In this document: positions 1 to 49,973 of the stretch, in pieces | Layout: each line of letters opens with the position of its first letter | Numbering within the stretch: position 1 is the stretch's first letter | IMG/VR virus record: IMGVR_UViG_3300038558_000037 | Coordinates: 1-49,973 of that record | DNA length: 49,973 nucleotides | Strand: one strand, 5' to 3' | Source of the DNA: a virus | Notes under the pieces: model-generated | Databases searched by the model: none | Told to the model about the DNA's origin: nothing | Seen by the model: only the letters and a program-made list of their open reading frames with translations | Position numbers and translations under genes: made by a program

Positions 1-36
1 CGCATTTACATGGAGTCGTTAAATTACAGGTTATAA

Positions 37-402
37 ATGGCTAGACCAAGAAAACCAGCAGTTGTCAATGAGGCTAGCGGTCTCACGAGAGAACGAAGCA
101 GACATGACAATCGTAAACCACCAGTTTCTATAAAACTCGGTGAACCGGATACTGATTTAGACAATCAGGAGCGCGAAATATGGCTGCAAACTCTTGAGTA
201 TATGTGGTGGTTGAAGGAGCATCACAGAGTAATGTTTGCGTTGTACGTGCGATTGATTGCGAGAATGCGAAACGGCGATACAGGCTCCGAAGTCGTGTCT
301 GGAATCATCCGCTGCTCGTCCAAACTGGGCGGTGATCCTTGTAGTGATCAAATGTTCAGTGAAGGCGGCAACGCGCCAGCCGACGAGTTTATGGATGATT
401 GA
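37..402 (+). CDS. terS: Terminase small subunit (P27-like)
   Basis: This 121-residue protein is the likely DNA-recognition subunit of the packaging motor, which binds the phage packaging site and hands DNA to the large subunit. The basic N-terminus (MARPRKPA) and the C-terminal stretch LGGDPCSDQMF resemble the P27 family, whose members end in a similar LG-x-(S/T)P segment. The family call rests on that resemblance and on position: it ends in a 4-base ATGA overlap with the large terminase. The ATG at 37 follows a weak AGG signal. The acidic tail (DEFMDD) is a common site for large-subunit contact. It is the first gene in the window. Confidence 0.75.
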   Translation: MARPRKPAVVNEASGLTRERSRHDNRKPPVSIKLGEPDTDLDNQEREIWLQTLEYMWWLKEHHRVMFALYVRLIARMRNGDTGSEVVSGIIRCSSKLGGDPCSDQMFSEGGNAPADEFMDD

Positions 403-3341
403 CAGTGCAAGGATTTCCCGACGCCGCCGAGATCTATGCTCATGATGTAATCGAAGGCCGCGAAGTGGCCGGGCCTCATGTTCGGGCGGCCTGTAGGCGT
501 CATTTAAGCGATTTACAGCGTACTGATATTTATTATGACTATGCAGCGGCTCAGCGGATCGTCGATTTTTTTCGCAAACGCTTGCGCCTCGCCGATGGGC
601 AATTTGATGGGCAGCCGTTCAATCCGCACATCTCCCAAGAATTCATCCTACGCTCGTTGTTCGGCTGGAAACGAGTGATCGATGGCGGCCGCCGTTTTCG
701 TCGAGGATATATTGAAGAAGGGAAAGGAAATGGAAAGGCCTTAGCGATTGATACGCCGATTCCGACGCCGGACGGTTGGGCATATATGGGTGATCTTCGC
801 CTCGGTGACCGGGTATTTGATGAGATGGGTCATCCGTGCAATGTAACAGCGATTAGCGGATATATGACTGATCGACCATGCTATCGAGTGCGGTTCAACG
901 ATGGTACTGAGATTGTTGCCGATGCGGATCATTTGTGGCGAACGGCAGCGCTTCGGACGGGTCTGAAAAAAGGACCGAAGCCGGCAAATGCCCCGCGTAA
1001 GGGTGGATATGCAATTCGAACGACAGCGGAGATTGCGCATAGTTTTACTATCAAGTCGTCAAGATCTATACATCCGCAAGCGAAATGGAATCATCGGATT
1101 GATATAGCCAGACCGCTTGATCTTCCGAGGGTTGATCTTCCCGTTCCTCCGTATACCTTGGGTGCATGGCTTGGTGATGGTGACACTGATTGCGCGCGAT
1201 TGACAGTTGCTTATGACGATTGGGAAATTGTTGAAGCAATTGAGGCGGAAGGCATTCGGTGCCGTGAGCAGATCAAACATTCGGATACGACGGCACGGGT
1301 TGCTCTCGGAAGTGAAGGATACGGGGGTAATAGAGCAGACAAGCTTCAAACGAAATTACGTGTACTTGGTGTACTAGGACGGAAATTTATTCCGATCATG
1401 TATCTTCGTGCATCGATCGATCAACGGATGATATTACTTCAAGGGTTGATGGATACCGATGGTACAATTGCAAAGAGTGGTCAATGCGAATTGACTTTGT
1501 GCTCATCCGGTCTTGCGGACGATGCAGTTGAGTTGATTACTTCACTCGGATTTAAACCGACGCGAAATATTAGTGAAGCGAAATTAAATGGAAGGGTTGT
1601 CGGACATCGTCATCGGATTCAATTTTGGGCTTATCGCGATAGACCAGTTTTTCGATTAATGAGAAAAGTGAAGCGATTACAGATAGCGCCGGTGACGCGA
1701 TCGATTTCACAAGGTCGAATGATTGTTGGCTGTGATCCGATTTCGTCGGTGACTGTTCAATGCATTAGTGTAGATAGCAATTCTCGGATGTTTCTTGCTG
1801 GTCGGTCAATGATTCCAACGCATAATAGCCCGACAGCTGCCGGCATCGGTCTTTATGGTCTGCTCGCCGATAGAGAACGCGGGGCGCAGATCTACGCGGC
1901 AGCAACGACCAAAGATCAGGCCGATATTTTGTTTCAAGACGCCGTCAAAATGGCACAAGCTAATCCTGCAATATGGAAACGATTGCAGCCATCAGGGCAA
2001 AAGAAAGTTTGGAATCTGCGAGTAAAGACTGGCAAACAAATCCATTCGTTCTTTCGACCGGTTGCCAAAACTGTCGGTAAACAGGGCAGCGGTCCGCGGC
2101 CGCATTTTGCGCTTGTCGACGAAGTGCACGAGCATCCTAATCGTGACGTCATTGAAATCCTCGAGCGCGGTTTTAAATTCCGCCGGCAACCCATGTTGCT
2201 CATGTTTACAAACAGCGGCAGCGATCGCAAGTCGACGTGTTGGGAAGAACGCGAGCACGCTGTCAAGGCCGCGAACGGTGATCCTGCAGGCGACGAGACA
2301 TTCAGCTATATCTGTGCGCTTGACGATAAAGATGACCCCTTCGAGGATCCGTCGTGTTGGAAGAAGGCAAATCCACTTCTCGGCGTGATCTTGACGCACG
2401 AGTACCTCGCGGGCGTCGTTGAACAGGCTAAAAGCATGCCTGGGCGCCGCAATAACGTGCTGCGGCTACATTTTTGCCGCTGGACAGATTCAGATACAGC
2501 CTGGGTTAGTCGTGAGACGTGGGAAGCCTGCGAGGATCCGGTGTTGCGGCTGGAGGATTTTGCGGAACGTCCGTGTAAGGCAGGCCTCGATCTGTCGTCG
2601 CGCAAGGATCTGACGGCCCGCGCGCTGGTGTTCGAGGACGGCGAAGTCGGTGATCCAAGCACCGGACAGACGTTGAAGCGCTATGCAGCGTTCGTGCACG
2701 GCTATACGCCGGAGGATACATTGCGGGCGCGGGCGCGGATTGACCGCGCACCCTACGATGTGTGGGTGCGGGAAGGATATTTGACGGCTACGCCTGGGCC
2801 GGTGGTGCGGTTTCCGTTCATCATTCAGGATCTGGTCGCCGACCAGGATAAGTTTGACCTGCAGGAGGTGGCATACGACCGCTATCTCATCACCCGGTTT
2901 GAGGAGGATATGGGCGACATGGGCGCGGATCTGCCGCTTGTCGAGCATCCGCAGGGGTGGAACCGGCGGCGCGACACGCGACTGTGGATGCCTGGCAGTA
3001 TCGAGGCGCTCGAGGATCTCATTCTGCAGGGGAGGATTCGCGTGCACGTCAATCCTGCGCTGCGATCGGCCGTGGCGGGCGCCACATTCCTGACGTCGCC
3101 AGCAAACCTGAAACGGTTCGACAAAGCATCGGCGACGCAGCGGATCGACATGTTGATAGCGCTTGTGCAGGCCGTCGGCGCTTGGGAGACGCCCGATAAC
3201 GTGGAGGAGCCAGGCGAGTCGGTTTATGAGCAGATGGCGCGTCAGAGGGGTGCGTTGCCGGATCAGCCGAAGGATGATAGCGTCAGGGAGCGGCGATACA
3301 TCGAGGATGATGAGGACGCGGACACATGGGAACGGTCATAG
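399..3341 (+). CDS. terL: Terminase large subunit, interrupted by an intein
   Basis: This is the ATPase-nuclease that drives DNA into the prohead. The 980-residue precursor should lose a 363-residue intein (residues 114-476), leaving a 617-residue terminase, a normal size for the YmfN/Terminase_1 family. The Walker A loop GKGNGK-S is formed only after splicing. A Walker B-like VDEVHEH lies near residue 570, and the nuclease domain begins with AGLDLSSRKDLTARAL near residue 730, whose Asp is the usual first metal ligand. It overlaps the small subunit by four bases. Because the insertion splits the ATP-binding loop, the unspliced protein should be inactive as a motor. Confidence 0.95.
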   Translation: MTVQGFPDAAEIYAHDVIEGREVAGPHVRAACRRHLSDLQRTDIYYDYAAAQRIVDFFRKRLRLADGQFDGQPFNPHISQEFILRSLFGWKRVIDGGRRFRRGYIEEGKGNGKALAIDTPIPTPDGWAYMGDLRLGDRVFDEMGHPCNVTAISGYMTDRPCYRVRFNDGTEIVADADHLWRTAALRTGLKKGPKPANAPRKGGYAIRTTAEIAHSFTIKSSRSIHPQAKWNHRIDIARPLDLPRVDLPVPPYTLGAWLGDGDTDCARLTVAYDDWEIVEAIEAEGIRCREQIKHSDTTARVALGSEGYGGNRADKLQTKLRVLGVLGRKFIPIMYLRASIDQRMILLQGLMDTDGTIAKSGQCELTLCSSGLADDAVELITSLGFKPTRNISEAKLNGRVVGHRHRIQFWAYRDRPVFRLMRKVKRLQIAPVTRSISQGRMIVGCDPISSVTVQCISVDSNSRMFLAGRSMIPTHNSPTAAGIGLYGLLADRERGAQIYAAATTKDQADILFQDAVKMAQANPAIWKRLQPSGQKKVWNLRVKTGKQIHSFFRPVAKTVGKQGSGPRPHFALVDEVHEHPNRDVIEILERGFKFRRQPMLLMFTNSGSDRKSTCWEEREHAVKAANGDPAGDETFSYICALDDKDDPFEDPSCWKKANPLLGVILTHEYLAGVVEQAKSMPGRRNNVLRLHFCRWTDSDTAWVSRETWEACEDPVLRLEDFAERPCKAGLDLSSRKDLTARALVFEDGEVGDPSTGQTLKRYAAFVHGYTPEDTLRARARIDRAPYDVWVREGYLTATPGPVVRFPFIIQDLVADQDKFDLQEVAYDRYLITRFEEDMGDMGADLPLVEHPQGWNRRRDTRLWMPGSIEALEDLILQGRIRVHVNPALRSAVAGATFLTSPANLKRFDKASATQRIDMLIALVQAVGAWETPDNVEEPGESVYEQMARQRGALPDQPKDDSVRERRYIEDDEDADTWERS
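738..1826 (+). other. Intein with LAGLIDADG endonuclease, predicted class 3
   Basis: This in-frame insertion runs from Ala114 to Asn476 of the terminase precursor and is followed by extein Ser477. The N-terminal block reads ALAIDTPIPTPDGW, with Ala where most inteins have Cys or Ser. Block B has ADADHLW (His178, Trp180), block F has VQCISVDS (Cys455), and block G is IPTHN (Thr474, His475, Asn476). Trp-Cys-Thr at these places plus a Ser at +1 is the signature of class 3 inteins, which start splicing from the block F Cys. Two dodecapeptide motifs, LGAWLGDG and LLQGLMDTDG, mark a LAGLIDADG homing endonuclease. The mechanism class is inferred from residues; the intein itself is clear. Confidence 0.93.
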
Positions 3342-3351
3342 AACGGGAGAA

Positions 3352-3981
3352 ATGGTGAAGGTCATTCACGGATTACAGTTTCCTGATTGTGAAAGTGATC
3401 GCATAAGGCGATGGCAGATGCGAAATGGTTTGCCCGTTTATCAGGATGAGCAAATCACCCGTGCGATGGAAGAATGCAGATGTCGAAACGGTCTCGCCAT
3501 CGATGGCGGGGCCCATGTCGGGCTGTGGACACTGCGGCTGGTTCGACATTTCCGCGAGGTATGGGGCTTTGAACCACAACCGCAGAACTTCGATTGTTTA
3601 AAAGCTAATGTTGCAGGCATCGATAATGTAAAAATCCTTAATGTTGCGCTCGGCGAGATACCTGGCCAAGCATTGCTTACGGGTTTTAAGGAAAAAACGT
3701 TTGGCTGGCGACTTGGGGTATCGCCCGGTAATACGAGCATTGAGGTTCAAACGATTCGGTTAGATGATCTCAATCTCGATGTCGATTTACTGAAGCTGGA
3801 TATCGAAGGCGGCGAGTATGACGCGTTGCTCGGGAGCGAGGAAACGCTACTTCGATGTCGCCCGGTGGTCGTGATTGAGGAAAAGCTTGATGCTTTGGAG
3901 CGGGCGAGCCGTTATCTTGAGAGCCTTGGCATGTGGTGTGTTTATGAGGCCAGGCCGGATAGGATCTACGTATGGGAGTGA
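3352..3981 (+). CDS. FkbM-family methyltransferase
   Basis: This 209-residue SAM-dependent enzyme belongs to the FkbM family, which generally O-methylates sugars or small molecules. The SAM-binding loop is AIDGGAHVGLWTL, followed by the acidic strand end VWGFEPQPQN. The family's C-terminal signature is present as LLKLDIEGGEYDALLGSEE and VVVIEEK. I chose the ATG at 3352, after GGGAGA and 10 bases past the terminase stop; the frame is open further upstream inside terL, but that part lacks family resemblance. It is followed seven bases later by another methyltransferase gene. A relative lies at 15536-16174. The substrate is unknown; the company of sugar-transfer genes suggests a glycan. Confidence 0.85.
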   Translation: MVKVIHGLQFPDCESDRIRRWQMRNGLPVYQDEQITRAMEECRCRNGLAIDGGAHVGLWTLRLVRHFREVWGFEPQPQNFDCLKANVAGIDNVKILNVALGEIPGQALLTGFKEKTFGWRLGVSPGNTSIEVQTIRLDDLNLDVDLLKLDIEGGEYDALLGSEETLLRCRPVVVIEEKLDALERASRYLESLGMWCVYEARPDRIYVWE

Positions 3982-3987
3982 CGATAG

Positions 3988-4578
3988 ATGCATGAGCTTG
4001 TTCGCAGTCTAAAATTACCAATCAATCCAGGTAAAAATATCGTCACGTGGCGTGAACGTATGTCCGCGCAGTATTATGCTTTCGAACGTGCGTGTAATGG
4101 CATGTGGTGGCATAATGTCTTGGACATCGGGTGTGGGTTGGCTGGCATTGATGCATTATTGGTTCGCAAATTCGGCGCTCGGCGCGTGCATTTGCTCGAT
4201 GGTGATGGTTCGGCGTCGCAAGTCAACGGTTGGAACCGAGCAACCGACGCTTGGAACGATGTCGAGAAAGGCGTCGAGCTCGTGCGGGTGAATGGTGGGC
4301 CGGATATTGAGGTAATTACCCATATTGCAGGTCGGCAACTGCAGATAGACGATCAACTGGACTTGGTGATATCCTTGCGGTCGTGGGGTCATCATTACCC
4401 GATACCGGTATATCTGCCGTTGGTTCGCCAGGTGCTGCGGTCCGATGGCATGTTGATCTTGGATATCAGACGCAAGACTGACGGCGTGCAACAGCTCGAG
4501 GCTGCGGGATTCACGCAGGTCGGCAAGATCGAAGATCATTCGTTTAAGTGTGACCGTCTGATGTTCGTGAAAGATTGA
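3988..4578 (+). CDS. Class I SAM methyltransferase, paralogue A
   Basis: This 196-residue protein has a Rossmann SAM-binding loop (VLDIGCGLAGIDALL), an acidic second strand (VHLLDGDG) and a late strand LVISLRSWGHHYP. The same landmarks (DIGCGLGCVDVLL, IHLMDGNG, SFKSWGTHYP) occur in the protein at 46968-47543, so the two are paralogues 43 kb apart. The shared SWGxHYP motif sits where the methyl-acceptor site usually lies and is not a motif I can tie to a named family. It lies between FkbM and the portal-side genes and could act on the same substrate as the neighbouring FkbM enzyme. No target can be assigned from sequence. Confidence 0.75.
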   Translation: MHELVRSLKLPINPGKNIVTWRERMSAQYYAFERACNGMWWHNVLDIGCGLAGIDALLVRKFGARRVHLLDGDGSASQVNGWNRATDAWNDVEKGVELVRVNGGPDIEVITHIAGRQLQIDDQLDLVISLRSWGHHYPIPVYLPLVRQVLRSDGMLILDIRRKTDGVQQLEAAGFTQVGKIEDHSFKCDRLMFVKD

Positions 4579-4580
4579 CT

Positions 4581-5201
4581 ATGACCCAGAATACAAGTGC
4601 AAAGTTCTTGATTACTAGTATTCAAAAACAAGAAGAACTTCTTGTGAAAATGGGCATGGGTTCGGAAGATAACGGTGTTCGCATTGCTGAACCTGTTGAG
4701 AATATAGACAAATTAATTTTTAGATTTCTCGATACTAACGGCGATGGAACCGGAACAAAAGCCGCAAACGGCAATTATTCATCTGCATTAACGAAGTTTT
4801 TCTATAAATCACCAGCGAATACTATTAGTGTTTTATATACACTGATAATACACATCGAAGATAATGCTGCATTTACTCTTGCCGGATATGGCGGCAGCGT
4901 CGCCGCATTAACTAATGGTATCGATGCTTATGTTGCTGATGCAAATAATAATGACATTTTAAATCTTATTGATGATGTTAAGATTAAATCGACAACAGGT
5001 TGGGAACGTATAGCCTTCGACAGCAGATCATCCGCATATTCAGGCGTTGGAGAACATAAAGCAATTATCTGGGATTTTCGATTGTGCGGATCGCCATTGA
5101 TGCTGGGTCCAGCACAATCATTGGTAGTGGCATTAAATGATGACTTAAGTCATTTGGTATCGCACGGGTTTTTCATCAACGGACATCAACATGCTACTTG
5201 A
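4581..5201 (+). CDS. Hypothetical protein upstream of portal, possible virion protein
   Basis: I do not recognise this 206-residue protein. It is rich in Ser, Thr, Asn and aliphatic residues, has no signal peptide or membrane span, and its composition looks beta-rich. Codons are more AT-rich than in its neighbours, hinting at separate origin. The ATG at 4581 is preferred; a TTG at 4575 in the same frame overlaps the methyltransferase stop. It overlaps the portal start by 11 bases, so it is translated with the structural genes. A head-associated or decoration role is a guess from position only. Confidence 0.6.
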   Translation: MTQNTSAKFLITSIQKQEELLVKMGMGSEDNGVRIAEPVENIDKLIFRFLDTNGDGTGTKAANGNYSSALTKFFYKSPANTISVLYTLIIHIEDNAAFTLAGYGGSVAALTNGIDAYVADANNNDILNLIDDVKIKSTTGWERIAFDSRSSAYSGVGEHKAIIWDFRLCGSPLMLGPAQSLVVALNDDLSHLVSHGFFINGHQHAT

Positions 5202-6561
5202 TCATACAGGCCGCGAGATCGATCCCGCAGTGATTGAGGCCGTGCGGCGGACGAATGAGGACCGCTATCCTGTCGCTCAGCGTGTTGCGACGCCTGGCAT
5301 CACCAAGGCCGGCGTGCCCATGACGCCCGATCGGGCGTTGCAGGTCAGTACGGTGTGGGCGTGCGTGCGCTTTCTCAGCCAGACCGTCAGCCGGCTTGAT
5401 TGGAATCTGCGCGCACCAACAGTCGAGCAGAACGGGCGTGAGGGTTCGAAGGTCTTGCGTACTCACCCCGTGCACGCGCTATTGCGCTATCGATTGTGCG
5501 AGGAGCAGAGCAGTTTTCAATTCCGCGAGATTTTGATGCGTCATGCCCTGCTTTGGGGCAACGGCTACGCTGAAATTGAATGGAACGCGGGCGGCCAGCC
5601 AATAGCGCTTTGGCCGATTCATCCAACGCGTGTATGCGTGATGCGCGACATCGACACGGGTGAATTGTTCTATCAGATCTATAACAACGTGGCTGGGACG
5701 GTAAATCTCGACAAGTGGTCAGTGTTTCATTTGCGTGGTCTCGGTGAGGACGTCGTTGGTTTATCGGTGATGGCTTATGCCGCTCAATCCATCGGTTGGG
5801 CACAGGCAGTGCAGCTGTTCGGTGCGTCGTTCTTCCGGAGCGGTGCAAATCCAAGCGGTGTGGTCACGAGCAAGCGGCCGCTTAGTCCCGACGGTCTTGC
5901 GCTGATCCGTGAAGATTTCCTCAAGCTCTACGGCGGACCGGCCGGCAGCAACAAAACGATGTTTCTCGATAACGAGATGGACTATAAGCCTATCTCGATC
6001 GAGCAGGAGAAAGCTCAATTTATCGAGACTAATCAATATCTGTTAGACGAAGTGTGCAGGTGGTTCGGATGTCCTCCGCACAAAATCTATAATTTGTTGC
6101 GTGCGACTTTTAGTAATATAGAACATCAGTCAATTGAAGTTGTAACCGACAGCATCAGGCCGTGGGTTAAGCGGTTTCAGGATGAGGCCGATTTTAAATT
6201 ATTGGGCGAAAATCGCCGCAGGTTGTATACTCAGATTGAAGTCAACGAATTGTTGATGGCCGATACTGCGACGCGTATGCAGTTTTATCAGGGTCTGCGC
6301 AATATCGGTGCGTTAAATACCAACGAAATCCGTGATTTTGAGGGATTGAACAGTATTGGGCCGGACGGCGAGAAATATACGATGCAATCCGGCATGACCA
6401 CGCTTGATAAAATTGGCGCCAATGGACCTGTATCTGAGCCGGCACCCATGCTTGAGCCTGAGCCTGATCCAAATGCGGAATTACGTGATAATGTTTGGTT
6501 GCGATCGGAGAAATTGAATGCTGCAAATTCAAAACCGCGCGTCGGGGCGGCGGCCGCGTAA
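5191..6561 (+). CDS. Portal protein, HK97 family
   Basis: This 456-residue protein matches the HK97-type portal (Phage_portal) in size, position and sequence. Recognisable stretches are VSTVWACVRFLSQTVSRLDW near the N-terminus, HALLWGNGYAEIEW around residues 112-130, the region FGASFFRSGANPSGV near residue 210, and QYLLDEVCRWFGCPPHKI near 283. It forms the dodecameric ring at the capsid vertex through which DNA enters and to which connectors attach. The C-terminus is Pro/Glu-rich and low in complexity. The downstream coiled-coil gene begins inside its last 44 bases. Confidence 0.93.
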   Translation: MLLDHTGREIDPAVIEAVRRTNEDRYPVAQRVATPGITKAGVPMTPDRALQVSTVWACVRFLSQTVSRLDWNLRAPTVEQNGREGSKVLRTHPVHALLRYRLCEEQSSFQFREILMRHALLWGNGYAEIEWNAGGQPIALWPIHPTRVCVMRDIDTGELFYQIYNNVAGTVNLDKWSVFHLRGLGEDVVGLSVMAYAAQSIGWAQAVQLFGASFFRSGANPSGVVTSKRPLSPDGLALIREDFLKLYGGPAGSNKTMFLDNEMDYKPISIEQEKAQFIETNQYLLDEVCRWFGCPPHKIYNLLRATFSNIEHQSIEVVTDSIRPWVKRFQDEADFKLLGENRRRLYTQIEVNELLMADTATRMQFYQGLRNIGALNTNEIRDFEGLNSIGPDGEKYTMQSGMTTLDKIGANGPVSEPAPMLEPEPDPNAELRDNVWLRSEKLNAANSKPRVGAAAA

Positions 6562-7672
6562 GCAACCGGACGATGCCGAGAGAAAGCTTTGGTTGACGAT
6601 CGATAATATTTTATCGTTAGTCGACGCCTGTAATACTGCATTGGCGGCCCAAGCCGAGACCGTCGCCGAGCTCCGCGCTGCGCAGCTCGAGGCCGACAGC
6701 GCGCGGGAACAGACGGCTGCTGAGCTGACCGACCTACGCAGTGAACTTGCTAAACTGCGCACTGCCCAGCTCGAGGCATTCGAGGCGTGGGAGCGGGCTG
6801 CTATTGTTGATCTGCGCACCCAAATGATTGACGAGCTCCGCGCTGCCCAGCTCGAGGCCGACGGCGCGCGGGAACTGGCGGCTGTTGAGCTGGGGGCCCA
6901 AGCCGAGACTATCGCCGAGCTCCGCGCTGCCCAGCTCGAGGCCGACAGCGCGCGGGAACTGGCGGCTGCTGAGCTGGGGGCCCAAGCCGAGACTATCGCC
7001 GAGCTCCGCGCTGCCCAGCTCGAGGCCGACAGCGCGCGGGAACAGGCGGCTGCTGAGCTGGGGGCCCAAGCCGAGACTATCGCCGAGCTCCGCGCTGCCC
7101 AGCTCGAGGCCTCCGAGGCGCGGGACCGGGCGGCCGACATGATGCGTGGCCAGGCGGAAACTATCGCCGAGCTCCGCGCTGACATCGCTGCAGAAGTACA
7201 ACGCGTAATTGTCGTGCAAGAAGAACATCAACTGCAAATCGAAGCTCTTCAGGATCGTAGCGCAACAGCTGAAGAACAGATCGTCGCCGTCGACAAACGC
7301 GCGCGTAGCATGCTGTCTCAACTGCCCAAGAAACTAATGCTTGATCATGAGGGCAATCTCGTCGCTATCGATGGTGAAGGAGAATGTTCAATCATCGGGC
7401 CGGTGTGTGGCCGCGACGGTGTCGATGGCGTATCGATAAAGTCGGCGAGCATCATCAATGGTAAATTCACCGTCGAATTTTCCGATGGGCGCAGGGTTGA
7501 TGTCGGTGAGTGGCCTGCCGCATCACCTGCGGCAGATCCTGACGCGGCGCTTGCTGCTGTGGCTCGAGCGTTAAAGGCAGACCGTGTGTCGGAAACCAAA
7601 ATCCGGGCGCTCATGGGCGTCAGCAGACCAAAATTGAAGAGGTGGCTCAATGCCGACACCGCGTCGAAATGA
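6518..7672 (+). CDS. Coiled-coil repeat protein between portal and protease
   Basis: This 384-residue protein has three parts. Residues 1-44 are basic and start inside the portal gene after a good GGAG site. Residues 45 to about 240 hold six to seven copies of a 28-residue unit (QAETIAELRAAQLEADSARE...), exactly four heptads, predicting a long rod-like coiled coil. Residues 270-340 contain GPVCGRDGVDGVSI and FSDGRRVDVG, a small Gly-rich domain, and the C-terminus (VSETKIRALMGVSRPKLKRW) looks like a helix-turn-helix. It overlaps the protease gene by 23 bases. Location fits a scaffold, internal head protein or head fibre; scaffold is attractive because HK97-type heads otherwise rely on the capsid delta domain. 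The function is unproven. Confidence 0.65.
   Translation: MLQIQNRASGRRPRKQPDDAERKLWLTIDNILSLVDACNTALAAQAETVAELRAAQLEADSAREQTAAELTDLRSELAKLRTAQLEAFEAWERAAIVDLRTQMIDELRAAQLEADGARELAAVELGAQAETIAELRAAQLEADSARELAAAELGAQAETIAELRAAQLEADSAREQAAAELGAQAETIAELRAAQLEASEARDRAADMMRGQAETIAELRADIAAEVQRVIVVQEEHQLQIEALQDRSATAEEQIVAVDKRARSMLSQLPKKLMLDHEGNLVAIDGEGECSIIGPVCGRDGVDGVSIKSASIINGKFTVEFSDGRRVDVGEWPAASPAADPDAALAAVARALKADRVSETKIRALMGVSRPKLKRWLNADTASK
6650..7180 (+). repeat. 84-bp tandem repeats encoding four-heptad units
   Basis: Three nearly identical 84-base copies lie at 6899-6982, 6983-7066 and 7067-7150, with more diverged copies on both sides starting at 6650. The period is a multiple of both 3 and 21, so each unit adds four full heptads without changing frame or coiled-coil register. 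Near-identity at the base level implies recent expansion by recombination or slippage; copy number probably varies between relatives. Confidence 0.9.
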
Positions 7673-8561
7673 ACGACAAGACGCATTTATAACGCGCTGC
7701 ATGGGCGATGCTGAAGCGGTACGGACATTTCCGGACGCTGCGCAGCGCCGGGCGTTTTGTCAGTCGCAATGGGACCGTAAGAAACAGACGTCGGCTATCT
7801 GGACGGGACTTGGTGGGCCGGCGGCAGTCGCCTGGCAGTTGATGGAACAATCACCGATTGCTTTCTATCAGACACTTCAGGTTTGGTCACAGGAAACCAA
7901 GGATACATCGCAATATCGCTTTCGCGCTAAAGCAGGCGGTGAGACGGGCGAAATCCTCTTATATGGACCGATTGGCCAAGATTGGTTCGGTGAAGGTATC
8001 ACGAGTGCAACATTTGCCAAGGAGATGAAGAAGCTCGACAAAGCCACGTCGATAGACCTGCATATTGACAGCCCAGGTGGATCGGTGGCTGATGCGCGTG
8101 CGATATATACACAGTTGACGCAGCATCGCGCAAAGATCAATGTTCACGTGGATGGTCTGGCTGCAAGCGCCGCAAGTGTTGTTGCAATGGCCGGTGACAC
8201 GATCAAAATTGCTGAGAGTGGTTTCGTGATGATCCATGAGGCGCGCGGTGTCGCGCGCGGTACGGTCGCTGATTTTGAGAAGGCCGCACAGATCATTAAG
8301 GCGCACAATGCGGCAATCGTTGACGTTTATGCAGCGAGGACCGAGAATAGCAGGCGTAAGCTCGAGGAATGGATGTTCGCCGAGACGTGGTTTTCTGGTA
8401 CTGATGCTGTGAAGAATGGCTTCGCTGATAGTGTCATCGAAAATAAGCGTAAATCGACCGCAACTGCCTATGCGGCGGCGTTCGCGGCGTTTCCCGACCA
8501 ATTGCCGCTCAGCATGAGGACGCGTAGGATAATGCGTCGAATTGAAAGGCTCGCATCATGA
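7650..8561 (+). CDS. ClpP-like head maturation protease (S14)
   Basis: This 303-residue protein is the serine protease that cleaves the capsid N-terminal domain and other internal proteins during head maturation. The ClpP fold is shown by IDLHIDSPGGSVADA (residues 130-145), the nucleophile region GLAASAASVVAMAGD and the His-containing SGFVMIHEARG. The N-terminal segment MPTPRRNERQDAFITRCMG is a short basic-cysteine motif often attached to phage head proteases. It overlaps the coiled-coil gene upstream and shares an ATGA with the capsid gene downstream, indicating coupled translation of protease and substrate. Confidence 0.93.
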   Translation: MPTPRRNERQDAFITRCMGDAEAVRTFPDAAQRRAFCQSQWDRKKQTSAIWTGLGGPAAVAWQLMEQSPIAFYQTLQVWSQETKDTSQYRFRAKAGGETGEILLYGPIGQDWFGEGITSATFAKEMKKLDKATSIDLHIDSPGGSVADARAIYTQLTQHRAKINVHVDGLAASAASVVAMAGDTIKIAESGFVMIHEARGVARGTVADFEKAAQIIKAHNAAIVDVYAARTENSRRKLEEWMFAETWFSGTDAVKNGFADSVIENKRKSTATAYAAAFAAFPDQLPLSMRTRRIMRRIERLAS

Positions 8562-10009
8562 ATTATTGGAATCCGCTACTGTTCGTTGCCATGGATGCCC
8601 GTAAGGTGCAGACGTTGGCGGAGCTTGAGGCCGAAGTTGAAGAACTCCGTAAAGACGCGCGCGATATCGCGGCTCTCGAGAGTAAGCGGGATCTCACATC
8701 CGAGGAGCAGGAGGAGCTCGAGGAGATCCTTGCCGACATTGAAGCATTGCAGCCGAAGATCGAGCGGCAACGTCGTATCGAAAAGTTGACAGCGTCTGAG
8801 GGCCGCAAGACTACCGAGCCGAGCAGCCGCCGGGCGCGTCGCACTGCAGATACGGATTCTGATCCGGAACCCGCACAGCGTCGCCGCCGTTACGATCCTG
8901 TGCCTGCGCAAGCTCGCAATGAGCAGGATATGCGGACGCATGGCTTTCATTCGTTCGGTGAGTTCGCCATGACCGTCGGTCAGGCATACAAGCTTAAGAA
9001 TGAGACCGCCCTGGCTCATCTGACCAATGCCGCGACGACCTATGGTACGGAAAGTGTCGGCGGTGACGGCGGTTGGCTTGTGCCACCAGACTTTGCGACC
9101 AGCATCTGGCAGAAGGTGTCGGGTGACGGTTCATTGCTTGAAATGTGCGCGCCGTTTACGACGGCTCGTAACAGCCTGAGTTTCCCGAAGGATGAGACGA
9201 CACCCTGGGACAATAGCGCCGGCATCACCGTCTACTGGGAATCTGAGGGTGGAGCGGGCACCGAGGCCAAGCCCAAATTTGAGATCGGTACAGCCCGGCT
9301 AAACAAGCTCATGGCGCTCGTTAAGGTCACCGAGGAATTACTTGAGGATGCTCCGGGCCTCGACAGTTATCTCCGATTCTGGACGCCGATCAAGATGCAG
9401 GCGCGCATCAATACCGCTATTGTTCGCGGCAACGGCGTGGGCAAGCCTCACGGCATCCTCAATTGCTCGAGCCTGATCACGGTGTCCAAGGAGACAAGTC
9501 AGGATGCGGCGACGATCATCATGCCGAACATCGAGAACATGTGGAACCGGTTGTATTCGCCGCTCCGCAGCAATGCTGTCTGGCTGATTAACCAGGAAGT
9601 CGAGCCAATGCTCAACGGTATGGCTTTCGTACCGTCGGCTGTGGCGCCCGGTGCCGCGCTCAATGCGATGACAGCGTGGATGCCAGTCTATCTCCCGAGT
9701 GGTTCGGTGACGGGATCGCCGTTCGGTCAGCTCAAAGGCAGGCCGGTAATGCCGATGAATCCATGTTCGGCGCTCGGTACGATCGGAGACATCGTTCTTG
9801 TCGATCTCATGCAGTATATGGCCCTGCGGAAGGCACAGGCTACCGGAATTGCCGTGGATACCAGCATCCACCTACATTTTGACCAGGCCATCGACACCTA
9901 TCGGTTTACATATCGGGTGACCGGTCAGCCGATGTGGAATAGCACCATTAGTCCTGAGAACGGCAGCAATACGTATAGCTGGGCCGTCGCGCTCGAGACG
10001 CGTTCGTAA
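8558..10009 (+). CDS. Major capsid protein, HK97 family
   Basis: This 483-residue protein is the main shell subunit. The first 80 or so residues are a charged helical delta-like domain (LAELEAEVEELRKDARDIAA), expected to be removed by the upstream protease. A linker rich in Arg and Pro follows (residues 85-125), and the HK97 fold begins near residue 135 with recognisable landmarks GGDGGWLVPPDFATSIW and ARLNKLMALVKVTEELLEDA. The C-terminus resembles other Phage_capsid (PF05065) members (TYRFTYRVTGQPMW). The ATG at 8558 overlaps the protease stop; an internal ATG at 8591 is a possible alternative start. A terminator-like hairpin follows directly. Confidence 0.95.
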   Translation: MNYWNPLLFVAMDARKVQTLAELEAEVEELRKDARDIAALESKRDLTSEEQEELEEILADIEALQPKIERQRRIEKLTASEGRKTTEPSSRRARRTADTDSDPEPAQRRRRYDPVPAQARNEQDMRTHGFHSFGEFAMTVGQAYKLKNETALAHLTNAATTYGTESVGGDGGWLVPPDFATSIWQKVSGDGSLLEMCAPFTTARNSLSFPKDETTPWDNSAGITVYWESEGGAGTEAKPKFEIGTARLNKLMALVKVTEELLEDAPGLDSYLRFWTPIKMQARINTAIVRGNGVGKPHGILNCSSLITVSKETSQDAATIIMPNIENMWNRLYSPLRSNAVWLINQEVEPMLNGMAFVPSAVAPGAALNAMTAWMPVYLPSGSVTGSPFGQLKGRPVMPMNPCSALGTIGDIVLVDLMQYMALRKAQATGIAVDTSIHLHFDQAIDTYRFTYRVTGQPMWNSTISPENGSNTYSWAVALETRS

Positions 10010-10036
10010 TCAGGCCGCGGGCGGCTCAATGAGCAT

Positions 10037-10062
10037 ACCGCGGGCACGATACCCGCGGTTTT
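10037..10062 (+). terminator. Hairpin terminator after the capsid gene
   Basis: Eight-base arms ACCGCGGG and CCCGCGGT enclose a seven-base loop and lead into TTTT. The short T-run suggests partial termination, which would raise capsid transcript relative to the genes downstream. Confidence 0.65.
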
Positions 10063-10087
10063 CCCGTAATTCCTAAGGAATATCAAC

Positions 10088-10597
10088 ATGTTTAACGGAA
10101 ATGTCAAGTTCACCGAGTTCGCGCAGGTCGTTAGCGCATTCGTTCCGATCGATGTCAACGCGGCCGCCCAGACGGGCGATGTTGTCAGCCTTGAGAATTT
10201 TCATCGTTGCGCAGTCATCCTCTTCGGTGCTGCCGGTTCGTCCGGCACTGATATCACATTGACGCTGGCACAAGGCACCGATGTTGCGTTCGGCACCAAC
10301 AAAGCACTGACTTTCACGCGCATTGATAAAAAGGAAGGTGCTGCACTCACTGCCATTGGTCAATTCACGGTTGTAACACAGGCTGCGGCAGCTACCTATA
10401 CGACAACCAATAATGAGCAGTCACAGCAGATCTACATCGTTGACTTCGGCGTCGACGATCTCGATATTGCCAACGACTACGACTGTATTCGTATGAGTAT
10501 CAACGCCGGCAATGCCGCAAAGGTGATGGCCGGTCTGTATATCTTATACGGCCCGAAGTATGGCACTGATCCGTTGCCGTCGGCAATTGTGGACTGA
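10088..10597 (+). CDS. Probable capsid decoration or head-associated protein
   Basis: This 169-residue protein follows the capsid gene after a hairpin and a good AAGGA site. It is rich in Ala, Thr and Val and looks mainly beta, with the segment GSSGTDITLTLAQGTDVAFG and the C-terminal CIRMSINAGNAAKVMAGLYILYGPKYG. Small beta proteins directly after the capsid gene in siphoviruses are often decoration proteins that sit on the shell, and its own translation signal after a terminator fits a high-copy virion protein. I do not recognise a named family. It could also be a substrate for the sugar-transfer genes that begin 600 bases downstream. Confidence 0.6.
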   Translation: MFNGNVKFTEFAQVVSAFVPIDVNAAAQTGDVVSLENFHRCAVILFGAAGSSGTDITLTLAQGTDVAFGTNKALTFTRIDKKEGAALTAIGQFTVVTQAAAATYTTTNNEQSQQIYIVDFGVDDLDIANDYDCIRMSINAGNAAKVMAGLYILYGPKYGTDPLPSAIVD

Positions 10598-10625
10598 TAT
10601 GACGTAACGGACGCATGCGTTCCAA

Positions 10626-10646
10626 GGCGGGGAAGAGCCGCCATTT
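10626..10646 (+). terminator. Weak hairpin, possible attenuator
   Basis: GGCGG and CCGCC arms separated by seven bases are followed by ATTTT between the decoration-like gene and the next gene. The stem is short, so this may be only an mRNA 3' stabiliser or attenuator. Confidence 0.3.
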
Positions 10647-10664
10647 TGATATTGGAGAAGATAA

Positions 10665-11189
10665 ATGCGTTATAGGGTCAGATTTATTCGCGACGCTCAA
10701 GTCGAGCGTGCGCATTCCGACAAAAAACGCGGTGGTTTCTGGCTCGAAATTATTCCAGTCGGAACGGTCAAAGAAGTCAACGAGGCGTCACTTCGGTTCT
10801 GGTATGCGCGCGGTGCCGTTGAGATCATCGAGAAGCTACCGGAGCGGAATCCGTTTGAACTGCCGATTGTGGATGATCCTGCACCTGTGGTCACACGGAT
10901 CACTAAGGCAGAGATTCGTCGGCAGGCTGTCGAGGCTAGCAATGCGCTATCCTTGCTGACCGGACCGATTGATACGGCGGCACTTCTAAAGCATCTGGAA
11001 TTTCTGACCATCGAAGACGTGCTGGAGCTATTGCCGGAAATCAATTCCGATAGTGTTGTCGTTCTTAGGGCGGCGCTGGCAGATCTGCAGGCAACCGGTC
11101 AAATGCACGTGCATCCGCAAGAGCTAGCGGAGGCGCTCGCCGATGTCGAGATGCAGACCAGGCCACCGAGCATGCGGCGGAAGAAATGA
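10665..11189 (+). CDS. Hypothetical protein at the edge of the glycan island
   Basis: This 174-residue protein starts after a strong TTGGAGAAG site. The first 60 residues (MRYRVRFIRDAQVERAHS, GGFWLEIIPVGTVKEV) look like a small beta domain; the rest is helical and acidic, ending in a basic tail (PPSMRRKK). I do not recognise a family. Its stop overlaps the start of the DUF115-like gene, tying it to the sugar-transfer operon, while its promoter-side neighbour is a head protein. It could be a head completion protein or an accessory of the modification genes. Confidence 0.5.
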   Translation: MRYRVRFIRDAQVERAHSDKKRGGFWLEIIPVGTVKEVNEASLRFWYARGAVEIIEKLPERNPFELPIVDDPAPVVTRITKAEIRRQAVEASNALSLLTGPIDTAALLKHLEFLTIEDVLELLPEINSDSVVVLRAALADLQATGQMHVHPQELAEALADVEMQTRPPSMRRKK

Positions 11190-11821
11190 GCTGGCCGCCA
11201 GACTGGCCGCCCGGAGAGACTATTGCGGTTGTGGCAGGGGGTGCGTCGGCGCAGCATATTGCGCCACAACTCATCGGCCGATGCCGAATCATTGCCATCA
11301 ATCTATCTTTCCGGCTCGTGCCGTCCGCTGACGTGCTCTATGCGGCGGACAGCGGTTTTTGGCGCACCTACCGAGATGCTCACGCTTTCCGGGGCATCAA
11401 GCTTGCGCCGGCAGATCAGCGCGTGCCTGGGGTGATGGAGATCATCATACCGCGGGACAAGCTCGGGCGGCGCGTCGATCGAATGCTGCGTGAGCCAATC
11501 GGTACTGTAGGTTGCGGCGGTGGCAACGGAGCATTTCAGGGCGTCAATTTGATGGCACAATTGCGGCCCGTGCGGATTTTGCTGGCCGGCGTTGATTATT
11601 GCGGCGAACATTGGCACGGGCCGCACCCGCGATCGCTGCACAATCCGACAGCGCAGCAGTTCGCCAGATGGCGGCAAATGCTTGACGCGGAGGCGGAGAC
11701 CTTGCGCAGCTGGGGGATTGAGGTTATCAACTTGTCAACTGTTTCTACGCTGCGAGCCTTTCCGCATGCTACAATCGATAGCATATTTGCTAGTCCGAGA
11801 CCTTCCGGCATATCGCCGTGA
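11186..11821 (+). CDS. DUF115/MptE-like phage protein
   Basis: This 211-residue protein resembles the DUF115 (MptE-like) proteins found in many phages and in bacterial surface-glycan loci. Landmarks are the nucleotide-binding-like start TIAVVAGGASAQHIAP, INLSFRLVPSADVLYAADSGFW, GGGNGAFQGVNL, ILLAGVDYCGEHWHGPHP with LHNP soon after, and the late GIEVINLSTVSTLRAFPH. In bacteria, some DUF115 relatives transfer sialic or pseudaminic acid type sugars; for phage members the reaction is not known to me. It overlaps both neighbours by a few or tens of bases and opens the run of group-transfer genes. Confidence 0.65.
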   Translation: MSWPPDWPPGETIAVVAGGASAQHIAPQLIGRCRIIAINLSFRLVPSADVLYAADSGFWRTYRDAHAFRGIKLAPADQRVPGVMEIIIPRDKLGRRVDRMLREPIGTVGCGGGNGAFQGVNLMAQLRPVRILLAGVDYCGEHWHGPHPRSLHNPTAQQFARWRQMLDAEAETLRSWGIEVINLSTVSTLRAFPHATIDSIFASPRPSGISP

Positions 11822-12584
11822 TGCGTTTGCATCTGGTCTGCAATCTCTTGGCTATGCGATCATCACCAAACCCCCACAATTTCCGCGACCGTCCGATGTC
11901 CTCATAATCTGGAATCGCTATGGGCCGAATCACATCATTGCTCGGCGTTTTGAAGACATGAAAGCGCCGGTCATTGTCGCTGAAAATGGCTATGTCGATA
12001 TGGTCGATACCAAGAAAGCGTTTGCGTTGGCGCTTGGTCACCATAACGGCGCGGGCCGGTGGCCGATCGGCGATCAATGGCGAGCGCACACACTCGTGCA
12101 GACCATTCGACCATGGCGTGGTGACGGGTCTCGTGACGATATCCTGATCCTGCCTCAACGAGGCGTGGGGCCGCCAGGAGTGGCTATGCCGCGCGGCTGG
12201 GTGGCTGATGTGCAGCAGCGGCTTAAAGCCGTCTGTGGGCGGCGCCGTGTACGTCTGCGGCCTCATCCTGGTACACAAAAGCACGTGCGGCCGCTATTTG
12301 AGGATCTCGATGGTGTTGGCGCGTGCGTGGTTTGGGGCAGCGGTGCAGGTGTCAAGGCGTTGATGTATGGCGTGCCGGTCGTGCATGAATTTCCAAGGTG
12401 GATTGGCGCGCTTGGCGGCAGTTTCGGTTTATCGACGCTGACGGCGCCGCGACTTGGTGATCGGGCGGCAATGGCTGAAGCCGTGAGTTGGGCACAGTGG
12501 TCGCTTGAAGAGGTTATAGCGGGCGTGCCGTTCCAGTATTTGCTCGCGTTGCATGCGGCTAAAATGGAGAAGCGGCGGGCATGA
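11766..12584 (+). CDS. GT-B-like glycosyltransferase
   Basis: This 272-residue protein has the C-terminal half of a GT-B transferase. Evidence is RLRPHPGTQKHVRP near residue 165, then VVWGSGAGVKALMYGVPVVHEF, the typical nucleotide-sugar loop where a Gly/Ser pair precedes a conserved GVPVV. It ends with AQWSLEEVIAGVPF, a signature shared in diverged form with the genes at 12581, 13371 and 47659. The ATG at 11766 overlaps the DUF115 gene by 56 bases; a TTG at 11787 is an alternative. It resembles capsular-polysaccharide type transferases; donor and acceptor are unknown. Confidence 0.65.
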   Translation: MLQSIAYLLVRDLPAYRRDAFASGLQSLGYAIITKPPQFPRPSDVLIIWNRYGPNHIIARRFEDMKAPVIVAENGYVDMVDTKKAFALALGHHNGAGRWPIGDQWRAHTLVQTIRPWRGDGSRDDILILPQRGVGPPGVAMPRGWVADVQQRLKAVCGRRRVRLRPHPGTQKHVRPLFEDLDGVGACVVWGSGAGVKALMYGVPVVHEFPRWIGALGGSFGLSTLTAPRLGDRAAMAEAVSWAQWSLEEVIAGVPFQYLLALHAAKMEKRRA

Positions 12585-13399
12585 AAGTTGCAATCTATGC
12601 TGTCGATGGCAACAAACGCGCCAGGCATCTGGCGCGATCGATGGCGATGGGATTGCGCCGCTGCGATGTGTCACATATTGAGTGCAGCCGATTCAAGGGC
12701 GTGGAGGCTGACGTAGCTGTGGCTTATGGTTGGGTGCATGAGCCGATATTTTCGGCATATCGTGCAGCCGGTAAACATTATGTGTTCTGGGATCTCGGTT
12801 ACTGGGGCCGGCGGCCGCAAGGTGCGTCAGAAGAGGGATATCATCGACTTGCTGTCGACGACTGGGATACTGCGCTACACATGCGCCGGGAATATCCGTC
12901 GGACCGCTTTCAGCGACTCGGTCTCATGATTGGTGACGGGCCTAGAGAACCGAGAGACGTGCTTGTTGCGGGCATGTCGCCGAAGGCTGCAACGACGCAC
13001 GGTTACGACTACGGCGAATGGGAACGGCAGGCATGCACTGTGCTGGCGCGGATTTGTCCGGATATGTCCGTGGTGTTGCGCCCGAAGCCAAACAAACGTG
13101 CGGTGCCGCAAATACCAATCGAGCAAGCGTTGCAGACGGCGCGGCTACTTGTCACACATCACAGCAATACGGCGATCGATGCGCTGTTGCTCGGTGTGCC
13201 GGTGTATGCCGTCAAGGGCGTGGGTCGACTGGCGTCATCTAATGTGCTTAACGCCGATGAGATCAATCATCCGTATGAGCTCGCCCATGCCGCGCGTTTA
13301 CAGCTGCTCGCCGATGTAGCATACGCGCAATGGACACCAGCGGAGATGCGAAGCGGGGAGGCTTGGCAGCATGCATTTAGCATTCTACGCGACAGATAA
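12581..13399 (+). CDS. Glycosyltransferase-like protein, paralogue 1
   Basis: This 272-residue protein starts MKVAIYAVDGNKRARHLARS, as a Rossmann-type domain would, and has VVLRPKP near residue 165 and the nucleotide-sugar loop LVTHHSNTAIDALLLGVPVYAV near residue 188. It ends DVAYAQWTPAEMRSGEAW, the signature shared with the proteins at 13371 and 47659. All three have a KxYxxWDxGY-like or DKGY segment near residue 70 (here FWDLGYWGRR). Four-base ATGA overlap with the preceding gene and a 29-base overlap with the next indicate one translation unit. The GT-B assignment rests on motifs only. Confidence 0.65.
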   Translation: MKVAIYAVDGNKRARHLARSMAMGLRRCDVSHIECSRFKGVEADVAVAYGWVHEPIFSAYRAAGKHYVFWDLGYWGRRPQGASEEGYHRLAVDDWDTALHMRREYPSDRFQRLGLMIGDGPREPRDVLVAGMSPKAATTHGYDYGEWERQACTVLARICPDMSVVLRPKPNKRAVPQIPIEQALQTARLLVTHHSNTAIDALLLGVPVYAVKGVGRLASSNVLNADEINHPYELAHAARLQLLADVAYAQWTPAEMRSGEAWQHAFSILRDR

Positions 13400-14210
13400 A
13401 CCGTCCGATACGGCATTGACCGCAGCACTGATGTCGGCGGGTCATTGCGTCGATGTGATTTTGGATCATGCGCAAACGCCGGAGGCGGACGCATATTGCT
13501 TCGTTGGGGTCAAGCGTGCCGACCTGGCGGGCCGACTTGCTGATGCCGGCAAGCGGTGGCTCTATTGGGATAAGGGCTACAATCGGCGGTGGCCGCACTG
13601 GTGGCGCGTGACGTGCTGTGCACAGCAACCGACGCGGTATTTGATGGATATAAACCGGCCATCCGATCGCGCAACTGTGCAGGGATGGCTGCGCACAATA
13701 AAGCCGTGGCGGGTTTGCGGCGACCACATTGTGTTTGCGGGATCGTCCGCGAAATATCACGGTTTCGTTGGCCATGATAATGTTGATCCAACGAAGTATG
13801 CGCAACAGGTCATCAATGAAATTCGAGCCAGGACACAACGGCGAATTGTCTATAGGCCGAAGCCCAGTTGGAAGGCGGCAGTGCCGGTGCAGGGCGCCGA
13901 ATATTCTGCACGTCACACGACGGGCGATATACACCAGGCATTGGAGTGGGCGCACGTGCTCGTCACGCATGGCTCGAGTACGTGTTTTGATGCTTTGGTT
14001 GCAGGTGTACCGTCAATCGTGCTCGGCGATGGTGTATTAAGGCCGATATCATCAACATCATTGGATGATATCGAACAACCAATACTTGCGTCCGATATAG
14101 ATCGTCGGCAATTACTTTGCAATCTTGCGTATTGCCAGTGGAGTCTTGCAGAAATCAAATCCGGCGCAGCTAACGATTATCTTAATTATTTGGTGCATAA
14201 TGCAATTTAA
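13371..14210 (+). CDS. Glycosyltransferase-like protein, paralogue 2
   Basis: This 279-residue protein is a clear relative of its upstream neighbour and of 47659-48483. Shared landmarks are WLYWDKGYNRRW near residue 63, RIVYRPKPSW near 160, LVTHGSSTCFDALVAGVPSI near 200 followed by VLGDGVLRPISS, and NLAYCQWSLAEIKSG at the end. The DKGY motif and the VLGDG loop are even closer to the 47659 protein than to its neighbour. It overlaps the following methyltransferase gene by 11 bases. It probably transfers a sugar in the same pathway; having adjacent paralogues suggests different sugars or linkages. Confidence 0.65.
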   Translation: MHLAFYATDKPSDTALTAALMSAGHCVDVILDHAQTPEADAYCFVGVKRADLAGRLADAGKRWLYWDKGYNRRWPHWWRVTCCAQQPTRYLMDINRPSDRATVQGWLRTIKPWRVCGDHIVFAGSSAKYHGFVGHDNVDPTKYAQQVINEIRARTQRRIVYRPKPSWKAAVPVQGAEYSARHTTGDIHQALEWAHVLVTHGSSTCFDALVAGVPSIVLGDGVLRPISSTSLDDIEQPILASDIDRRQLLCNLAYCQWSLAEIKSGAANDYLNYLVHNAI

Positions 14211-14769
14211 ATACGGCAAAGCTTATCTTCGCGACCATGTCAGACATCAGAAATGGTGGTCAGGCAATATCGGCCCGGAAAATGCCGACAACATCGCCGA
14301 GCTCGTCGCTGCGACGAGCGCGACCAGGATAGCAGATTACGGGTCGGGCAAGGGCTATCAATATCTGACTGACCGCGTTCATGAGCGGTGGGGTGGGATA
14401 TTGCCCCACTGTTACGACGTCGGCGTCTGGAACCTGAAGCGTCCATTGATGCCAGGCAGTTTTGACGGTCTGATTTGCACCGATGTAATGGAGCATATTG
14501 CCACGGCAGATATCAAAGAAATTCTTGCCGATGCAATAGCTTTGTTGCGGGATGATGGACCGGTGTTCGCTTATTTTAATATATTTTGCAATCTTGCAGC
14601 TAAATCTTTTCCAGACGGACGCAATGTACATTTGACGGTGCAGCCGCCTGATTGGTGGGAGGCGAAACACTTTAAGAAATTGCGGCGGCGAGAAAACCTG
14701 AGACTGTGGGTAGATTATGAGTATGTTCGTAGTGACGACCTGCAATGCGGCAGTGAGAAAAGATTATGA
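14200..14769 (+). CDS. SAM methyltransferase
   Basis: This 189-residue protein has a class I SAM fold: RIADYGSGKGYQYL as the glycine-rich loop and FDGLICTDVMEHI as the motif typical of the Methyltransf_11/23 group, followed by ALLRDDGPVFAYFN. The ATG at 14200 sits in the last bases of the preceding gene; an open frame upstream lies within that gene. Its last residues (from VDYEYVRSDDLQ) are encoded by a duplicated copy of the next gene's start region, so the native C-terminus has been altered by a 49-base tandem duplication. Being between sugar-transfer genes, it likely methylates a sugar or its carrier. Confidence 0.75.
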   Translation: MQFKYGKAYLRDHVRHQKWWSGNIGPENADNIAELVAATSATRIADYGSGKGYQYLTDRVHERWGGILPHCYDVGVWNLKRPLMPGSFDGLICTDVMEHIATADIKEILADAIALLRDDGPVFAYFNIFCNLAAKSFPDGRNVHLTVQPPDWWEAKHFKKLRRRENLRLWVDYEYVRSDDLQCGSEKRL

Positions 14770-14795
14770 GTATGTTCGTAGTGACGACTTGCAAT
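14712..14795 (+). repeat. 49-base-offset tandem duplication at a gene start
   Basis: A 35-base segment at 14712-14746 recurs at 14761-14795 with one mismatch. The second copy holds the start codon of the glycosyltransferase gene at 14766; the first carries a decoy start at 14717 that opens a short dead-end frame. As the offset is not a multiple of three, the duplication shifts the end of the upstream methyltransferase into a new tail. Confidence 0.9.
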
Positions 14796-15539
14796 CGTGA
14801 ATTGTGGGATCAGTGCGGCAGACGCATGGCTGAAACGCATCGACAATACTGGCCGGCGGACGTGCCGCTCTATGTCTATGCGGAGAATTTTGACGTCGAC
14901 GTGCCGTGCATCCAGCGTGCGTTGCCGGGATGGTTCATGCGATGGAAGCAAAGTCTTGCGATGCATCCTGACGCTCATGGCCTCGATCTCAAGCATAACC
15001 GTCGCGGTCGACCATACGACTTTCGCAGGGATTGCGTGCGGTTCGCGCATAAGGTGGCGGCATTGACTGATACTGGATTGTCAGCCAGGGGCGGCCTTAT
15101 GGTGTGGGCTGACGCCGACGTTCTCACGCATGCGGCCGTTGACGAGGTGTGGCTGCGCGGCAAATTGCGCGGCGGCTACATGGCGTGGCTTGACCGTGAA
15201 CGGATTTATCCCGAATGTGGGTTTGTGCTTTTTGACTGCAATCATCCACGGCACCGTGATTTTATGGAGCTCTACCGGTGTCATTATGAGACCCTGGAAG
15301 TACTCAGCGAACGCGAGACGCACGACAGCTATGTTCTGCAGCAGCTCGTCAATCAATGCGTTGCCAATGGATGGTTTACGGCACCTGCGAGCTTGTCCGG
15401 CGGAGCTCGTCGCAGTCACCATCCATTGCCAGCTTCGCCGCTTGGTGCCCGGCTGGACCATGCTAAGGGTCCGCGTAAGGTGCAGGGCCGGACGCCGCGG
15501 CACGAAGTCAGAGGACGAACAGAGGAGCACTGGAAATGA
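14766..15539 (+). CDS. GT-A-like glycosyltransferase
   Basis: This 257-residue protein begins MSMFVVTTCNRELWDQCGRR, like a GT-A fold that binds a nucleotide sugar, and has WADADVLTHAAVDEVW near residue 115, where DAD is the likely metal-binding DxD motif. Later landmarks are PECGFVLFDCNHPRH, THDSYVLQQLV and the tail HPLPASPLGARLDHAKGPRK, which I associate with a phage-borne transferase group. It overlaps the previous gene by four bases and shares an ATGA with the following FkbM gene. It appears intact; its start lies in the second copy of the local duplication. Confidence 0.7.
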   Translation: MSMFVVTTCNRELWDQCGRRMAETHRQYWPADVPLYVYAENFDVDVPCIQRALPGWFMRWKQSLAMHPDAHGLDLKHNRRGRPYDFRRDCVRFAHKVAALTDTGLSARGGLMVWADADVLTHAAVDEVWLRGKLRGGYMAWLDRERIYPECGFVLFDCNHPRHRDFMELYRCHYETLEVLSERETHDSYVLQQLVNQCVANGWFTAPASLSGGARRSHHPLPASPLGARLDHAKGPRKVQGRTPRHEVRGRTEEHWK

Positions 15540-16174
15540 AGCAGGTTGAAAGCTGGTGGTTGCCGGACGATGACGAGCATTTTGAGTTTCACCTGAAGCA
15601 GGGGCCGTATCAGGGGCGTAAGATCGAGCTCGCATTAGCTCTGGTGCCGGATAACCGTCGATGCTTGGCGCTCGATATTGGCGCACACGTCGGATTTTGG
15701 ACTGAGCCACTCGCCGGTATATTTGAGCGGGTCATCGCTTGGGAACCCATGCCTGAGCTCGCAATTTGTTGGCAACGGAATTGCGAGGATCTTAGGAATG
15801 TCGAGTGTCGTCAATGCGCGGTGGGTTCCGATAGCGGCGAGCTCGGTATGATCAGAACCGCGGGCAATTCCGGAAATTGCCATATCGCTGTCGGCTCGGC
15901 GACAGTCGTTGTACGTGCTGAGACTATCGACAGTCTTGCGCTCGAGCATGTCGATTTCATGAAATTTGATGTCGAGGGATGGGAACTCGAGGCGGTCCGC
16001 GGTGCGGAGGAGACAATCAAACAGTGCAAGCCGCTGATCGTGGTCGAACAAAAACCCGGTAACGCCGAGCGATACGGCATGGATCAGCACGGAGCCGTCA
16101 ACTTGCTCAAGTCGTGGGGTGCAACGACGCATTGGATCAAAGCAGGTGACCATTGTATGGGGTGGTCGTCGTGA
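15536..16174 (+). CDS. FkbM-family methyltransferase
   Basis: This 212-residue enzyme has the SAM loop ALDIGAHVGFWTEPLA, the acidic strand VIAWEPMPEL, and the FkbM C-terminal signature VDFMKFDVEGWELEAVRGAE followed by LIVVEQKPG. It is a relative of the gene at 3352-3981 but not a recent copy. FkbM enzymes usually methylate hydroxyl groups on sugars or on natural products. The overlap with transferase genes on both sides makes a methylated sugar the most likely product. The C-terminal HCMGWSS overlaps the next gene. Confidence 0.85.
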   Translation: MKQVESWWLPDDDEHFEFHLKQGPYQGRKIELALALVPDNRRCLALDIGAHVGFWTEPLAGIFERVIAWEPMPELAICWQRNCEDLRNVECRQCAVGSDSGELGMIRTAGNSGNCHIAVGSATVVVRAETIDSLALEHVDFMKFDVEGWELEAVRGAEETIKQCKPLIVVEQKPGNAERYGMDQHGAVNLLKSWGATTHWIKAGDHCMGWSS

Positions 16175-16887
16175 AACTCTCGATCTGGATAGGTTTTGAT
16201 TCGTGCGAAACCATCAGCTATGCGGTGGCGCGCCATAGTGCGTGCAGATTGCTTACGCAGCCGATTCCGGTCCGTGGACTTGTACTTAGTAACCTGCAAG
16301 CGTCGGGCGTCTACACACGTCCGATATGGAAGGATGAGCGTGATCAACTCTGGGATGATCGATCGGCTGCGCCAATGTCGACCGAGTTTTCATTCAGTCG
16401 ATTTCTCGTGCCTTATCTCGCTGGTGAGGGCCTGGCGTTATTCGTTGATTCTGACGTGTTGTTTAGGATCAATCCGCGCGAAATCATCGCACTGCATCAG
16501 CCAGGTAAAGCCGTAAGCGTCGTCAAGCACGAGCATCGGCCGACGTCGGATAGTAAGATGCGTGGCACGCTGCAGACCACATATCCGCGCAAGAATTGGT
16601 CATCGGTGGTGATATTCAACTGCGATCATCCATCCATTCGTATGTTGACGCCCGACGTGGTCAATACAGCTAAAGGTCTGTACTTGCATCAATTCCAGTG
16701 GTTGCGTGATGAGGAAATCGGCGAGCTGCCGGCGCGATGTAATTATCTGGTCGGCAGCACCGAATTGCCACCAGGCGAGAAACCCGCGATTGTGCATTGG
16801 ACCGAGGGCTCGCCCCACATGCCGGGTTATGATACTGTCGAATATGCAGATGAGTTTTGGCGAGAGGTGGTGCAGTGGGCACGCTGA
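16171..16887 (+). CDS. GT8-like glycosyltransferase
   Basis: This 238-residue protein begins KLSIWIGFDSCETISYAVAR and has ALFVDSDVLFRINP near residue 95, where DSD is the DxD metal site of GT-A enzymes; NWSSVVIFNCDHP and PAIVHWTEGSPHMPGY match later parts of GT8-like proteins. I chose the GTG at 16171 that overlaps the FkbM stop as GTGA; an upstream TTG at 16153 is open but adds only a Val-rich stub. It closes the island; the next gene is a head-tail connector that starts inside its last 13 bases, so the island is transcribed with virion genes. Confidence 0.7.
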   Translation: MKLSIWIGFDSCETISYAVARHSACRLLTQPIPVRGLVLSNLQASGVYTRPIWKDERDQLWDDRSAAPMSTEFSFSRFLVPYLAGEGLALFVDSDVLFRINPREIIALHQPGKAVSVVKHEHRPTSDSKMRGTLQTTYPRKNWSSVVIFNCDHPSIRMLTPDVVNTAKGLYLHQFQWLRDEEIGELPARCNYLVGSTELPPGEKPAIVHWTEGSPHMPGYDTVEYADEFWREVVQWAR

Positions 16888-17474
16888 CACTGGTGCAAGG
16901 GCCTATGGATGCTGTCGTGTCCCTGGCAACCGCCAAAGCGCGGCTCAGGGTGGATACCGGGGCCGACGACGATGTCATTAGCGCGATCATCGCTGCCGCT
17001 ACGCAGCGATTTGACGGCCGCGACGGCATCCTAGGGCGCGCGCTCCTGCCGCAGTCCTGGCGCCTCGATTTGCCCGCGTTCCCGGAGTCCATAGAGTTGC
17101 CCCTGCCGCCGTTGATCTTGGTGGAGAGCATCACCTATCTTGACACCGACTTTGTCGAGCAGACTGTTTCACCAACTATTTATCGGGTAATCAGTGGCGG
17201 CTTTGGTCGTAGTCGCATCCGGCTCGATGTTGATCAGACTTGGCCGACGTCGTCGGCTGGTGAGCCCGATACCGTGCGTGTTACGTTCCAGGCCGGCTAT
17301 CAGGATCTCCAGTCACCTGCGAATAATCCTGTGCCGGAACCGATCGTGCAAGCAATTCTGATGTTGGCGCAAAGCATGTATGACCGGCCTGGCCAAGAAA
17401 GCGTGCCCGACGTGGTCAGGGATTTGATATCGCCGTATCGCGTGGGCGTGTTCGGAGGTATCCATGGCACGTGA
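16875..17474 (+). CDS. Head-tail connector (gp6-like)
   Basis: This 199-residue protein matches the phage gp6-like connector family: VSLATAKARLRVDTGADDDVISAIIAAATQ near the N-terminus is the typical paired-helix start, SWRLDLPAFPESIELPLPPL the central beta part, and VRVTFQAGYQD with PEPIVQAILMLAQSMYDRP the C-terminal part. It docks under the portal. The GTG at 16875 is preceded by AGAGGTGG and is better placed than an upstream TTG at 16857. It overlaps the next gene by 11 bases. Confidence 0.88.
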   Translation: MGTLTLVQGPMDAVVSLATAKARLRVDTGADDDVISAIIAAATQRFDGRDGILGRALLPQSWRLDLPAFPESIELPLPPLILVESITYLDTDFVEQTVSPTIYRVISGGFGRSRIRLDVDQTWPTSSAGEPDTVRVTFQAGYQDLQSPANNPVPEPIVQAILMLAQSMYDRPGQESVPDVVRDLISPYRVGVFGGIHGT

Positions 17475-17811
17475 TCTCCCGCACGTGGGTCTCTTGGATC
17501 ACCGCGTCACAGTGCTGCGCGCTGTGGCCACTGTGAGCGACTATAACGAGCCGGTAGAGACGTTCAGTTCCTACATCACAGTGTGGATGCGGCGCATAGA
17601 TGTCAGCATGGGCGAAACCGTCAGGGCCGCCGAGGTGGGCGCCGATATTACCGCTCATTTTGTTGTGCGATATTCGCCGGAGGTTGCAACGGTGACGCCG
17701 AAAGACCGGCTACAGCTTGAGGATGGATTGTTGTACGACATCACGGGCGTGCGCGAGTTGGCGCGCAACCAGTGGCTCGAAATTCACGCAGTAGCGAGGG
17801 CGGATAGATGA
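17464..17811 (+). CDS. Head closure / head-tail adaptor
   Basis: This 115-residue protein fits the Phage_H_T_join (PF05521) family: LLDHRVTVLRAVATVSDYNEPVE, then WMRRIDVSMGETVRAAEVGA and the final DGLLYDITGVRELARNQWLE. It plugs the connector after packaging and forms the interface with the tail. It lies between gp6-like and gp10-like genes, the standard order, and shares an ATGA-type overlap with the gene downstream. Confidence 0.85.
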   Translation: MARDLPHVGLLDHRVTVLRAVATVSDYNEPVETFSSYITVWMRRIDVSMGETVRAAEVGADITAHFVVRYSPEVATVTPKDRLQLEDGLLYDITGVRELARNQWLEIHAVARADR

Positions 17812-18257
17812 CGGTCGTAACGGTTCATGTCGACGGTCTCGACGAAGTACAAACCACACTCCGTGAACTGCTGCCGGACCGGACAGCGCGGAACGTCATG
17901 AAGCGGGTATTAATGCAGGTCGCGCAGCCGGTTGCGACCACAGCTGAAGGATTGGCGCCGCGGCGGAGCGGTGAATTGAAGCGTAGGATTGGCACAGGAA
18001 CTAAACTTAGCCGGCGTCAGCGTGCGATGCACCGCAAGCGTGATCCGAATGACGTTGAGGTGTTTATCGGCGCCGATGCAATACCGCAAGCGCACCTGCG
18101 CGAGTATGGTGCTGACCACCATCCTGCACAACCGTTCATGCGGCCGGCCTGGGACATACACCAGCGGGCCGTGCTGGAAGGTATCAAGGGCGCAATGTGG
18201 CGTGAGATCGAGCGAGCTGCTGCACGGCTGGCACGGAAGAAAGCACGGGCTGGATGA
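17808..18257 (+). CDS. HK97 gp10-like neck/tail protein
   Basis: This 149-residue protein has the features of the HK97 gp10 (PF04883) family: VDGLDEVQTTLRELLPDRTAR at the start, VAQPVATTAEGLAPRRSGEL near residue 45, and VFIGADAIPQAHLREYGADH followed by QPFMRPAWD. Members act at the head-tail junction. It has a very basic C-terminus (RLARKKARAG) and a four-base overlap with the following gene. Confidence 0.87.
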   Translation: MTVVTVHVDGLDEVQTTLRELLPDRTARNVMKRVLMQVAQPVATTAEGLAPRRSGELKRRIGTGTKLSRRQRAMHRKRDPNDVEVFIGADAIPQAHLREYGADHHPAQPFMRPAWDIHQRAVLEGIKGAMWREIERAAARLARKKARAG

Positions 18258-18658
18258 GCGTTGAAGTCGCCATCATCGACTATTTACTCGCTGGTTCGGC
18301 TGTGGCCGCAATCATCGGTACTCGCATTTTTCCATTGACGCGTCCACAGGGTTCGGCGTTGCCTGCACTGACCGTGACTCGGATCTCCGGCGCCCCTGTT
18401 TATGCGTCCGATGGTGAAGCGGGATTACTCGACGCCCGGTTACAGATCGATTCATATGCGGAGACATATACAGCGGCTAAAGATTTGGCGGCGGCAGTGA
18501 CCAATAGATTGTCGGCAGTGCAAGATGTAGTACAGTCGGGTGTGACTTTAATTTATGTAATGCTGGATTCTGAGCAAGATTTACGTGAGGGCGGGTCAGG
18601 AGAATTCGAGTATTTATTTCGAGTGAGGCAGGATTTTATAGTGTGGTCGGATTTCTAG
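18254..18658 (+). CDS. Tail completion protein (DUF3168-like)
   Basis: This 134-residue protein resembles DUF3168: it opens VEVAIIDYLLAGSAVAAIIG, has RIFPLTRPQGSALPALTVTRISG and later DARLQIDSYAETYTAAKDLA, and ends with EYLFRVRQDFIVW. Such proteins cap the tail tube at its head end. It ends directly before the pentamer array, so the + strand operon is interrupted here until the tail tube gene at 20306. Confidence 0.85.
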   Translation: MSVEVAIIDYLLAGSAVAAIIGTRIFPLTRPQGSALPALTVTRISGAPVYASDGEAGLLDARLQIDSYAETYTAAKDLAAAVTNRLSAVQDVVQSGVTLIYVMLDSEQDLREGGSGEFEYLFRVRQDFIVWSDF

Positions 18659-18659
18659 T

Positions 18660-19010
18660 GTCGTATCGTGTCATAGCGTGTCGTGTGGTGCAGTGCAGTG
18701 ACGTGCTGTGACGTGGCGTGACGTGGCGTGTGGTGTGGTGGCGATAAATCTCATAAGCTCAATACCGGTGTCGTGTCGTGGTGTGCTGTGCAGTGCAGTG
18801 ACGTGCTGTGGCGTGACGTGGCGTGTGGTGTGGTGGCGATAAATCTCATAAGCTCAATACCGGTGTCGTGTCGTGGTGTGCTGTGGAGTGGAGTGACGTG
18901 CTGTGACGTGCCGTGGCGTGTGGTGTGGTGGCGATAAATCTCATAAGCTCAATACCGGTGTCGTGTCGTGGTGTGCTGTGGAGTGGAGTGACGTGGCGTG
19001 CGGTGCGGTG
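18660..19010 (+). repeat. NNGTG pentanucleotide array with 95-bp higher-order repeat
   Basis: About 70 consecutive pentamers, mostly NNGTG with variable first two bases, fill the gap between the DUF3168-like gene and the minus-strand cassette. Three identical 30-base inserts starting at 18741, 18836 and 18931 (each opening GCGATAAATC) recur at an exact 95-base spacing, which is 19 pentamers, so even the inserts keep the five-base phase. The period is not a multiple of three and there is no conserved frame, so it is not coding. A shorter array of the complementary unit CACNN lies at 20214-20268 on the far side of the cassette. Confidence 0.95.
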
Positions 19011-19418
19011 TCAACCTTTCGCCAGTTTGATAGCCCACTGGACTGCGTTTATGTGGGCAACGGAGCTGTTCAATTGCGCCTTTTCTTCCCGGCTTATTGA
19101 GGCATCATTCAAGAGCATGCTGGCTACGTGGTCTTCGGTACGGTCCGCTACTCTCCCGATCTTTGTTATTGCTGCGTCGACGATTACGATTCGACGCGAC
19201 AGCCGTTTGATGCCTTCGTTGCGGACAGTGCCGAATGCGTAGCCGTGACTTCTCTCCACCTCGCGGCGCGCGCGATACAGCAGATTCCGATCGCCGAGCA
19301 TGGCGTTGTTGATTTGATCGTACGGTAACACCTCATCCGGCTGTAGGCGTCGGAGTGCGGAGGCTATTGCCTCCACAGCCGCGACCTTCTCCGGGTTAGC
19401 GCTTCTTCGCCTGCTCAT
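19011..19418 (-). CDS. Hypothetical basic protein of the inverted cassette
   Basis: This 135-residue protein starts at ATG 19418, inside the end of the upstream minus-strand gene; an extended frame to 19517 lies within that gene. It is basic and helical: VEAIASALRRLQPDEVLPYD, DRNLLYRARREVERSHGYAF and TVRNEGIKRLS look like a compact winged-helix or helix-turn-helix DNA-binding region. I do not recognise a named family. The stop codon abuts the pentamer array. It runs against the structural operon, as accessory (moron) genes do, and could regulate the inverted-repeat promoter at 20015-20057. Confidence 0.6.
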   Translation of the reverse strand: MSRRRSANPEKVAAVEAIASALRRLQPDEVLPYDQINNAMLGDRNLLYRARREVERSHGYAFGTVRNEGIKRLSRRIVIVDAAITKIGRVADRTEDHVASMLLNDASISREEKAQLNSSVAHINAVQWAIKLAKG

Positions 19419-20004
19419 GCTGCACCGCCTTCCAGTCCAGTGAGGTGAGCGCGAACCGGCCATTATCGCCGCCATTGCAGGGCCGATATTGTCCGATGCC
19501 GACGAACATTCCGGCAATTTTGATGAATTCCTTCAACACATCCTCGAGGATGATCGGATCTAGAATGATGATATCAAAGGTGCATTCCCAGCCGGACGGG
19601 ATTTGAGGGAAGCGTCGCATGACGCGCTTTCCACTGCCGCGGATACCATCCGCGTTGGCGTAGACATCGATCGGGGTCGTGCCTGCCGGGGTGATTGGTT
19701 TCCCGTCACGCTTCAAAAGCAGTGGGCCTTCAACAGTGATGCCGGATTGAAATTTAGCCGTCCAAGTGGCTTTTCCCTGACCGGGGATCTGTCGCTTGCT
19801 ATATTTGGCGGCGGCTACCAAACATTGATGCATTCCAGCGCGGGGAATGATTACGTTACCATCCAGGACATGCAGTCGACTGAGATAAGTTCGCCGATCA
19901 TAGTCTTGCGGCAATTCACCTTTGTGCTTCGGTGTTTCATGGTAACGCGATTGCGTAAGGGCTGCGATACCCTTAATACTTACTGTTGCCGTGGTGATTT
20001 TCAT
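19396..20004 (-). CDS. Hypothetical protein of the inverted cassette
   Basis: This 202-residue protein begins at ATG 20004 (MKITTATVSIKGIAALTQSR); the frame opens further upstream to 20046 but that part is through operator-like repeats. The sequence has many short beta strands, a conserved-looking SRYHETPKHKGELPQDYDRR, KRVMRRFPQIPSGWECTFDI, and a glycine-rich end MFVGIGQYRPCNGGDNGRFA. The Gly-rich end faintly recalls the loop of RAMP-fold proteins, but this is too weak for a call. It overlaps the basic protein gene by 23 bases, so the two are made together. Confidence 0.6.
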   Translation of the reverse strand: MKITTATVSIKGIAALTQSRYHETPKHKGELPQDYDRRTYLSRLHVLDGNVIIPRAGMHQCLVAAAKYSKRQIPGQGKATWTAKFQSGITVEGPLLLKRDGKPITPAGTTPIDVYANADGIRGSGKRVMRRFPQIPSGWECTFDIIILDPIILEDVLKEFIKIAGMFVGIGQYRPCNGGDNGRFALTSLDWKAVQHEQAKKR

Positions 20005-20014
20005 GATGAGGCTT

Positions 20015-20057
20015 TCGGATGTGGCTTGACATCCGATGTCCGGCAAGTATATTGCCG
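20015..20057 (+). promoter_or_regulatory. Promoter overlapped by two inverted-repeat operators
   Basis: TTGACA at 20026-20031 and TATATT at 20048-20053 are spaced 16 bases apart, a good sigma-70 promoter reading right. The -35 lies within the perfect inverted repeat TCGGATGT-6-ACATCCGA (20015-20036), and the -10 within CGGCAA-5-TTGCCG (20041-20057). Both arms are palindromic enough to be dimeric repressor sites. The opposite strand has TATACT in the second repeat and may hold a weaker promoter for the cassette genes. Confidence 0.6.
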
Positions 20058-20059
20058 CA

Positions 20060-20122
20060 TCATCGGTTGTTGAGGCCGTTTGATTTTTCCAGCCCGCGGG
20101 AACGCCATTCCCGCGGGTTTTT
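20060..20122 (+). ncRNA. Candidate short RNA from promoter to terminator
   Basis: If the promoter at 20026-20053 is used, transcription would begin near 20060 and end at the hairpin terminator at 20093-20122, giving an RNA of about 60 bases with no credible reading frame. It would lie just upstream of the minus-strand cassette start. The alternative is that the terminator simply insulates the cassette from the tail operon. Confidence 0.3.
20093..20122 (+). terminator. Strong intrinsic terminator
   Basis: Ten-base arms CCCGCGGGAA and TTCCCGCGGG flank the loop CGCCA and are followed by five T. It reads right, ahead of the tail-tube promoter, and would stop read-through from the head operon. 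Confidence 0.85.
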
Positions 20123-20200
20123 CGTGTTTATGCTACTAATGTTCGATTGTCAAGCGCAAGCGGTGCTTCATTTTTGTGGTTTCTTTATACCTTTAACGCA

Positions 20201-20209
20201 TGTTATAAT
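20201..20209 (+). promoter_or_regulatory. Extended -10 promoter for tail genes
   Basis: TGTTATAAT is a perfect extended -10 element lying in a small inverted repeat CGCAT-6-ATGCG. The -35 region (TTCTTT) is poor, as is usual with extended -10 promoters. It lies between the terminator and the tail tube gene and could restart transcription of the tail operon. Confidence 0.5.
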
Positions 20210-20213
20210 GCGT

Positions 20214-20268
20214 CACTGCACGTCACAACACGGCACATCACGACATGACACGCCACAACATTGCATGT
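20214..20268 (+). repeat. CACNN pentamer array, complement of the NNGTG array
   Basis: Eleven consecutive pentamers of the form CACNN, with three CATNN variants, run immediately after the extended -10 element. On the other strand they read NNGTG, the unit of the larger array at 18660-19010. The two arrays therefore flank the minus-strand cassette as inverted copies. Confidence 0.85.
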
Positions 20269-20305
20269 TATTGTCTGTGCGAAGCTTCAATAGGAGATGC
20301 GGTAA

Positions 20306-20701
20306 ATGGCCGGACGGGTCGGAAGACAGGTGCGATTTTTCTTCGGCGGTGTGTCGCCGGCAGATGAGATCCTTGGTGTCCGTGAGAAGGGCATCGAACT
20401 CAATGGCGAACCGATCGACGTCACGAGCGACGAAGATTCGGGCGTGCGGATCTTGCTCGACAATACGTCGGCGCAGGATGAGGTTGGTATCAGCATCAGC
20501 GGCGTGACCAAGGATACAAGGCTCAAGGCCGCTTGGTTTGCCAACGAACGGACGCAGGCTTGTCGTCTGGAGTATCCGGCGGGATCGACAATCACGGGCA
20601 CATTTTATCTGAGCTCTTACACCGAGACCGAGCCTTACAACGATGCTTCGACTTTCGAGGCCACGCTGATGAGCTCCGGTACTGTTACTTATACAGCCTG
20701 A
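20306..20701 (+). CDS. Major tail tube protein
   Basis: This 131-residue protein has the size and pattern of a siphovirus tail tube subunit of the TP901-1/Phage_tail_2 type: GGVSPADEILGVREKGIELN, then PIDVTSDEDSGVRILL near residue 37, and TITGTFYLSSYTETEPYNDA followed by STFEATLMSSGTVTYT. It polymerises around the tape measure to form the tail tube. A strong TAGGAGATG site precedes the ATG. It is directly followed by the tail assembly chaperone gene, the standard order. Confidence 0.87.
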   Translation: MAGRVGRQVRFFFGGVSPADEILGVREKGIELNGEPIDVTSDEDSGVRILLDNTSAQDEVGISISGVTKDTRLKAAWFANERTQACRLEYPAGSTITGTFYLSSYTETEPYNDASTFEATLMSSGTVTYTA

Positions 20702-20702
20702 T

Positions 20703-21098
20703 ATGTTTGCACCTGTTGAATTGACATGGGCGGATCAGACCTATACTATCCCGCCCGATCGCGTGCTAGGGGCCGTGGCTGTAGTGGAGGAGCATCTCAC
20801 TATGGCCGAACTGGCGCAGGAGGCACAGACCGGGCGTATGCGGATTGCTCGTCTTTCACGCGCTTTCGGCGCGTTGCTGCGCTATGCCGGCGCGCGGATC
20901 TCAGACGATGAAGTCTATACCGGCATGTTTGAAGGTGGCCCTGGAACGATCAGAGATCGTATCATCGCTGGTGTGAATACTCTCATGGCACTGATGGTGC
21001 CGCCGGTAGTGGAGGCCGCGCCAAGGGGAAACGTATCCGCGGTCGTGGCGAAACCGTCAAGGCGCTCTACCAAGCGCTCGTCGGTTCGGGTAGGCTGA
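20703..21098 (+). CDS. Tail assembly chaperone, unshifted product
   Basis: This 131-residue protein is the G-type product of the tail chaperone pair. It begins FAPVELTWADQTYTIPPDRV and has AQEAQTGRMRIARLSRAFGA and LLRYAGARISDDEVYTGMF, typical of GTA/TAC-type chaperones in alphaproteobacterial phages. It starts two bases after the tail tube stop. Ribosomes that do not shift at 21026-21032 read on through a Ser/Arg-rich tail to the stop at 21096-21098. It helps the tape measure fold and recruits tail tube subunits. Confidence 0.85.
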   Translation: MFAPVELTWADQTYTIPPDRVLGAVAVVEEHLTMAELAQEAQTGRMRIARLSRAFGALLRYAGARISDDEVYTGMFEGGPGTIRDRIIAGVNTLMALMVPPVVEAAPRGNVSAVVAKPSRRSTKRSSVRVG

Positions 21099-21241
21099 CA
21101 CGTGATCAGTTCTGGGCATCGGATCCGCAGGAACTGTGGTGGTTGGTGGAGGCCGTAAAGCCGCCGAAGATGTATGGCCGCATGACTGAGGACGAGGTCG
21201 AAGAAATCTATCGGGAGGCATACGGCGGTGGCAACGGCTGA
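20703..21241 (+). CDS. Tail assembly chaperone, -1 frameshift product
   Basis: A -1 shift at GGGAAAC (21026-21032) would join the first 110 codons to a second frame that runs to the TGA at 21239-21241, giving a 179-residue GT-type protein. The second frame encodes ETVKALYQALVGSGRLTRD, then PQELWWLVEAVKPPKMYGRM and DEVEEIYREAYGGGNG, residues with clear conservation character, including the WWL motif, that have no start codon of their own at a suitable place. The tape measure gene starts inside its last 14 bases. Gene order and slippery site together make this a confident call. Confidence 0.85.
21026..21032 (+). promoter_or_regulatory. Programmed -1 frameshift slippery heptamer
   Basis: G GGA AAC in the zero frame fits X XXY YYZ exactly, so both tRNAs can re-pair at GGG AAA after a one-base slip. 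It lies in the overlap of the two chaperone frames, 66 bases before the zero-frame stop. Confidence 0.85.
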
Positions 21242-23321
21242 AATAGGTGCATTGCGTGTCACGCTGGCTATGAACGCCGGTGAATTCACTCGCGGTGCCC
21301 GCCAGGCTGAATCGACAATGGACAGCCTGTCATCACGTGCACGCAGCCTCGGAATGGCGCTCGGCGGTGCCTTCGTTGTCGGTCAATTCGCATCGTGGGC
21401 GACATCAGCACTGAAAGCGGCGGGAGACGCTGAAACGGCGTTTGCCACTGTCGAGGCGATCGTCAAGAGCACGGGCGGGGCCGCCGGGCTAACGACCGAG
21501 AAGCTTGTCGACATGGCGCAGCAGCTTAAAGCGCTGACCAATATCGACGATGACAAAATTTTGCGCGATGTGACGGCCAACCTGCTCACCTTCACCAACG
21601 TTGTCGGGCCGACGTTTCGTGAGGCGCAAGTCGCGGCGCTCAATCTATCCGCTGTGCTGCGTCAGGATCTGCAGTCGTCGACTATTCAGCTCGGTAAAGC
21701 GCTCAATGATCCGATCAAGGGCATCACCGCTCTACGGCGCGTCGGTGTCGCTTTTACAACGTCGCAGCGTGAGCAGATCAAAACGCTGATGGAATCGGGC
21801 GATATTCTCAAGGCCCAAGGAATCATCCTTAGGGAACTCGCAAAGGAATTTGGCGGAGCTGCGGAAGCTCAAGCAAAGACGATCGAGGGGCGACTGAACA
21901 AAGTTGTCGTAGCGTTTGGTGATGCGCTCGAGCAAGTCGGTAAAGCCATGGATCGCGCTGGCTTTGTCGATTTGGCAGAAGGCGTCAGTAACCTTGCTGG
22001 CAAATTTGGCGAGCTGTCGCCGCAAATGCAAACCATCATCGTTGTTACTGGCGCAGTAACTGCGGCACTCCTTGCCCTCGGCGCGGTCGTTGGTACCATA
22101 GCATTGATATTTGGCTCCCTTGCTCTCCCATTTGCTGCCGTGGCCGCCGCTATCGGTGTTGCTACTGGAACAATCATTGCATATTGGCAGGATATCAAAT
22201 CGGCCGCATCGAGTGTGGAAACCGCATTTTCTGATGTGTACCAAGCTGCTAGAACCTGGCTTGTCGATCAATTCTCGACGGCCACTGATGCCATGGTTTC
22301 GGTCGCCGATGGATTACAATCGCAACTCCAAATTATATGGAATAGGATCACGGGCGCGGTTGCACCTGTCGGGGCGGCGTTCGCCGGCATCTACGATGCC
22401 GCCAAACTGTGGCTTGAGAAAAACCTTGGCGCTGTTCTCGACGGCGTAAAGAGTGGGCTCGACGGCATATCCAATACTGTTATGTTTTTACGAAATCAAT
22501 TCAGCACGGCGCTAGAGGCAATCAGCCATGGTGCCCAACAAAGTTTTTCTGGAGTTTTAGATGCCAGTAAATCTACAAACGCAGGACTGATCACCGAGCA
22601 GGCCAAGTGGGCGGGAACCGTCGTGCAGATGGATACCGATCTTGCCGAAAAGCGGGCTGAAATACGCGTGCAGGCTGAGGCAGCTGAGGAAGCCGCGGCG
22701 GCAAAGGCGTTAGAGGCTCGTAAGAAAGCATTGGCTGAGCATGAAAAACTCGTCAAAGCTGGCATACATCTTGCTGACCAGGTGAGAACGCCGACCGAGG
22801 TCATGGTTGATCAGCAGAAGAAAATTCAGGCTGCATTCGACGCCGGCAAAATCTCTGCAGAACGCTACGGCGTTGCCATGCAAAATGCAGCGTACGTGAG
22901 CATGAACGCCTATGCCAACATGGCGTCAGGCATAGCGAGCAGTTTGCAGCAAGCTTTCAGCAAATCTAAAGCCGTCGCTATCGCGGTAGCACTGATCAAT
23001 ACCTATGAGTCAGTCACCAAGGCACTGGCCGCTTATCCGCCACCGTTCAATTATGTGGCCGCCGCGGCCGCGCTCGCCGCGGGCCTGGCGCAAGTTGCGA
23101 ATATTCGCAAGACGACGAAGGAAGGCGGCGGTGGAGGTGGGGGCAGCACTGCGGCTGCTGCGGTCAATCCAAATGCAGGTGGCGGCGCCGGCCAGGTTAG
23201 CCAGGTTCTGACGGTGCGCGGGCTTACATCCGGAACAACGATGAGCGGTGCATCGGTCCGCGAGTTGGCGCAACAGCTGCTTCAATATCAGCGCGATGGC
23301 GGACAGGTGGTGCTGCAATGA
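21228..23321 (+). CDS. Tail length tape measure protein
   Basis: This 697-residue protein sets tail length and is ejected with DNA. The start is GTG 21228 inside the chaperone end. The N-terminal part has AEIGALRVTLAMNAGEFTRG and QQLKALTNIDDDKILRDVTA. Two hydrophobic runs (AALLALGAVVGTIALIFG and LPFAAVAAAIGVATGTIIAY, near residues 280-325) are the usual membrane-active segments. A helical region with many Ala and Glu follows, and the end carries AVALINTYESVTKALAAYPP and a Gly-rich linker, both typical of this family. At 697 residues the tail would be roughly 100 nm, by the usual rule of about 1.5 angstrom per residue. Confidence 0.93.
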   Translation: MATAEIGALRVTLAMNAGEFTRGARQAESTMDSLSSRARSLGMALGGAFVVGQFASWATSALKAAGDAETAFATVEAIVKSTGGAAGLTTEKLVDMAQQLKALTNIDDDKILRDVTANLLTFTNVVGPTFREAQVAALNLSAVLRQDLQSSTIQLGKALNDPIKGITALRRVGVAFTTSQREQIKTLMESGDILKAQGIILRELAKEFGGAAEAQAKTIEGRLNKVVVAFGDALEQVGKAMDRAGFVDLAEGVSNLAGKFGELSPQMQTIIVVTGAVTAALLALGAVVGTIALIFGSLALPFAAVAAAIGVATGTIIAYWQDIKSAASSVETAFSDVYQAARTWLVDQFSTATDAMVSVADGLQSQLQIIWNRITGAVAPVGAAFAGIYDAAKLWLEKNLGAVLDGVKSGLDGISNTVMFLRNQFSTALEAISHGAQQSFSGVLDASKSTNAGLITEQAKWAGTVVQMDTDLAEKRAEIRVQAEAAEEAAAAKALEARKKALAEHEKLVKAGIHLADQVRTPTEVMVDQQKKIQAAFDAGKISAERYGVAMQNAAYVSMNAYANMASGIASSLQQAFSKSKAVAIAVALINTYESVTKALAAYPPPFNYVAAAAALAAGLAQVANIRKTTKEGGGGGGGSTAAAAVNPNAGGGAGQVSQVLTVRGLTSGTTMSGASVRELAQQLLQYQRDGGQVVLQ

Positions 23322-24157
23322 CCGGCGTTGTCATTTCTTCCAGTTTGACTGTGGTCGCTGGCGTAGATGGTTTGAATACCGATTCGCCAATCATTGGTTA
23401 TCAGAATTTGGTGACTTCTACCAACATCACTGCGACAACAGAGGACATCGATTTTCCCATCATCAATCTCGCAAATCCGGCAACGCATCTACGCTGGAAA
23501 TCAGGTGCGGGATCACCGAGCAGCGATGAATATATCACGGTGACACTCGATACGCCGGAACAGATCGACTATGTCGGGATCGCAGTCCACAACTTCGGTA
23601 CAAGCTCGGCGCCGGTATCCATCGAAGGTACGATCGAAGCGCCCGGCGGGTCTCCTGATCCGTGGTTCGAACTCATCACGCCTCATCTGCTGCCGGATGA
23701 CGGTCCGGTGATTTTTCGCTTCAATCCTCAATCGCTGCATTCAGTGCGTCTGCGCATCCAATCTGGTCAGGTGACACCGTATCTCGCGGTGATCTATGTC
23801 GGTGCTCTCCTCGTGCTGCAGCGTCGAATTTACGTCGGGCATACGCCAATCAAGTTAGGCCGGCGTCTCAGTATCGCCAATCATCGCAGTATCTCCGGCA
23901 ACTTCCTTGGTCGCATCGTGCTGAGCGAGAAGACCGGAACGAACATTGCGCTGAAAAATCTTACGCCTTCGTGGTATCGCAGTTATATGGATCCGTTTGT
24001 TGTTGCCGCACAGGAGATTCCATTCTTCTTCGCCTGGCGTCCTGGAAGCTACCCGAATGAAGCCGGATATTGTTGGTTAACTGATGATCCGGAACCGGTT
24101 AATCAATCCTCCAACGGTATGATGCAAATCAGTTTCGAGGTGGAGGGCGTGGTATGA
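23318..24157 (+). CDS. Distal tail / tail tip protein
   Basis: This 279-residue protein follows the tape measure with an ATGA overlap, the position of distal tail proteins. Residues 40-160 read like a jelly-roll or discoidin-type beta domain (FPIINLANPATHLRWKSG, EQIDYVGIAVHNFGTSSAPV, PQSLHSVRLRIQSGQVTPYL), and residues 165-279 hold IYVGHTPIKLGRRLSIANHR and a final QISFEVEGVV. It probably forms the ring that joins the tube to the hub. I recognise the type from context more than from sequence. Confidence 0.65.
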   Translation: MTGVVISSSLTVVAGVDGLNTDSPIIGYQNLVTSTNITATTEDIDFPIINLANPATHLRWKSGAGSPSSDEYITVTLDTPEQIDYVGIAVHNFGTSSAPVSIEGTIEAPGGSPDPWFELITPHLLPDDGPVIFRFNPQSLHSVRLRIQSGQVTPYLAVIYVGALLVLQRRIYVGHTPIKLGRRLSIANHRSISGNFLGRIVLSEKTGTNIALKNLTPSWYRSYMDPFVVAAQEIPFFFAWRPGSYPNEAGYCWLTDDPEPVNQSSNGMMQISFEVEGVV

Positions 24158-24184
24158 ACCATTGGTATGAGTCATTGGTATGAG
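24151..24184 (+). repeat. 13-base tandem repeat at a start codon
   Basis: CATTGGTATGAG occurs at 24160-24171 and 24173-24184, with a partial GGTATGA copy at 24151-24157 that contains the upstream stop. Each copy supplies an ATG but only the last (24180) opens a long frame; the first two open frames of under 12 codons. Confidence 0.85.
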
Positions 24185-26543
24185 CCACTCCCTGACATAT
24201 ATTGAAATTGACGTGCCGACGTTCACAGTGCAATCGCCGGAGAGCACGCAAACTTTTAGATTTGCGATACCGACAAGCTACCTGCCGGGTGATATTGATT
24301 GCATACCGTCAATCGACAATGTCAGTTTCACCCCGGCTCGGATCTCACTTGGCGAGGATCTCGGTCAGCGTGCGTCTTTGCGCGTGACGTTGCGCGATCA
24401 CCTGCACATCTTCGCCGGCGAGCCTTATGCGCAGGGTACATTTTGGGGCAAGTGGCGCGGTCGATATGGAACAAAGTTGCGGGGTCGCCCGCTAAGATTG
24501 ATCCGCGGCGTGGTCGGGCAGACCATTGCGCAAATGGAAACGCGCTATTATGTGATCGAGGCAACGGACGGACCGACCACTGACGGTGTCTATACGATTG
24601 AAGCCAAGGATGTCTTAAAATATGCCGATGATGACCGTGCTCAGGCGCCAGTCGTCAGTAACGGCAAGTTGGCCGGGTCACTCGATTCGGTAATCACGAC
24701 TGCGATTTTATCACCGACAGGAATTGGAAATACCGAATATCCGGCATCAGGATATGTTTGCATAGGCGGTTCCGAAGTTGTCGCGTTTACGCGCGTCAGC
24801 GATACACTGACCATCACTCGCGGACAGTTTGGTTCAGTAGCACAGGAACATAATTCAGGCGATCGCGTGCAGATCGTCTTGCGGTATCCAGGCAGTGACG
24901 TGGCCGATATTGTTAGAGATTTGCTCGTCAACTACGCCGGTGTTCCCGACGAATTCATTTCTCTGGCAGACTGGCAGGCTGAGACGTCGGCATATCTCGG
25001 GGTGATCTATGCCGCCACGATTACTGAACCGACGGCAGTGCGCACGCTGTTGTCCGAGCTCGTGCAACAAGCCGCGTTGGCGATATGGTGGGATGATCGC
25101 GCGCAACGCGTACGACTCAATGTCCTGCGTGAGATTGCCACCGACACCGACAGCTTTAACGAAGATCGGATCATCGAAGGATCGCTTAGCGTTCAAGAGC
25201 AACCTAATAAACGCATTAGCCAGATATGGACTTTCTATGGTCAGCGAGATCCGACTAACAGAAACGGCGGTGAAGATAATTACAGAGCCGCCCTTGCCGA
25301 CGTCGATCTTGCCCGAGAAACCGAATACGGATCAGCAGCCGTCACAAAAATAACTGCGCGATGGGTCGAAACACTGACGGCTGCTACGCGCCTCAATAAC
25401 CTGCAGCTCAGCCGTTTTAGAGATCCGCCGCGTGCTTTTGCTTTTGATCTGATACATGGCGAAACAGTGACGCCTGTGGCAGGATACCGCCTCGGATGGT
25501 GGGGGAGTCAGGATAGCGCCGGCAATCTGGTCGATGTACCCATACAGGTGACGCAGGTAAGCATTTTTTCCGATCGGATCCATATCGAAGCGGAAGAAAT
25601 GCTGGCATCTGGAGTCGTCGTGCTCGTGCATACCGTATTGCTCACCGATTATGGAGCAGTGCGTAGTTGGACAGTGCCCGCTACTTGGAACGATAGTGAC
25701 AATATCATTGAGTGCATCGGTGGCGGCGCCGGTGGACGTAGGGCGGGGAATAGTGGCGGCGAATCTGGCGGCGGCGCAGGCGCGTATGCTGCAAAGAACA
25801 ATGTCAATCTGACGCCGGGCGGAACCGAGTCATACAGGATTGGATCAGCCGGTGTCGGCGGCGTCGGCACAGGTCAGGCGACATCGGGAACGGATACATT
25901 TTTCGGCGCGGCCATTTTTGCTTCGTCAATCGTCGGTGCTAAGGCTGGCACCGCAGGAAGCAGCCGCACAAGTCCCGGCGTGGGTGGTCAGGCGGCCGCA
26001 TGTATCGGCGATGTGAAGTTCTCAGGCGGCAACGGTGGTACAGGTGCACCGAGGTCGGAAGCCGTGCAGGATGCGGGCGGCGGTGGCGGCGGTGGCGCGG
26101 CTGGGCCTCACGGTGCCGGAGCTGACGGCGGTAGTGGTACATCTACAACACAGAATGGCGGTGCCGGCGGTGGCGGTGCGGACGGCGGCTTCTCGGGTGC
26201 AGTGTGCGTTGGAGGCACGGGTGGTGATGGCGGCGACAACCGATTCTCCTTTGGAGGTGGTAATAGTTCGACGCCTGCCGGAGATGAAGGCGGCGGTGGC
26301 CGTGGGTCTGATGCTGTCCTCGCAGTAGCGGGTGGCGTCGGTGGCGATGGTGAACAGATTTGGACGCAGACAGTTACGCCGATATTTTCCGCCGGGCCTG
26401 GCGGCGGCGGCGGTGCTGGCGGTGCGGCAAGTCCGGGCTATCCTGGCGGTTTTTATGGCGGTGCTGGTGGCGGCGGTGGTAATCTTGGTGCCGGTGGCGA
26501 TGGTGGTCCAGGTCTGATAGCAATCAGTTGGCGGGAGGCCTAG
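24180..26543 (+). CDS. Tail hub protein with C-terminal glycine-rich domain
   Basis: This 787-residue protein appears to be a fusion of hub and receptor-binding parts. Residues 1-480 are hub-like (YLPGDIDCIPSIDNVSFTPA, DVADIVRDLLVNYAGVPDEF, LSELVQQAALAIWWDDRAQR, with KRISQIWTFYGQRDPTNRNG after residue 340). From about residue 500 it changes to DYGAVRSWTVPATWNDSDNI and then about 260 residues of Gly-rich sequence (GGGAGGRRAGNSGGESGGGA, GGGGNLGAGGDGGPG) ending in ALISW-like LIAISWREA. Such domains (Gly_rich/ polyglycine-II sandwich type) form tips that touch host receptors in other phages. It is likely to determine host range. Confidence 0.75.
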   Translation: MSHSLTYIEIDVPTFTVQSPESTQTFRFAIPTSYLPGDIDCIPSIDNVSFTPARISLGEDLGQRASLRVTLRDHLHIFAGEPYAQGTFWGKWRGRYGTKLRGRPLRLIRGVVGQTIAQMETRYYVIEATDGPTTDGVYTIEAKDVLKYADDDRAQAPVVSNGKLAGSLDSVITTAILSPTGIGNTEYPASGYVCIGGSEVVAFTRVSDTLTITRGQFGSVAQEHNSGDRVQIVLRYPGSDVADIVRDLLVNYAGVPDEFISLADWQAETSAYLGVIYAATITEPTAVRTLLSELVQQAALAIWWDDRAQRVRLNVLREIATDTDSFNEDRIIEGSLSVQEQPNKRISQIWTFYGQRDPTNRNGGEDNYRAALADVDLARETEYGSAAVTKITARWVETLTAATRLNNLQLSRFRDPPRAFAFDLIHGETVTPVAGYRLGWWGSQDSAGNLVDVPIQVTQVSIFSDRIHIEAEEMLASGVVVLVHTVLLTDYGAVRSWTVPATWNDSDNIIECIGGGAGGRRAGNSGGESGGGAGAYAAKNNVNLTPGGTESYRIGSAGVGGVGTGQATSGTDTFFGAAIFASSIVGAKAGTAGSSRTSPGVGGQAAACIGDVKFSGGNGGTGAPRSEAVQDAGGGGGGGAAGPHGAGADGGSGTSTTQNGGAGGGGADGGFSGAVCVGGTGGDGGDNRFSFGGGNSSTPAGDEGGGGRGSDAVLAVAGGVGGDGEQIWTQTVTPIFSAGPGGGGGAGGAASPGYPGGFYGGAGGGGGNLGAGGDGGPGLIAISWREA

Positions 26544-27536
26544 ATGGCGCTTGGTAGATGGCAGGCAACGATTGTCGACACCGAAGGCAATATTTTGCCG
26601 GGTGCACAGATAACTGTCAGGCATGAGACGGTCGGTGCGCCGCTCGCTGTCATATATTCGGATCGAGATGGAACGGTAAGCATAGGCAATCCTTTCTCTG
26701 TCGGTATCGACGGCCTGGCAGCGTTTCACGTCGCTGACGGTGCGTATAGAGTTACAGCAACATTTGGTGCATTTACACAAGATTGGAGATATGTAGCCGT
26801 CAGTTTAAGATCTGAAGGTAACATGGATAATATTGAGACAAATCTGATTACTATAGAGCAAGATGGTTTGCATTTACAAGATACAAATGCAAGTCATGAT
26901 CTGATTATTAATGCTGGTAGCAATTTAACTGCTGATCGGACATTGACGATAACAACTGGAGACTCCGACCGTACATTAACGCTTTCTGGAAACGTTACGT
27001 TAACTGGTTCGCCCATCGACCAGGGGAAACACACGATTTGGATTCCGGCAGCGGCGCTATATCGTGGCGGTACCTCTCCAGGTTCTCTTTCGTCTATCGT
27101 GGTTAATACGCTGGAGATTCCCTATCTGCCATTTGATGCGACAACTGAAGAATGGACAAGCACTGTTATTGCTATGCCAAAAAGCTGGAATGAAGGGACG
27201 CTTACTTTTCAGTTTTATTGGGCGCATCCCGCCACCACGACAAATTTTTCGGTTAGATGGCGTGTTCTTGCCTATGCGTTCAGTGATGACGACACGATGA
27301 CAGGATCTATTTCCTTCGGAGACGTTGGTGTCACTGACGTCGGCGGGACTACTTCAGATCTTTATATTTCTCCGGAGACGAGTGCACTTACAGTTGGTGG
27401 AACTCCAGCCGAAAATGACCTGGTTGGCTTTCGGATTGGTCGCTCAGCGGCTGACGGCGCTGATACATTGGCTGTTGATGCTTACCTAATTGGGGTAAAG
27501 ATATTCTACATTGTCGATGCAGCAACGGACGCCTGA
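26544..27536 (+). CDS. Tail fibre protein
   Basis: This 330-residue protein starts directly after the hub stop codon. Residues 1-95 resemble an N-terminal collar domain seen on many phage fibres (ATIVDTEGNILPGAQITVRH, GLAAFHVADGAYRVTATF). Residues 105-160 hold the SNLTADRTLTITTGDSDRTL-like beta repeat common in fibre shafts, and the rest (YLPFDATTEEWTSTVIAMP, GTLTFQFYWAHPATTTNFSV) resembles a C-terminal receptor or virion-surface domain. The N-terminal part would anchor it to the hub. No chaperone or endosialidase motif is seen. Confidence 0.75.
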   Translation: MALGRWQATIVDTEGNILPGAQITVRHETVGAPLAVIYSDRDGTVSIGNPFSVGIDGLAAFHVADGAYRVTATFGAFTQDWRYVAVSLRSEGNMDNIETNLITIEQDGLHLQDTNASHDLIINAGSNLTADRTLTITTGDSDRTLTLSGNVTLTGSPIDQGKHTIWIPAAALYRGGTSPGSLSSIVVNTLEIPYLPFDATTEEWTSTVIAMPKSWNEGTLTFQFYWAHPATTTNFSVRWRVLAYAFSDDDTMTGSISFGDVGVTDVGGTTSDLYISPETSALTVGGTPAENDLVGFRIGRSAADGADTLAVDAYLIGVKIFYIVDAATDA

Positions 27537-27537
27537 T

Positions 27538-28218
27538 ATGTTGATGGTGAACAACCTTATCGGTTTCGGAGCAGGTCAGACAACAATTCTTGGTTCTTCT
27601 TCCTACATTGGAACTGCTGCAAGTGCGTCACCTGCTTCGAATGTCGTCACTTTCTCAGCTCAAGCGATTGGCGCTGCTGATCCAACGCGACGCGTTGTTG
27701 TCACTGTTACCAACTTTAGTGGCACGATTGGTCTTTCCAGCGCAACAATTGGAGGGATCGCAGCAACAATCCACATCTCTCAAGGTGACGGTTTCATTGA
27801 ATCTTCCGCAATTATATCGGCTTTGGTTCCTACTGGAACTACGGCTGATATCGTACTAACGTTCTCTGGAACGCCGTATGATGTGACTGCTAATGTTTAT
27901 CGACAAATAAATGAAACAGTATCGTCGCCTTATGCAACAGCTTTTGACCTGATCAGTGATATTAATGGTATACTTACCACAACGATAGATATTCCAGCTA
28001 ATGGAATGTTATATGCTGTTGCTGCGGTATACACTGGCACCACTTCGAGTTACACATGGGTAGGTGCAATAGAGCGCAATGATATTAATGGCGGTTCAGG
28101 TTTTACGAACGCAAGTAGTGCATCTGAAACGGGTCTTGGTGGTCAAACCGGCCGCACTGTGACTGCAACTTGTACTCAATCGGGGGATGGTACGCTCGTT
28201 GCTATGAGCTGGAGATGA
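27538..28218 (+). CDS. Minor tail / fibre-tip protein
   Basis: This 226-residue protein follows the fibre gene by one base. I chose ATG 27538; a TTG at 27511 in frame overlaps the fibre gene. It is a beta-rich, Ser/Thr-rich protein (TAASASPASNVVTFSAQAIG, TRRVVVTVTNFSGTIGLSSA, NGMLYAVAAVYTGTTSSYTW) with no signal or membrane span. Sequence composition fits a small virion adhesin or fibre-tip subunit. It is the last gene of the tail operon; a strong terminator follows. Confidence 0.6.
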   Translation: MLMVNNLIGFGAGQTTILGSSSYIGTAASASPASNVVTFSAQAIGAADPTRRVVVTVTNFSGTIGLSSATIGGIAATIHISQGDGFIESSAIISALVPTGTTADIVLTFSGTPYDVTANVYRQINETVSSPYATAFDLISDINGILTTTIDIPANGMLYAVAAVYTGTTSSYTWVGAIERNDINGGSGFTNASSASETGLGGQTGRTVTATCTQSGDGTLVAMSWR

Positions 28219-28308
28219 TGTCTTGGGCATGATATTTGTGAATGCAACTAACACTGCCTTTTTCGTGGCGGTAAACCCTCCCGCCCCTGTAAGTTGCGTT
28301 TTGTATCG

Positions 28309-28348
28309 GCGCCCGGTCTGCCCCCGCTCACCGGGCGCTTTCTATTTT
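28309..28348 (+). terminator. Intrinsic terminator of the tail operon
   Basis: Arms GCGCCCGGT and ACCGGGCGC enclose a 12-base loop, followed by TTTCTATTTTG. It marks the end of structural gene transcription before the lysis genes. Confidence 0.85.
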
Positions 28349-28383
28349 GTTTAGCGGTTATATTTCTATAACGTAGGTGATTG

Positions 28384-29484
28384 ATGCCAACTTTTGTCGC
28401 AACCAAGGTCGGTTATGCAAACCTCTGGGCTGCTGCACGGGTCTTGCCGGTATGGCAAGATCGCGCCCGCGTGGAGGCCGATCGTATCAAAGCCGGGATG
28501 GCTCGCTATGAGGCCGTCAGCCACCTGACCGGCGTTCCTGCACTGCTGATCGGGCTGCTTCACAAGATGGAGAGTGGCTGTGATTTTCGAACGCACCTGC
28601 ACAATGGCGATTCTCTCACTCGGCGCACAGTGCACGTACCGAAAGGCCGACCGCAGGCGGCGCCGGCCAACGGACGGTCTTACACTTGGGAGGAGTCCGC
28701 AGTTGATGCCCTGGCAATCAAGGGACTGGTGGGCACGGGCATCGTGTGGACCGTGCCGCGTATGCTCTACGAGGCAGAACGTTATAACGGCTGGGGATAT
28801 ACGCTTTACCACAATATCAATAGTCCCTATGTTTGGAGTGGAACGACACTGCAGCAGCGCGGTTTATATGTTGCCGATGGAAAATGGGACGCGTCGTCTT
28901 GGTCAAAACAAGTCGGTGTCGCTGCAATACTGAAGTTGTTGAAGGGTGAGAATATGATAGATTTCCTGCAACAGTTTGACCGTTTGGCGCCTGCGCTCGT
29001 GGGAGCCATGACGGGCCGTTATGCCGGCATCGCAAGCATGGTGCTTCACGAGGCGCTTGAGAAAACGTTGGGCATCGATGTGCCGGATGGTGAGCAGGCA
29101 ATATTTGACCGACTCAAGCAGCTCAAATATAGCGAGGTTAGTGAGGTGCTCGCCGCCGCTGAGAAAGTTCTAAAGCCCCTCGTCGATGTGAAGCCGATCG
29201 AGCCAGAACACGAGCCACCGACGCTTGCTATTGAACCGCTTCCACCGGTGCAACCGATGCCGATAGACGTGCTGTTGGGCCGCGGTCTTACCGGTTACAA
29301 AACCTACATCGTTATAGCGCTGGCTGGCGTGGTCAACGTCGCGGCGGCCCTCGGTATCGCACCAACCATCCTCACGCCTGAAGTTCTCGTCGCGGCCAAC
29401 ACGCTGTTTAGCGCATTGGGCGGCGCGGCATTGGTCAGTAAAATTGAACGTTACGCACATTATGCTGCGGTGCTCAGGCGGTAA
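28384..29484 (+). CDS. Endolysin fused to a membrane segment
   Basis: This 366-residue protein starts at ATG 28384 (a TTG at 28381 is adjacent). Residues 1-185 look like a muramidase-type lysin: LIGLLHKMESGCDFRTHLHN with Glu62 as the likely acid, then GDSLTRRTVHVPKGRP, and a WTVPRMLYEAERYNGWGYTL and SPYVWSGTTLQQRGLYVADG run. Residues 186-300 are a helical and proline-rich linker. The C-terminus (KTYIVIALAGVVNVAAALGI, then VLVAANTLFSALGGAALVSK) is a membrane segment with a following hydrophobic helix, as in holin-like tails. No signal peptide is present, so the tail could let lysin and hole formation be combined. Confidence 0.75.
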   Translation: MPTFVATKVGYANLWAAARVLPVWQDRARVEADRIKAGMARYEAVSHLTGVPALLIGLLHKMESGCDFRTHLHNGDSLTRRTVHVPKGRPQAAPANGRSYTWEESAVDALAIKGLVGTGIVWTVPRMLYEAERYNGWGYTLYHNINSPYVWSGTTLQQRGLYVADGKWDASSWSKQVGVAAILKLLKGENMIDFLQQFDRLAPALVGAMTGRYAGIASMVLHEALEKTLGIDVPDGEQAIFDRLKQLKYSEVSEVLAAAEKVLKPLVDVKPIEPEHEPPTLAIEPLPPVQPMPIDVLLGRGLTGYKTYIVIALAGVVNVAAALGIAPTILTPEVLVAANTLFSALGGAALVSKIERYAHYAAVLRR

Positions 29485-29486
29485 TT

Positions 29487-29852
29487 ATGTCTTCGGTGCA
29501 AGATTTCAGTGCCAATGGCAAAAGCATGATCAAAGATCTATCGACGGGATTTCTCCCGATAACTATGGTCGTGGCCATAATGGCCGCACTATTTTGGCTT
29601 GGTTTCGGCTACTCGAAACTTGTATCAAACAATGACAGCACCGATGGTCGCGTAACCGCGGTTGTCGCTGCGTTGGAAGAGCAAAAATCAGCTATACGTG
29701 AGTTAACAACTCAGGTATCTGAATTGCGCAGGGCTTTCAGTATGCTACCATCCGACGCGATGCGCGGACGCGATTTTACGGCTCAAATGGCAGGTTTTTG
29801 CCTGAAATTTGAGCGGTTGAACCGTGGGTTGAAATGTCCGGCTGAATTGTAA
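29487..29852 (+). CDS. Membrane protein, spanin- or holin-like
   Basis: This 121-residue protein starts two bases after the endolysin. Residues 25-45 (FLPITMVVAIMAALFWLGFG) are one membrane span, and residues 55-95 a coiled coil (AVVAALEEQKSAIRELTTQV). A short N-terminal part faces the cytoplasm. The span-plus-coil layout is that of an inner-membrane spanin (Rz-like), though I see no partner lipoprotein; it could equally be an anti-holin or holin. Position in the lysis cluster is the strongest argument. Confidence 0.6.
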   Translation: MSSVQDFSANGKSMIKDLSTGFLPITMVVAIMAALFWLGFGYSKLVSNNDSTDGRVTAVVAALEEQKSAIRELTTQVSELRRAFSMLPSDAMRGRDFTAQMAGFCLKFERLNRGLKCPAEL

Positions 29853-29853
29853 A

Positions 29854-29880
29854 GACGGCCCGCATGCGGGCCGTCCCAAC
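29854..29880. terminator. Convergent terminator between lysis and porin genes
   Basis: A perfect 22-base palindrome at 29854-29875 lies between convergent genes. On the minus strand it runs into TTTACAATT, a reasonable T-rich exit; on the plus strand it is not followed by T. It probably ends the minus-strand operon and slows the other. Confidence 0.6.
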
Positions 29881-29892
29881 GCAAATACTATG

Positions 29893-30639
29893 TTAGCGCA
29901 ACCGCCAGACAATGCCCACGAGGCCAGCATCTTCCGACGCTCCGCCGGATAGACGACTGCCATCTTCCCAAGCGTGAAGTACCTCGTCCGAATATTCACG
30001 GTGCCGGTATTCGAGTTTGACGGACGCCTGACCATTCGCGAAGCGCTGCTCAAAACCGACACCAACGGTATAGGCGTCGCGCGATGGCAGATCCATAGAT
30101 TGACTACCGAGCTTAAACTTGCCGCCGTCCAGCTGACCATAACCGCCGAGCACATAGAGCAGCGAGTCAGGCCCCATCAACACGCCGGTACGACCGTAGA
30201 TGGTCCAGAGATCACCGCGGGTCCATTCGGCAATCTGAGAGACCTCACCGCTTGCGTTGCTCATCTCATAATCGATGCCGAGCCCGATCACGATCCGATC
30301 ACCCATCTGCATATCAGCGCCTGCCTGAGCAGCGACACCGCAGCCGTGGAAGGTGATACCGTCGACATTGAGGTTGTGGTCAGGTGTACCGGGAACCACC
30401 GTATCTGGAATCGGTTTTCCGTCCTGGTCAAGAGTTGCAGGCGTATCAGGTGTGCCAGGACTGAACAAATTTAACTCACCCGACCCGGTGCCGCAGCTCC
30501 CCCACGCGCCGACGTACATGCCCGTCCAGTTCTTTACCGGGCCGCGGTCGTAGCTCGGTGCAGCGTCGCCCTTGAGCAGCCCTGCCGCCAATGCAGGCGT
30601 GCTAAGCAGCAGCAACGCAATCGCTATCAATTTTCTCAT
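29893..30639 (-). CDS. Outer-membrane beta-barrel protein (Omp25/31-like)
   Basis: This 248-residue protein has a clear signal peptide (MRKLIAIALLLLSTPALAA) followed by GLLKGDAAPSYDRGPVKNWT and GMYVGAWGSCGTGSG, the opening usual for OMP_b-brl porin-like proteins of Rhizobiales and relatives. Aromatic-rich strands such as LWTIYGRTGVLMGPDSLLYV, DAYTVGVGFEQRF and KLEYRHREYSDEVL run to the C-terminal WRLR. The insertion at residues 55-105 is Pro/Gly-rich and may be a surface loop. It is preceded by a good AAGGGAAAG site. In a phage it may change the infected cell's surface, for example to block superinfection. Confidence 0.87.
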   Translation of the reverse strand: MRKLIAIALLLLSTPALAAGLLKGDAAPSYDRGPVKNWTGMYVGAWGSCGTGSGELNLFSPGTPDTPATLDQDGKPIPDTVVPGTPDHNLNVDGITFHGCGVAAQAGADMQMGDRIVIGLGIDYEMSNASGEVSQIAEWTRGDLWTIYGRTGVLMGPDSLLYVLGGYGQLDGGKFKLGSQSMDLPSRDAYTVGVGFEQRFANGQASVKLEYRHREYSDEVLHAWEDGSRLSGGASEDAGLVGIVWRLR

Positions 30640-30922
30640 CGTCTTTCCCTTCTTGTATGACGGCGGCGAGTACGCGCGCCGTTTCTGTCGGCTGCGTACT
30701 CAGTACAGCCTCAACTTCGGCGGGCGTTGTAAATCCAAGTCGGCGGCATATCTGAGATATAATCCGTCCGGCTATAAAATATGCATCGTCAACCGATTCT
30801 CTATTACCCGCCCAAATCTGCATTGCAACGTTTCCTCTGAGCCTTTCGAGCTCGGGCCTGGCCGATGCCGCTGACTTGATGGTTGACGCCGCCACATGTT
30901 CCGTGCAATTATCCTGTTGCAT
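30602..30922 (-). CDS. Hypothetical helical protein upstream of the porin
   Basis: This 106-residue protein starts at ATG 30922 after a strong GAGAGGAGA site and overlaps the porin start by 38 bases. It is helical, with segments PELERLRGNVAMQIWAGNRE and DAYFIAGRIISQICRRLGFT and an acidic end. No family, signal peptide or membrane span is seen. Translation is probably coupled with the outer-membrane protein. Confidence 0.55.
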   Translation of the reverse strand: MQQDNCTEHVAASTIKSAASARPELERLRGNVAMQIWAGNRESVDDAYFIAGRIISQICRRLGFTTPAEVEAVLSTQPTETARVLAAVIQEGKDDEKIDSDCVAAA

Positions 30923-30964
30923 TTCTCCTCTCCCCCTAGCCCGTATTGGTCGCCGCTGTTTGAT

Positions 30965-31186
30965 TCAGGCAGCGGCGATCATGATTGCCATACTGAATAT
31001 ATTGAACGATAGCGACATACCCATGATAAAGCTTACGATTTCAAGTGTGTGCGGCTTTCGCCAGCAGTCCCGCGTGCACATGCGCCAGCGGCCCGGCATA
31101 TAAGCCCGAATCAAACTCATTAGCGCCAGCCAGAACATATAGCCTGCAGACCGCGCCGCAATAGCTGCAACTTGTCTATCGGTCAT
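30965..31186 (-). CDS. Small membrane protein
   Basis: This 73-residue protein has two hydrophobic stretches (GYMFWLALMSLIRAYM near residue 15 and EIVSFIMGMSLSFNIFSMAI near residue 49) separated by a short basic loop with two Cys. It is likely an inner-membrane hairpin. The start at 31186 has GGGAG nine bases upstream. It lies in the minus-strand operon and could be a holin-type or host-takeover protein. Confidence 0.5.
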   Translation of the reverse strand: MTDRQVAAIAARSAGYMFWLALMSLIRAYMPGRWRMCTRDCWRKPHTLEIVSFIMGMSLSFNIFSMAIMIAAA

Positions 31187-31267
31187 TTGTCATGCTCCCG
31201 TAGCAACATGGGTGCGGTTTGCGCGCACGTTACGTTTTCGCGTTTGAACTCCTCACGCAGATCAGCC

Positions 31268-31468
31268 TCATCTCTGACCGACCAATGCCAAAATCTTAGA
31301 TATTTCCGTGTCGCGTGCACGACGTAAAACCATACCGCTAGTGCTACGCTTCACCCACATATAAACCTGCTGTCCTGGTTCGATTTCGTAGGTTCGACGC
31401 GCGCCGTCAGGCTTTCTCACGTGTAGAACAAGAGCTTTTCCGCGTATTGATTTTTCGAGCAGTTCCAT
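31268..31468 (-). CDS. Small hypothetical protein
   Basis: This 66-residue protein has the beta-rich segment KALVLHVRKPDGARRTYEIE and PGQQVYMWVKRSTSGMVLRR, ending in a helix. I chose ATG 31468, six bases downstream of GAGG; an ATG at 31474 lies too close to it. The gene starts just left of the hexamer array, which would be its 5' leader on the minus strand. Family unknown. Confidence 0.5.
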   Translation of the reverse strand: MELLEKSIRGKALVLHVRKPDGARRTYEIEPGQQVYMWVKRSTSGMVLRRARDTEISKILALVGQR

Positions 31469-31483
31469 TTCCATCCTCGCCTA

Positions 31484-31717
31484 CGACAGCGATAGCGACC
31501 GCGACCGTGACAGCGACCGCGACCGTGACAGCGACCACGACAGCGACCGCGACCGCGACCGCGACCGTGACCACGACCGCGACCGTGACAGCGACCGCGA
31601 CCGTGACCGCGACAGCGACCGCGACCGCGACCGCGACAGCGACCGCGACAGCGACCGCGACCGTGACCGCGACAGCGACCGCGACCGCGACAGCGACCGC
31701 GACAGCGACCGCGACCA
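31484..31717. repeat. Array of 39 degenerate hexamers (YGACMR)
   Basis: Thirty-nine consecutive hexamers run without interruption, nearly all CGACCG, CGACAG, TGACCG, TGACAG or CGACCA, varying only at positions one, five and six. The first is at 31484 and the last ends at 31717. It lies between the minus-strand genes at 31758-32021 and 31268-31468. Because six is a multiple of three, long repetitive frames exist on both strands, but they code only alternating residues. Confidence 0.95.
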
Positions 31718-31757
31718 TGATATATAGGTTGCGTGAAAAATCATGACCGTGGTCGTC

Positions 31758-32021
31758 TTATTTTTGAGTTCTTGGTAATTTCCAATCAACGTGAAATGCA
31801 TCGACGATTGCTTTACGATTTACAATCACCTCAGCATTATCGGGATAGGGTTCAACCTCGTCGAAGTTGCCGGTAGCTATGGCCTGACTATAACGGCCAG
31901 TATCGGCTATCCATGCGGCCTCAACGATTATAAGTTCATCATCATATACTTCAGCGAGTTTGCCGGTATAGATCATCGTTACGGTACGAATAAAAATATT
32001 ACGTCCGATTTTATAAGGCAT
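31758..32021 (-). CDS. Small conserved-looking phage protein
   Basis: This 87-residue protein has the sequence pattern MPYKIGRNIFIRTVTMIYTG, then VYDDELIIVEAAWIADTGRY and VIVNRKAIVDAFHVDWKLPR, which I recall from many phage genomes without a known function. It is beta-rich with two tryptophans. The start is uncertain among ATGs at 32033, 32024 and 32021; I chose 32021 because GGAG then sits six bases upstream. The polymerase gene is next upstream on this strand. Confidence 0.65.
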   Translation of the reverse strand: MPYKIGRNIFIRTVTMIYTGKLAEVYDDELIIVEAAWIADTGRYSQAIATGNFDEVEPYPDNAEVIVNRKAIVDAFHVDWKLPRTQK

Positions 32022-32050
32022 CATTTTCTCCATGATGATTCCATGATTCT

Positions 32051-32091
32051 GTGGGGCGGCCGACGGGTGCTGAGGATTTCGGCCGCCCCAC
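32051..32091 (-). other. Perfect 12-bp hairpin between polymerase and next gene
   Basis: Twelve-base GC-rich arms (GTGGGGCGGCCG and its complement) enclose a 17-base loop. No T-tract follows on either strand, so a role in mRNA processing or stability fits better than termination. Confidence 0.6.
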
Positions 32092-32146
32092 TCCTGCGGT
32101 GGGGGTTCAACGCAGGATTCATCTGTAGCTAATATCGGACAATAAG

Positions 32147-33973
32147 TCAATGTCTAAAATGCAATAGTTTATCAACCTCAGCGGTATACCAATTGAGATC
32201 GATGTCAGCTGGGGGCCGTCCATCGAAGCAATCGCAAACCACTACCGGACGTCCGCCCTGCAAGCGCGTGATGCGCTGGTCGACTTTGCCAGCCAGCGGG
32301 GGCGCTATTTTAACGAGCGGGTGACCCGCCACAGCAACGTAATATCGCGTCGTTCGTTGCGCCGGCATACCGCCCCACTCGAGCCGGTCTTTGCCGCGCA
32401 TGCGGGCTCTGATCAGGAAGTCCCACGGATCACGCTGCAGGTGTTCGCTCAGGTAGGCGCGGATGTCCTGGCCGTGCACAAGCGCCGCTTCGGCCGCCCG
32501 TGGCACGCACAGCGCACTCGGGTCATCCCACCAATCAATTTTATATTCGTAGGCACCCTTGCGCTTAACTTTTCCATCGACGCGTTCGGCTAGGTAGTTG
32601 TTCACGTCGCGCAACCATAGGCGGCGATATTCGGCAGTTTCCAGCTTGAGACCGGTCACGCTTTGCCACCACTGCAACACTGATTCAGCCTCTCTCCGCC
32701 GGGCGCGAGATGATAGCACTGTGATTCCGTCCGTATTTGCCTGCAGGATCTCCGCTCCGGGGATCTCGCCGAGTGCTTCGGCGAGCATGCATAGCAGTAA
32801 TTGTCCGTTCACTGTTATACTGAGCATAAAACCGACATCAAAAAATCCACGGCTATGCGGGTTGCCACTGTCGCCGAATACAGCATTCAGCGCCAACTTC
32901 AGCGCGGCATTTTCCGGACTGCCTTTTGCATGCGTCTGACGCCGGGCGAACACTTCGGCGTAGACTTCACAGAAATCTTGACCGAGATGGGCGGGCCTGA
33001 GTTTGTTGACGATCGCCAGCGATGGATAATACGACGTCACGTCAACATCGAGGATCTCATGCACTGCGTCGGCGGCTACAGCTCGACGCTCAACACTTCC
33101 ATGCAAGCCTCCGACGCCGAATCGATAAGTGATACCGCGGTGGTGCGCGCGTACATCTGGGAAAGCCTGACGCACCTGCGCTGCCGGTATTGATGCGCTG
33201 CGGAATTTGTCGAGTACCTCGAGGAACGGTTGCGATCTCAGTTGCACCTGCGGAAGGATAAGATCGGTCAATGCAATCTGGTCGCGAACCGTGCGCAAGC
33301 CCGTACATCCTGGTGACCGCCGCTCGAGCTCGCGGCGCAAAATTGATTTGCCGATTGACGCATCGGACGCGCTCAAAAATTCACGTCCGAGCGTCTCGCG
33401 GAATTTGATTTGTGGCTCGCTCAAATGCAGCAGCCGTCCGGTTTCCAGCACGTCATGGCAGCAATAACCAATGGTGTCGTCCATTTGCTGAGGCGTCAGC
33501 CAGGTTCCTACAGGCCAGGGCATTTCCTGGACGTGAGGGCTACGCATTGTCACCTGCAGCGCTTTCAGCGACGTAGCGCGCGCGCGGTTGTCGAGGTGAT
33601 GCACCCGCATCAGATCGAGCTGTGGCGCCAGCTGGTGGCGATCCCACACGGTATAGCGATGGCGTGCGCCCGGCGGGCTGGCGATGATTTCCTGTGCGAG
33701 ATTGTAGAGCCGACGTGCCGCCCCAAGACCGCCAAGGGCGGCGAGCTCGCCCGAGCGGGCCGCCTGGCATAGCCAGTGAATGAGCGGATAATCGAACATC
33801 AGGTTGTTGAAACCAACCATACACTGCAACGTCGGTATCACCATGGCCAGGGATTGCGAGTCGTCGCGTCGCTCTGACACTTCATAAACGCCCATGCGGT
33901 CGGCGCCGAGGTGCCAAAGCACGCAGCAGAAAAAGTTGGGGAACGTCTCACAATCATGGATGGTATATTTCAT
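32147..33973 (-). CDS. Family B DNA polymerase
   Basis: This 608-residue enzyme is the probable replicative polymerase. The N-terminal exonuclease has IHDCETFPNF (Exo I), MVGFNNLMFDYPLIH (Exo II) and IGYCCHDVLET (Exo III). The polymerase has LDVDVTSYYPSLAIV as motif A (normally DxxSLYPS), ALKLALNAVFGDSG as motif B (KxxxNSxYG-like) and LQANTDGITVLSS as motif C, where NTD replaces the more common DTD; the Asp needed for catalysis is present. No protein-primed insertion is obvious. It starts at ATG 33973, next to a repeated 23-base segment shared with the end of the methyltransferase gene. Confidence 0.88.
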   Translation of the reverse strand: MKYTIHDCETFPNFFCCVLWHLGADRMGVYEVSERRDDSQSLAMVIPTLQCMVGFNNLMFDYPLIHWLCQAARSGELAALGGLGAARRLYNLAQEIIASPPGARHRYTVWDRHQLAPQLDLMRVHHLDNRARATSLKALQVTMRSPHVQEMPWPVGTWLTPQQMDDTIGYCCHDVLETGRLLHLSEPQIKFRETLGREFLSASDASIGKSILRRELERRSPGCTGLRTVRDQIALTDLILPQVQLRSQPFLEVLDKFRSASIPAAQVRQAFPDVRAHHRGITYRFGVGGLHGSVERRAVAADAVHEILDVDVTSYYPSLAIVNKLRPAHLGQDFCEVYAEVFARRQTHAKGSPENAALKLALNAVFGDSGNPHSRGFFDVGFMLSITVNGQLLLCMLAEALGEIPGAEILQANTDGITVLSSRARRREAESVLQWWQSVTGLKLETAEYRRLWLRDVNNYLAERVDGKVKRKGAYEYKIDWWDDPSALCVPRAAEAALVHGQDIRAYLSEHLQRDPWDFLIRARMRGKDRLEWGGMPAQRTTRYYVAVAGHPLVKIAPPLAGKVDQRITRLQGGRPVVVCDCFDGRPPADIDLNWYTAEVDKLLHFRH

Positions 33974-34181
33974 GATTGACTGACCAATGATGATATATCT
34001 TCATACATTGTAGTTGTTTCGATTATTTTTCCAGATGAAAGATGAATGATTGCTTTACCATTTTCGTTAAATATAGCCTCGATATGATCAATAAATATTA
34101 ATACAATCGGTTCATTTGTATTTTTAACAATTTGAATTGTTTTCATGTGATTTAAACCCTCGCAATCATGGATGGTGTATT
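33947..34181 (-). repeat. 23-bp direct repeats flanking the small insert gene
   Basis: Positions 33947-33969 and 34159-34181 match at 21 of 23 bases. The left copy is the beginning of the polymerase gene (Tyr-Thr-Ile-His-Asp-Cys-Glu); the right copy covers the last codons of the methyltransferase gene and still encodes the same peptide in another frame. It looks like a partial duplication of the polymerase start, formed when the small gene entered. Confidence 0.85.
33970..34146 (-). CDS. Small AT-rich insert gene (58 aa)
   Basis: This 58-residue protein (starts MKTIQIVKNTNEPIVLIFID) lies between the cytosine methyltransferase and polymerase genes. The frame is open upstream to 34539, but only the part from ATG 34146 is independent of the methyltransferase. 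Its base composition is far more AT-rich than its neighbours, and it is flanked by near-identical 23-base direct repeats, so it looks like an inserted cassette. Its stop overlaps the polymerase start. Function unknown. Confidence 0.6.
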   Translation of the reverse strand: MKTIQIVKNTNEPIVLIFIDHIEAIFNENGKAIIHLSSGKIIETTTMYEDISSLVSQS

Positions 34182-35266
34182 GCACCGCAGATCCTCTGAC
34201 CGATCCAACACATAATCGAAACGGCCATGCTGTTACCGAGAGCACGATACCGCGGTCCGTCGGCCGCCGGTTTGCCACGATAGATGATAGCCGTGTAATC
34301 ATCGGGAAATCCCATAAGGCGTTCGCACTCGCGGGGAGTGAGGCGGCGGACTCCAACTGCTGTATGACCTCCACCATGGCCGTTACCGCGTAACGTGCCG
34401 GGAATATCGCCGATGGCGCCAGCCTTGCAATCAAATGCCGTGACGAATGTCTCGCTGTCAAAATCCATACGGCCGACGCCGCCCTTGGCATTGAGCGCTG
34501 CGGCAACGTCAATCGGGCCTGATGTGTTGTTGCCGCCATAGGCGAGGATTCCTCGGCCTGTGCCGTCTTCGATGGCTATCCCTTCAAGCCCGCCACCTGC
34601 TGAAGTGCGAGCATTAAGCGTTCCGGTAATATTTTCCCGCGCTTCTCGGCGCGGTGCAAGATACCAGCCGCCGCTTTTGGGCTCAAAAAGTACCGCTGCG
34701 GGATCGGTCCAACTTCTAAAACCTGCGATAACGAACACGCGTTTGCGTCGTTGGGCGAGGCCGAAATATTGAGCATCGAGAATCCGCCAAACAGCTCGTG
34801 CTTTTGGTCCGGCAACCATACCCGCACTTGGCCACCGTCTGCGACCGGCTGGCAAACATAAGGGAGCATCCGCGCCGACAAGTCCGCCCAGGAAACAACC
34901 AAAGGTGTTGTCGGGCATGTTGAGAACACCGGGCACATTCTCCCAGATGGTATATTCGGGGTTGAGTTCATGTGCGAGTCTCACATATGCAAGCATTAGA
35001 TTGCTGCGGTCATCGGCGAGGCCGCCGCGCAGACCGGCAACAGAAAACCCTTGACAAGGCGTTCCGCCGACAAGCACGTCAACCGGTCCAAGCGATTTGG
35101 CGTCTATCGTCGTAAAGTCGCCGAGATTTGGCACTTCCGGCCAACGTTCGGCAAGCACGGCGGAAGGAAAGGATTCAATTTCGGAGAACGCCACCGGGCG
35201 CCAGCCGAGCGAGTGCCAGGCCTGTGTTGCCGCTTCTATGCCGCTGCATACGCTTAAATATTGCAT
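34166..35266 (-). CDS. Cytosine-C5 DNA methyltransferase
   Basis: This 366-residue enzyme methylates cytosine in DNA at a specific site. Ordered motifs are clear: I (LSVCSGIEAATQAW), IV with catalytic Cys (VGGTPCQGFS), VI (TIWENVPGVLN), VIII (QRRKRVFVIAGF), IX (RECERLMGFPDDYT) and X (GNSMAVSIMC). The target-recognition region between motifs VIII and IX holds short repeated Thr-Leu-Asn-like stretches. No restriction endonuclease lies nearby, so it is an orphan type, probably protecting phage DNA from host nucleases. It lies within the replication operon. Confidence 0.95.
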   Translation of the reverse strand: MQYLSVCSGIEAATQAWHSLGWRPVAFSEIESFPSAVLAERWPEVPNLGDFTTIDAKSLGPVDVLVGGTPCQGFSVAGLRGGLADDRSNLMLAYVRLAHELNPEYTIWENVPGVLNMPDNTFGCFLGGLVGADAPLCLPAGRRRWPSAGMVAGPKARAVWRILDAQYFGLAQRRKRVFVIAGFRSWTDPAAVLFEPKSGGWYLAPRREARENITGTLNARTSAGGGLEGIAIEDGTGRGILAYGGNNTSGPIDVAAALNAKGGVGRMDFDSETFVTAFDCKAGAIGDIPGTLRGNGHGGGHTAVGVRRLTPRECERLMGFPDDYTAIIYRGKPAADGPRYRALGNSMAVSIMCWIGQRICGAIHHP

Positions 35267-35270
35267 ATAA

Positions 35271-35411
35271 TTAATCCGGAACTTCCGTCCATCCTATCAT
35301 AATTCCAATTGTAATCATCCACATATCATTGAAACCAGTAAAATAGATTATAATAATTGTTGGAATTACTACTATTAAATATGCTAAAATTTTTATGATA
35401 ATGTTTCGCAT
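35271..35411 (-). CDS. Small membrane peptide (46 aa)
   Basis: A 46-residue frame from ATG 35411 to TAA at 35271 begins MRNIIIKILAYLIVVIPTII and continues as one long hydrophobic helix, ending DMWMITIGIMIGWTEVPD. AT-rich codons suggest a different origin than its neighbours. It fills the gap between the methyltransferase and the 80-residue gene. Single-span phage peptides can be toxic or regulatory; nothing more can be said. Confidence 0.5.
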   Translation of the reverse strand: MRNIIIKILAYLIVVIPTIIIIYFTGFNDMWMITIGIMIGWTEVPD

Positions 35412-35412
35412 A

Positions 35413-35655
35413 TTATTCTATCCTGTAGTCATTAAAACATTCGAGTAACACTGTACGAAATTTAATTTGTAACATCGATATTTGTTTACTTGTTAAATTG
35501 CCAACACCTCGAATTTCGAGACATGTGATGTGCAAGACATCATATCTACTTTCATGTAACTGATGAATCGACAAACCTAAAGATTCAGCAGTTTCAAAAT
35601 TAATTTTTACGATTTTCATGATTGCAGATTTTATTTTTGCATCATCTACCGACAT
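35413..35655 (-). CDS. Hypothetical AT-rich protein
   Basis: This 80-residue protein starts MSVDDAKIKSAIMKIVKINF and has GLSIHQLHESRYDVLHITCL near residue 28. It overlaps the end of the UvrD-like gene by 14 bases; a GTG at 35658 is one codon earlier. It is AT-rich compared with the helicase, like the neighbouring 46- and 58-residue genes. No family recognised. Confidence 0.5.
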   Translation of the reverse strand: MSVDDAKIKSAIMKIVKINFETAESLGLSIHQLHESRYDVLHITCLEIRGVGNLTSKQISMLQIKFRTVLLECFNDYRIE

Positions 35656-37045
35656 CACACATATCCTTCATAAAAGCATCGGCCAACTGTGCCGGCACGG
35701 CCAGTTCACGTTTTGCCCGCGTGCTGGCGACGTAGAACAATCGCCGTTCCTCGAGTGATGGCTCACTGCGTGCGAAATCGGCGCCGAGCTCCACTTCCGG
35801 CCATTCCAGACCTTTGGATTTATGGGCGGTACAAACTGTACAACCATTGAGCATCGGTGATTGCGTGACTTGACTGAGCAACTGCAGCAGTTCTCCGCAG
35901 CCATGATTGTCGACCAACGACACCAGCACGCGCAGACTGCCGCCCTCTTCTGATTCGGCAAACTCCTGCACCTCCCGCCAAGTGGCAAAGCCAAGTAGTT
36001 CGGCGCCGATGGCGGGTTCGTTGCGTCGCAGACGCTGAGCATCTTCAACAAGTGCTATGAGCTCTTGCACCCCGCCCGGCACGTGCACGGTCTCCCCGCA
36101 TGCAAGGCGTTCGGCGATCGTTTCGACAACGCCAGCGTTCGTACGATGCAAGACCGCGTTCGTCTGCCAATCGGGATCTGAGACCACGTCGGTTATACCT
36201 GGCATACCACGGACCGGTATTGATTCGCCCATGGCTGCAAGAAGCCGGCTGGCATGCTCGGCGATGCGCGGTCCGAACCGGAACGATTGCGTGAGTCGTG
36301 CTTCAACGCCTGGTAGCTGCTGCAATGCATCAACAGCGCCACGCCACGCATAAATTTGTTGGTGGGGATCTCCCACCGATACCACCTGACATTGTTGATT
36401 AGTCAGCACGCCTACTAATACCGGATTGAGATCTTGTGCCTCGTCTACCATGATGCAGCCGTACGAAGCGTCGAGTCTGGGATTAGTCAGTGCCCAGACT
36501 TTCAAATATCCATCATGTCCAAGCGGTAAATCGCCGGCGGCGCTGCTCATTCGTTGCCACGTGGCTGCGGCATGTTTAGCCAGTGCCGCGCGCTGTAATT
36601 TCCAAGTCGTGTCACTGTCGATTTTGACCGGCCTTGGCACGTGATGCGGCGCCGGTAACGCGTCGGCCGACTGGCAAAACCGCCGCAGTGTGCCGACGAT
36701 GAGTTGTATCGCCACGCGATCGCCTATGCCGTCAACTCGGATATTCCGAAGCATGCGGCTGCTCATTGTCGTGCGCATGCGGTCATCGCTGTAGCCGAGT
36801 CCGCGTACGTGCCGGTAGGCGAGGCTGTGCGCTGTTCGACATTCAACCGGCGTATGTGCGAACTTGCCTGCTGCCTCGATGGCGATTGCTTTGTTGAAAG
36901 CCACATAGAGCCCGCGCACGTGGAGTTGTCGAGCCATGGCAACGAGTGTCGCTGTTTTCCCCGCACCAGCGTAAGCGATGACCCGAAGCGGCTGGCCCGT
37001 GGATTGCGCGGCAACTGCGGCGGCTTGCTCGTCGGTGAGTTTCAT
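35642..37045 (-). CDS. UvrD/Rep-like SF1 helicase
   Basis: This 467-residue helicase has the SF1A motif set in order: Walker A VIAYAGAGKTATL, FNKAIAIEAA, TAHSLAYRHVRG, Walker B CIMVDEAQDLNPV, GDPHQQIYAWRGA, LTQSFRFGPRIAEHA, VCTAHKSKGLEWPEV and FYVASTRAKREL. It is short for UvrD/Rep because insertion subdomains are reduced, like phage Dda-type helicases. It should unwind DNA 3' to 5' during replication or recombination. It shares an ATGA with the XRE gene, so regulator and helicase are co-expressed. Confidence 0.93.
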   Translation of the reverse strand: MKLTDEQAAAVAAQSTGQPLRVIAYAGAGKTATLVAMARQLHVRGLYVAFNKAIAIEAAGKFAHTPVECRTAHSLAYRHVRGLGYSDDRMRTTMSSRMLRNIRVDGIGDRVAIQLIVGTLRRFCQSADALPAPHHVPRPVKIDSDTTWKLQRAALAKHAAATWQRMSSAAGDLPLGHDGYLKVWALTNPRLDASYGCIMVDEAQDLNPVLVGVLTNQQCQVVSVGDPHQQIYAWRGAVDALQQLPGVEARLTQSFRFGPRIAEHASRLLAAMGESIPVRGMPGITDVVSDPDWQTNAVLHRTNAGVVETIAERLACGETVHVPGGVQELIALVEDAQRLRRNEPAIGAELLGFATWREVQEFAESEEGGSLRVLVSLVDNHGCGELLQLLSQVTQSPMLNGCTVCTAHKSKGLEWPEVELGADFARSEPSLEERRLFYVASTRAKRELAVPAQLADAFMKDMCDVGR

Positions 37046-37290
37046 TCAATCCTCGCAGCAACGGCGCGGCGGGCCTCTACAAACGCCCTACCGTAAGCGA
37101 CAGCGGTATTCACCGAATTGCGGTTCTTCAGCAGCAGCATGAGAATAACCGCTACCCGCTGTTCTACCGCTTCGGTCCCATGTTCCATCCGCGATATGTG
37201 CTCACGGCTCATTCCGCAGATGGTCGCCAGCTCAATACCGCTGAGCTTGAGCTCGAGCCGTGCCTCACGCATCTCTTGACCTGTCATCAT
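37042..37290 (-). CDS. XRE-family transcriptional regulator
   Basis: This 82-residue protein has a lambda-repressor-type helix-turn-helix: SGIELATICGMSREHISRME, with the recognition helix around MSREHISR. The start at ATG 37290 is chosen because the open frame extending to 37380 runs through a perfectly repeated operator-like sequence. It lies at the head of the leftward operon and beside the rightward promoter at 37437-37465, so it likely sets the balance between the two operons, probably by binding the duplicated element directly in front of it. No cleavage or dimerisation domain of CI type is attached. Confidence 0.8.
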   Translation of the reverse strand: MMTGQEMREARLELKLSGIELATICGMSREHISRMEHGTEAVEQRVAVILMLLLKNRNSVNTAVAYGRAFVEARRAVAARIE

Positions 37291-37294
37291 TGAC

Positions 37295-37367
37295 TTATGC
37301 TCACTTGTCGTATTATCAGTGTACAACTTGCTGGTTATGCTCACTTGTCGTATTATCAGTGTACAAC
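37295..37367. promoter_or_regulatory. Duplicated 33-bp operator-like element
   Basis: Two perfect 33-base copies at 37295-37327 and 37335-37367 (period 40) sit directly upstream of the XRE gene. Each contains TTGT-14-ACAA, a dyad that could bind a dimer. The spacing of 40 bases places both sites on nearly the same face of the helix. They could form the autoregulated operator of the XRE gene. Confidence 0.7.
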
Positions 37368-37436
37368 CTAATGTTGACATCTCGTCAGGGGTGTTAATAA
37401 CTCAAAAAAAAAATTGATGCAAGGTCATTTTTTCTA

Positions 37437-37465
37437 TTGACGTCACATCACATATGACCTATATT
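37437..37465 (+). promoter_or_regulatory. Sigma-70 promoter reading right
   Basis: TTGACG at 37437-37442 and TATATT at 37460-37465 are separated by 17 bases. The region is bracketed by inverted AGGTCAT (37422-37428) and ATGACCT (37454-37460), which may be a binding site overlapping the -10. The first start codon is 73 bases downstream. Confidence 0.7.
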
Positions 37466-37537
37466 CTATTCATAGACAGGGCGGTGGCCCAGACAGAACG
37501 GCAACCTCGGCGGGCACCCAACTAACGGAGAGAGAAA

Positions 37538-37657
37538 ATGAAGACCATCATTACCCTGATCGCAGTCATCGCAATCGCCACAATTATCTATGCCGCCGGC
37601 GCACCGACGGTAGCCGGTATCTTCGCCATCGTTGGTGGCTGGATGGCCGGCCGTTAA
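37538..37657 (+). CDS. Small membrane peptide (39 aa)
   Basis: A 39-residue frame begins MKTIITLIAVIAIATIIYAA and ends GWMAGR. It is one membrane helix with a Gly-rich end, close to the composition of small phage toxins and host-interaction peptides. ACGGAGAGAGAAA is an unusually strong ribosome binding site, so it is well translated. It is the first gene after the promoter. Too short for family assignment. Confidence 0.6.
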   Translation: MKTIITLIAVIAIATIIYAAGAPTVAGIFAIVGGWMAGR

Positions 37658-37738
37658 TCGCAACCGCCCACCGGCGACCGACATGCGAACCATCAAAGAG
37701 CTCATGAAAAGCTCAAACCTAGATTGGGACATAGAAGG

Positions 37739-37762
37739 GAGCGGGAGAAACCCCGCTCTTTC
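37739..37762 (+). terminator. Hairpin terminator or attenuator
   Basis: GAGCGGG and CCCGCTC enclose a six-base loop and are followed by TTTC. It lies after the 39-residue gene. A 40-codon frame (37683-37805) crosses the hairpin, with no ribosome site, and I doubt it is a gene. Confidence 0.55.
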
Positions 37763-37813
37763 AAGTAGAAACCAAGTAATGCTACAACTGAGCATAACTA
37801 AATGAGGTCGATA

Positions 37814-37975
37814 ATGCTTACACTGATTATTTTTCTATTCACCGCAACCCCTGTTGAAGCTCAAACACGGTTTCCGTGGACAACTCGGCCGTGTCGACAG
37901 TGTATAAATTCTTGCAGAATGGCCGGCAATCCTCCAGCGGAATGTCCTAATATTTGCAAGTATGTTTGCAAGTGA
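37814..37975 (+). CDS. Secreted cysteine-rich small peptide (53 aa)
   Basis: A 53-residue frame starts at ATG 37814, with GAGG six bases upstream. The N-terminus MLTLIIFLFTATPVEA is a signal peptide with a likely cut before Gln17. The 37-residue mature part holds six Cys (27, 30, 34, 44, 48, 52) spaced CxxC, CxxxC, then CxxxCxxxC, consistent with three disulfides or a metal site, and a net positive charge. It is unlike any phage family I recognise. A perfect 49-base hairpin begins right after the stop. Possible roles are a periplasmic inhibitor or a disulfide-stabilised exported factor. Confidence 0.6.
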   Translation: MLTLIIFLFTATPVEAQTRFPWTTRPCRQCINSCRMAGNPPAECPNICKYVCK

Positions 37976-38024
37976 ATGATGCCCGTAACTGCCGGTCCAT
38001 CGGACCGGCAGTTACGGGCATCAT
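37976..38024 (+). other. Perfect 23-bp hairpin
   Basis: The arms at 37976-37998 and 38002-38024 are exact inverted copies with a loop of three bases. It begins immediately after the stop of the cysteine-rich peptide gene. With no T-tract downstream, it is not a typical terminator; an RNA stabiliser, RNase III substrate or replication-related cruciform are possible. Confidence 0.9.
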
Positions 38025-38045
38025 GCCCGATCAGAGGAGAATGCA

Positions 38046-38231
38046 ATGCGACAGTCTATTATAAATCTCTGGTTACTCTGTGAGACGCTTTCAATCGAAA
38101 CAGATGTTCTCAGATTTGATACTGATAAAACGAATATCATGACAAAATTGTCATTGATCCGCGCTCACATTACATCGATTGAAACTGCGATCGACGAACT
38201 GGAGGTTGAATTAAATGAAACTACAAATTAG
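38046..38231 (+). CDS. Small helical protein (61 aa)
   Basis: This 61-residue protein begins MRQSIINLWLLCETLSIETD and continues as amphipathic helices (KLSLIRAHITSIETAIDELE). AGGAGA sits six bases before ATG 38046, favouring this over ATG 38041, whose frame stops at once. It overlaps the next gene by 17 bases. No family known. Confidence 0.6.
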   Translation: MRQSIINLWLLCETLSIETDVLRFDTDKTNIMTKLSLIRAHITSIETAIDELEVELNETTN

Positions 38232-38409
38232 ATATACAAGGCTTATGCCTTGTAACTGTATCGTATGTACCGAGGATCAATCGGAGTGGTGGTTAGTCCC
38301 AATCGTATATAACGGTTGGCATTTCCGCACGGTTCTGCCGATGGGTTATGCGTTACCTACAGAAGTTGCACCGAATTATCTAAGGTTTGGATTGGGTATA
38401 CCAAAATGA
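38215..38409 (+). CDS. Small hypothetical protein (64 aa)
   Basis: This 64-residue protein has a CNCIVC pair of cysteines near residue 13 and the aromatic segment EWWLVPIVYNGWHFRTVLPM. A small zinc- or thiol-bearing beta protein is plausible. It overlaps genes on both sides by 17 and 4 bases, so the three small proteins are translated as a group. Confidence 0.55.
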   Translation: MKLQIRYTRLMPCNCIVCTEDQSEWWLVPIVYNGWHFRTVLPMGYALPTEVAPNYLRFGLGIPK

Positions 38410-38519
38410 TCTGGCTTGTCGTTGGAATAGCAGCATTTGTCGTGTTCGGCATCGTGTCTTTGGTTTTACATGATGCTACGAGCGAACCCGAAGATTGGGA
38501 ACGACATTACTATGACTGA
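38406..38519 (+). CDS. Small membrane peptide (37 aa)
   Basis: A 37-residue frame begins MIWLVVGIAAFVVFGIVSLV, one membrane helix, and ends DWERHYYD. An ATGA-type overlap joins it to the preceding gene. It is the last gene of the rightward small-protein operon; two terminator hairpins follow. Confidence 0.55.
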   Translation: MIWLVVGIAAFVVFGIVSLVLHDATSEPEDWERHYYD

Positions 38520-38524
38520 ATTAA

Positions 38525-38587
38525 GCCGGCGCTTTATAGGCGCCGGCCATTTAGCCGGGCGCCCGTCAGAGCGCCCGGCTTTTTTAT
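38525..38587. terminator. Double-hairpin terminator
   Basis: A first hairpin at 38525-38547 (GCCGGCGC arms) is followed by a second at 38553-38580 (AGCCGGGCGC arms) leading into TTTTTATTT. It ends the rightward operon. The minus-strand gene from 39405 stops at the edge of this element, so it may serve both. Confidence 0.88.
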
Positions 38588-39405
38588 TTAGTCCCCAAGA
38601 ACGCCGGATATGGCGTTGCACCCGGATATTGATTAGAAGGGGATGCAGTCGCCGGGAAGCCAGGAGCTCCCGCCGAGTGCGCAGGGCCCGGGCCCGCGGT
38701 GCCCGGGACAGCCTGGCCGCCGGCAGGGCTCATAGGGAAGCCCGGGCCTGCGGTGCCACCGACAACTGGGCCGCCAGTACCAGCGCCGCCAGAGAACCCG
38801 ACCATGCCACCTGCAGGTGACAGCGGTGTCGCGCTTACACCTTGTGGCACTGTCGCAGGGCGCCCTGCGAACGTCTGTTCAGGCGTCGGGCCGGATTGGA
38901 TTTCCGGCAGATAACCGAGCAACCTCACCATTTCCGGATTGAGGTATACGCCTGCAGTGCTATCGACATTTTTATTGATGTCGACGCTGATTCCGACATC
39001 AACACAGTAACCACACTTTACCAATGACGGATCGATCAATTGATTTTGAGCATTACAGCACGAGATGACACCGAGCGAGGTGCTCAGCTTAAAAACCCAA
39101 CAACCAGCGTAACCTTCTTTGCCTTGCGCCTTGGATCCGTCGCCGTCTTCAATCTTCCAATGAAATGGTCCGGCAAGTCCTGGCTTGATCATCTCTAGAA
39201 CCTGCGGCGCAGATTGATAACCGGCCCAAGCAATTTGCATGATCTGATTAATGATACCGCCAACTTCAGGATCAGTTTTCGGTACGGCCACGGCCAAGAA
39301 CCAATTTGGTTTTTCCTTTGGACGGCCTTGCGGATCTTTGTCTTGTTTGAACGTCGGTGAGCCCTGGACGATACGCCCGGCAGGCAGGTACATCTTAACG
39401 GCCAT
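38584..39405 (-). CDS. ssDNA-binding-like protein with low-complexity tail
   Basis: This 273-residue protein starts MAVKMYLPAGRIVQGSPTF. Residues 1-170 resemble DUF2815-type proteins, phage OB-fold binders of single-stranded DNA: PTFKQDKDPQGRPKEKPNWF, PFHWKIEDGDGSKAQGKEGY, GYCVDVGISVDINKNVDSTA and GVYLNPEMVRLLGYLPEI. Residues 185-273 are a Gly/Pro/Ala-rich linker, as in the disordered tails of SSB-type proteins that recruit partners. It lies in an operon with a DUF2800-like protein, the usual companion. I chose ATG 39405; an upstream start at 39429 overlaps the next gene by more. Confidence 0.7.
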   Translation of the reverse strand: MAVKMYLPAGRIVQGSPTFKQDKDPQGRPKEKPNWFLAVAVPKTDPEVGGIINQIMQIAWAGYQSAPQVLEMIKPGLAGPFHWKIEDGDGSKAQGKEGYAGCWVFKLSTSLGVISCCNAQNQLIDPSLVKCGYCVDVGISVDINKNVDSTAGVYLNPEMVRLLGYLPEIQSGPTPEQTFAGRPATVPQGVSATPLSPAGGMVGFSGGAGTGGPVVGGTAGPGFPMSPAGGQAVPGTAGPGPAHSAGAPGFPATASPSNQYPGATPYPAFLGTK

Positions 39406-40417
39406 TAAATATCCTCTCCGCGTCGGCATCGCTGGTTTTCACGAGCTTGGCGCCGACATTTCGCCGGCTCGTGATTGTCTTCAAAGTCTCAGGGTCGGCG
39501 CCCATGCGCTCGAGCTCGGCGGGCGAACGCGGCACGCGTCGCCAGGCATCGAGACCGAGCATTAGCGAGGCGACATCGGGCGATACTGTCAATTCTCGGT
39601 TGCCTTCACCGTCGCGAAGCCGGTAACCGGGAATCCATTCTCCGCTGAGCAGCCGGACCTCAACTTCAGCTTGAAGCCCGGATAGGCGCGCCGCCGCGAT
39701 GGTTGCCGCTTCCTGGGCGTGGGTCAGTTCGGCGGCGAGCAATGCGGCAGGCAACCGTTCGCCTGCGACAGTGCCCATCGCGATATCATATTGCTGATGT
39801 GCCGTACGGCGTAGAGCATCGCACGTCGAACGGTGCATGCATCGGGTGCATTGCGTGCCAGGTTTGGCCGGCGGCTGGTCACCGAAAGCCGCTGTCGCCC
39901 GCTCGATGACCCATCCCGTCCATTGCTCGAGCTGTGGTGCCGAGAGCGTCCACTTACGCCAACGTCCGCACGGGTGATGCGGCCGCGGCTGATGTATGAT
40001 CAGTTCGACTTGATCCGGCCACGGCTTTAAGACCATCAGAGCCGACAGAATTAGCCGCGCGTCGGCTTGCGGTTCTCTGATCGTCCATCCCCAATCCGCA
40101 CGCCATACCGCGCCGCGTGGCGCCCAATGGGCGCGGCCACCGGTAATCGGTCCAACCGCGAGATCCGCTGCTAGCTTCCCGCCTCCAGCAATGACGGTCG
40201 CCGCGTATGCGCCGGCCATGCCTGCCTGTTCCTCGGTAAGCTCAGCACATCCCTGCCGCGGTGATCGGCCGATGAGCTCCCGCCAATTCAGGCCGGGCGA
40301 CTCGATCAGCATGTCAGCGGCGGCATTGAGTTCACGTGCATCGGAATTACCTGATGCCGCTCCGGATCTAGCCGCTGAGCATGCCGTCCAAAGATCAGCG
40401 TCGTTGTATTTGAGCAT
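39395..40417 (-). CDS. DUF2800-like RecB-family nuclease, possibly degenerate
   Basis: This 340-residue protein has the layout of the phage DUF2800 (Cas4/RecB-like) nucleases: a Cys near the N-terminus (LWTACSAA) and a C-terminal cluster TQCTRCMHRSTCDAL (Cys-x2-Cys-x5-Cys), which would complete a 4Fe-4S cluster. The catalytic strand, normally VxDxKxG, is here WRADWGWTIREPQADARLIL: Asp is present but the ExK or DxK Lys is not obvious. The core may be inactive or shifted. It overlaps the ssDNA-binding-like gene by 11 bases; together they resemble a recombination/replication pair. The C-terminal domain carries SRRNVGAKLV. Confidence 0.65.
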   Translation of the reverse strand: MLKYNDADLWTACSAARSGAASGNSDARELNAAADMLIESPGLNWRELIGRSPRQGCAELTEEQAGMAGAYAATVIAGGGKLAADLAVGPITGGRAHWAPRGAVWRADWGWTIREPQADARLILSALMVLKPWPDQVELIIHQPRPHHPCGRWRKWTLSAPQLEQWTGWVIERATAAFGDQPPAKPGTQCTRCMHRSTCDALRRTAHQQYDIAMGTVAGERLPAALLAAELTHAQEAATIAAARLSGLQAEVEVRLLSGEWIPGYRLRDGEGNRELTVSPDVASLMLGLDAWRRVPRSPAELERMGADPETLKTITSRRNVGAKLVKTSDADAERIFNGR

Positions 40418-40437
40418 GTCGGTGATCGCTGTCTGGA

Positions 40438-41190
40438 TTATGCGGGAACCGTAGCTTCAATTTCTTGCATCACTTGCCAAGCTATGCAGCGCTTAGCCGG
40501 ATCATTGACGAGTTCGACATTGTCTTGAGTACCTGCCCTGGCCATTATGTTGGCGACGGCGGCACTTGTGAGCAAACCGCGGCGCGATAACTCGCCAGCT
40601 TTGTCCATTACGGCTTGCTGGCCGGGATCAGCGAGTGGCTGCATCGTCGGTGCCGTCGGCATCATCGGCATCGTCGGTGCCGTCGGCATCATCGGCATCA
40701 TCGGCGCGGCCTCTGCGGGCTGTTGCAGCTGACGGACGTACTTTTTGCGCCAGTTCTCATAATCGTTACGATTTACACCCCGTCTCATCTTCCACCGACC
40801 ATCCTGCAATTTGCCGCCGGTAACTCCTTTGCGTGTAGGGTGGATGTCCGGATTGTATGGGACGCCTTCAACGTCGACTGCCGTGGTCGGTGCGGCGACC
40901 GGCGCGACTTGCATCGTCGGCGCCGTCGGCATGGGTTGTACTGCCGGCATGGGCATCGTCGGCGCTGGTTGCATCGTGCGAATCGCTTCTTCAACCTGAG
41001 ATGTGGTCGGCGCGGCCTGTTGCGGCGCGGCCTGCATCGTCGGCGCCGTCGGCGCGGTCTGCATCGACGGCGCTGTCGGTGCGGTCTGCTGCGGCGCGGC
41101 CTGTTGCGACTGCGCACTGACAGCCTCGTACGCGTCCAATAAAGCGCGTGCCTGCACTGCGTTCAAATCCTTGAATGATAGCGTTATCAT
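40438..41190 (-). CDS. Low-complexity Pro/Met/Gln-rich protein
   Basis: This 250-residue protein starts MITLSFKDLNAVQARALLDA after AGAGGAATA. Residues 30-100 and 165-195 are made of repeated Ala-Pro-Thr-Met and Gln blocks (TAPTMQAAPQQAAPT, MMPTAPTMPMMPTAP). A compact domain in between (GVPYNPDIHPTRKGVTGGKL, then DGRWKMRRGVN) is a short phage motif found next to recombination genes. The C-terminal helices (VMDKAGELSRRGLLTSAAVA) are regular. The linker-domain-linker plan suggests a scaffold or DNA-complex adaptor of the same operon. Confidence 0.6.
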   Translation of the reverse strand: MITLSFKDLNAVQARALLDAYEAVSAQSQQAAPQQTAPTAPSMQTAPTAPTMQAAPQQAAPTTSQVEEAIRTMQPAPTMPMPAVQPMPTAPTMQVAPVAAPTTAVDVEGVPYNPDIHPTRKGVTGGKLQDGRWKMRRGVNRNDYENWRKKYVRQLQQPAEAAPMMPMMPTAPTMPMMPTAPTMQPLADPGQQAVMDKAGELSRRGLLTSAAVANIMARAGTQDNVELVNDPAKRCIAWQVMQEIEATVPA

Positions 41191-41216
41191 TATTCCTCTG
41201 CGCTCCGGCTTGCCTA

Positions 41217-41250
41217 TTGACAAATATTGACCTAGGGTCGACCGTAATCA
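41217..41250 (+). promoter_or_regulatory. Divergent promoter region
   Basis: TTGACA at 41217-41222 and TTGACC at 41227-41232 lie 72 bases into the gap between divergent genes and look like -35 elements. No matching -10 at 17 bases is found for either, so only the position supports it. Confidence 0.3.
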
Positions 41251-41262
41251 GGGAGCGACGCC

Positions 41263-42879
41263 TTGTCAAATGTTTTACGACCATACCAGGATGATGTTTT
41301 GCAACGCGTGCTGACCGCGCTGTCAGATGGTGTGCAATCATTGTTATGTGTCATGCCTACAGGTGCCGGCAAAACTGTTTGCATGGCAGCGCTCGCCGCT
41401 CATGCCGCGGATCAACGGCAAGTGATCATAGCGCATAGACGTGAATTGGTAGTGCAGATATCCGTTGCTCTCGCACGTGTTGGACTGCCGCATCGCATGT
41501 TAGCCCCTGATGCAACATGCGCTTACGCGATCAGCAAACACGTTGCCGCGGTTGGTGCGTCGTGGCTTGATCGCCGAGCACCTGCGTTGGTTGCATCGGT
41601 CGACACACTTTTGCGCCGGCAACCAGAAGAACTTGCGCGGGCGGTGTTCTGGAACACCGATGAAGGGCATCACTTGCAACCGGCTAACAAATGGGGCCGG
41701 GCGGCGGCGCTTATGCCGCGTGCGCGCGGCGTTGGGTGGACCGCAACACCAGCACGTGCCGATCGTCGCCCGCTTAGCCGTGCCAGCGGCGGGTGCTACG
41801 ATGCATTCATTCAGGGGCCTAGCACTGCTGAGCTCGTCAATGCGGGATGGCTTGCGGAGATCGAAGCTTACAGTCTGCCGCAGGCGATCGATCGCACCAC
41901 ATTGACCGTGAGCTCATCAACCGGTGATTTCCAATCTATAGGACTTCGCACCGCAACGCGCAATTCCCGGATAGTGGGTGATGTCGTTGAGCATTATCTC
42001 CGCCTGGCCGCGGGATTGCGGGGCGTGACATTCTGCGTTGACGTCGACCACGCGGAGAAACAAGCGGCGGCATATCGTCAACGCGGTGTACCGGCGGCGA
42101 TGGTGTCGGCGGAAACTCCGGACCGCGATCGGGAAGAAGCGCTGGACGCGTTCGCGCGGGGCGAGCTCCTGCAGCTGTGCAACGTCGATATTTTCGGCGA
42201 GGGAACTGACTGCCCGGAGATCGGCGTCATAAGCATGGCGCGCGCGACTCAATCACTGCCGCTCTGTTATCAGCAGATCGGACGCGTGAGAAGACCTAAA
42301 GCCGACGGTCGGGCGGGCCTAGTGCTGGATCATGTCGGCAACCTCCTCGCCCACGGTCTCCCGGATGGCGTCGATAGTTGGTCGCTTGTCGACGGACCGC
42401 AGCGGCGTGGTGGCGGACCGAGCGGAACGCCGGTCCGCCAATGCCGTCGGCCTGGCTGCTGGCGTGCTTATGAAAGTTGGAGTCCGGCGTGCCCGTATTG
42501 CGGTTGGAAACCCGAGCCGCAACCAGTCCGACGTCCTGAAGAAGTCGAAGGAGATCTCGCTTTATACGGGCCGGAGCTGCGCGAGGAATTGATGCGGAAA
42601 GCGGCCGCCGCCGTGGCGCCTCCACCTGGCCGCGCGTCAACCGCAAAGGAAGCAATCATTGCACGACATATGCAGCAGCGTATCGAGGCGCAAGCTGCGC
42701 TGCGTGATGCAATGGTATGGTGGGCAGGAATACAGCGGTTTGCGCGTGGTCTGAGTGATTCTGAATTGCATCGTTTGTTTAACGCATCGTTCGGAATGTG
42801 CGCACTCACCGCGCAAGGCGTCGGCGGGCCGGAAGCTAAGAGACTGACAGAGCAAATATGGAGGGATGTCGGATTATGA
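41263..42879 (+). CDS. SF2 DEAD/DEAH-type helicase
   Basis: This 538-residue helicase starts at TTG 41263 after GGGAGCGACG. The motif order is LRPYQDDVLQRV (Q-like), VMPTGAGKTVCMA (I), NTDEGHHLQPANKW (II, with DEGH instead of DEAH), TATPARAD (III), NVDIFGEGTDCPEIGV (V) and YQQIGRVRRPK (VI). A zinc ribbon (CRRPGCWRAY with CPYCGW) follows near residue 400, then a helical end. It is a close cousin of phage replicative or recombination helicases. An ATGA ties it to the nuclease gene next to it. Confidence 0.9.
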   Translation: MSNVLRPYQDDVLQRVLTALSDGVQSLLCVMPTGAGKTVCMAALAAHAADQRQVIIAHRRELVVQISVALARVGLPHRMLAPDATCAYAISKHVAAVGASWLDRRAPALVASVDTLLRRQPEELARAVFWNTDEGHHLQPANKWGRAAALMPRARGVGWTATPARADRRPLSRASGGCYDAFIQGPSTAELVNAGWLAEIEAYSLPQAIDRTTLTVSSSTGDFQSIGLRTATRNSRIVGDVVEHYLRLAAGLRGVTFCVDVDHAEKQAAAYRQRGVPAAMVSAETPDRDREEALDAFARGELLQLCNVDIFGEGTDCPEIGVISMARATQSLPLCYQQIGRVRRPKADGRAGLVLDHVGNLLAHGLPDGVDSWSLVDGPQRRGGGPSGTPVRQCRRPGCWRAYESWSPACPYCGWKPEPQPVRRPEEVEGDLALYGPELREELMRKAAAAVAPPPGRASTAKEAIIARHMQQRIEAQAALRDAMVWWAGIQRFARGLSDSELHRLFNASFGMCALTAQGVGGPEAKRLTEQIWRDVGL

Positions 42880-43226
42880 ATGAGACCGCCGTCTTAGCGG
42901 AATTGCGCCTCGAGGCCAGCCGGCATGGGTTTACACTTTGGCGCAACAATTCCGGAGCGGCACGCGACGTCGGCGGTCGACTCATTCGCTTCGGTCTAGG
43001 CAACGAGTCGGCCGCCCTCTGGAAAGTATGGAAGTCATCGGATCTCGTCGGCATCGGGCCGGGCGGCCGGCTACTCGCTGTGGAATGCAAGCCACCGGGT
43101 TGGCGATGGACCGGCACAGCTCATGAGCTGGCGCAATTGGCTTTTCTGACCAATGTAATTCAACTCGGCGGTATTGCAGGATTTTGCACGTCTGCTGATG
43201 ATCTAAGGAAAATAATATGCGCATGA
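42876..43226 (+). CDS. VRR-NUC domain nuclease
   Basis: This 116-residue protein is a stand-alone VRR-NUC (PD-(D/E)xK) nuclease. The catalytic core is KSSDLVGIGPGGRLLAVECK (Asp then Glu-x-Lys), with the N-terminal SRHGFTLWRNNSGA and C-terminal AFLTNVIQLGGIAGFCTS as further support. The start at 42876 follows GGAGGGATG; a longer start at 42858 is open inside the helicase. The family is often paired with SF2 helicases, as here, and may resolve branched DNA. Confidence 0.88.
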   Translation: MNETAVLAELRLEASRHGFTLWRNNSGAARDVGGRLIRFGLGNESAALWKVWKSSDLVGIGPGGRLLAVECKPPGWRWTGTAHELAQLAFLTNVIQLGGIAGFCTSADDLRKIICA

Positions 43227-43444
43227 GATTATGGCCGGATCGACGCCTGGAAATCATCGCTGTTGCAGCGGCACGTGTGCTCAAACAACGAGGTGAAAAT
43301 GGTCTCACGCTGGATGCGGTATCGAGAGAATGTGAGGTGCCGACGAGCGTGTCACTCATAAAACATTACGTCAAAGGTGGCCGACCCGCATTGATAGCGA
43401 CGGCCCGCAAGCATGCACGGCGGTCAAAGCAATGTCGAGGGTGA
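43217..43444 (+). CDS. Small helix-turn-helix protein
   Basis: This 75-residue protein overlaps the nuclease end by 10 bases. It has an HTH like that of TetR-type N-terminal domains (LTLDAVSRECEVPTSVSLIK) followed by HYVKGGRPALIATARKHA and a basic end. It lacks a ligand domain, so it is probably a DNA-binding adaptor or regulator. It precedes the primase gene by four bases. Confidence 0.6.
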   Translation: MRMRLWPDRRLEIIAVAAARVLKQRGENGLTLDAVSRECEVPTSVSLIKHYVKGGRPALIATARKHARRSKQCRG

Positions 43445-43448
43445 TGTT

Positions 43449-45737
43449 ATGTTTAATGCATTATACCGCGCCGGCTATGTCCCTGTCCCGCTCGCACCCG
43501 GTTCAAAATCTCCCCTTCTGGATGATTGGCAACGCTGGCATTTGCCCACACGTGATATGCCTTGGGACGCTTGGACGTTAAGCAGTGATCAGGTGGCCGC
43601 ATGGATGCGCAATCATCCGGTGGCGGGCCTTGGAGTGCAGCATGGTGAGCTGATCGGTGTCGACATCGATGCTGACGAGCTCGTCAACGATGTGATGGGG
43701 GTGCTGCCGCCGACGCCGTGTGCCAAGCGTGGCCGCAAGGGCTGCACACTGTTCTATCGCAACACCGCAGGCCTGCGGAGCGAGGACTTCCGGGCGCCAG
43801 ATCGTCGGGCCCTAGTGCAGGTGCTGAGCCACGGCAAACAGTCCGCCATTCCGCCGACAGTGCATCCTGAGACCGGGCAGCCTTACACGTGGCTCGGCAC
43901 GCCACTGTGGGATCTCGTGCCCGGTCAGCTGCCGGAGCTCACCGCCCTGCATCGCGTGGCCCTCGAGCGGTTATGCGTGCGTCATGGCGCTGTTGATCCG
44001 CTACTGCGGCTCGCGGCCACCGAAGTCCGGCGGCGAGAAGGCGCGGACCTGCCGCCGGCCACGTTGGCCGACGTTACAGCCCGACGGCCGCGATATGAAG
44101 CTTATGCGCGGGGGGCATTGAGGAATGAAGCATCAGAACTTGCGGTCACCAGCAGCGGCGGGCGCAACGGGCAGCTTAACACAGCGGCTTTCCAGCTCAG
44201 CCGATTGATACCATACGGATTATTGACAGAGACTGATATTAAATCTGGTCTTTATCAATCATGTATCATGAATGGTCTCGCTGCTGAAGACGGCGAGCGG
44301 GCCTGTTTACGGACCATTGAAAGTGGCCTGCGAGCGGGCGCTAGCGAACCACTGCGAATGTTGCCGCAGATTGACCCGACAGAGGTGTTTGCGGGTCGTC
44401 CGGCGGCAATAATGCCAGCGCCGCCGCCGGAGACCGGACAAGTCAGTGTCAATGATCTCTATTATATCGCCCCTCTAAACCAGGTCGCATATTTGCCGAC
44501 GATGGCATTTTGGGGCACGGAAGCAACGGACCGTATGGCGGGTCGGGTGGAATTGCACCCAGGTGTTAAGCTCAGCGCGTCAAAATGGCTTGCGCGGCGT
44601 CGGGCCGCGACAAGCGTTTGCTGGGCACCCGGAGAACCTCGCACGATACCAGGGCGGCATTTGCTTGAGGGCGGGTGGACTGAGCATGCTGGCGCGCTGA
44701 CGCTCAATACTTATAGACCACCGGCTGAGCATGCCGGCGGTATTGCTGAGCGGGCCGGACCTTGGCGCGAACACCTGCGGAAGCTCTATCCCGATGAGGC
44801 AGACGAAATTGAACGATGGTTTGCGCATCGGGCACAGAAACCAGGCGAGAAAATCAATCACGCGCTCGTGCTCGGCGGCGCGCCAGGTATCGGCAAGGAT
44901 ACGCTGCTGCATCCCCTACAGGCTGCCGTGGGACCGTGGAATTTTATCTCGGAATCGCCGCGCAGTGTCGCGCAAGATCAGTTCAATCCGTACGTGCGGT
45001 CCGTGGTGCTCAGGATCGATGAGGCGCGCGACATGGGCGAAGTGAAACGGTACGCATTCTATGAGCAAATGAAAACGCTCGAGGCGGCACCGCCGGATGT
45101 TATCCGTTGCAATGAAAAATTTGCAAAAAAAGTGCCCGTGCTCAACGTGACCGGCATCGTCTATACGACTAATCACCGCGACGCACTGTTTTTGCCTGAG
45201 GATGACCGTCGGCACTTCGTAGCATGGAGCGACATCACGGCTGATGAGCTCGGTGGTGATGAGTATTTCAGTAAAATTTGGCGTTGGTTGGTATTTGAGG
45301 GCGGAACCGCCGACGTAGTCGCGTGGCTACGATCGGTGGACTTGACCAGTTATAATGCTAAATCGCCGCCACGTAAGACATCGGCATTTTTTGCGATGGT
45401 GCAAGCTGAAGAAACAGAAGATGATTTAGCGTTATCATCAATCATCAATGACACGCTTGGCAGACCAGCTGTTTTGACATTGGATATCATCCGTAACAAT
45501 GCGGGTGGTCATGTGACGTTATTGGAATGGCTTGGCAAGCGCGATGCCGCAAGACAGATCCCCCATAAACTACAACGGCTCGGTTATGCGAGGTTGGCGA
45601 ATCGCGATGCGGGGATGGACAGACGATGGAAGATGGGCGGTAATAGAGTCACTGTTTTTGCACGAACGGACATTAAACCGGGCGAAGCTTATCAAGCTGC
45701 TGCAGCGTTAAGACGATCGATGATTAAGACAGTGTGA
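43449..45737 (+). CDS. Primase-helicase (primase-polymerase N-terminus, DUF5906 C-terminus)
   Basis: This 762-residue protein starts at ATG 43449 after GAGGGTGAT. Residues 1-180 resemble a bifunctional primase-polymerase domain: VPVPLAPGSKSPLLDDWQRW, GLGVQHGELIGVDIDADELV (a DxD acidic site) and GKQSAIPPTVHPETGQPYTW. The SF3/DUF5906 helicase comes later: Walker A GGAPGIGKDTLLHPLQAA near residue 475, Walker B VVLRIDEARDMG near residue 520 and a sensor region IVYTTNHRDALFLPEDDRRH. It should prime and unwind at the origin. The inverted-repeat element starts 74 bases downstream. Confidence 0.9.
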   Translation: MFNALYRAGYVPVPLAPGSKSPLLDDWQRWHLPTRDMPWDAWTLSSDQVAAWMRNHPVAGLGVQHGELIGVDIDADELVNDVMGVLPPTPCAKRGRKGCTLFYRNTAGLRSEDFRAPDRRALVQVLSHGKQSAIPPTVHPETGQPYTWLGTPLWDLVPGQLPELTALHRVALERLCVRHGAVDPLLRLAATEVRRREGADLPPATLADVTARRPRYEAYARGALRNEASELAVTSSGGRNGQLNTAAFQLSRLIPYGLLTETDIKSGLYQSCIMNGLAAEDGERACLRTIESGLRAGASEPLRMLPQIDPTEVFAGRPAAIMPAPPPETGQVSVNDLYYIAPLNQVAYLPTMAFWGTEATDRMAGRVELHPGVKLSASKWLARRRAATSVCWAPGEPRTIPGRHLLEGGWTEHAGALTLNTYRPPAEHAGGIAERAGPWREHLRKLYPDEADEIERWFAHRAQKPGEKINHALVLGGAPGIGKDTLLHPLQAAVGPWNFISESPRSVAQDQFNPYVRSVVLRIDEARDMGEVKRYAFYEQMKTLEAAPPDVIRCNEKFAKKVPVLNVTGIVYTTNHRDALFLPEDDRRHFVAWSDITADELGGDEYFSKIWRWLVFEGGTADVVAWLRSVDLTSYNAKSPPRKTSAFFAMVQAEETEDDLALSSIINDTLGRPAVLTLDIIRNNAGGHVTLLEWLGKRDAARQIPHKLQRLGYARLANRDAGMDRRWKMGGNRVTVFARTDIKPGEAYQAAAALRRSMIKTV

Positions 45738-45810
45738 TTTGGCATCAATATGCAAAAATTGATATTTTATACAATGTTGATATATGTGCATTTATCTAAA
45801 GCATGATGGC

Positions 45811-45994
45811 CAGGGGCCTGAAGGGCCTGATCGCTATTTATATATCCTATGCTGTAGATATGTTTTGTCAATATGTCACTTTCATGTAGATATATAATAA
45901 GATATATACTTTACAAAAATAGTCGGGTTTATAAATGACTTGTATATTAACCCAATGGGGGATATAAATAGCGATCAGGCCCTTCAGGCCCCTG
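45811..45994. repeat. 33-bp inverted repeat with AT-rich spacer, candidate origin
   Basis: The arms at 45811-45843 and 45962-45994 are perfect inverted copies, starting CAGGGGCCTGAAGGGCCTGA, and include an internal tandem RGGGCCTGA. The spacer of 118 bases is very AT-rich, with TGTAGATAT twice (45851 and 45884). The element lies directly downstream of the primase-helicase gene. Origin of replication, a small MITE-like insert, or a regulatory RNA fold are all open. No gene lies between 45738 and 46007. Confidence 0.85.
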
Positions 45995-46007
45995 AAAGGA
46001 TAAAAAA

Positions 46008-46388
46008 ATGCTCTGGCATCACATCTGGGATGAACAAACTTGGGTACTTTACACCTGTACCCGTGCATGGGGGCGACAAGTTATATCGTCTCAATGGATA
46101 AAATTGCATCTGTCGATGTTTATTGATGGAGATCCAACAGTAATGAAAGATCCGGGAAACCTGCTTACCATTGATGAAGCACGCCGGACACTGGCATGGT
46201 TGTGCAGTCCTCAAAGTCGGCGGTCGAGAGAGATTGCATTCAATAAGATCGGGTTCGTCCGGATCAAAAATCCGCGATCAACGACGGGACAATTTAGTAT
46301 GCTGGGTGAGCGAGTGACATTTTATGCTCGTGCCGAGACGACTGAGGATGCGGCTCTAAGACATGTGCAGGCTCTGTGCCATGGCTAA
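46008..46388 (+). CDS. Hypothetical protein
   Basis: This 126-residue protein starts 13 bases after the right arm of the inverted repeat, with AAAGGA as binding site. Segments MLWHHIWDEQTWVLYTCTRA, LTIDEARRTLAWLCSPQSRR and GFVRIKNPRSTTGQFSMLGE suggest a compact alpha/beta fold. I recognise no family. It overlaps the HTH gene by eight bases. Confidence 0.55.
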   Translation: MLWHHIWDEQTWVLYTCTRAWGRQVISSQWIKLHLSMFIDGDPTVMKDPGNLLTIDEARRTLAWLCSPQSRRSREIAFNKIGFVRIKNPRSTTGQFSMLGERVTFYARAETTEDAALRHVQALCHG

Positions 46389-46614
46389 GCATTCACAAGA
46401 GTTGATTGATAAAATCCTCGCAATGCGTATTGCAGGTATGACGCGGACAGGTATCGCCGGCATGCTGGGATTAACTCGCGGTGTGGTGTCTGGCATCATC
46501 AGTCGTCATCAACAGCAAGCAATGTCATTGGCCGACTGGACACAATGGCCAGGCGTATGTCTATTGCGGTGCGCCTGTGGCACGAGGAGCGGGCGCGTAT
46601 TGCGCGGAACATAG
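46381..46614 (+). CDS. GcrA-like helix-turn-helix protein
   Basis: This 77-residue protein begins MAKHSQELIDKILAMRIAGM and has TRTGIAGMLGLTRGVVSGII, the pattern of GcrA-type and related short HTH proteins of alphaproteobacteria (IAxxLGxTRxxVxGxxxR). The Cys-rich last 20 residues (PGVCLLRCACGTRSG) have CxxCxC and could bind zinc. The start at 46381 is preferred to an upstream frame at 46363. In its host GcrA helps drive cell-cycle genes; a phage mimic might redirect transcription, which is inference. Confidence 0.6.
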   Translation: MAKHSQELIDKILAMRIAGMTRTGIAGMLGLTRGVVSGIISRHQQQAMSLADWTQWPGVCLLRCACGTRSGRVLRGT

Positions 46615-46634
46615 TCGAAAGAGGAAGCATCGAA

Positions 46635-46946
46635 ATGGCTAATCCTCATTACCACTGGATGTACAAAACCCGCCTGTGGGTGCATGGCCGTATTGTGCAC
46701 CTGCAGCACCATCCGCTTTGTGCGCGTTGCTTGCGTGAGGGCCGCATGACCACGGCATCAGTGGTGCACCATCTACGGCCGCATCGGGGCGATTGGGCGC
46801 TGTTCGCCGATGCAAGGAACTGGGAGAGCCTGTGTAAGCAATGCCACGATACCGCAGAACAATTGGCTGAGCGACGCGGCTATGATAAAACTGTTGGCGC
46901 AGATGGGTGGCCGGCAGATCCGCGGCACCCGGTGAATGAAAAATAG
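46635..46946 (+). CDS. HNH endonuclease
   Basis: This 103-residue protein has the short HNH fold seen next to terminase genes in HK97-like phages: WVHGRIVHLQHHPLCARCLR, then VVHHLRPHRGDWALFADARN and WESLCKQCHDTAEQ. The first His of the motif is in VVHHL, the Asn in ADARN, and the last His in CKQCHD; paired Cys bind zinc. The start at 46635 follows GAGGAAG; a longer frame from 46545 is open. HNH proteins help terminase cut packaged DNA. If the genome circularises, this gene is upstream of the terminase genes, but several genes intervene. Confidence 0.87.
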   Translation: MANPHYHWMYKTRLWVHGRIVHLQHHPLCARCLREGRMTTASVVHHLRPHRGDWALFADARNWESLCKQCHDTAEQLAERRGYDKTVGADGWPADPRHPVNEK

Positions 46947-46967
46947 CCCGGCTGAGTTAGGAGTAAA

Positions 46968-47543
46968 ATGATGATTTTTCCAGATGGCGTCAACGAATAT
47001 TTGACGAAATTTAAGGGCGAAGATGCGACAGTTGTAGGTCAAATGAGGCGAGCGCACAAGCAGTTTGCAACGCTCGAGCCATTCTTGGCGCGATCGGTGC
47101 TCGATATTGGTTGCGGTCTTGGATGTGTTGATGTGCTGCTGGCGCGGGCCGGCGTGCAGACTATCCACCTCATGGACGGCAACGGTGAGGGCATGCGGCG
47201 GGACGATTACGGTGCTGATGTCAAGGCGTGGAATGATGTCCACCTTGCTGCGGAGATGGTTACGCTTAACGCTCCTAAGGGAACCATGGTAATCGCACAT
47301 GAAGCTGATTCCAGCTTGAAGATATCTCCGGTTGAGATGATTTTTAGCTTTAAGTCGTGGGGAACGCATTATCCGGTATCGACATATCTGTCGTTGGCGC
47401 GACGTTGCTTGGTGCCCGGCGGCTGGTTGATTCTCGATTTGCGGAAGTGGGTTGATCCCACTGAAGACGTACGCGAAATCTGTGCTGCCGGGTTCACGGT
47501 TCACAAGCGACTGAGCCAGCGCCAATGGGTGTTCAAATGTTGA
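46968..47543 (+). CDS. Class I SAM methyltransferase, paralogue B
   Basis: This 191-residue protein is a paralogue of the one at 3988-4578: the SAM loop VLDIGCGLGCVDVLL, IHLMDGNGEG, AWNDVHLAAEM and MIFSFKSWGTHYPVSTYLSL are shared. Here the N-terminus is MMIFPDGVNEYLTKFKGEDA. It precedes a 43-residue gene and a glycosyltransferase-like gene, so the same enzyme types come together here as in the main island. Substrate unknown. Confidence 0.75.
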   Translation: MMIFPDGVNEYLTKFKGEDATVVGQMRRAHKQFATLEPFLARSVLDIGCGLGCVDVLLARAGVQTIHLMDGNGEGMRRDDYGADVKAWNDVHLAAEMVTLNAPKGTMVIAHEADSSLKISPVEMIFSFKSWGTHYPVSTYLSLARRCLVPGGWLILDLRKWVDPTEDVREICAAGFTVHKRLSQRQWVFKC

Positions 47544-47668
47544 AGCCGGAGAGGTTGCGGGCGTTGCGAGCGGCGCTATGCGTGGCGTTGTTCATGGAGA
47601 CCAACCGCATGCGGCGGCGTCGGTTACAGCGTCATGTTGATATGATTGACCGGATATTATGCGGGTAG
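47537..47668 (+). CDS. Small basic peptide (43 aa), uncertain
   Basis: A 43-residue frame from ATG 47537 to TAG 47666-47668 begins MLKPERLRALRAALCVALFM and continues basic (RMRRRRLQRHVDMIDRIL). It overlaps both neighbouring genes by a few bases, as coupled genes do, which is the main support. It may be a membrane-active or DNA-binding peptide, or a chance frame. Confidence 0.4.
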   Translation: MLKPERLRALRAALCVALFMETNRMRRRRLQRHVDMIDRILCG

Positions 47669-48483
47669 CGATATTTCACAGCGAAAAGCAACGTTGCAAC
47701 GATTTGGCTGCAGCAATCTACACGGGCGTACGCCGGAACGGTGATGAGTGCATTCATCGCAATGTACATGCTCGCGAACTTCGCACGCATGGAGTTGATG
47801 TCGGAATTGTGCAGAGCGTGCGTCGGCGCGAGCTTTTTGATGCTTTGCCCGCTTATTTCTACATCGATAAGGGCTATATACGCGATTGGGATTGGCGGCG
47901 TGTTGCGATGAACAATTGCGAGCCGATTTATGCTGGCAGTCTCGGTATGCCGTCCGATCGGCGCTTGGCAATGGGTTGGTGCCCGCAGCCATGGCGCAAA
48001 CGTGGCGGACACATCCTCATGTGCTGGTCTAATGAGGACGAACACACCTGGCGAGGCCTCCTGCCGCCTGAGGATCTCGCCGAGCTCGTGGTTCGCATAT
48101 TGCGGCAGCATACAGACCGGGAAATTAGATACCGTTGCAAACCTGGCAGGATACCCACACGGACTGTTGCGGGGGCGACGATGGGTGATCCGCGGCGATC
48201 GCTCGTGGAGGAGCTCATCGGAGCCCATGCGGTTGTATTGGTGGGTGGTGGAGTATCAATTGCGGCATTGTTGAAGGGCGTGCCCGTTATCGTATTGGGG
48301 GATGGGCCGACAATGGGGATATCGTCACGGGACCTCGAGGAGATCGAACAACCGCGCTTGGCGTCGGATGGTGAGCGCGAGAGTGTGTTAAATGACCTCG
48401 CTTATTCTCAGTGGCGAGTTGACGAGTTTGCATCAGGTGAGGCTTGGCACTTCTTGCGTCAGCGTATAAGTGTTAGGGAATAG
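47659..48483 (+). CDS. Glycosyltransferase-like protein, paralogue 3
   Basis: This 274-residue protein starts MRVAIFHSEKQRCNDLAAAI and shares with 12581 and 13371: FYIDKGYIRDWDWRRV near residue 68, REIRYRCKPGR near 155, AVVLVGGGVSIAALLKGVPV followed by VIVLGDGPTMG, and NDLAYSQWRVDEFASGEAW at the end. It is the third clear member of the group, more than 30 kb away. The region RKRGGHILMCWSNEDEHTW resembles the first half of the nucleotide-sugar domain. Donor and acceptor unknown. Confidence 0.65.
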   Translation: MRVAIFHSEKQRCNDLAAAIYTGVRRNGDECIHRNVHARELRTHGVDVGIVQSVRRRELFDALPAYFYIDKGYIRDWDWRRVAMNNCEPIYAGSLGMPSDRRLAMGWCPQPWRKRGGHILMCWSNEDEHTWRGLLPPEDLAELVVRILRQHTDREIRYRCKPGRIPTRTVAGATMGDPRRSLVEELIGAHAVVLVGGGVSIAALLKGVPVIVLGDGPTMGISSRDLEEIEQPRLASDGERESVLNDLAYSQWRVDEFASGEAWHFLRQRISVRE

Positions 48484-48543
48484 CGGAATTCGTTGATTTC
48501 AGTCGTTTTTATAGCGCTTGATACCGATAATGAAAGCGAGCAA

Positions 48544-48577
48544 AAGAAAAGCCGCTGATGCGCTAACATCGGCGGCT
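48544..48577 (-). terminator. Terminator downstream of the radical SAM gene
   Basis: Ten-base arms at 48550-48559 and 48568-48577 pair with one G-T wobble. On the minus strand the stem runs into TTTCTTTTG, so it would end the leftward transcript from the radical SAM gene. Confidence 0.65.
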
Positions 48578-48669
48578 TGATATGTGACCCAGATCGGAAA
48601 CCCTGTGTCTGCTCCCTCCTTTACAGAGATTGACGATTGCTGTCAATAAACGCTCGACAGCGGGGAAGT

Positions 48670-48737
48670 GCATCTTGTTGGCGCGCGCTTTAGGGCTAGT
48701 ACTGTGCGCGGTGCTAAGCGCGCAGTCGACAAGATGC
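48670..48737. other. Nested inverted repeats in a gene-poor stretch
   Basis: Outer arms GCATCTTGT (48670-48678) and ACAAGATGC (48729-48737) enclose inner arms GCGCGCTT (48683-48690) and AAGCGCGC (48716-48723). A separate GGGCTC-4-GAGCCC hairpin is at 48804-48819. The stretch 48484-48907 contains no gene I trust; a 104-codon minus frame (48563-48877) is open but lacks good coding character. A structured RNA or a packaging or origin element is possible. Confidence 0.55.
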
Positions 48738-48907
48738 AAACGACCATAGAGCTTGACGGTAAGAACATGTCGAACGAAGACATTAACCGAGATCGCTAAA
48801 ACGGGGCTCTTGCGAGCCCGCGCTTTAGAATAGTTTCGCCCCGCTGCGCTGCTCGTCGTATCGCTACACAGCTTCACTCGGCGCCACGCATCACACTGCG
48901 TCTCAAT

Positions 48908-49840
48908 TCAACTCAACGAAGTTATACAGTCTCGACAAGCTGTATTCGATACATCGCCAGCCAAGTGAGCGCGTCTCAGAGCCTTAAATGTTTCAGAATG
49001 CCATGCATCCATGAAGCTTCCGGTGGTTAGATCACCTGCGATAAATTGTCGGCAATGGTCAAAACAGCACATGCTGAGCTTTCCGTCCACGGTGATATGA
49101 CCTTGAGCGAATAGAACCCAACATGGAATCGGATGGCGTTCGGCGCCGACGCGACCAGGATTGCCTTGTATCGGCGTCCATCCTGGGTCACCAGGTGCTT
49201 CACCAGCTTGATTGTATAAAGGCAACTGATAGACGTTATCCAGATACGGCAGCAGATTGTCAATTCGCGCATTCATGCGTTCGCCCTGCTCACCGTTGAA
49301 TTTGATATGGGACGCGGAGAGCTCGCATTTGTAACCCATCGTGTCGCGGATCTCGCGTGCTGCGGCGATGTTGCGATTAACCTTCTCCCACACGTTAGGA
49401 TCGACGCCGGCTACATCTGCCATCTGTTCACGCGTATCATAATTGAGCGAGAATTTCAGACTATTGAGTCCGGCATCCATTAAGTGTTCGACGATCGGTG
49501 CCGTGGCCAGTGATCCGTTTGTCGTGCAGAACACATTGGTGAAGCCGGCGGCTTTGGCGTCTCGTATCGCCATGCCCAGCCAGGGCAGGAGCAGCGATTC
49601 GCCGAGATAGAACAATCCGAGTTGAGATACACCGGCAGTGCGCAGTTTGACCATGATCTCGGTGAATAGCTGGTAGTCCATGTCGCGCGCGTGTTCAATT
49701 TTGCTATGCGCGCAATATTTGCATTTGAAATTGCAGCGATCGGTAAGTCCGATCTTGCAACTGGTCGGTGCGGGCGGTGTCTCGCTGAGCTGCTCGGGTT
49801 TTAGTTCGGTCAGATGATCGATACGTTGAATGATGTTCAT
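48908..49840 (-). CDS. Radical SAM/SPASM enzyme
   Basis: This 310-residue enzyme has the CxxxCxxC iron-sulfur site as CNFKCKYC (residues 38-45, within LTDRCNFKCKYCAHSKIE) and typical barrel landmarks FYLGESLLLP and VFCTTNGSLAT. The C-terminal SPASM-like part contains IPCWVLFAQGHITVDGKLSM, followed by CCFDHCRQF and SNTACRDC, enough Cys for an auxiliary cluster. I chose ATG 49840 (MNIIQRIDHL). Radical SAM/SPASM enzymes modify peptides or sugars; no small precursor peptide gene is evident beside it. It lies at the right end of the window, near the second sugar-transfer cluster. Confidence 0.88.
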   Translation of the reverse strand: MNIIQRIDHLTELKPEQLSETPPAPTSCKIGLTDRCNFKCKYCAHSKIEHARDMDYQLFTEIMVKLRTAGVSQLGLFYLGESLLLPWLGMAIRDAKAAGFTNVFCTTNGSLATAPIVEHLMDAGLNSLKFSLNYDTREQMADVAGVDPNVWEKVNRNIAAAREIRDTMGYKCELSASHIKFNGEQGERMNARIDNLLPYLDNVYQLPLYNQAGEAPGDPGWTPIQGNPGRVGAERHPIPCWVLFAQGHITVDGKLSMCCFDHCRQFIAGDLTTGSFMDAWHSETFKALRRAHLAGDVSNTACRDCITSLS

Positions 49841-49973
49841 GATGATCTTATCTTTCTGGGTTATCGTGTATCGATACGTTATAGGCAAGAAGTGTGTCAG
49901 TCGAGATTGTAATGATGAATAAAATGCAACCCAGGGTATAGTCCAATTTTTTGGAATTTTTCAGTGGTCGGAC

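Follow-up and report, generated by a model that had tools for sequence, protein, structure and literature searches.

Why would a phage keep a run of glycan-type genes between the genes for its capsid and its head-tail connector? The question is raised by the 49,973-nucleotide stretch of viral DNA analyzed here (the window), in which eight glycan-type genes form one unbroken operon (11186-16887), with capsid and decoration genes on one side, the connector gene on the other, and overlaps of 4-86 bp between neighboring genes. The features of the operon, its borders, and its outlying members are as follows.

3352..3981, + strand: second FkbM-family methyltransferase, outlying (PHROG 8156, E 4e-29)
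3988..4578, + strand: class I methyltransferase, outlying (weak methyltransferase matches)
8558..10009, + strand: major capsid protein of HK97 type, bounding the hotspot on the left (similar to proteins annotated as major capsid proteins)
10088..10597, + strand: small conserved protein directly after the capsid gene, provisionally named decoration-type (PHROG 28483, unknown function)
10665..11189, + strand: protein without a glycan family, conserved beside the GT42 gene (homologs only in loci L006 and L023)
11186..11821, + strand: GT42/CstII-like transferase, 211 aa, proposed priming enzyme (PHROG 4603, CstII profile)
11592..12584, + strand: GT-B-like transferase 1 with an RPHP motif, probably starting at 11766 (paralog of the modeled GT-B 3)
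12581..13399, + strand: GT-B-like transferase 2 (35% identity to GT-B 3)
13371..14210, + strand: GT-B-like transferase 3 (AlphaFold model, Foldseek matches)
14125..14769, + strand: class I methyltransferase, probable start 14200 (PHROG 24759 methyltransferase, E 5e-22)
14766..15539, + strand: GT-A transferase with D-A-D motif (conserved D116-A-D118, model)
15536..16174, + strand: FkbM-family methyltransferase (Pfam PF05050, E 5e-19; NCBIfam fkbM_fam, E 8e-25)
16153..16887, + strand: GT-A/GT8-like transferase bearing a DxD motif, start probably at 16162-16171 (PHROG 28018)
16857..17474, + strand: head-tail connector, bounding the hotspot on the right, frame 16857/16875 (PHROG 442, E 3e-30; Pfam PF05135)
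46968..47543, + strand: class I methyltransferase, outlying, paralog of 3988-4578 (Pfam Methyltransf_23, E 1.6e-5, below the cut-off)
47659..48483, + strand: fourth GT-B-like transferase, outlying (35% identity to GT-B 3)

The open frames of the initial annotation are present, with exact start codons uncertain for frames 11592/11766, 14125/14200, 16153/16171, and 16857/16875, and the overlaps, the connector gene, and the outlying members that it listed are found as described. It had placed the island at 10665-16887; glycan genes do lie between capsid and connector, but the first gene of that span (10665-11189) has no glycosyltransferase or methyltransferase family match in Pfam, PHROG, or NCBIfam, and the glycan genes therefore begin at 11186. 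The capsid protein is 42-65% identical to its counterparts in relatives, and nearly all relatives have a homolog of the small protein immediately 3′ of their capsid gene.

The first glycan gene (11186-11821) had been described as DUF115-like. Its product matches PHROG 4603, “alpha-2;3-sialyltransferase” (E 1e-27), and its profile matches CstII in PDB (E 3.8e-5 to 1.9e-4 across seven CstII sequences), a significant similarity covering residues 16-162, whereas the profile match to an MptE/DUF115 structure reaches only E 0.9 and no Pfam family, PF01973 included, matches at E up to 1. On the CstII and MptE profile scores we replaced the direct DUF115 assignment by a GT42-like one: judged by sequence similarity, the protein is a relative of GT42/CstII-type sialyltransferases. 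DUF115-like was nevertheless a fair reading, because the DUF115 and CstII folds are related; the Maf/PF01973 fold resembles CstII (PMC11339370), and the homolog in locus L005 matches PF01973 at E 2.6e-5, below the cut-off. The window protein is shorter than CstI and CstII, and the record has no CMP-sialate synthetase. Of 111 homologs, 97-109 retain N39, D55, D137, and H142. The alignments shown to CstII stop short of His188, which together with tyrosines makes up the catalytic residues of CstII, and the phage family’s own conserved histidine is His142.

The initial reading of three GT-B-like transferases was borne out. The AlphaFold model of GT-B 3 (pLDDT 91.2) matches GT-B enzymes in Foldseek, with KpsC, WbbB, and KrkA at the top (E 2e-7 and weaker, prob 1.00), and the other two proteins align as its paralogs; the outlying fourth protein also has 37% identity to GT-B 2 across the C-terminal part. 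GT-B 1 is 34-37% identical to Caulobacter jumbo-phage proteins. GT-B 2 has a weak match to the Pfam putative glycosyltransferase DUF6716 (E 0.0017, below the cut-off), and the profile alignment of GT-B to a KpsC-type protein is likewise weak. As modeled, GT-B 3 has the modified GT-B fold of retaining Kdo transferases (GT99/107/140). In those enzymes, (K/R)XHP is the CMP site (PMC12887879) and QXXXD the nucleophile motif (PMC10148158, PMC12887879). The arginine of (K/R)XHP is invariant in 61 of 61 GT-B homologs; QXXXD was not found by alignment in the four window GT-B proteins, and a crude QXXXD pattern is present in 14 of the 61 homologs. WbbB, KpsC, and KrkA (GT99, GT107, and GT140) are thus the nearest solved folds of GT-B 3, and GT-B 1 has the RPHP motif, but the TM score is only about 0.5, and we rejected membership of the window proteins in the Kdo transferase families because QXXXD is absent.

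The DxD-bearing GT-A-like gene of the initial annotation (14766-15539) was confirmed by its conserved D-A-D motif and a GT-A fold in the model (pLDDT 85), for which Foldseek returned GT-A enzymes including LARGE1, glycogenin, and alpha-1,3-GalT (E 7e-7 and weaker); the structure was modeled because a PDB profile search was uninformative, giving only meaningless antibody matches. For 16153-16887, called GT8-like, the DxD motif is conserved (D99 and D101, along with H215) and relatives carry glycosyltransferase annotations, while the profile matches to WbbM (E 0.005) and to a GT8 enzyme (E 0.12) are weak and the PHROG 28018 match (E 9e-60) is to a family of “unknown function.” Both island methyltransferases were correctly recognized, the FkbM gene scoring over the curated cut-offs of PF05050 (69.6 bits, cut-off 22.7) and TIGR01444 (87.9 bits, cut-off 37.7). 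A hydrophobic-stretch scan against positive controls detected no membrane segment in any island protein, and the sole control-like stretch, outlying genes included, is one beta-strand region in 47659-48483. Six island proteins had no match in a defense-system library, and the whole window had none in Rfam.

The placement of the island is not peculiar to this phage: the capsid-connector junction is a recurrent, specific hotspot for glycan genes, with GT42 as its core and first gene. In locus scans of the best 80 loci per query, the capsid-connector gap of relatives measures 497 bp if empty and up to >9 kb. Capsid-selected phage loci with a connector, from the same best 80 per query, hold 49 island-family genes in 133 kb of junction versus 8 in 585 kb elsewhere. 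Within this sample, GT42 is present in 36 of 38 occupied junctions, always first of the island families, and is the only sizeable gene in 8; it is also present in all 9 connector-bounded junctions that have a GT-B. Of 73 loci picked by GT42 similarity alone (again from the best 80 per query), 62 carry a head, tail-connector, or terminase gene no more than 1 kb away. The other junction ORFs are methyl-, sulfo-, pyruvyl-, and acetyl-type transferases and GT1/2/9/29, unlike the control ORFs of the same loci (HNH and tail proteins). MptE-like members are also found at the hotspot, and many relatives are without a GT42 gene. Locus L023 has the full island set in the same order (44-51% identity), L004 keeps it in nearly the same order, and L005, an otherwise unrelated phage, carries it as a block beside the tail-tube gene. 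A tblastn search with the connector against annotated phages gave no matches. The hotspot is the new element here, virion glycosylation by phages itself being already known; a literature search confined to papers outside subscription found none describing it.

A few mycobacteriophages are firmly known to glycosylate their virions. For Che8, Corndog, and Myrna, glycosylation of capsid and tail tube is reported, with phage-encoded soluble glycosyltransferases proposed to act on these proteins (Freeman et al. 2023, as cited in PMC12363180). The window likewise encodes glycosyltransferases, as identified by GT42-like, GT-B, and GT-A folds and motifs, but it differs in having several transferases together with methyltransferases, a GT42-like enzyme in the lead, and Gram-negative hosts. 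The comparison with actinobacterial phages made in the initial annotation holds as an analogy only: the tblastn matches obtained with five island proteins include no actinobacterial phage. GT42 homologs also occur in phage D3 (capsid, GT42, connector), which has one transferase only, and in the cultured Caulobacter phages CcrColossus and C1 (GT42, GT-B, GT-B, GT8-like, methyltransferase), in which the set lies between tail and lysis genes and is mostly annotated as hypothetical. The GT42 gene of C1 is gp162, whereas Caulobacter phage phiCbK gave no tblastn match. The GT42 protein can also be compared with Maf (PF01973/MAF_flag10), which has a CstII-like fold and O-glycosylates surface Ser/Thr of flagellin with CMP-activated donors that include Kdo (PMC11339370). 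The proposed transfer to a self-assembling protein from CMP-sugars would be similar; the window protein, however, is nearer GT42 than MptE and is without the extra Maf domains or a flagellin partner.

Given the enzyme families, folds, motifs, and operon position, we consider it moderately likely that the island encodes a soluble module, expressed late, for the glycosylation of a virion protein. Families, folds, and conserved motifs support well the building and methylation of a glycan, as initially suggested; the individual activities and their order are predicted. The GT42/CstII-like enzyme would start the glycan by placing a sugar on an assembly protein, much as Maf enzymes link CMP-activated nonulosonic acids to flagellin. 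The GT-B, GT-A, and GT8-like enzymes would then extend the glycan, methyltransferases would cap its hydroxyl groups, and the host would supply the sugar nucleotides; CMP-Kdo or CMP-nonulosonate as donor is a guess. Placement at the junction favors a virion protein as acceptor, the candidates being the capsid, decoration, and tail-tube proteins, which share the island’s transcript and are produced in quantity, and the glycan might shield virions from debris binding, degradation, or predators. Ser/Thr content of capsid and decoration proteins did not clearly differ between phages with and without the island and identified no acceptor; the differences (decoration, 0.173 versus 0.156; capsid, 0.150 versus 0.160) are small, opposite in direction, and confounded by relatedness, and this search was dropped.

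The main rival is that the island alters sugars of the host surface (those of lipopolysaccharide, capsule, or flagellin) late in infection, which would free progeny from debris or block superinfection. Lipooligosaccharide is the substrate of GT42 enzymes such as CstII, and the GT-B model comes closest in fold to Kdo transferases that work in capsule and O-antigen synthesis. An outer-membrane barrel is encoded in the window, and late expression would suit such a change as well. Pelagibacter phage Mosig, moreover, has a related set among nucleotide-metabolism genes rather than structural ones, which counts against a virion target. Serotype-conversion clusters, by contrast, have a membrane-bound transferase, flippase, or polymerase, and the island proteins include none. 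Temperate-phage serotype conversion relies on an integrase plus a membrane flippase, polymerase, or bactoprenol transferase; the possibly incomplete record has no integrase, and no island protein has a membrane segment. The tight capsid-connector association and the frequent GT42-only junctions also suit an assembly substrate better, and we regard the host surface as an unlikely target. The initial preference for the virion over the host wall is thus favored by hotspot position and the lack of membrane segments.

Two further explanations concern the virion’s assembly and its DNA. The GT42-like protein, though folded like a transferase, could serve as a part of the virion or in its morphogenesis, the other enzymes being unrelated cargo at a permissive site. 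The homolog ORF010 of phage PAJU2 is annotated as a “structural protein” (an annotation that also counts against virion glycosylation and of which the Ab31 paper in PMC gives no account), and the homolog PmgO of phage P1 as having a “putative morphogenetic function.” Yet the active-site-like polar residues are kept in most homologs, the junction co-residents are overwhelmingly sugar enzymes, and a general morphogenesis factor would not be missing from many relatives; this reading is very improbable. Glycosylation of modified bases of phage DNA, which phage glycosyltransferases often carry out and which a cytosine-5 methyltransferase in the window might suit, is more improbable still: the record has no thymidylate-synthase-family hydroxymethylase (PF00303), and the GT-A, GT8-like, and methyltransferase genes adjoin late structural genes, not replication genes. 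More generally, PF00589, PF00303, PF00483, PF01370, and PF02348 have no match anywhere in the record, which speaks against lysogenic conversion, DNA hypermodification, or sugar synthesis and, with the lack of membrane segments, for a virion target, although such absences are weak evidence because the record may be a fragment.

If virion glycosylation is indeed what the island performs, it would be widespread among tailed phages that infect Gram-negative bacteria, with a recognizable core enzyme and a predictable genomic place; many late genes now labeled “hypothetical,” P1 pmgO and D3 orf7 among them, would gain functions, and the outer chemistry of the phage particle would be swappable as a module. 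A broader conjecture, which we hold to be possible but doubtful, is that Gram-negative phages share a modular virion-glycan system at a fixed genomic address. In it, a Maf-like GT42 enzyme would prime capsid or tail with an ulosonic acid drawn from the host’s pool of CMP-Kdo or CMP-nonulosonate, a new GT-B family with a Kdo-transferase-like fold and without the nucleophile motif would extend it, and interchangeable enzymes of the methyl, sulfo, pyruvyl, and acetyl types would vary the outer face, giving a serotype-like exchangeable coat. Cultured phages with related genes (Caulobacter phages CcrColossus and C1; D3) make the virion-glycan idea directly testable.

The outlying genes of the window have counterparts inside an island elsewhere. 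The L023 island houses homologs of the methyltransferases 3988-4578 and 46968-47543 and a second FkbM gene, and its homolog of 3988-4578 is encoded on the opposite strand.

The initial annotation had described a set of glycan-type genes between the capsid and connector genes, among them two methyltransferases, one of the FkbM type, and this observation is confirmed. With ORFs throughout called mechanically, these genes are eight in number and overlap by 4 to 86 bp when likely starts are applied; the methyltransferases match the FkbM and class I families. At the right border, the connector assignment is firm. The interval contains the following features:

10665-11189, gene without family assignment, after the capsid/decoration genes and ahead of the glycan-type genes, on their strand
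11186-16887, all on one strand, eight glycan-type genes (the island), running on to the connector

The late genes of the window, an IMG/VR virus record of 49,973 bases, are ordered in the usual way: terminase, portal, protease, capsid, small conserved protein, connector, tail and lysis, and replication genes, mostly on the opposite strand, follow the lysis genes. The large terminase frame (399-3341, 980 aa) is interrupted near residues 113-476 by an insertion resembling an intein, in which residues 343-406 match LAGLIDADG weakly.

We gathered 83 viral loci solely by capsid similarity, in scans that took the best 80 loci per query, and the resulting counts describe near relatives rather than all phages. 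A recognizable connector is present in 51 of these loci, with a GT42 gene in the gap in 24 of the 51, and the shortest capsid-connector gap, an empty one, measures 497 bp and the longest 9.3 kb. Island-family genes number 49 in 133 kb of junction versus 8 in 585 kb elsewhere in the same loci, as detected with family models that were seeded from the window and are biased to its enzyme types, not to gene position; this evidence is given as counts in preference to a binomial p-value, related loci not being independent. All 8 genes outside the junctions lie just downstream of the connector. The remaining junction ORFs match methyl-, sulfo-, pyruvyl- and hexapeptide acyltransferases and glycosyltransferase families 1, 2, 9 and 29. 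Random other ORFs from the same loci, taken as a control, match HNH endonucleases and tail proteins, and one DegT aminotransferase is the sole sugar-type family among the 25 of 37 control-ORF families listed. When loci were picked by GT42 similarity and the capsid was ignored, 62 of the 73 had a head, tail-connector or terminase gene at most 1 kb away. The capsid-connector junction is a hotspot for glycan genes.

The capsid tree (FastTree) implies nine or more changes in island presence on branches with good support. Among prophages in cellular genomes, the junction is shorter than 600 bp in 41 of 64. Two of the three nearest prophages carry island genes, and these prophages belong to Hyphomicrobiales (Rhizobiaceae and Bauldia MAGs), which suggests a host of this order for the window virus.

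GT42 is found in 36 of 38 occupied junctions, and it is the first island family wherever it occurs. In eight junctions, it is the sole gene of at least 120 residues apart from a decoration-type gene, while two occupied junctions have the class I methyltransferase alone among the window-derived families. This GT42-centered nesting fits a priming enzyme, with extension and capping presumably as optional later steps. The window gene, assigned to PHROG 4603, had been termed DUF115-like. A profile of eleven phage homologues favors CstII sialyltransferases (E 3.8e-5) over an MptE (DUF115) structure (E 0.9). The two folds are nevertheless related: the central domain (PF01973) of Maf flagellin glycosyltransferases resembles CstII (PMC11339370), and one GT42 homologue, that of the phage locus L005, weakly matches PF01973.

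The GT-B 3 model (pLDDT 91) is closest to the PDB structures KpsC, WbbB and KrkA (TM ~0.5). These three are retaining Kdo transferases, but their defining QXXXD nucleophile (PMC10148158, PMC12887879) is absent from the window GT-B proteins. In the CMP-binding (K/R)XHP motif, the arginine is invariant. The GT-A-like transferase described as having a DxD motif does have a GT-A fold, with the motif D-A-D. In the last transferase of the island a DxD motif is kept; its phage family has no assigned function, although glycosyltransferase annotations occur among the members.

L023, a phage locus with a capsid protein 50% identical to that of the window, carries every island gene in the window's order and, in addition, a further FkbM and homologues of the methyltransferases that are outlying in the window. 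Because these additional genes sit inside the island, the further glycan-type genes noted at 3352-4578 and 46968-48483 can be assigned to the same pathway. One such homologue (L023:12913-13500, of the methyltransferases 3988-4578 and 46968-47543) lies on the opposite strand. The locus L004 keeps the island order with the GT8-like gene missing; just upstream of its transferases, a BNR-repeat (sialidase-like) protein (L004:1-1218; weak Pfam BNR_2, E 6e-4) is a possible glycan-binding or glycan-cutting partner. The otherwise unrelated L005 has a block GT42-GTB-GTB-GTB-GT8-GTA-FkbM immediately ahead of the tail-tube gene. Phage D3 has the order capsid-GT42-connector, and Caulobacter jumbo phages have GT42-GTB-GTB-GT8-methyltransferase in the tail-lysis interval. 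Pelagibacter phage Mosig, however, is an exception to the structural placement, with a related set amid nucleotide-metabolism genes. Phage P1 (L022) has a GT42 homologue in pmgO and a weaker match in pmgP (E 1e-13), beside a protein phosphatase gene.

The reading in the initial annotation is partly supported: its proposal that the glycan is put on virion proteins is favored, as glycosylation from host sugar nucleotides, because the island products are soluble, the genes sit within the late structural operon, and the window record, which may be a fragment, lacks an integrase, a thymidylate-synthase-type hydroxymethylase and, for sugar nucleotides, any nucleotidyltransferase, epimerase or CMP-sugar synthetase. 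A Ser/Thr comparison of capsid and decoration proteins gave no clear pointer to the acceptor. GT42 would prime the virion-protein glycan much as Maf enzymes do on flagellin, with sugar nucleotides supplied by the host. The donors may be CMP-sugars, to judge by GT42 and by the HP-type motif in GT-B 1; CMP-Kdo is present in nearly all Gram-negative hosts. Phage virion glycosylation is already known; new here would be its performance by an exchangeable cassette of several enzymes, headed by GT42, at a constant genomic position, and the virion-glycosylation reading is testable at once in cultured phages.

An outer-membrane beta-barrel protein whose start resembles a signal peptide (29893-30639, minus strand; Pfam OMP_b-brl, E 7e-8) may possibly act in receptor masking or superinfection exclusion. 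A Radical SAM/SPASM protein adjoining the outlying GT-B gene (48908-49888, minus strand), weakly similar to prokaryotic viperins and many maturases, could be a further modification enzyme. Between the DUF3168-type and tail-tube genes, about 1.65 kb (18660-20305) holds a 95-bp tandem repeat (3.4 copies) and no convincing gene; because these two genes are adjacent in L004, whose tail-tube protein is 96% identical, this stretch either was inserted recently or reflects an assembly error. A coiled-coil protein in the portal-protease interval (6518-7672), with an 84-bp tandem repeat in 6.5 copies, had no match in the family search. A long Ser-Arg dipeptide-like repeat frame (31481-31801, minus strand; 12/18-bp tandem repeat) is probably non-coding or low-complexity.
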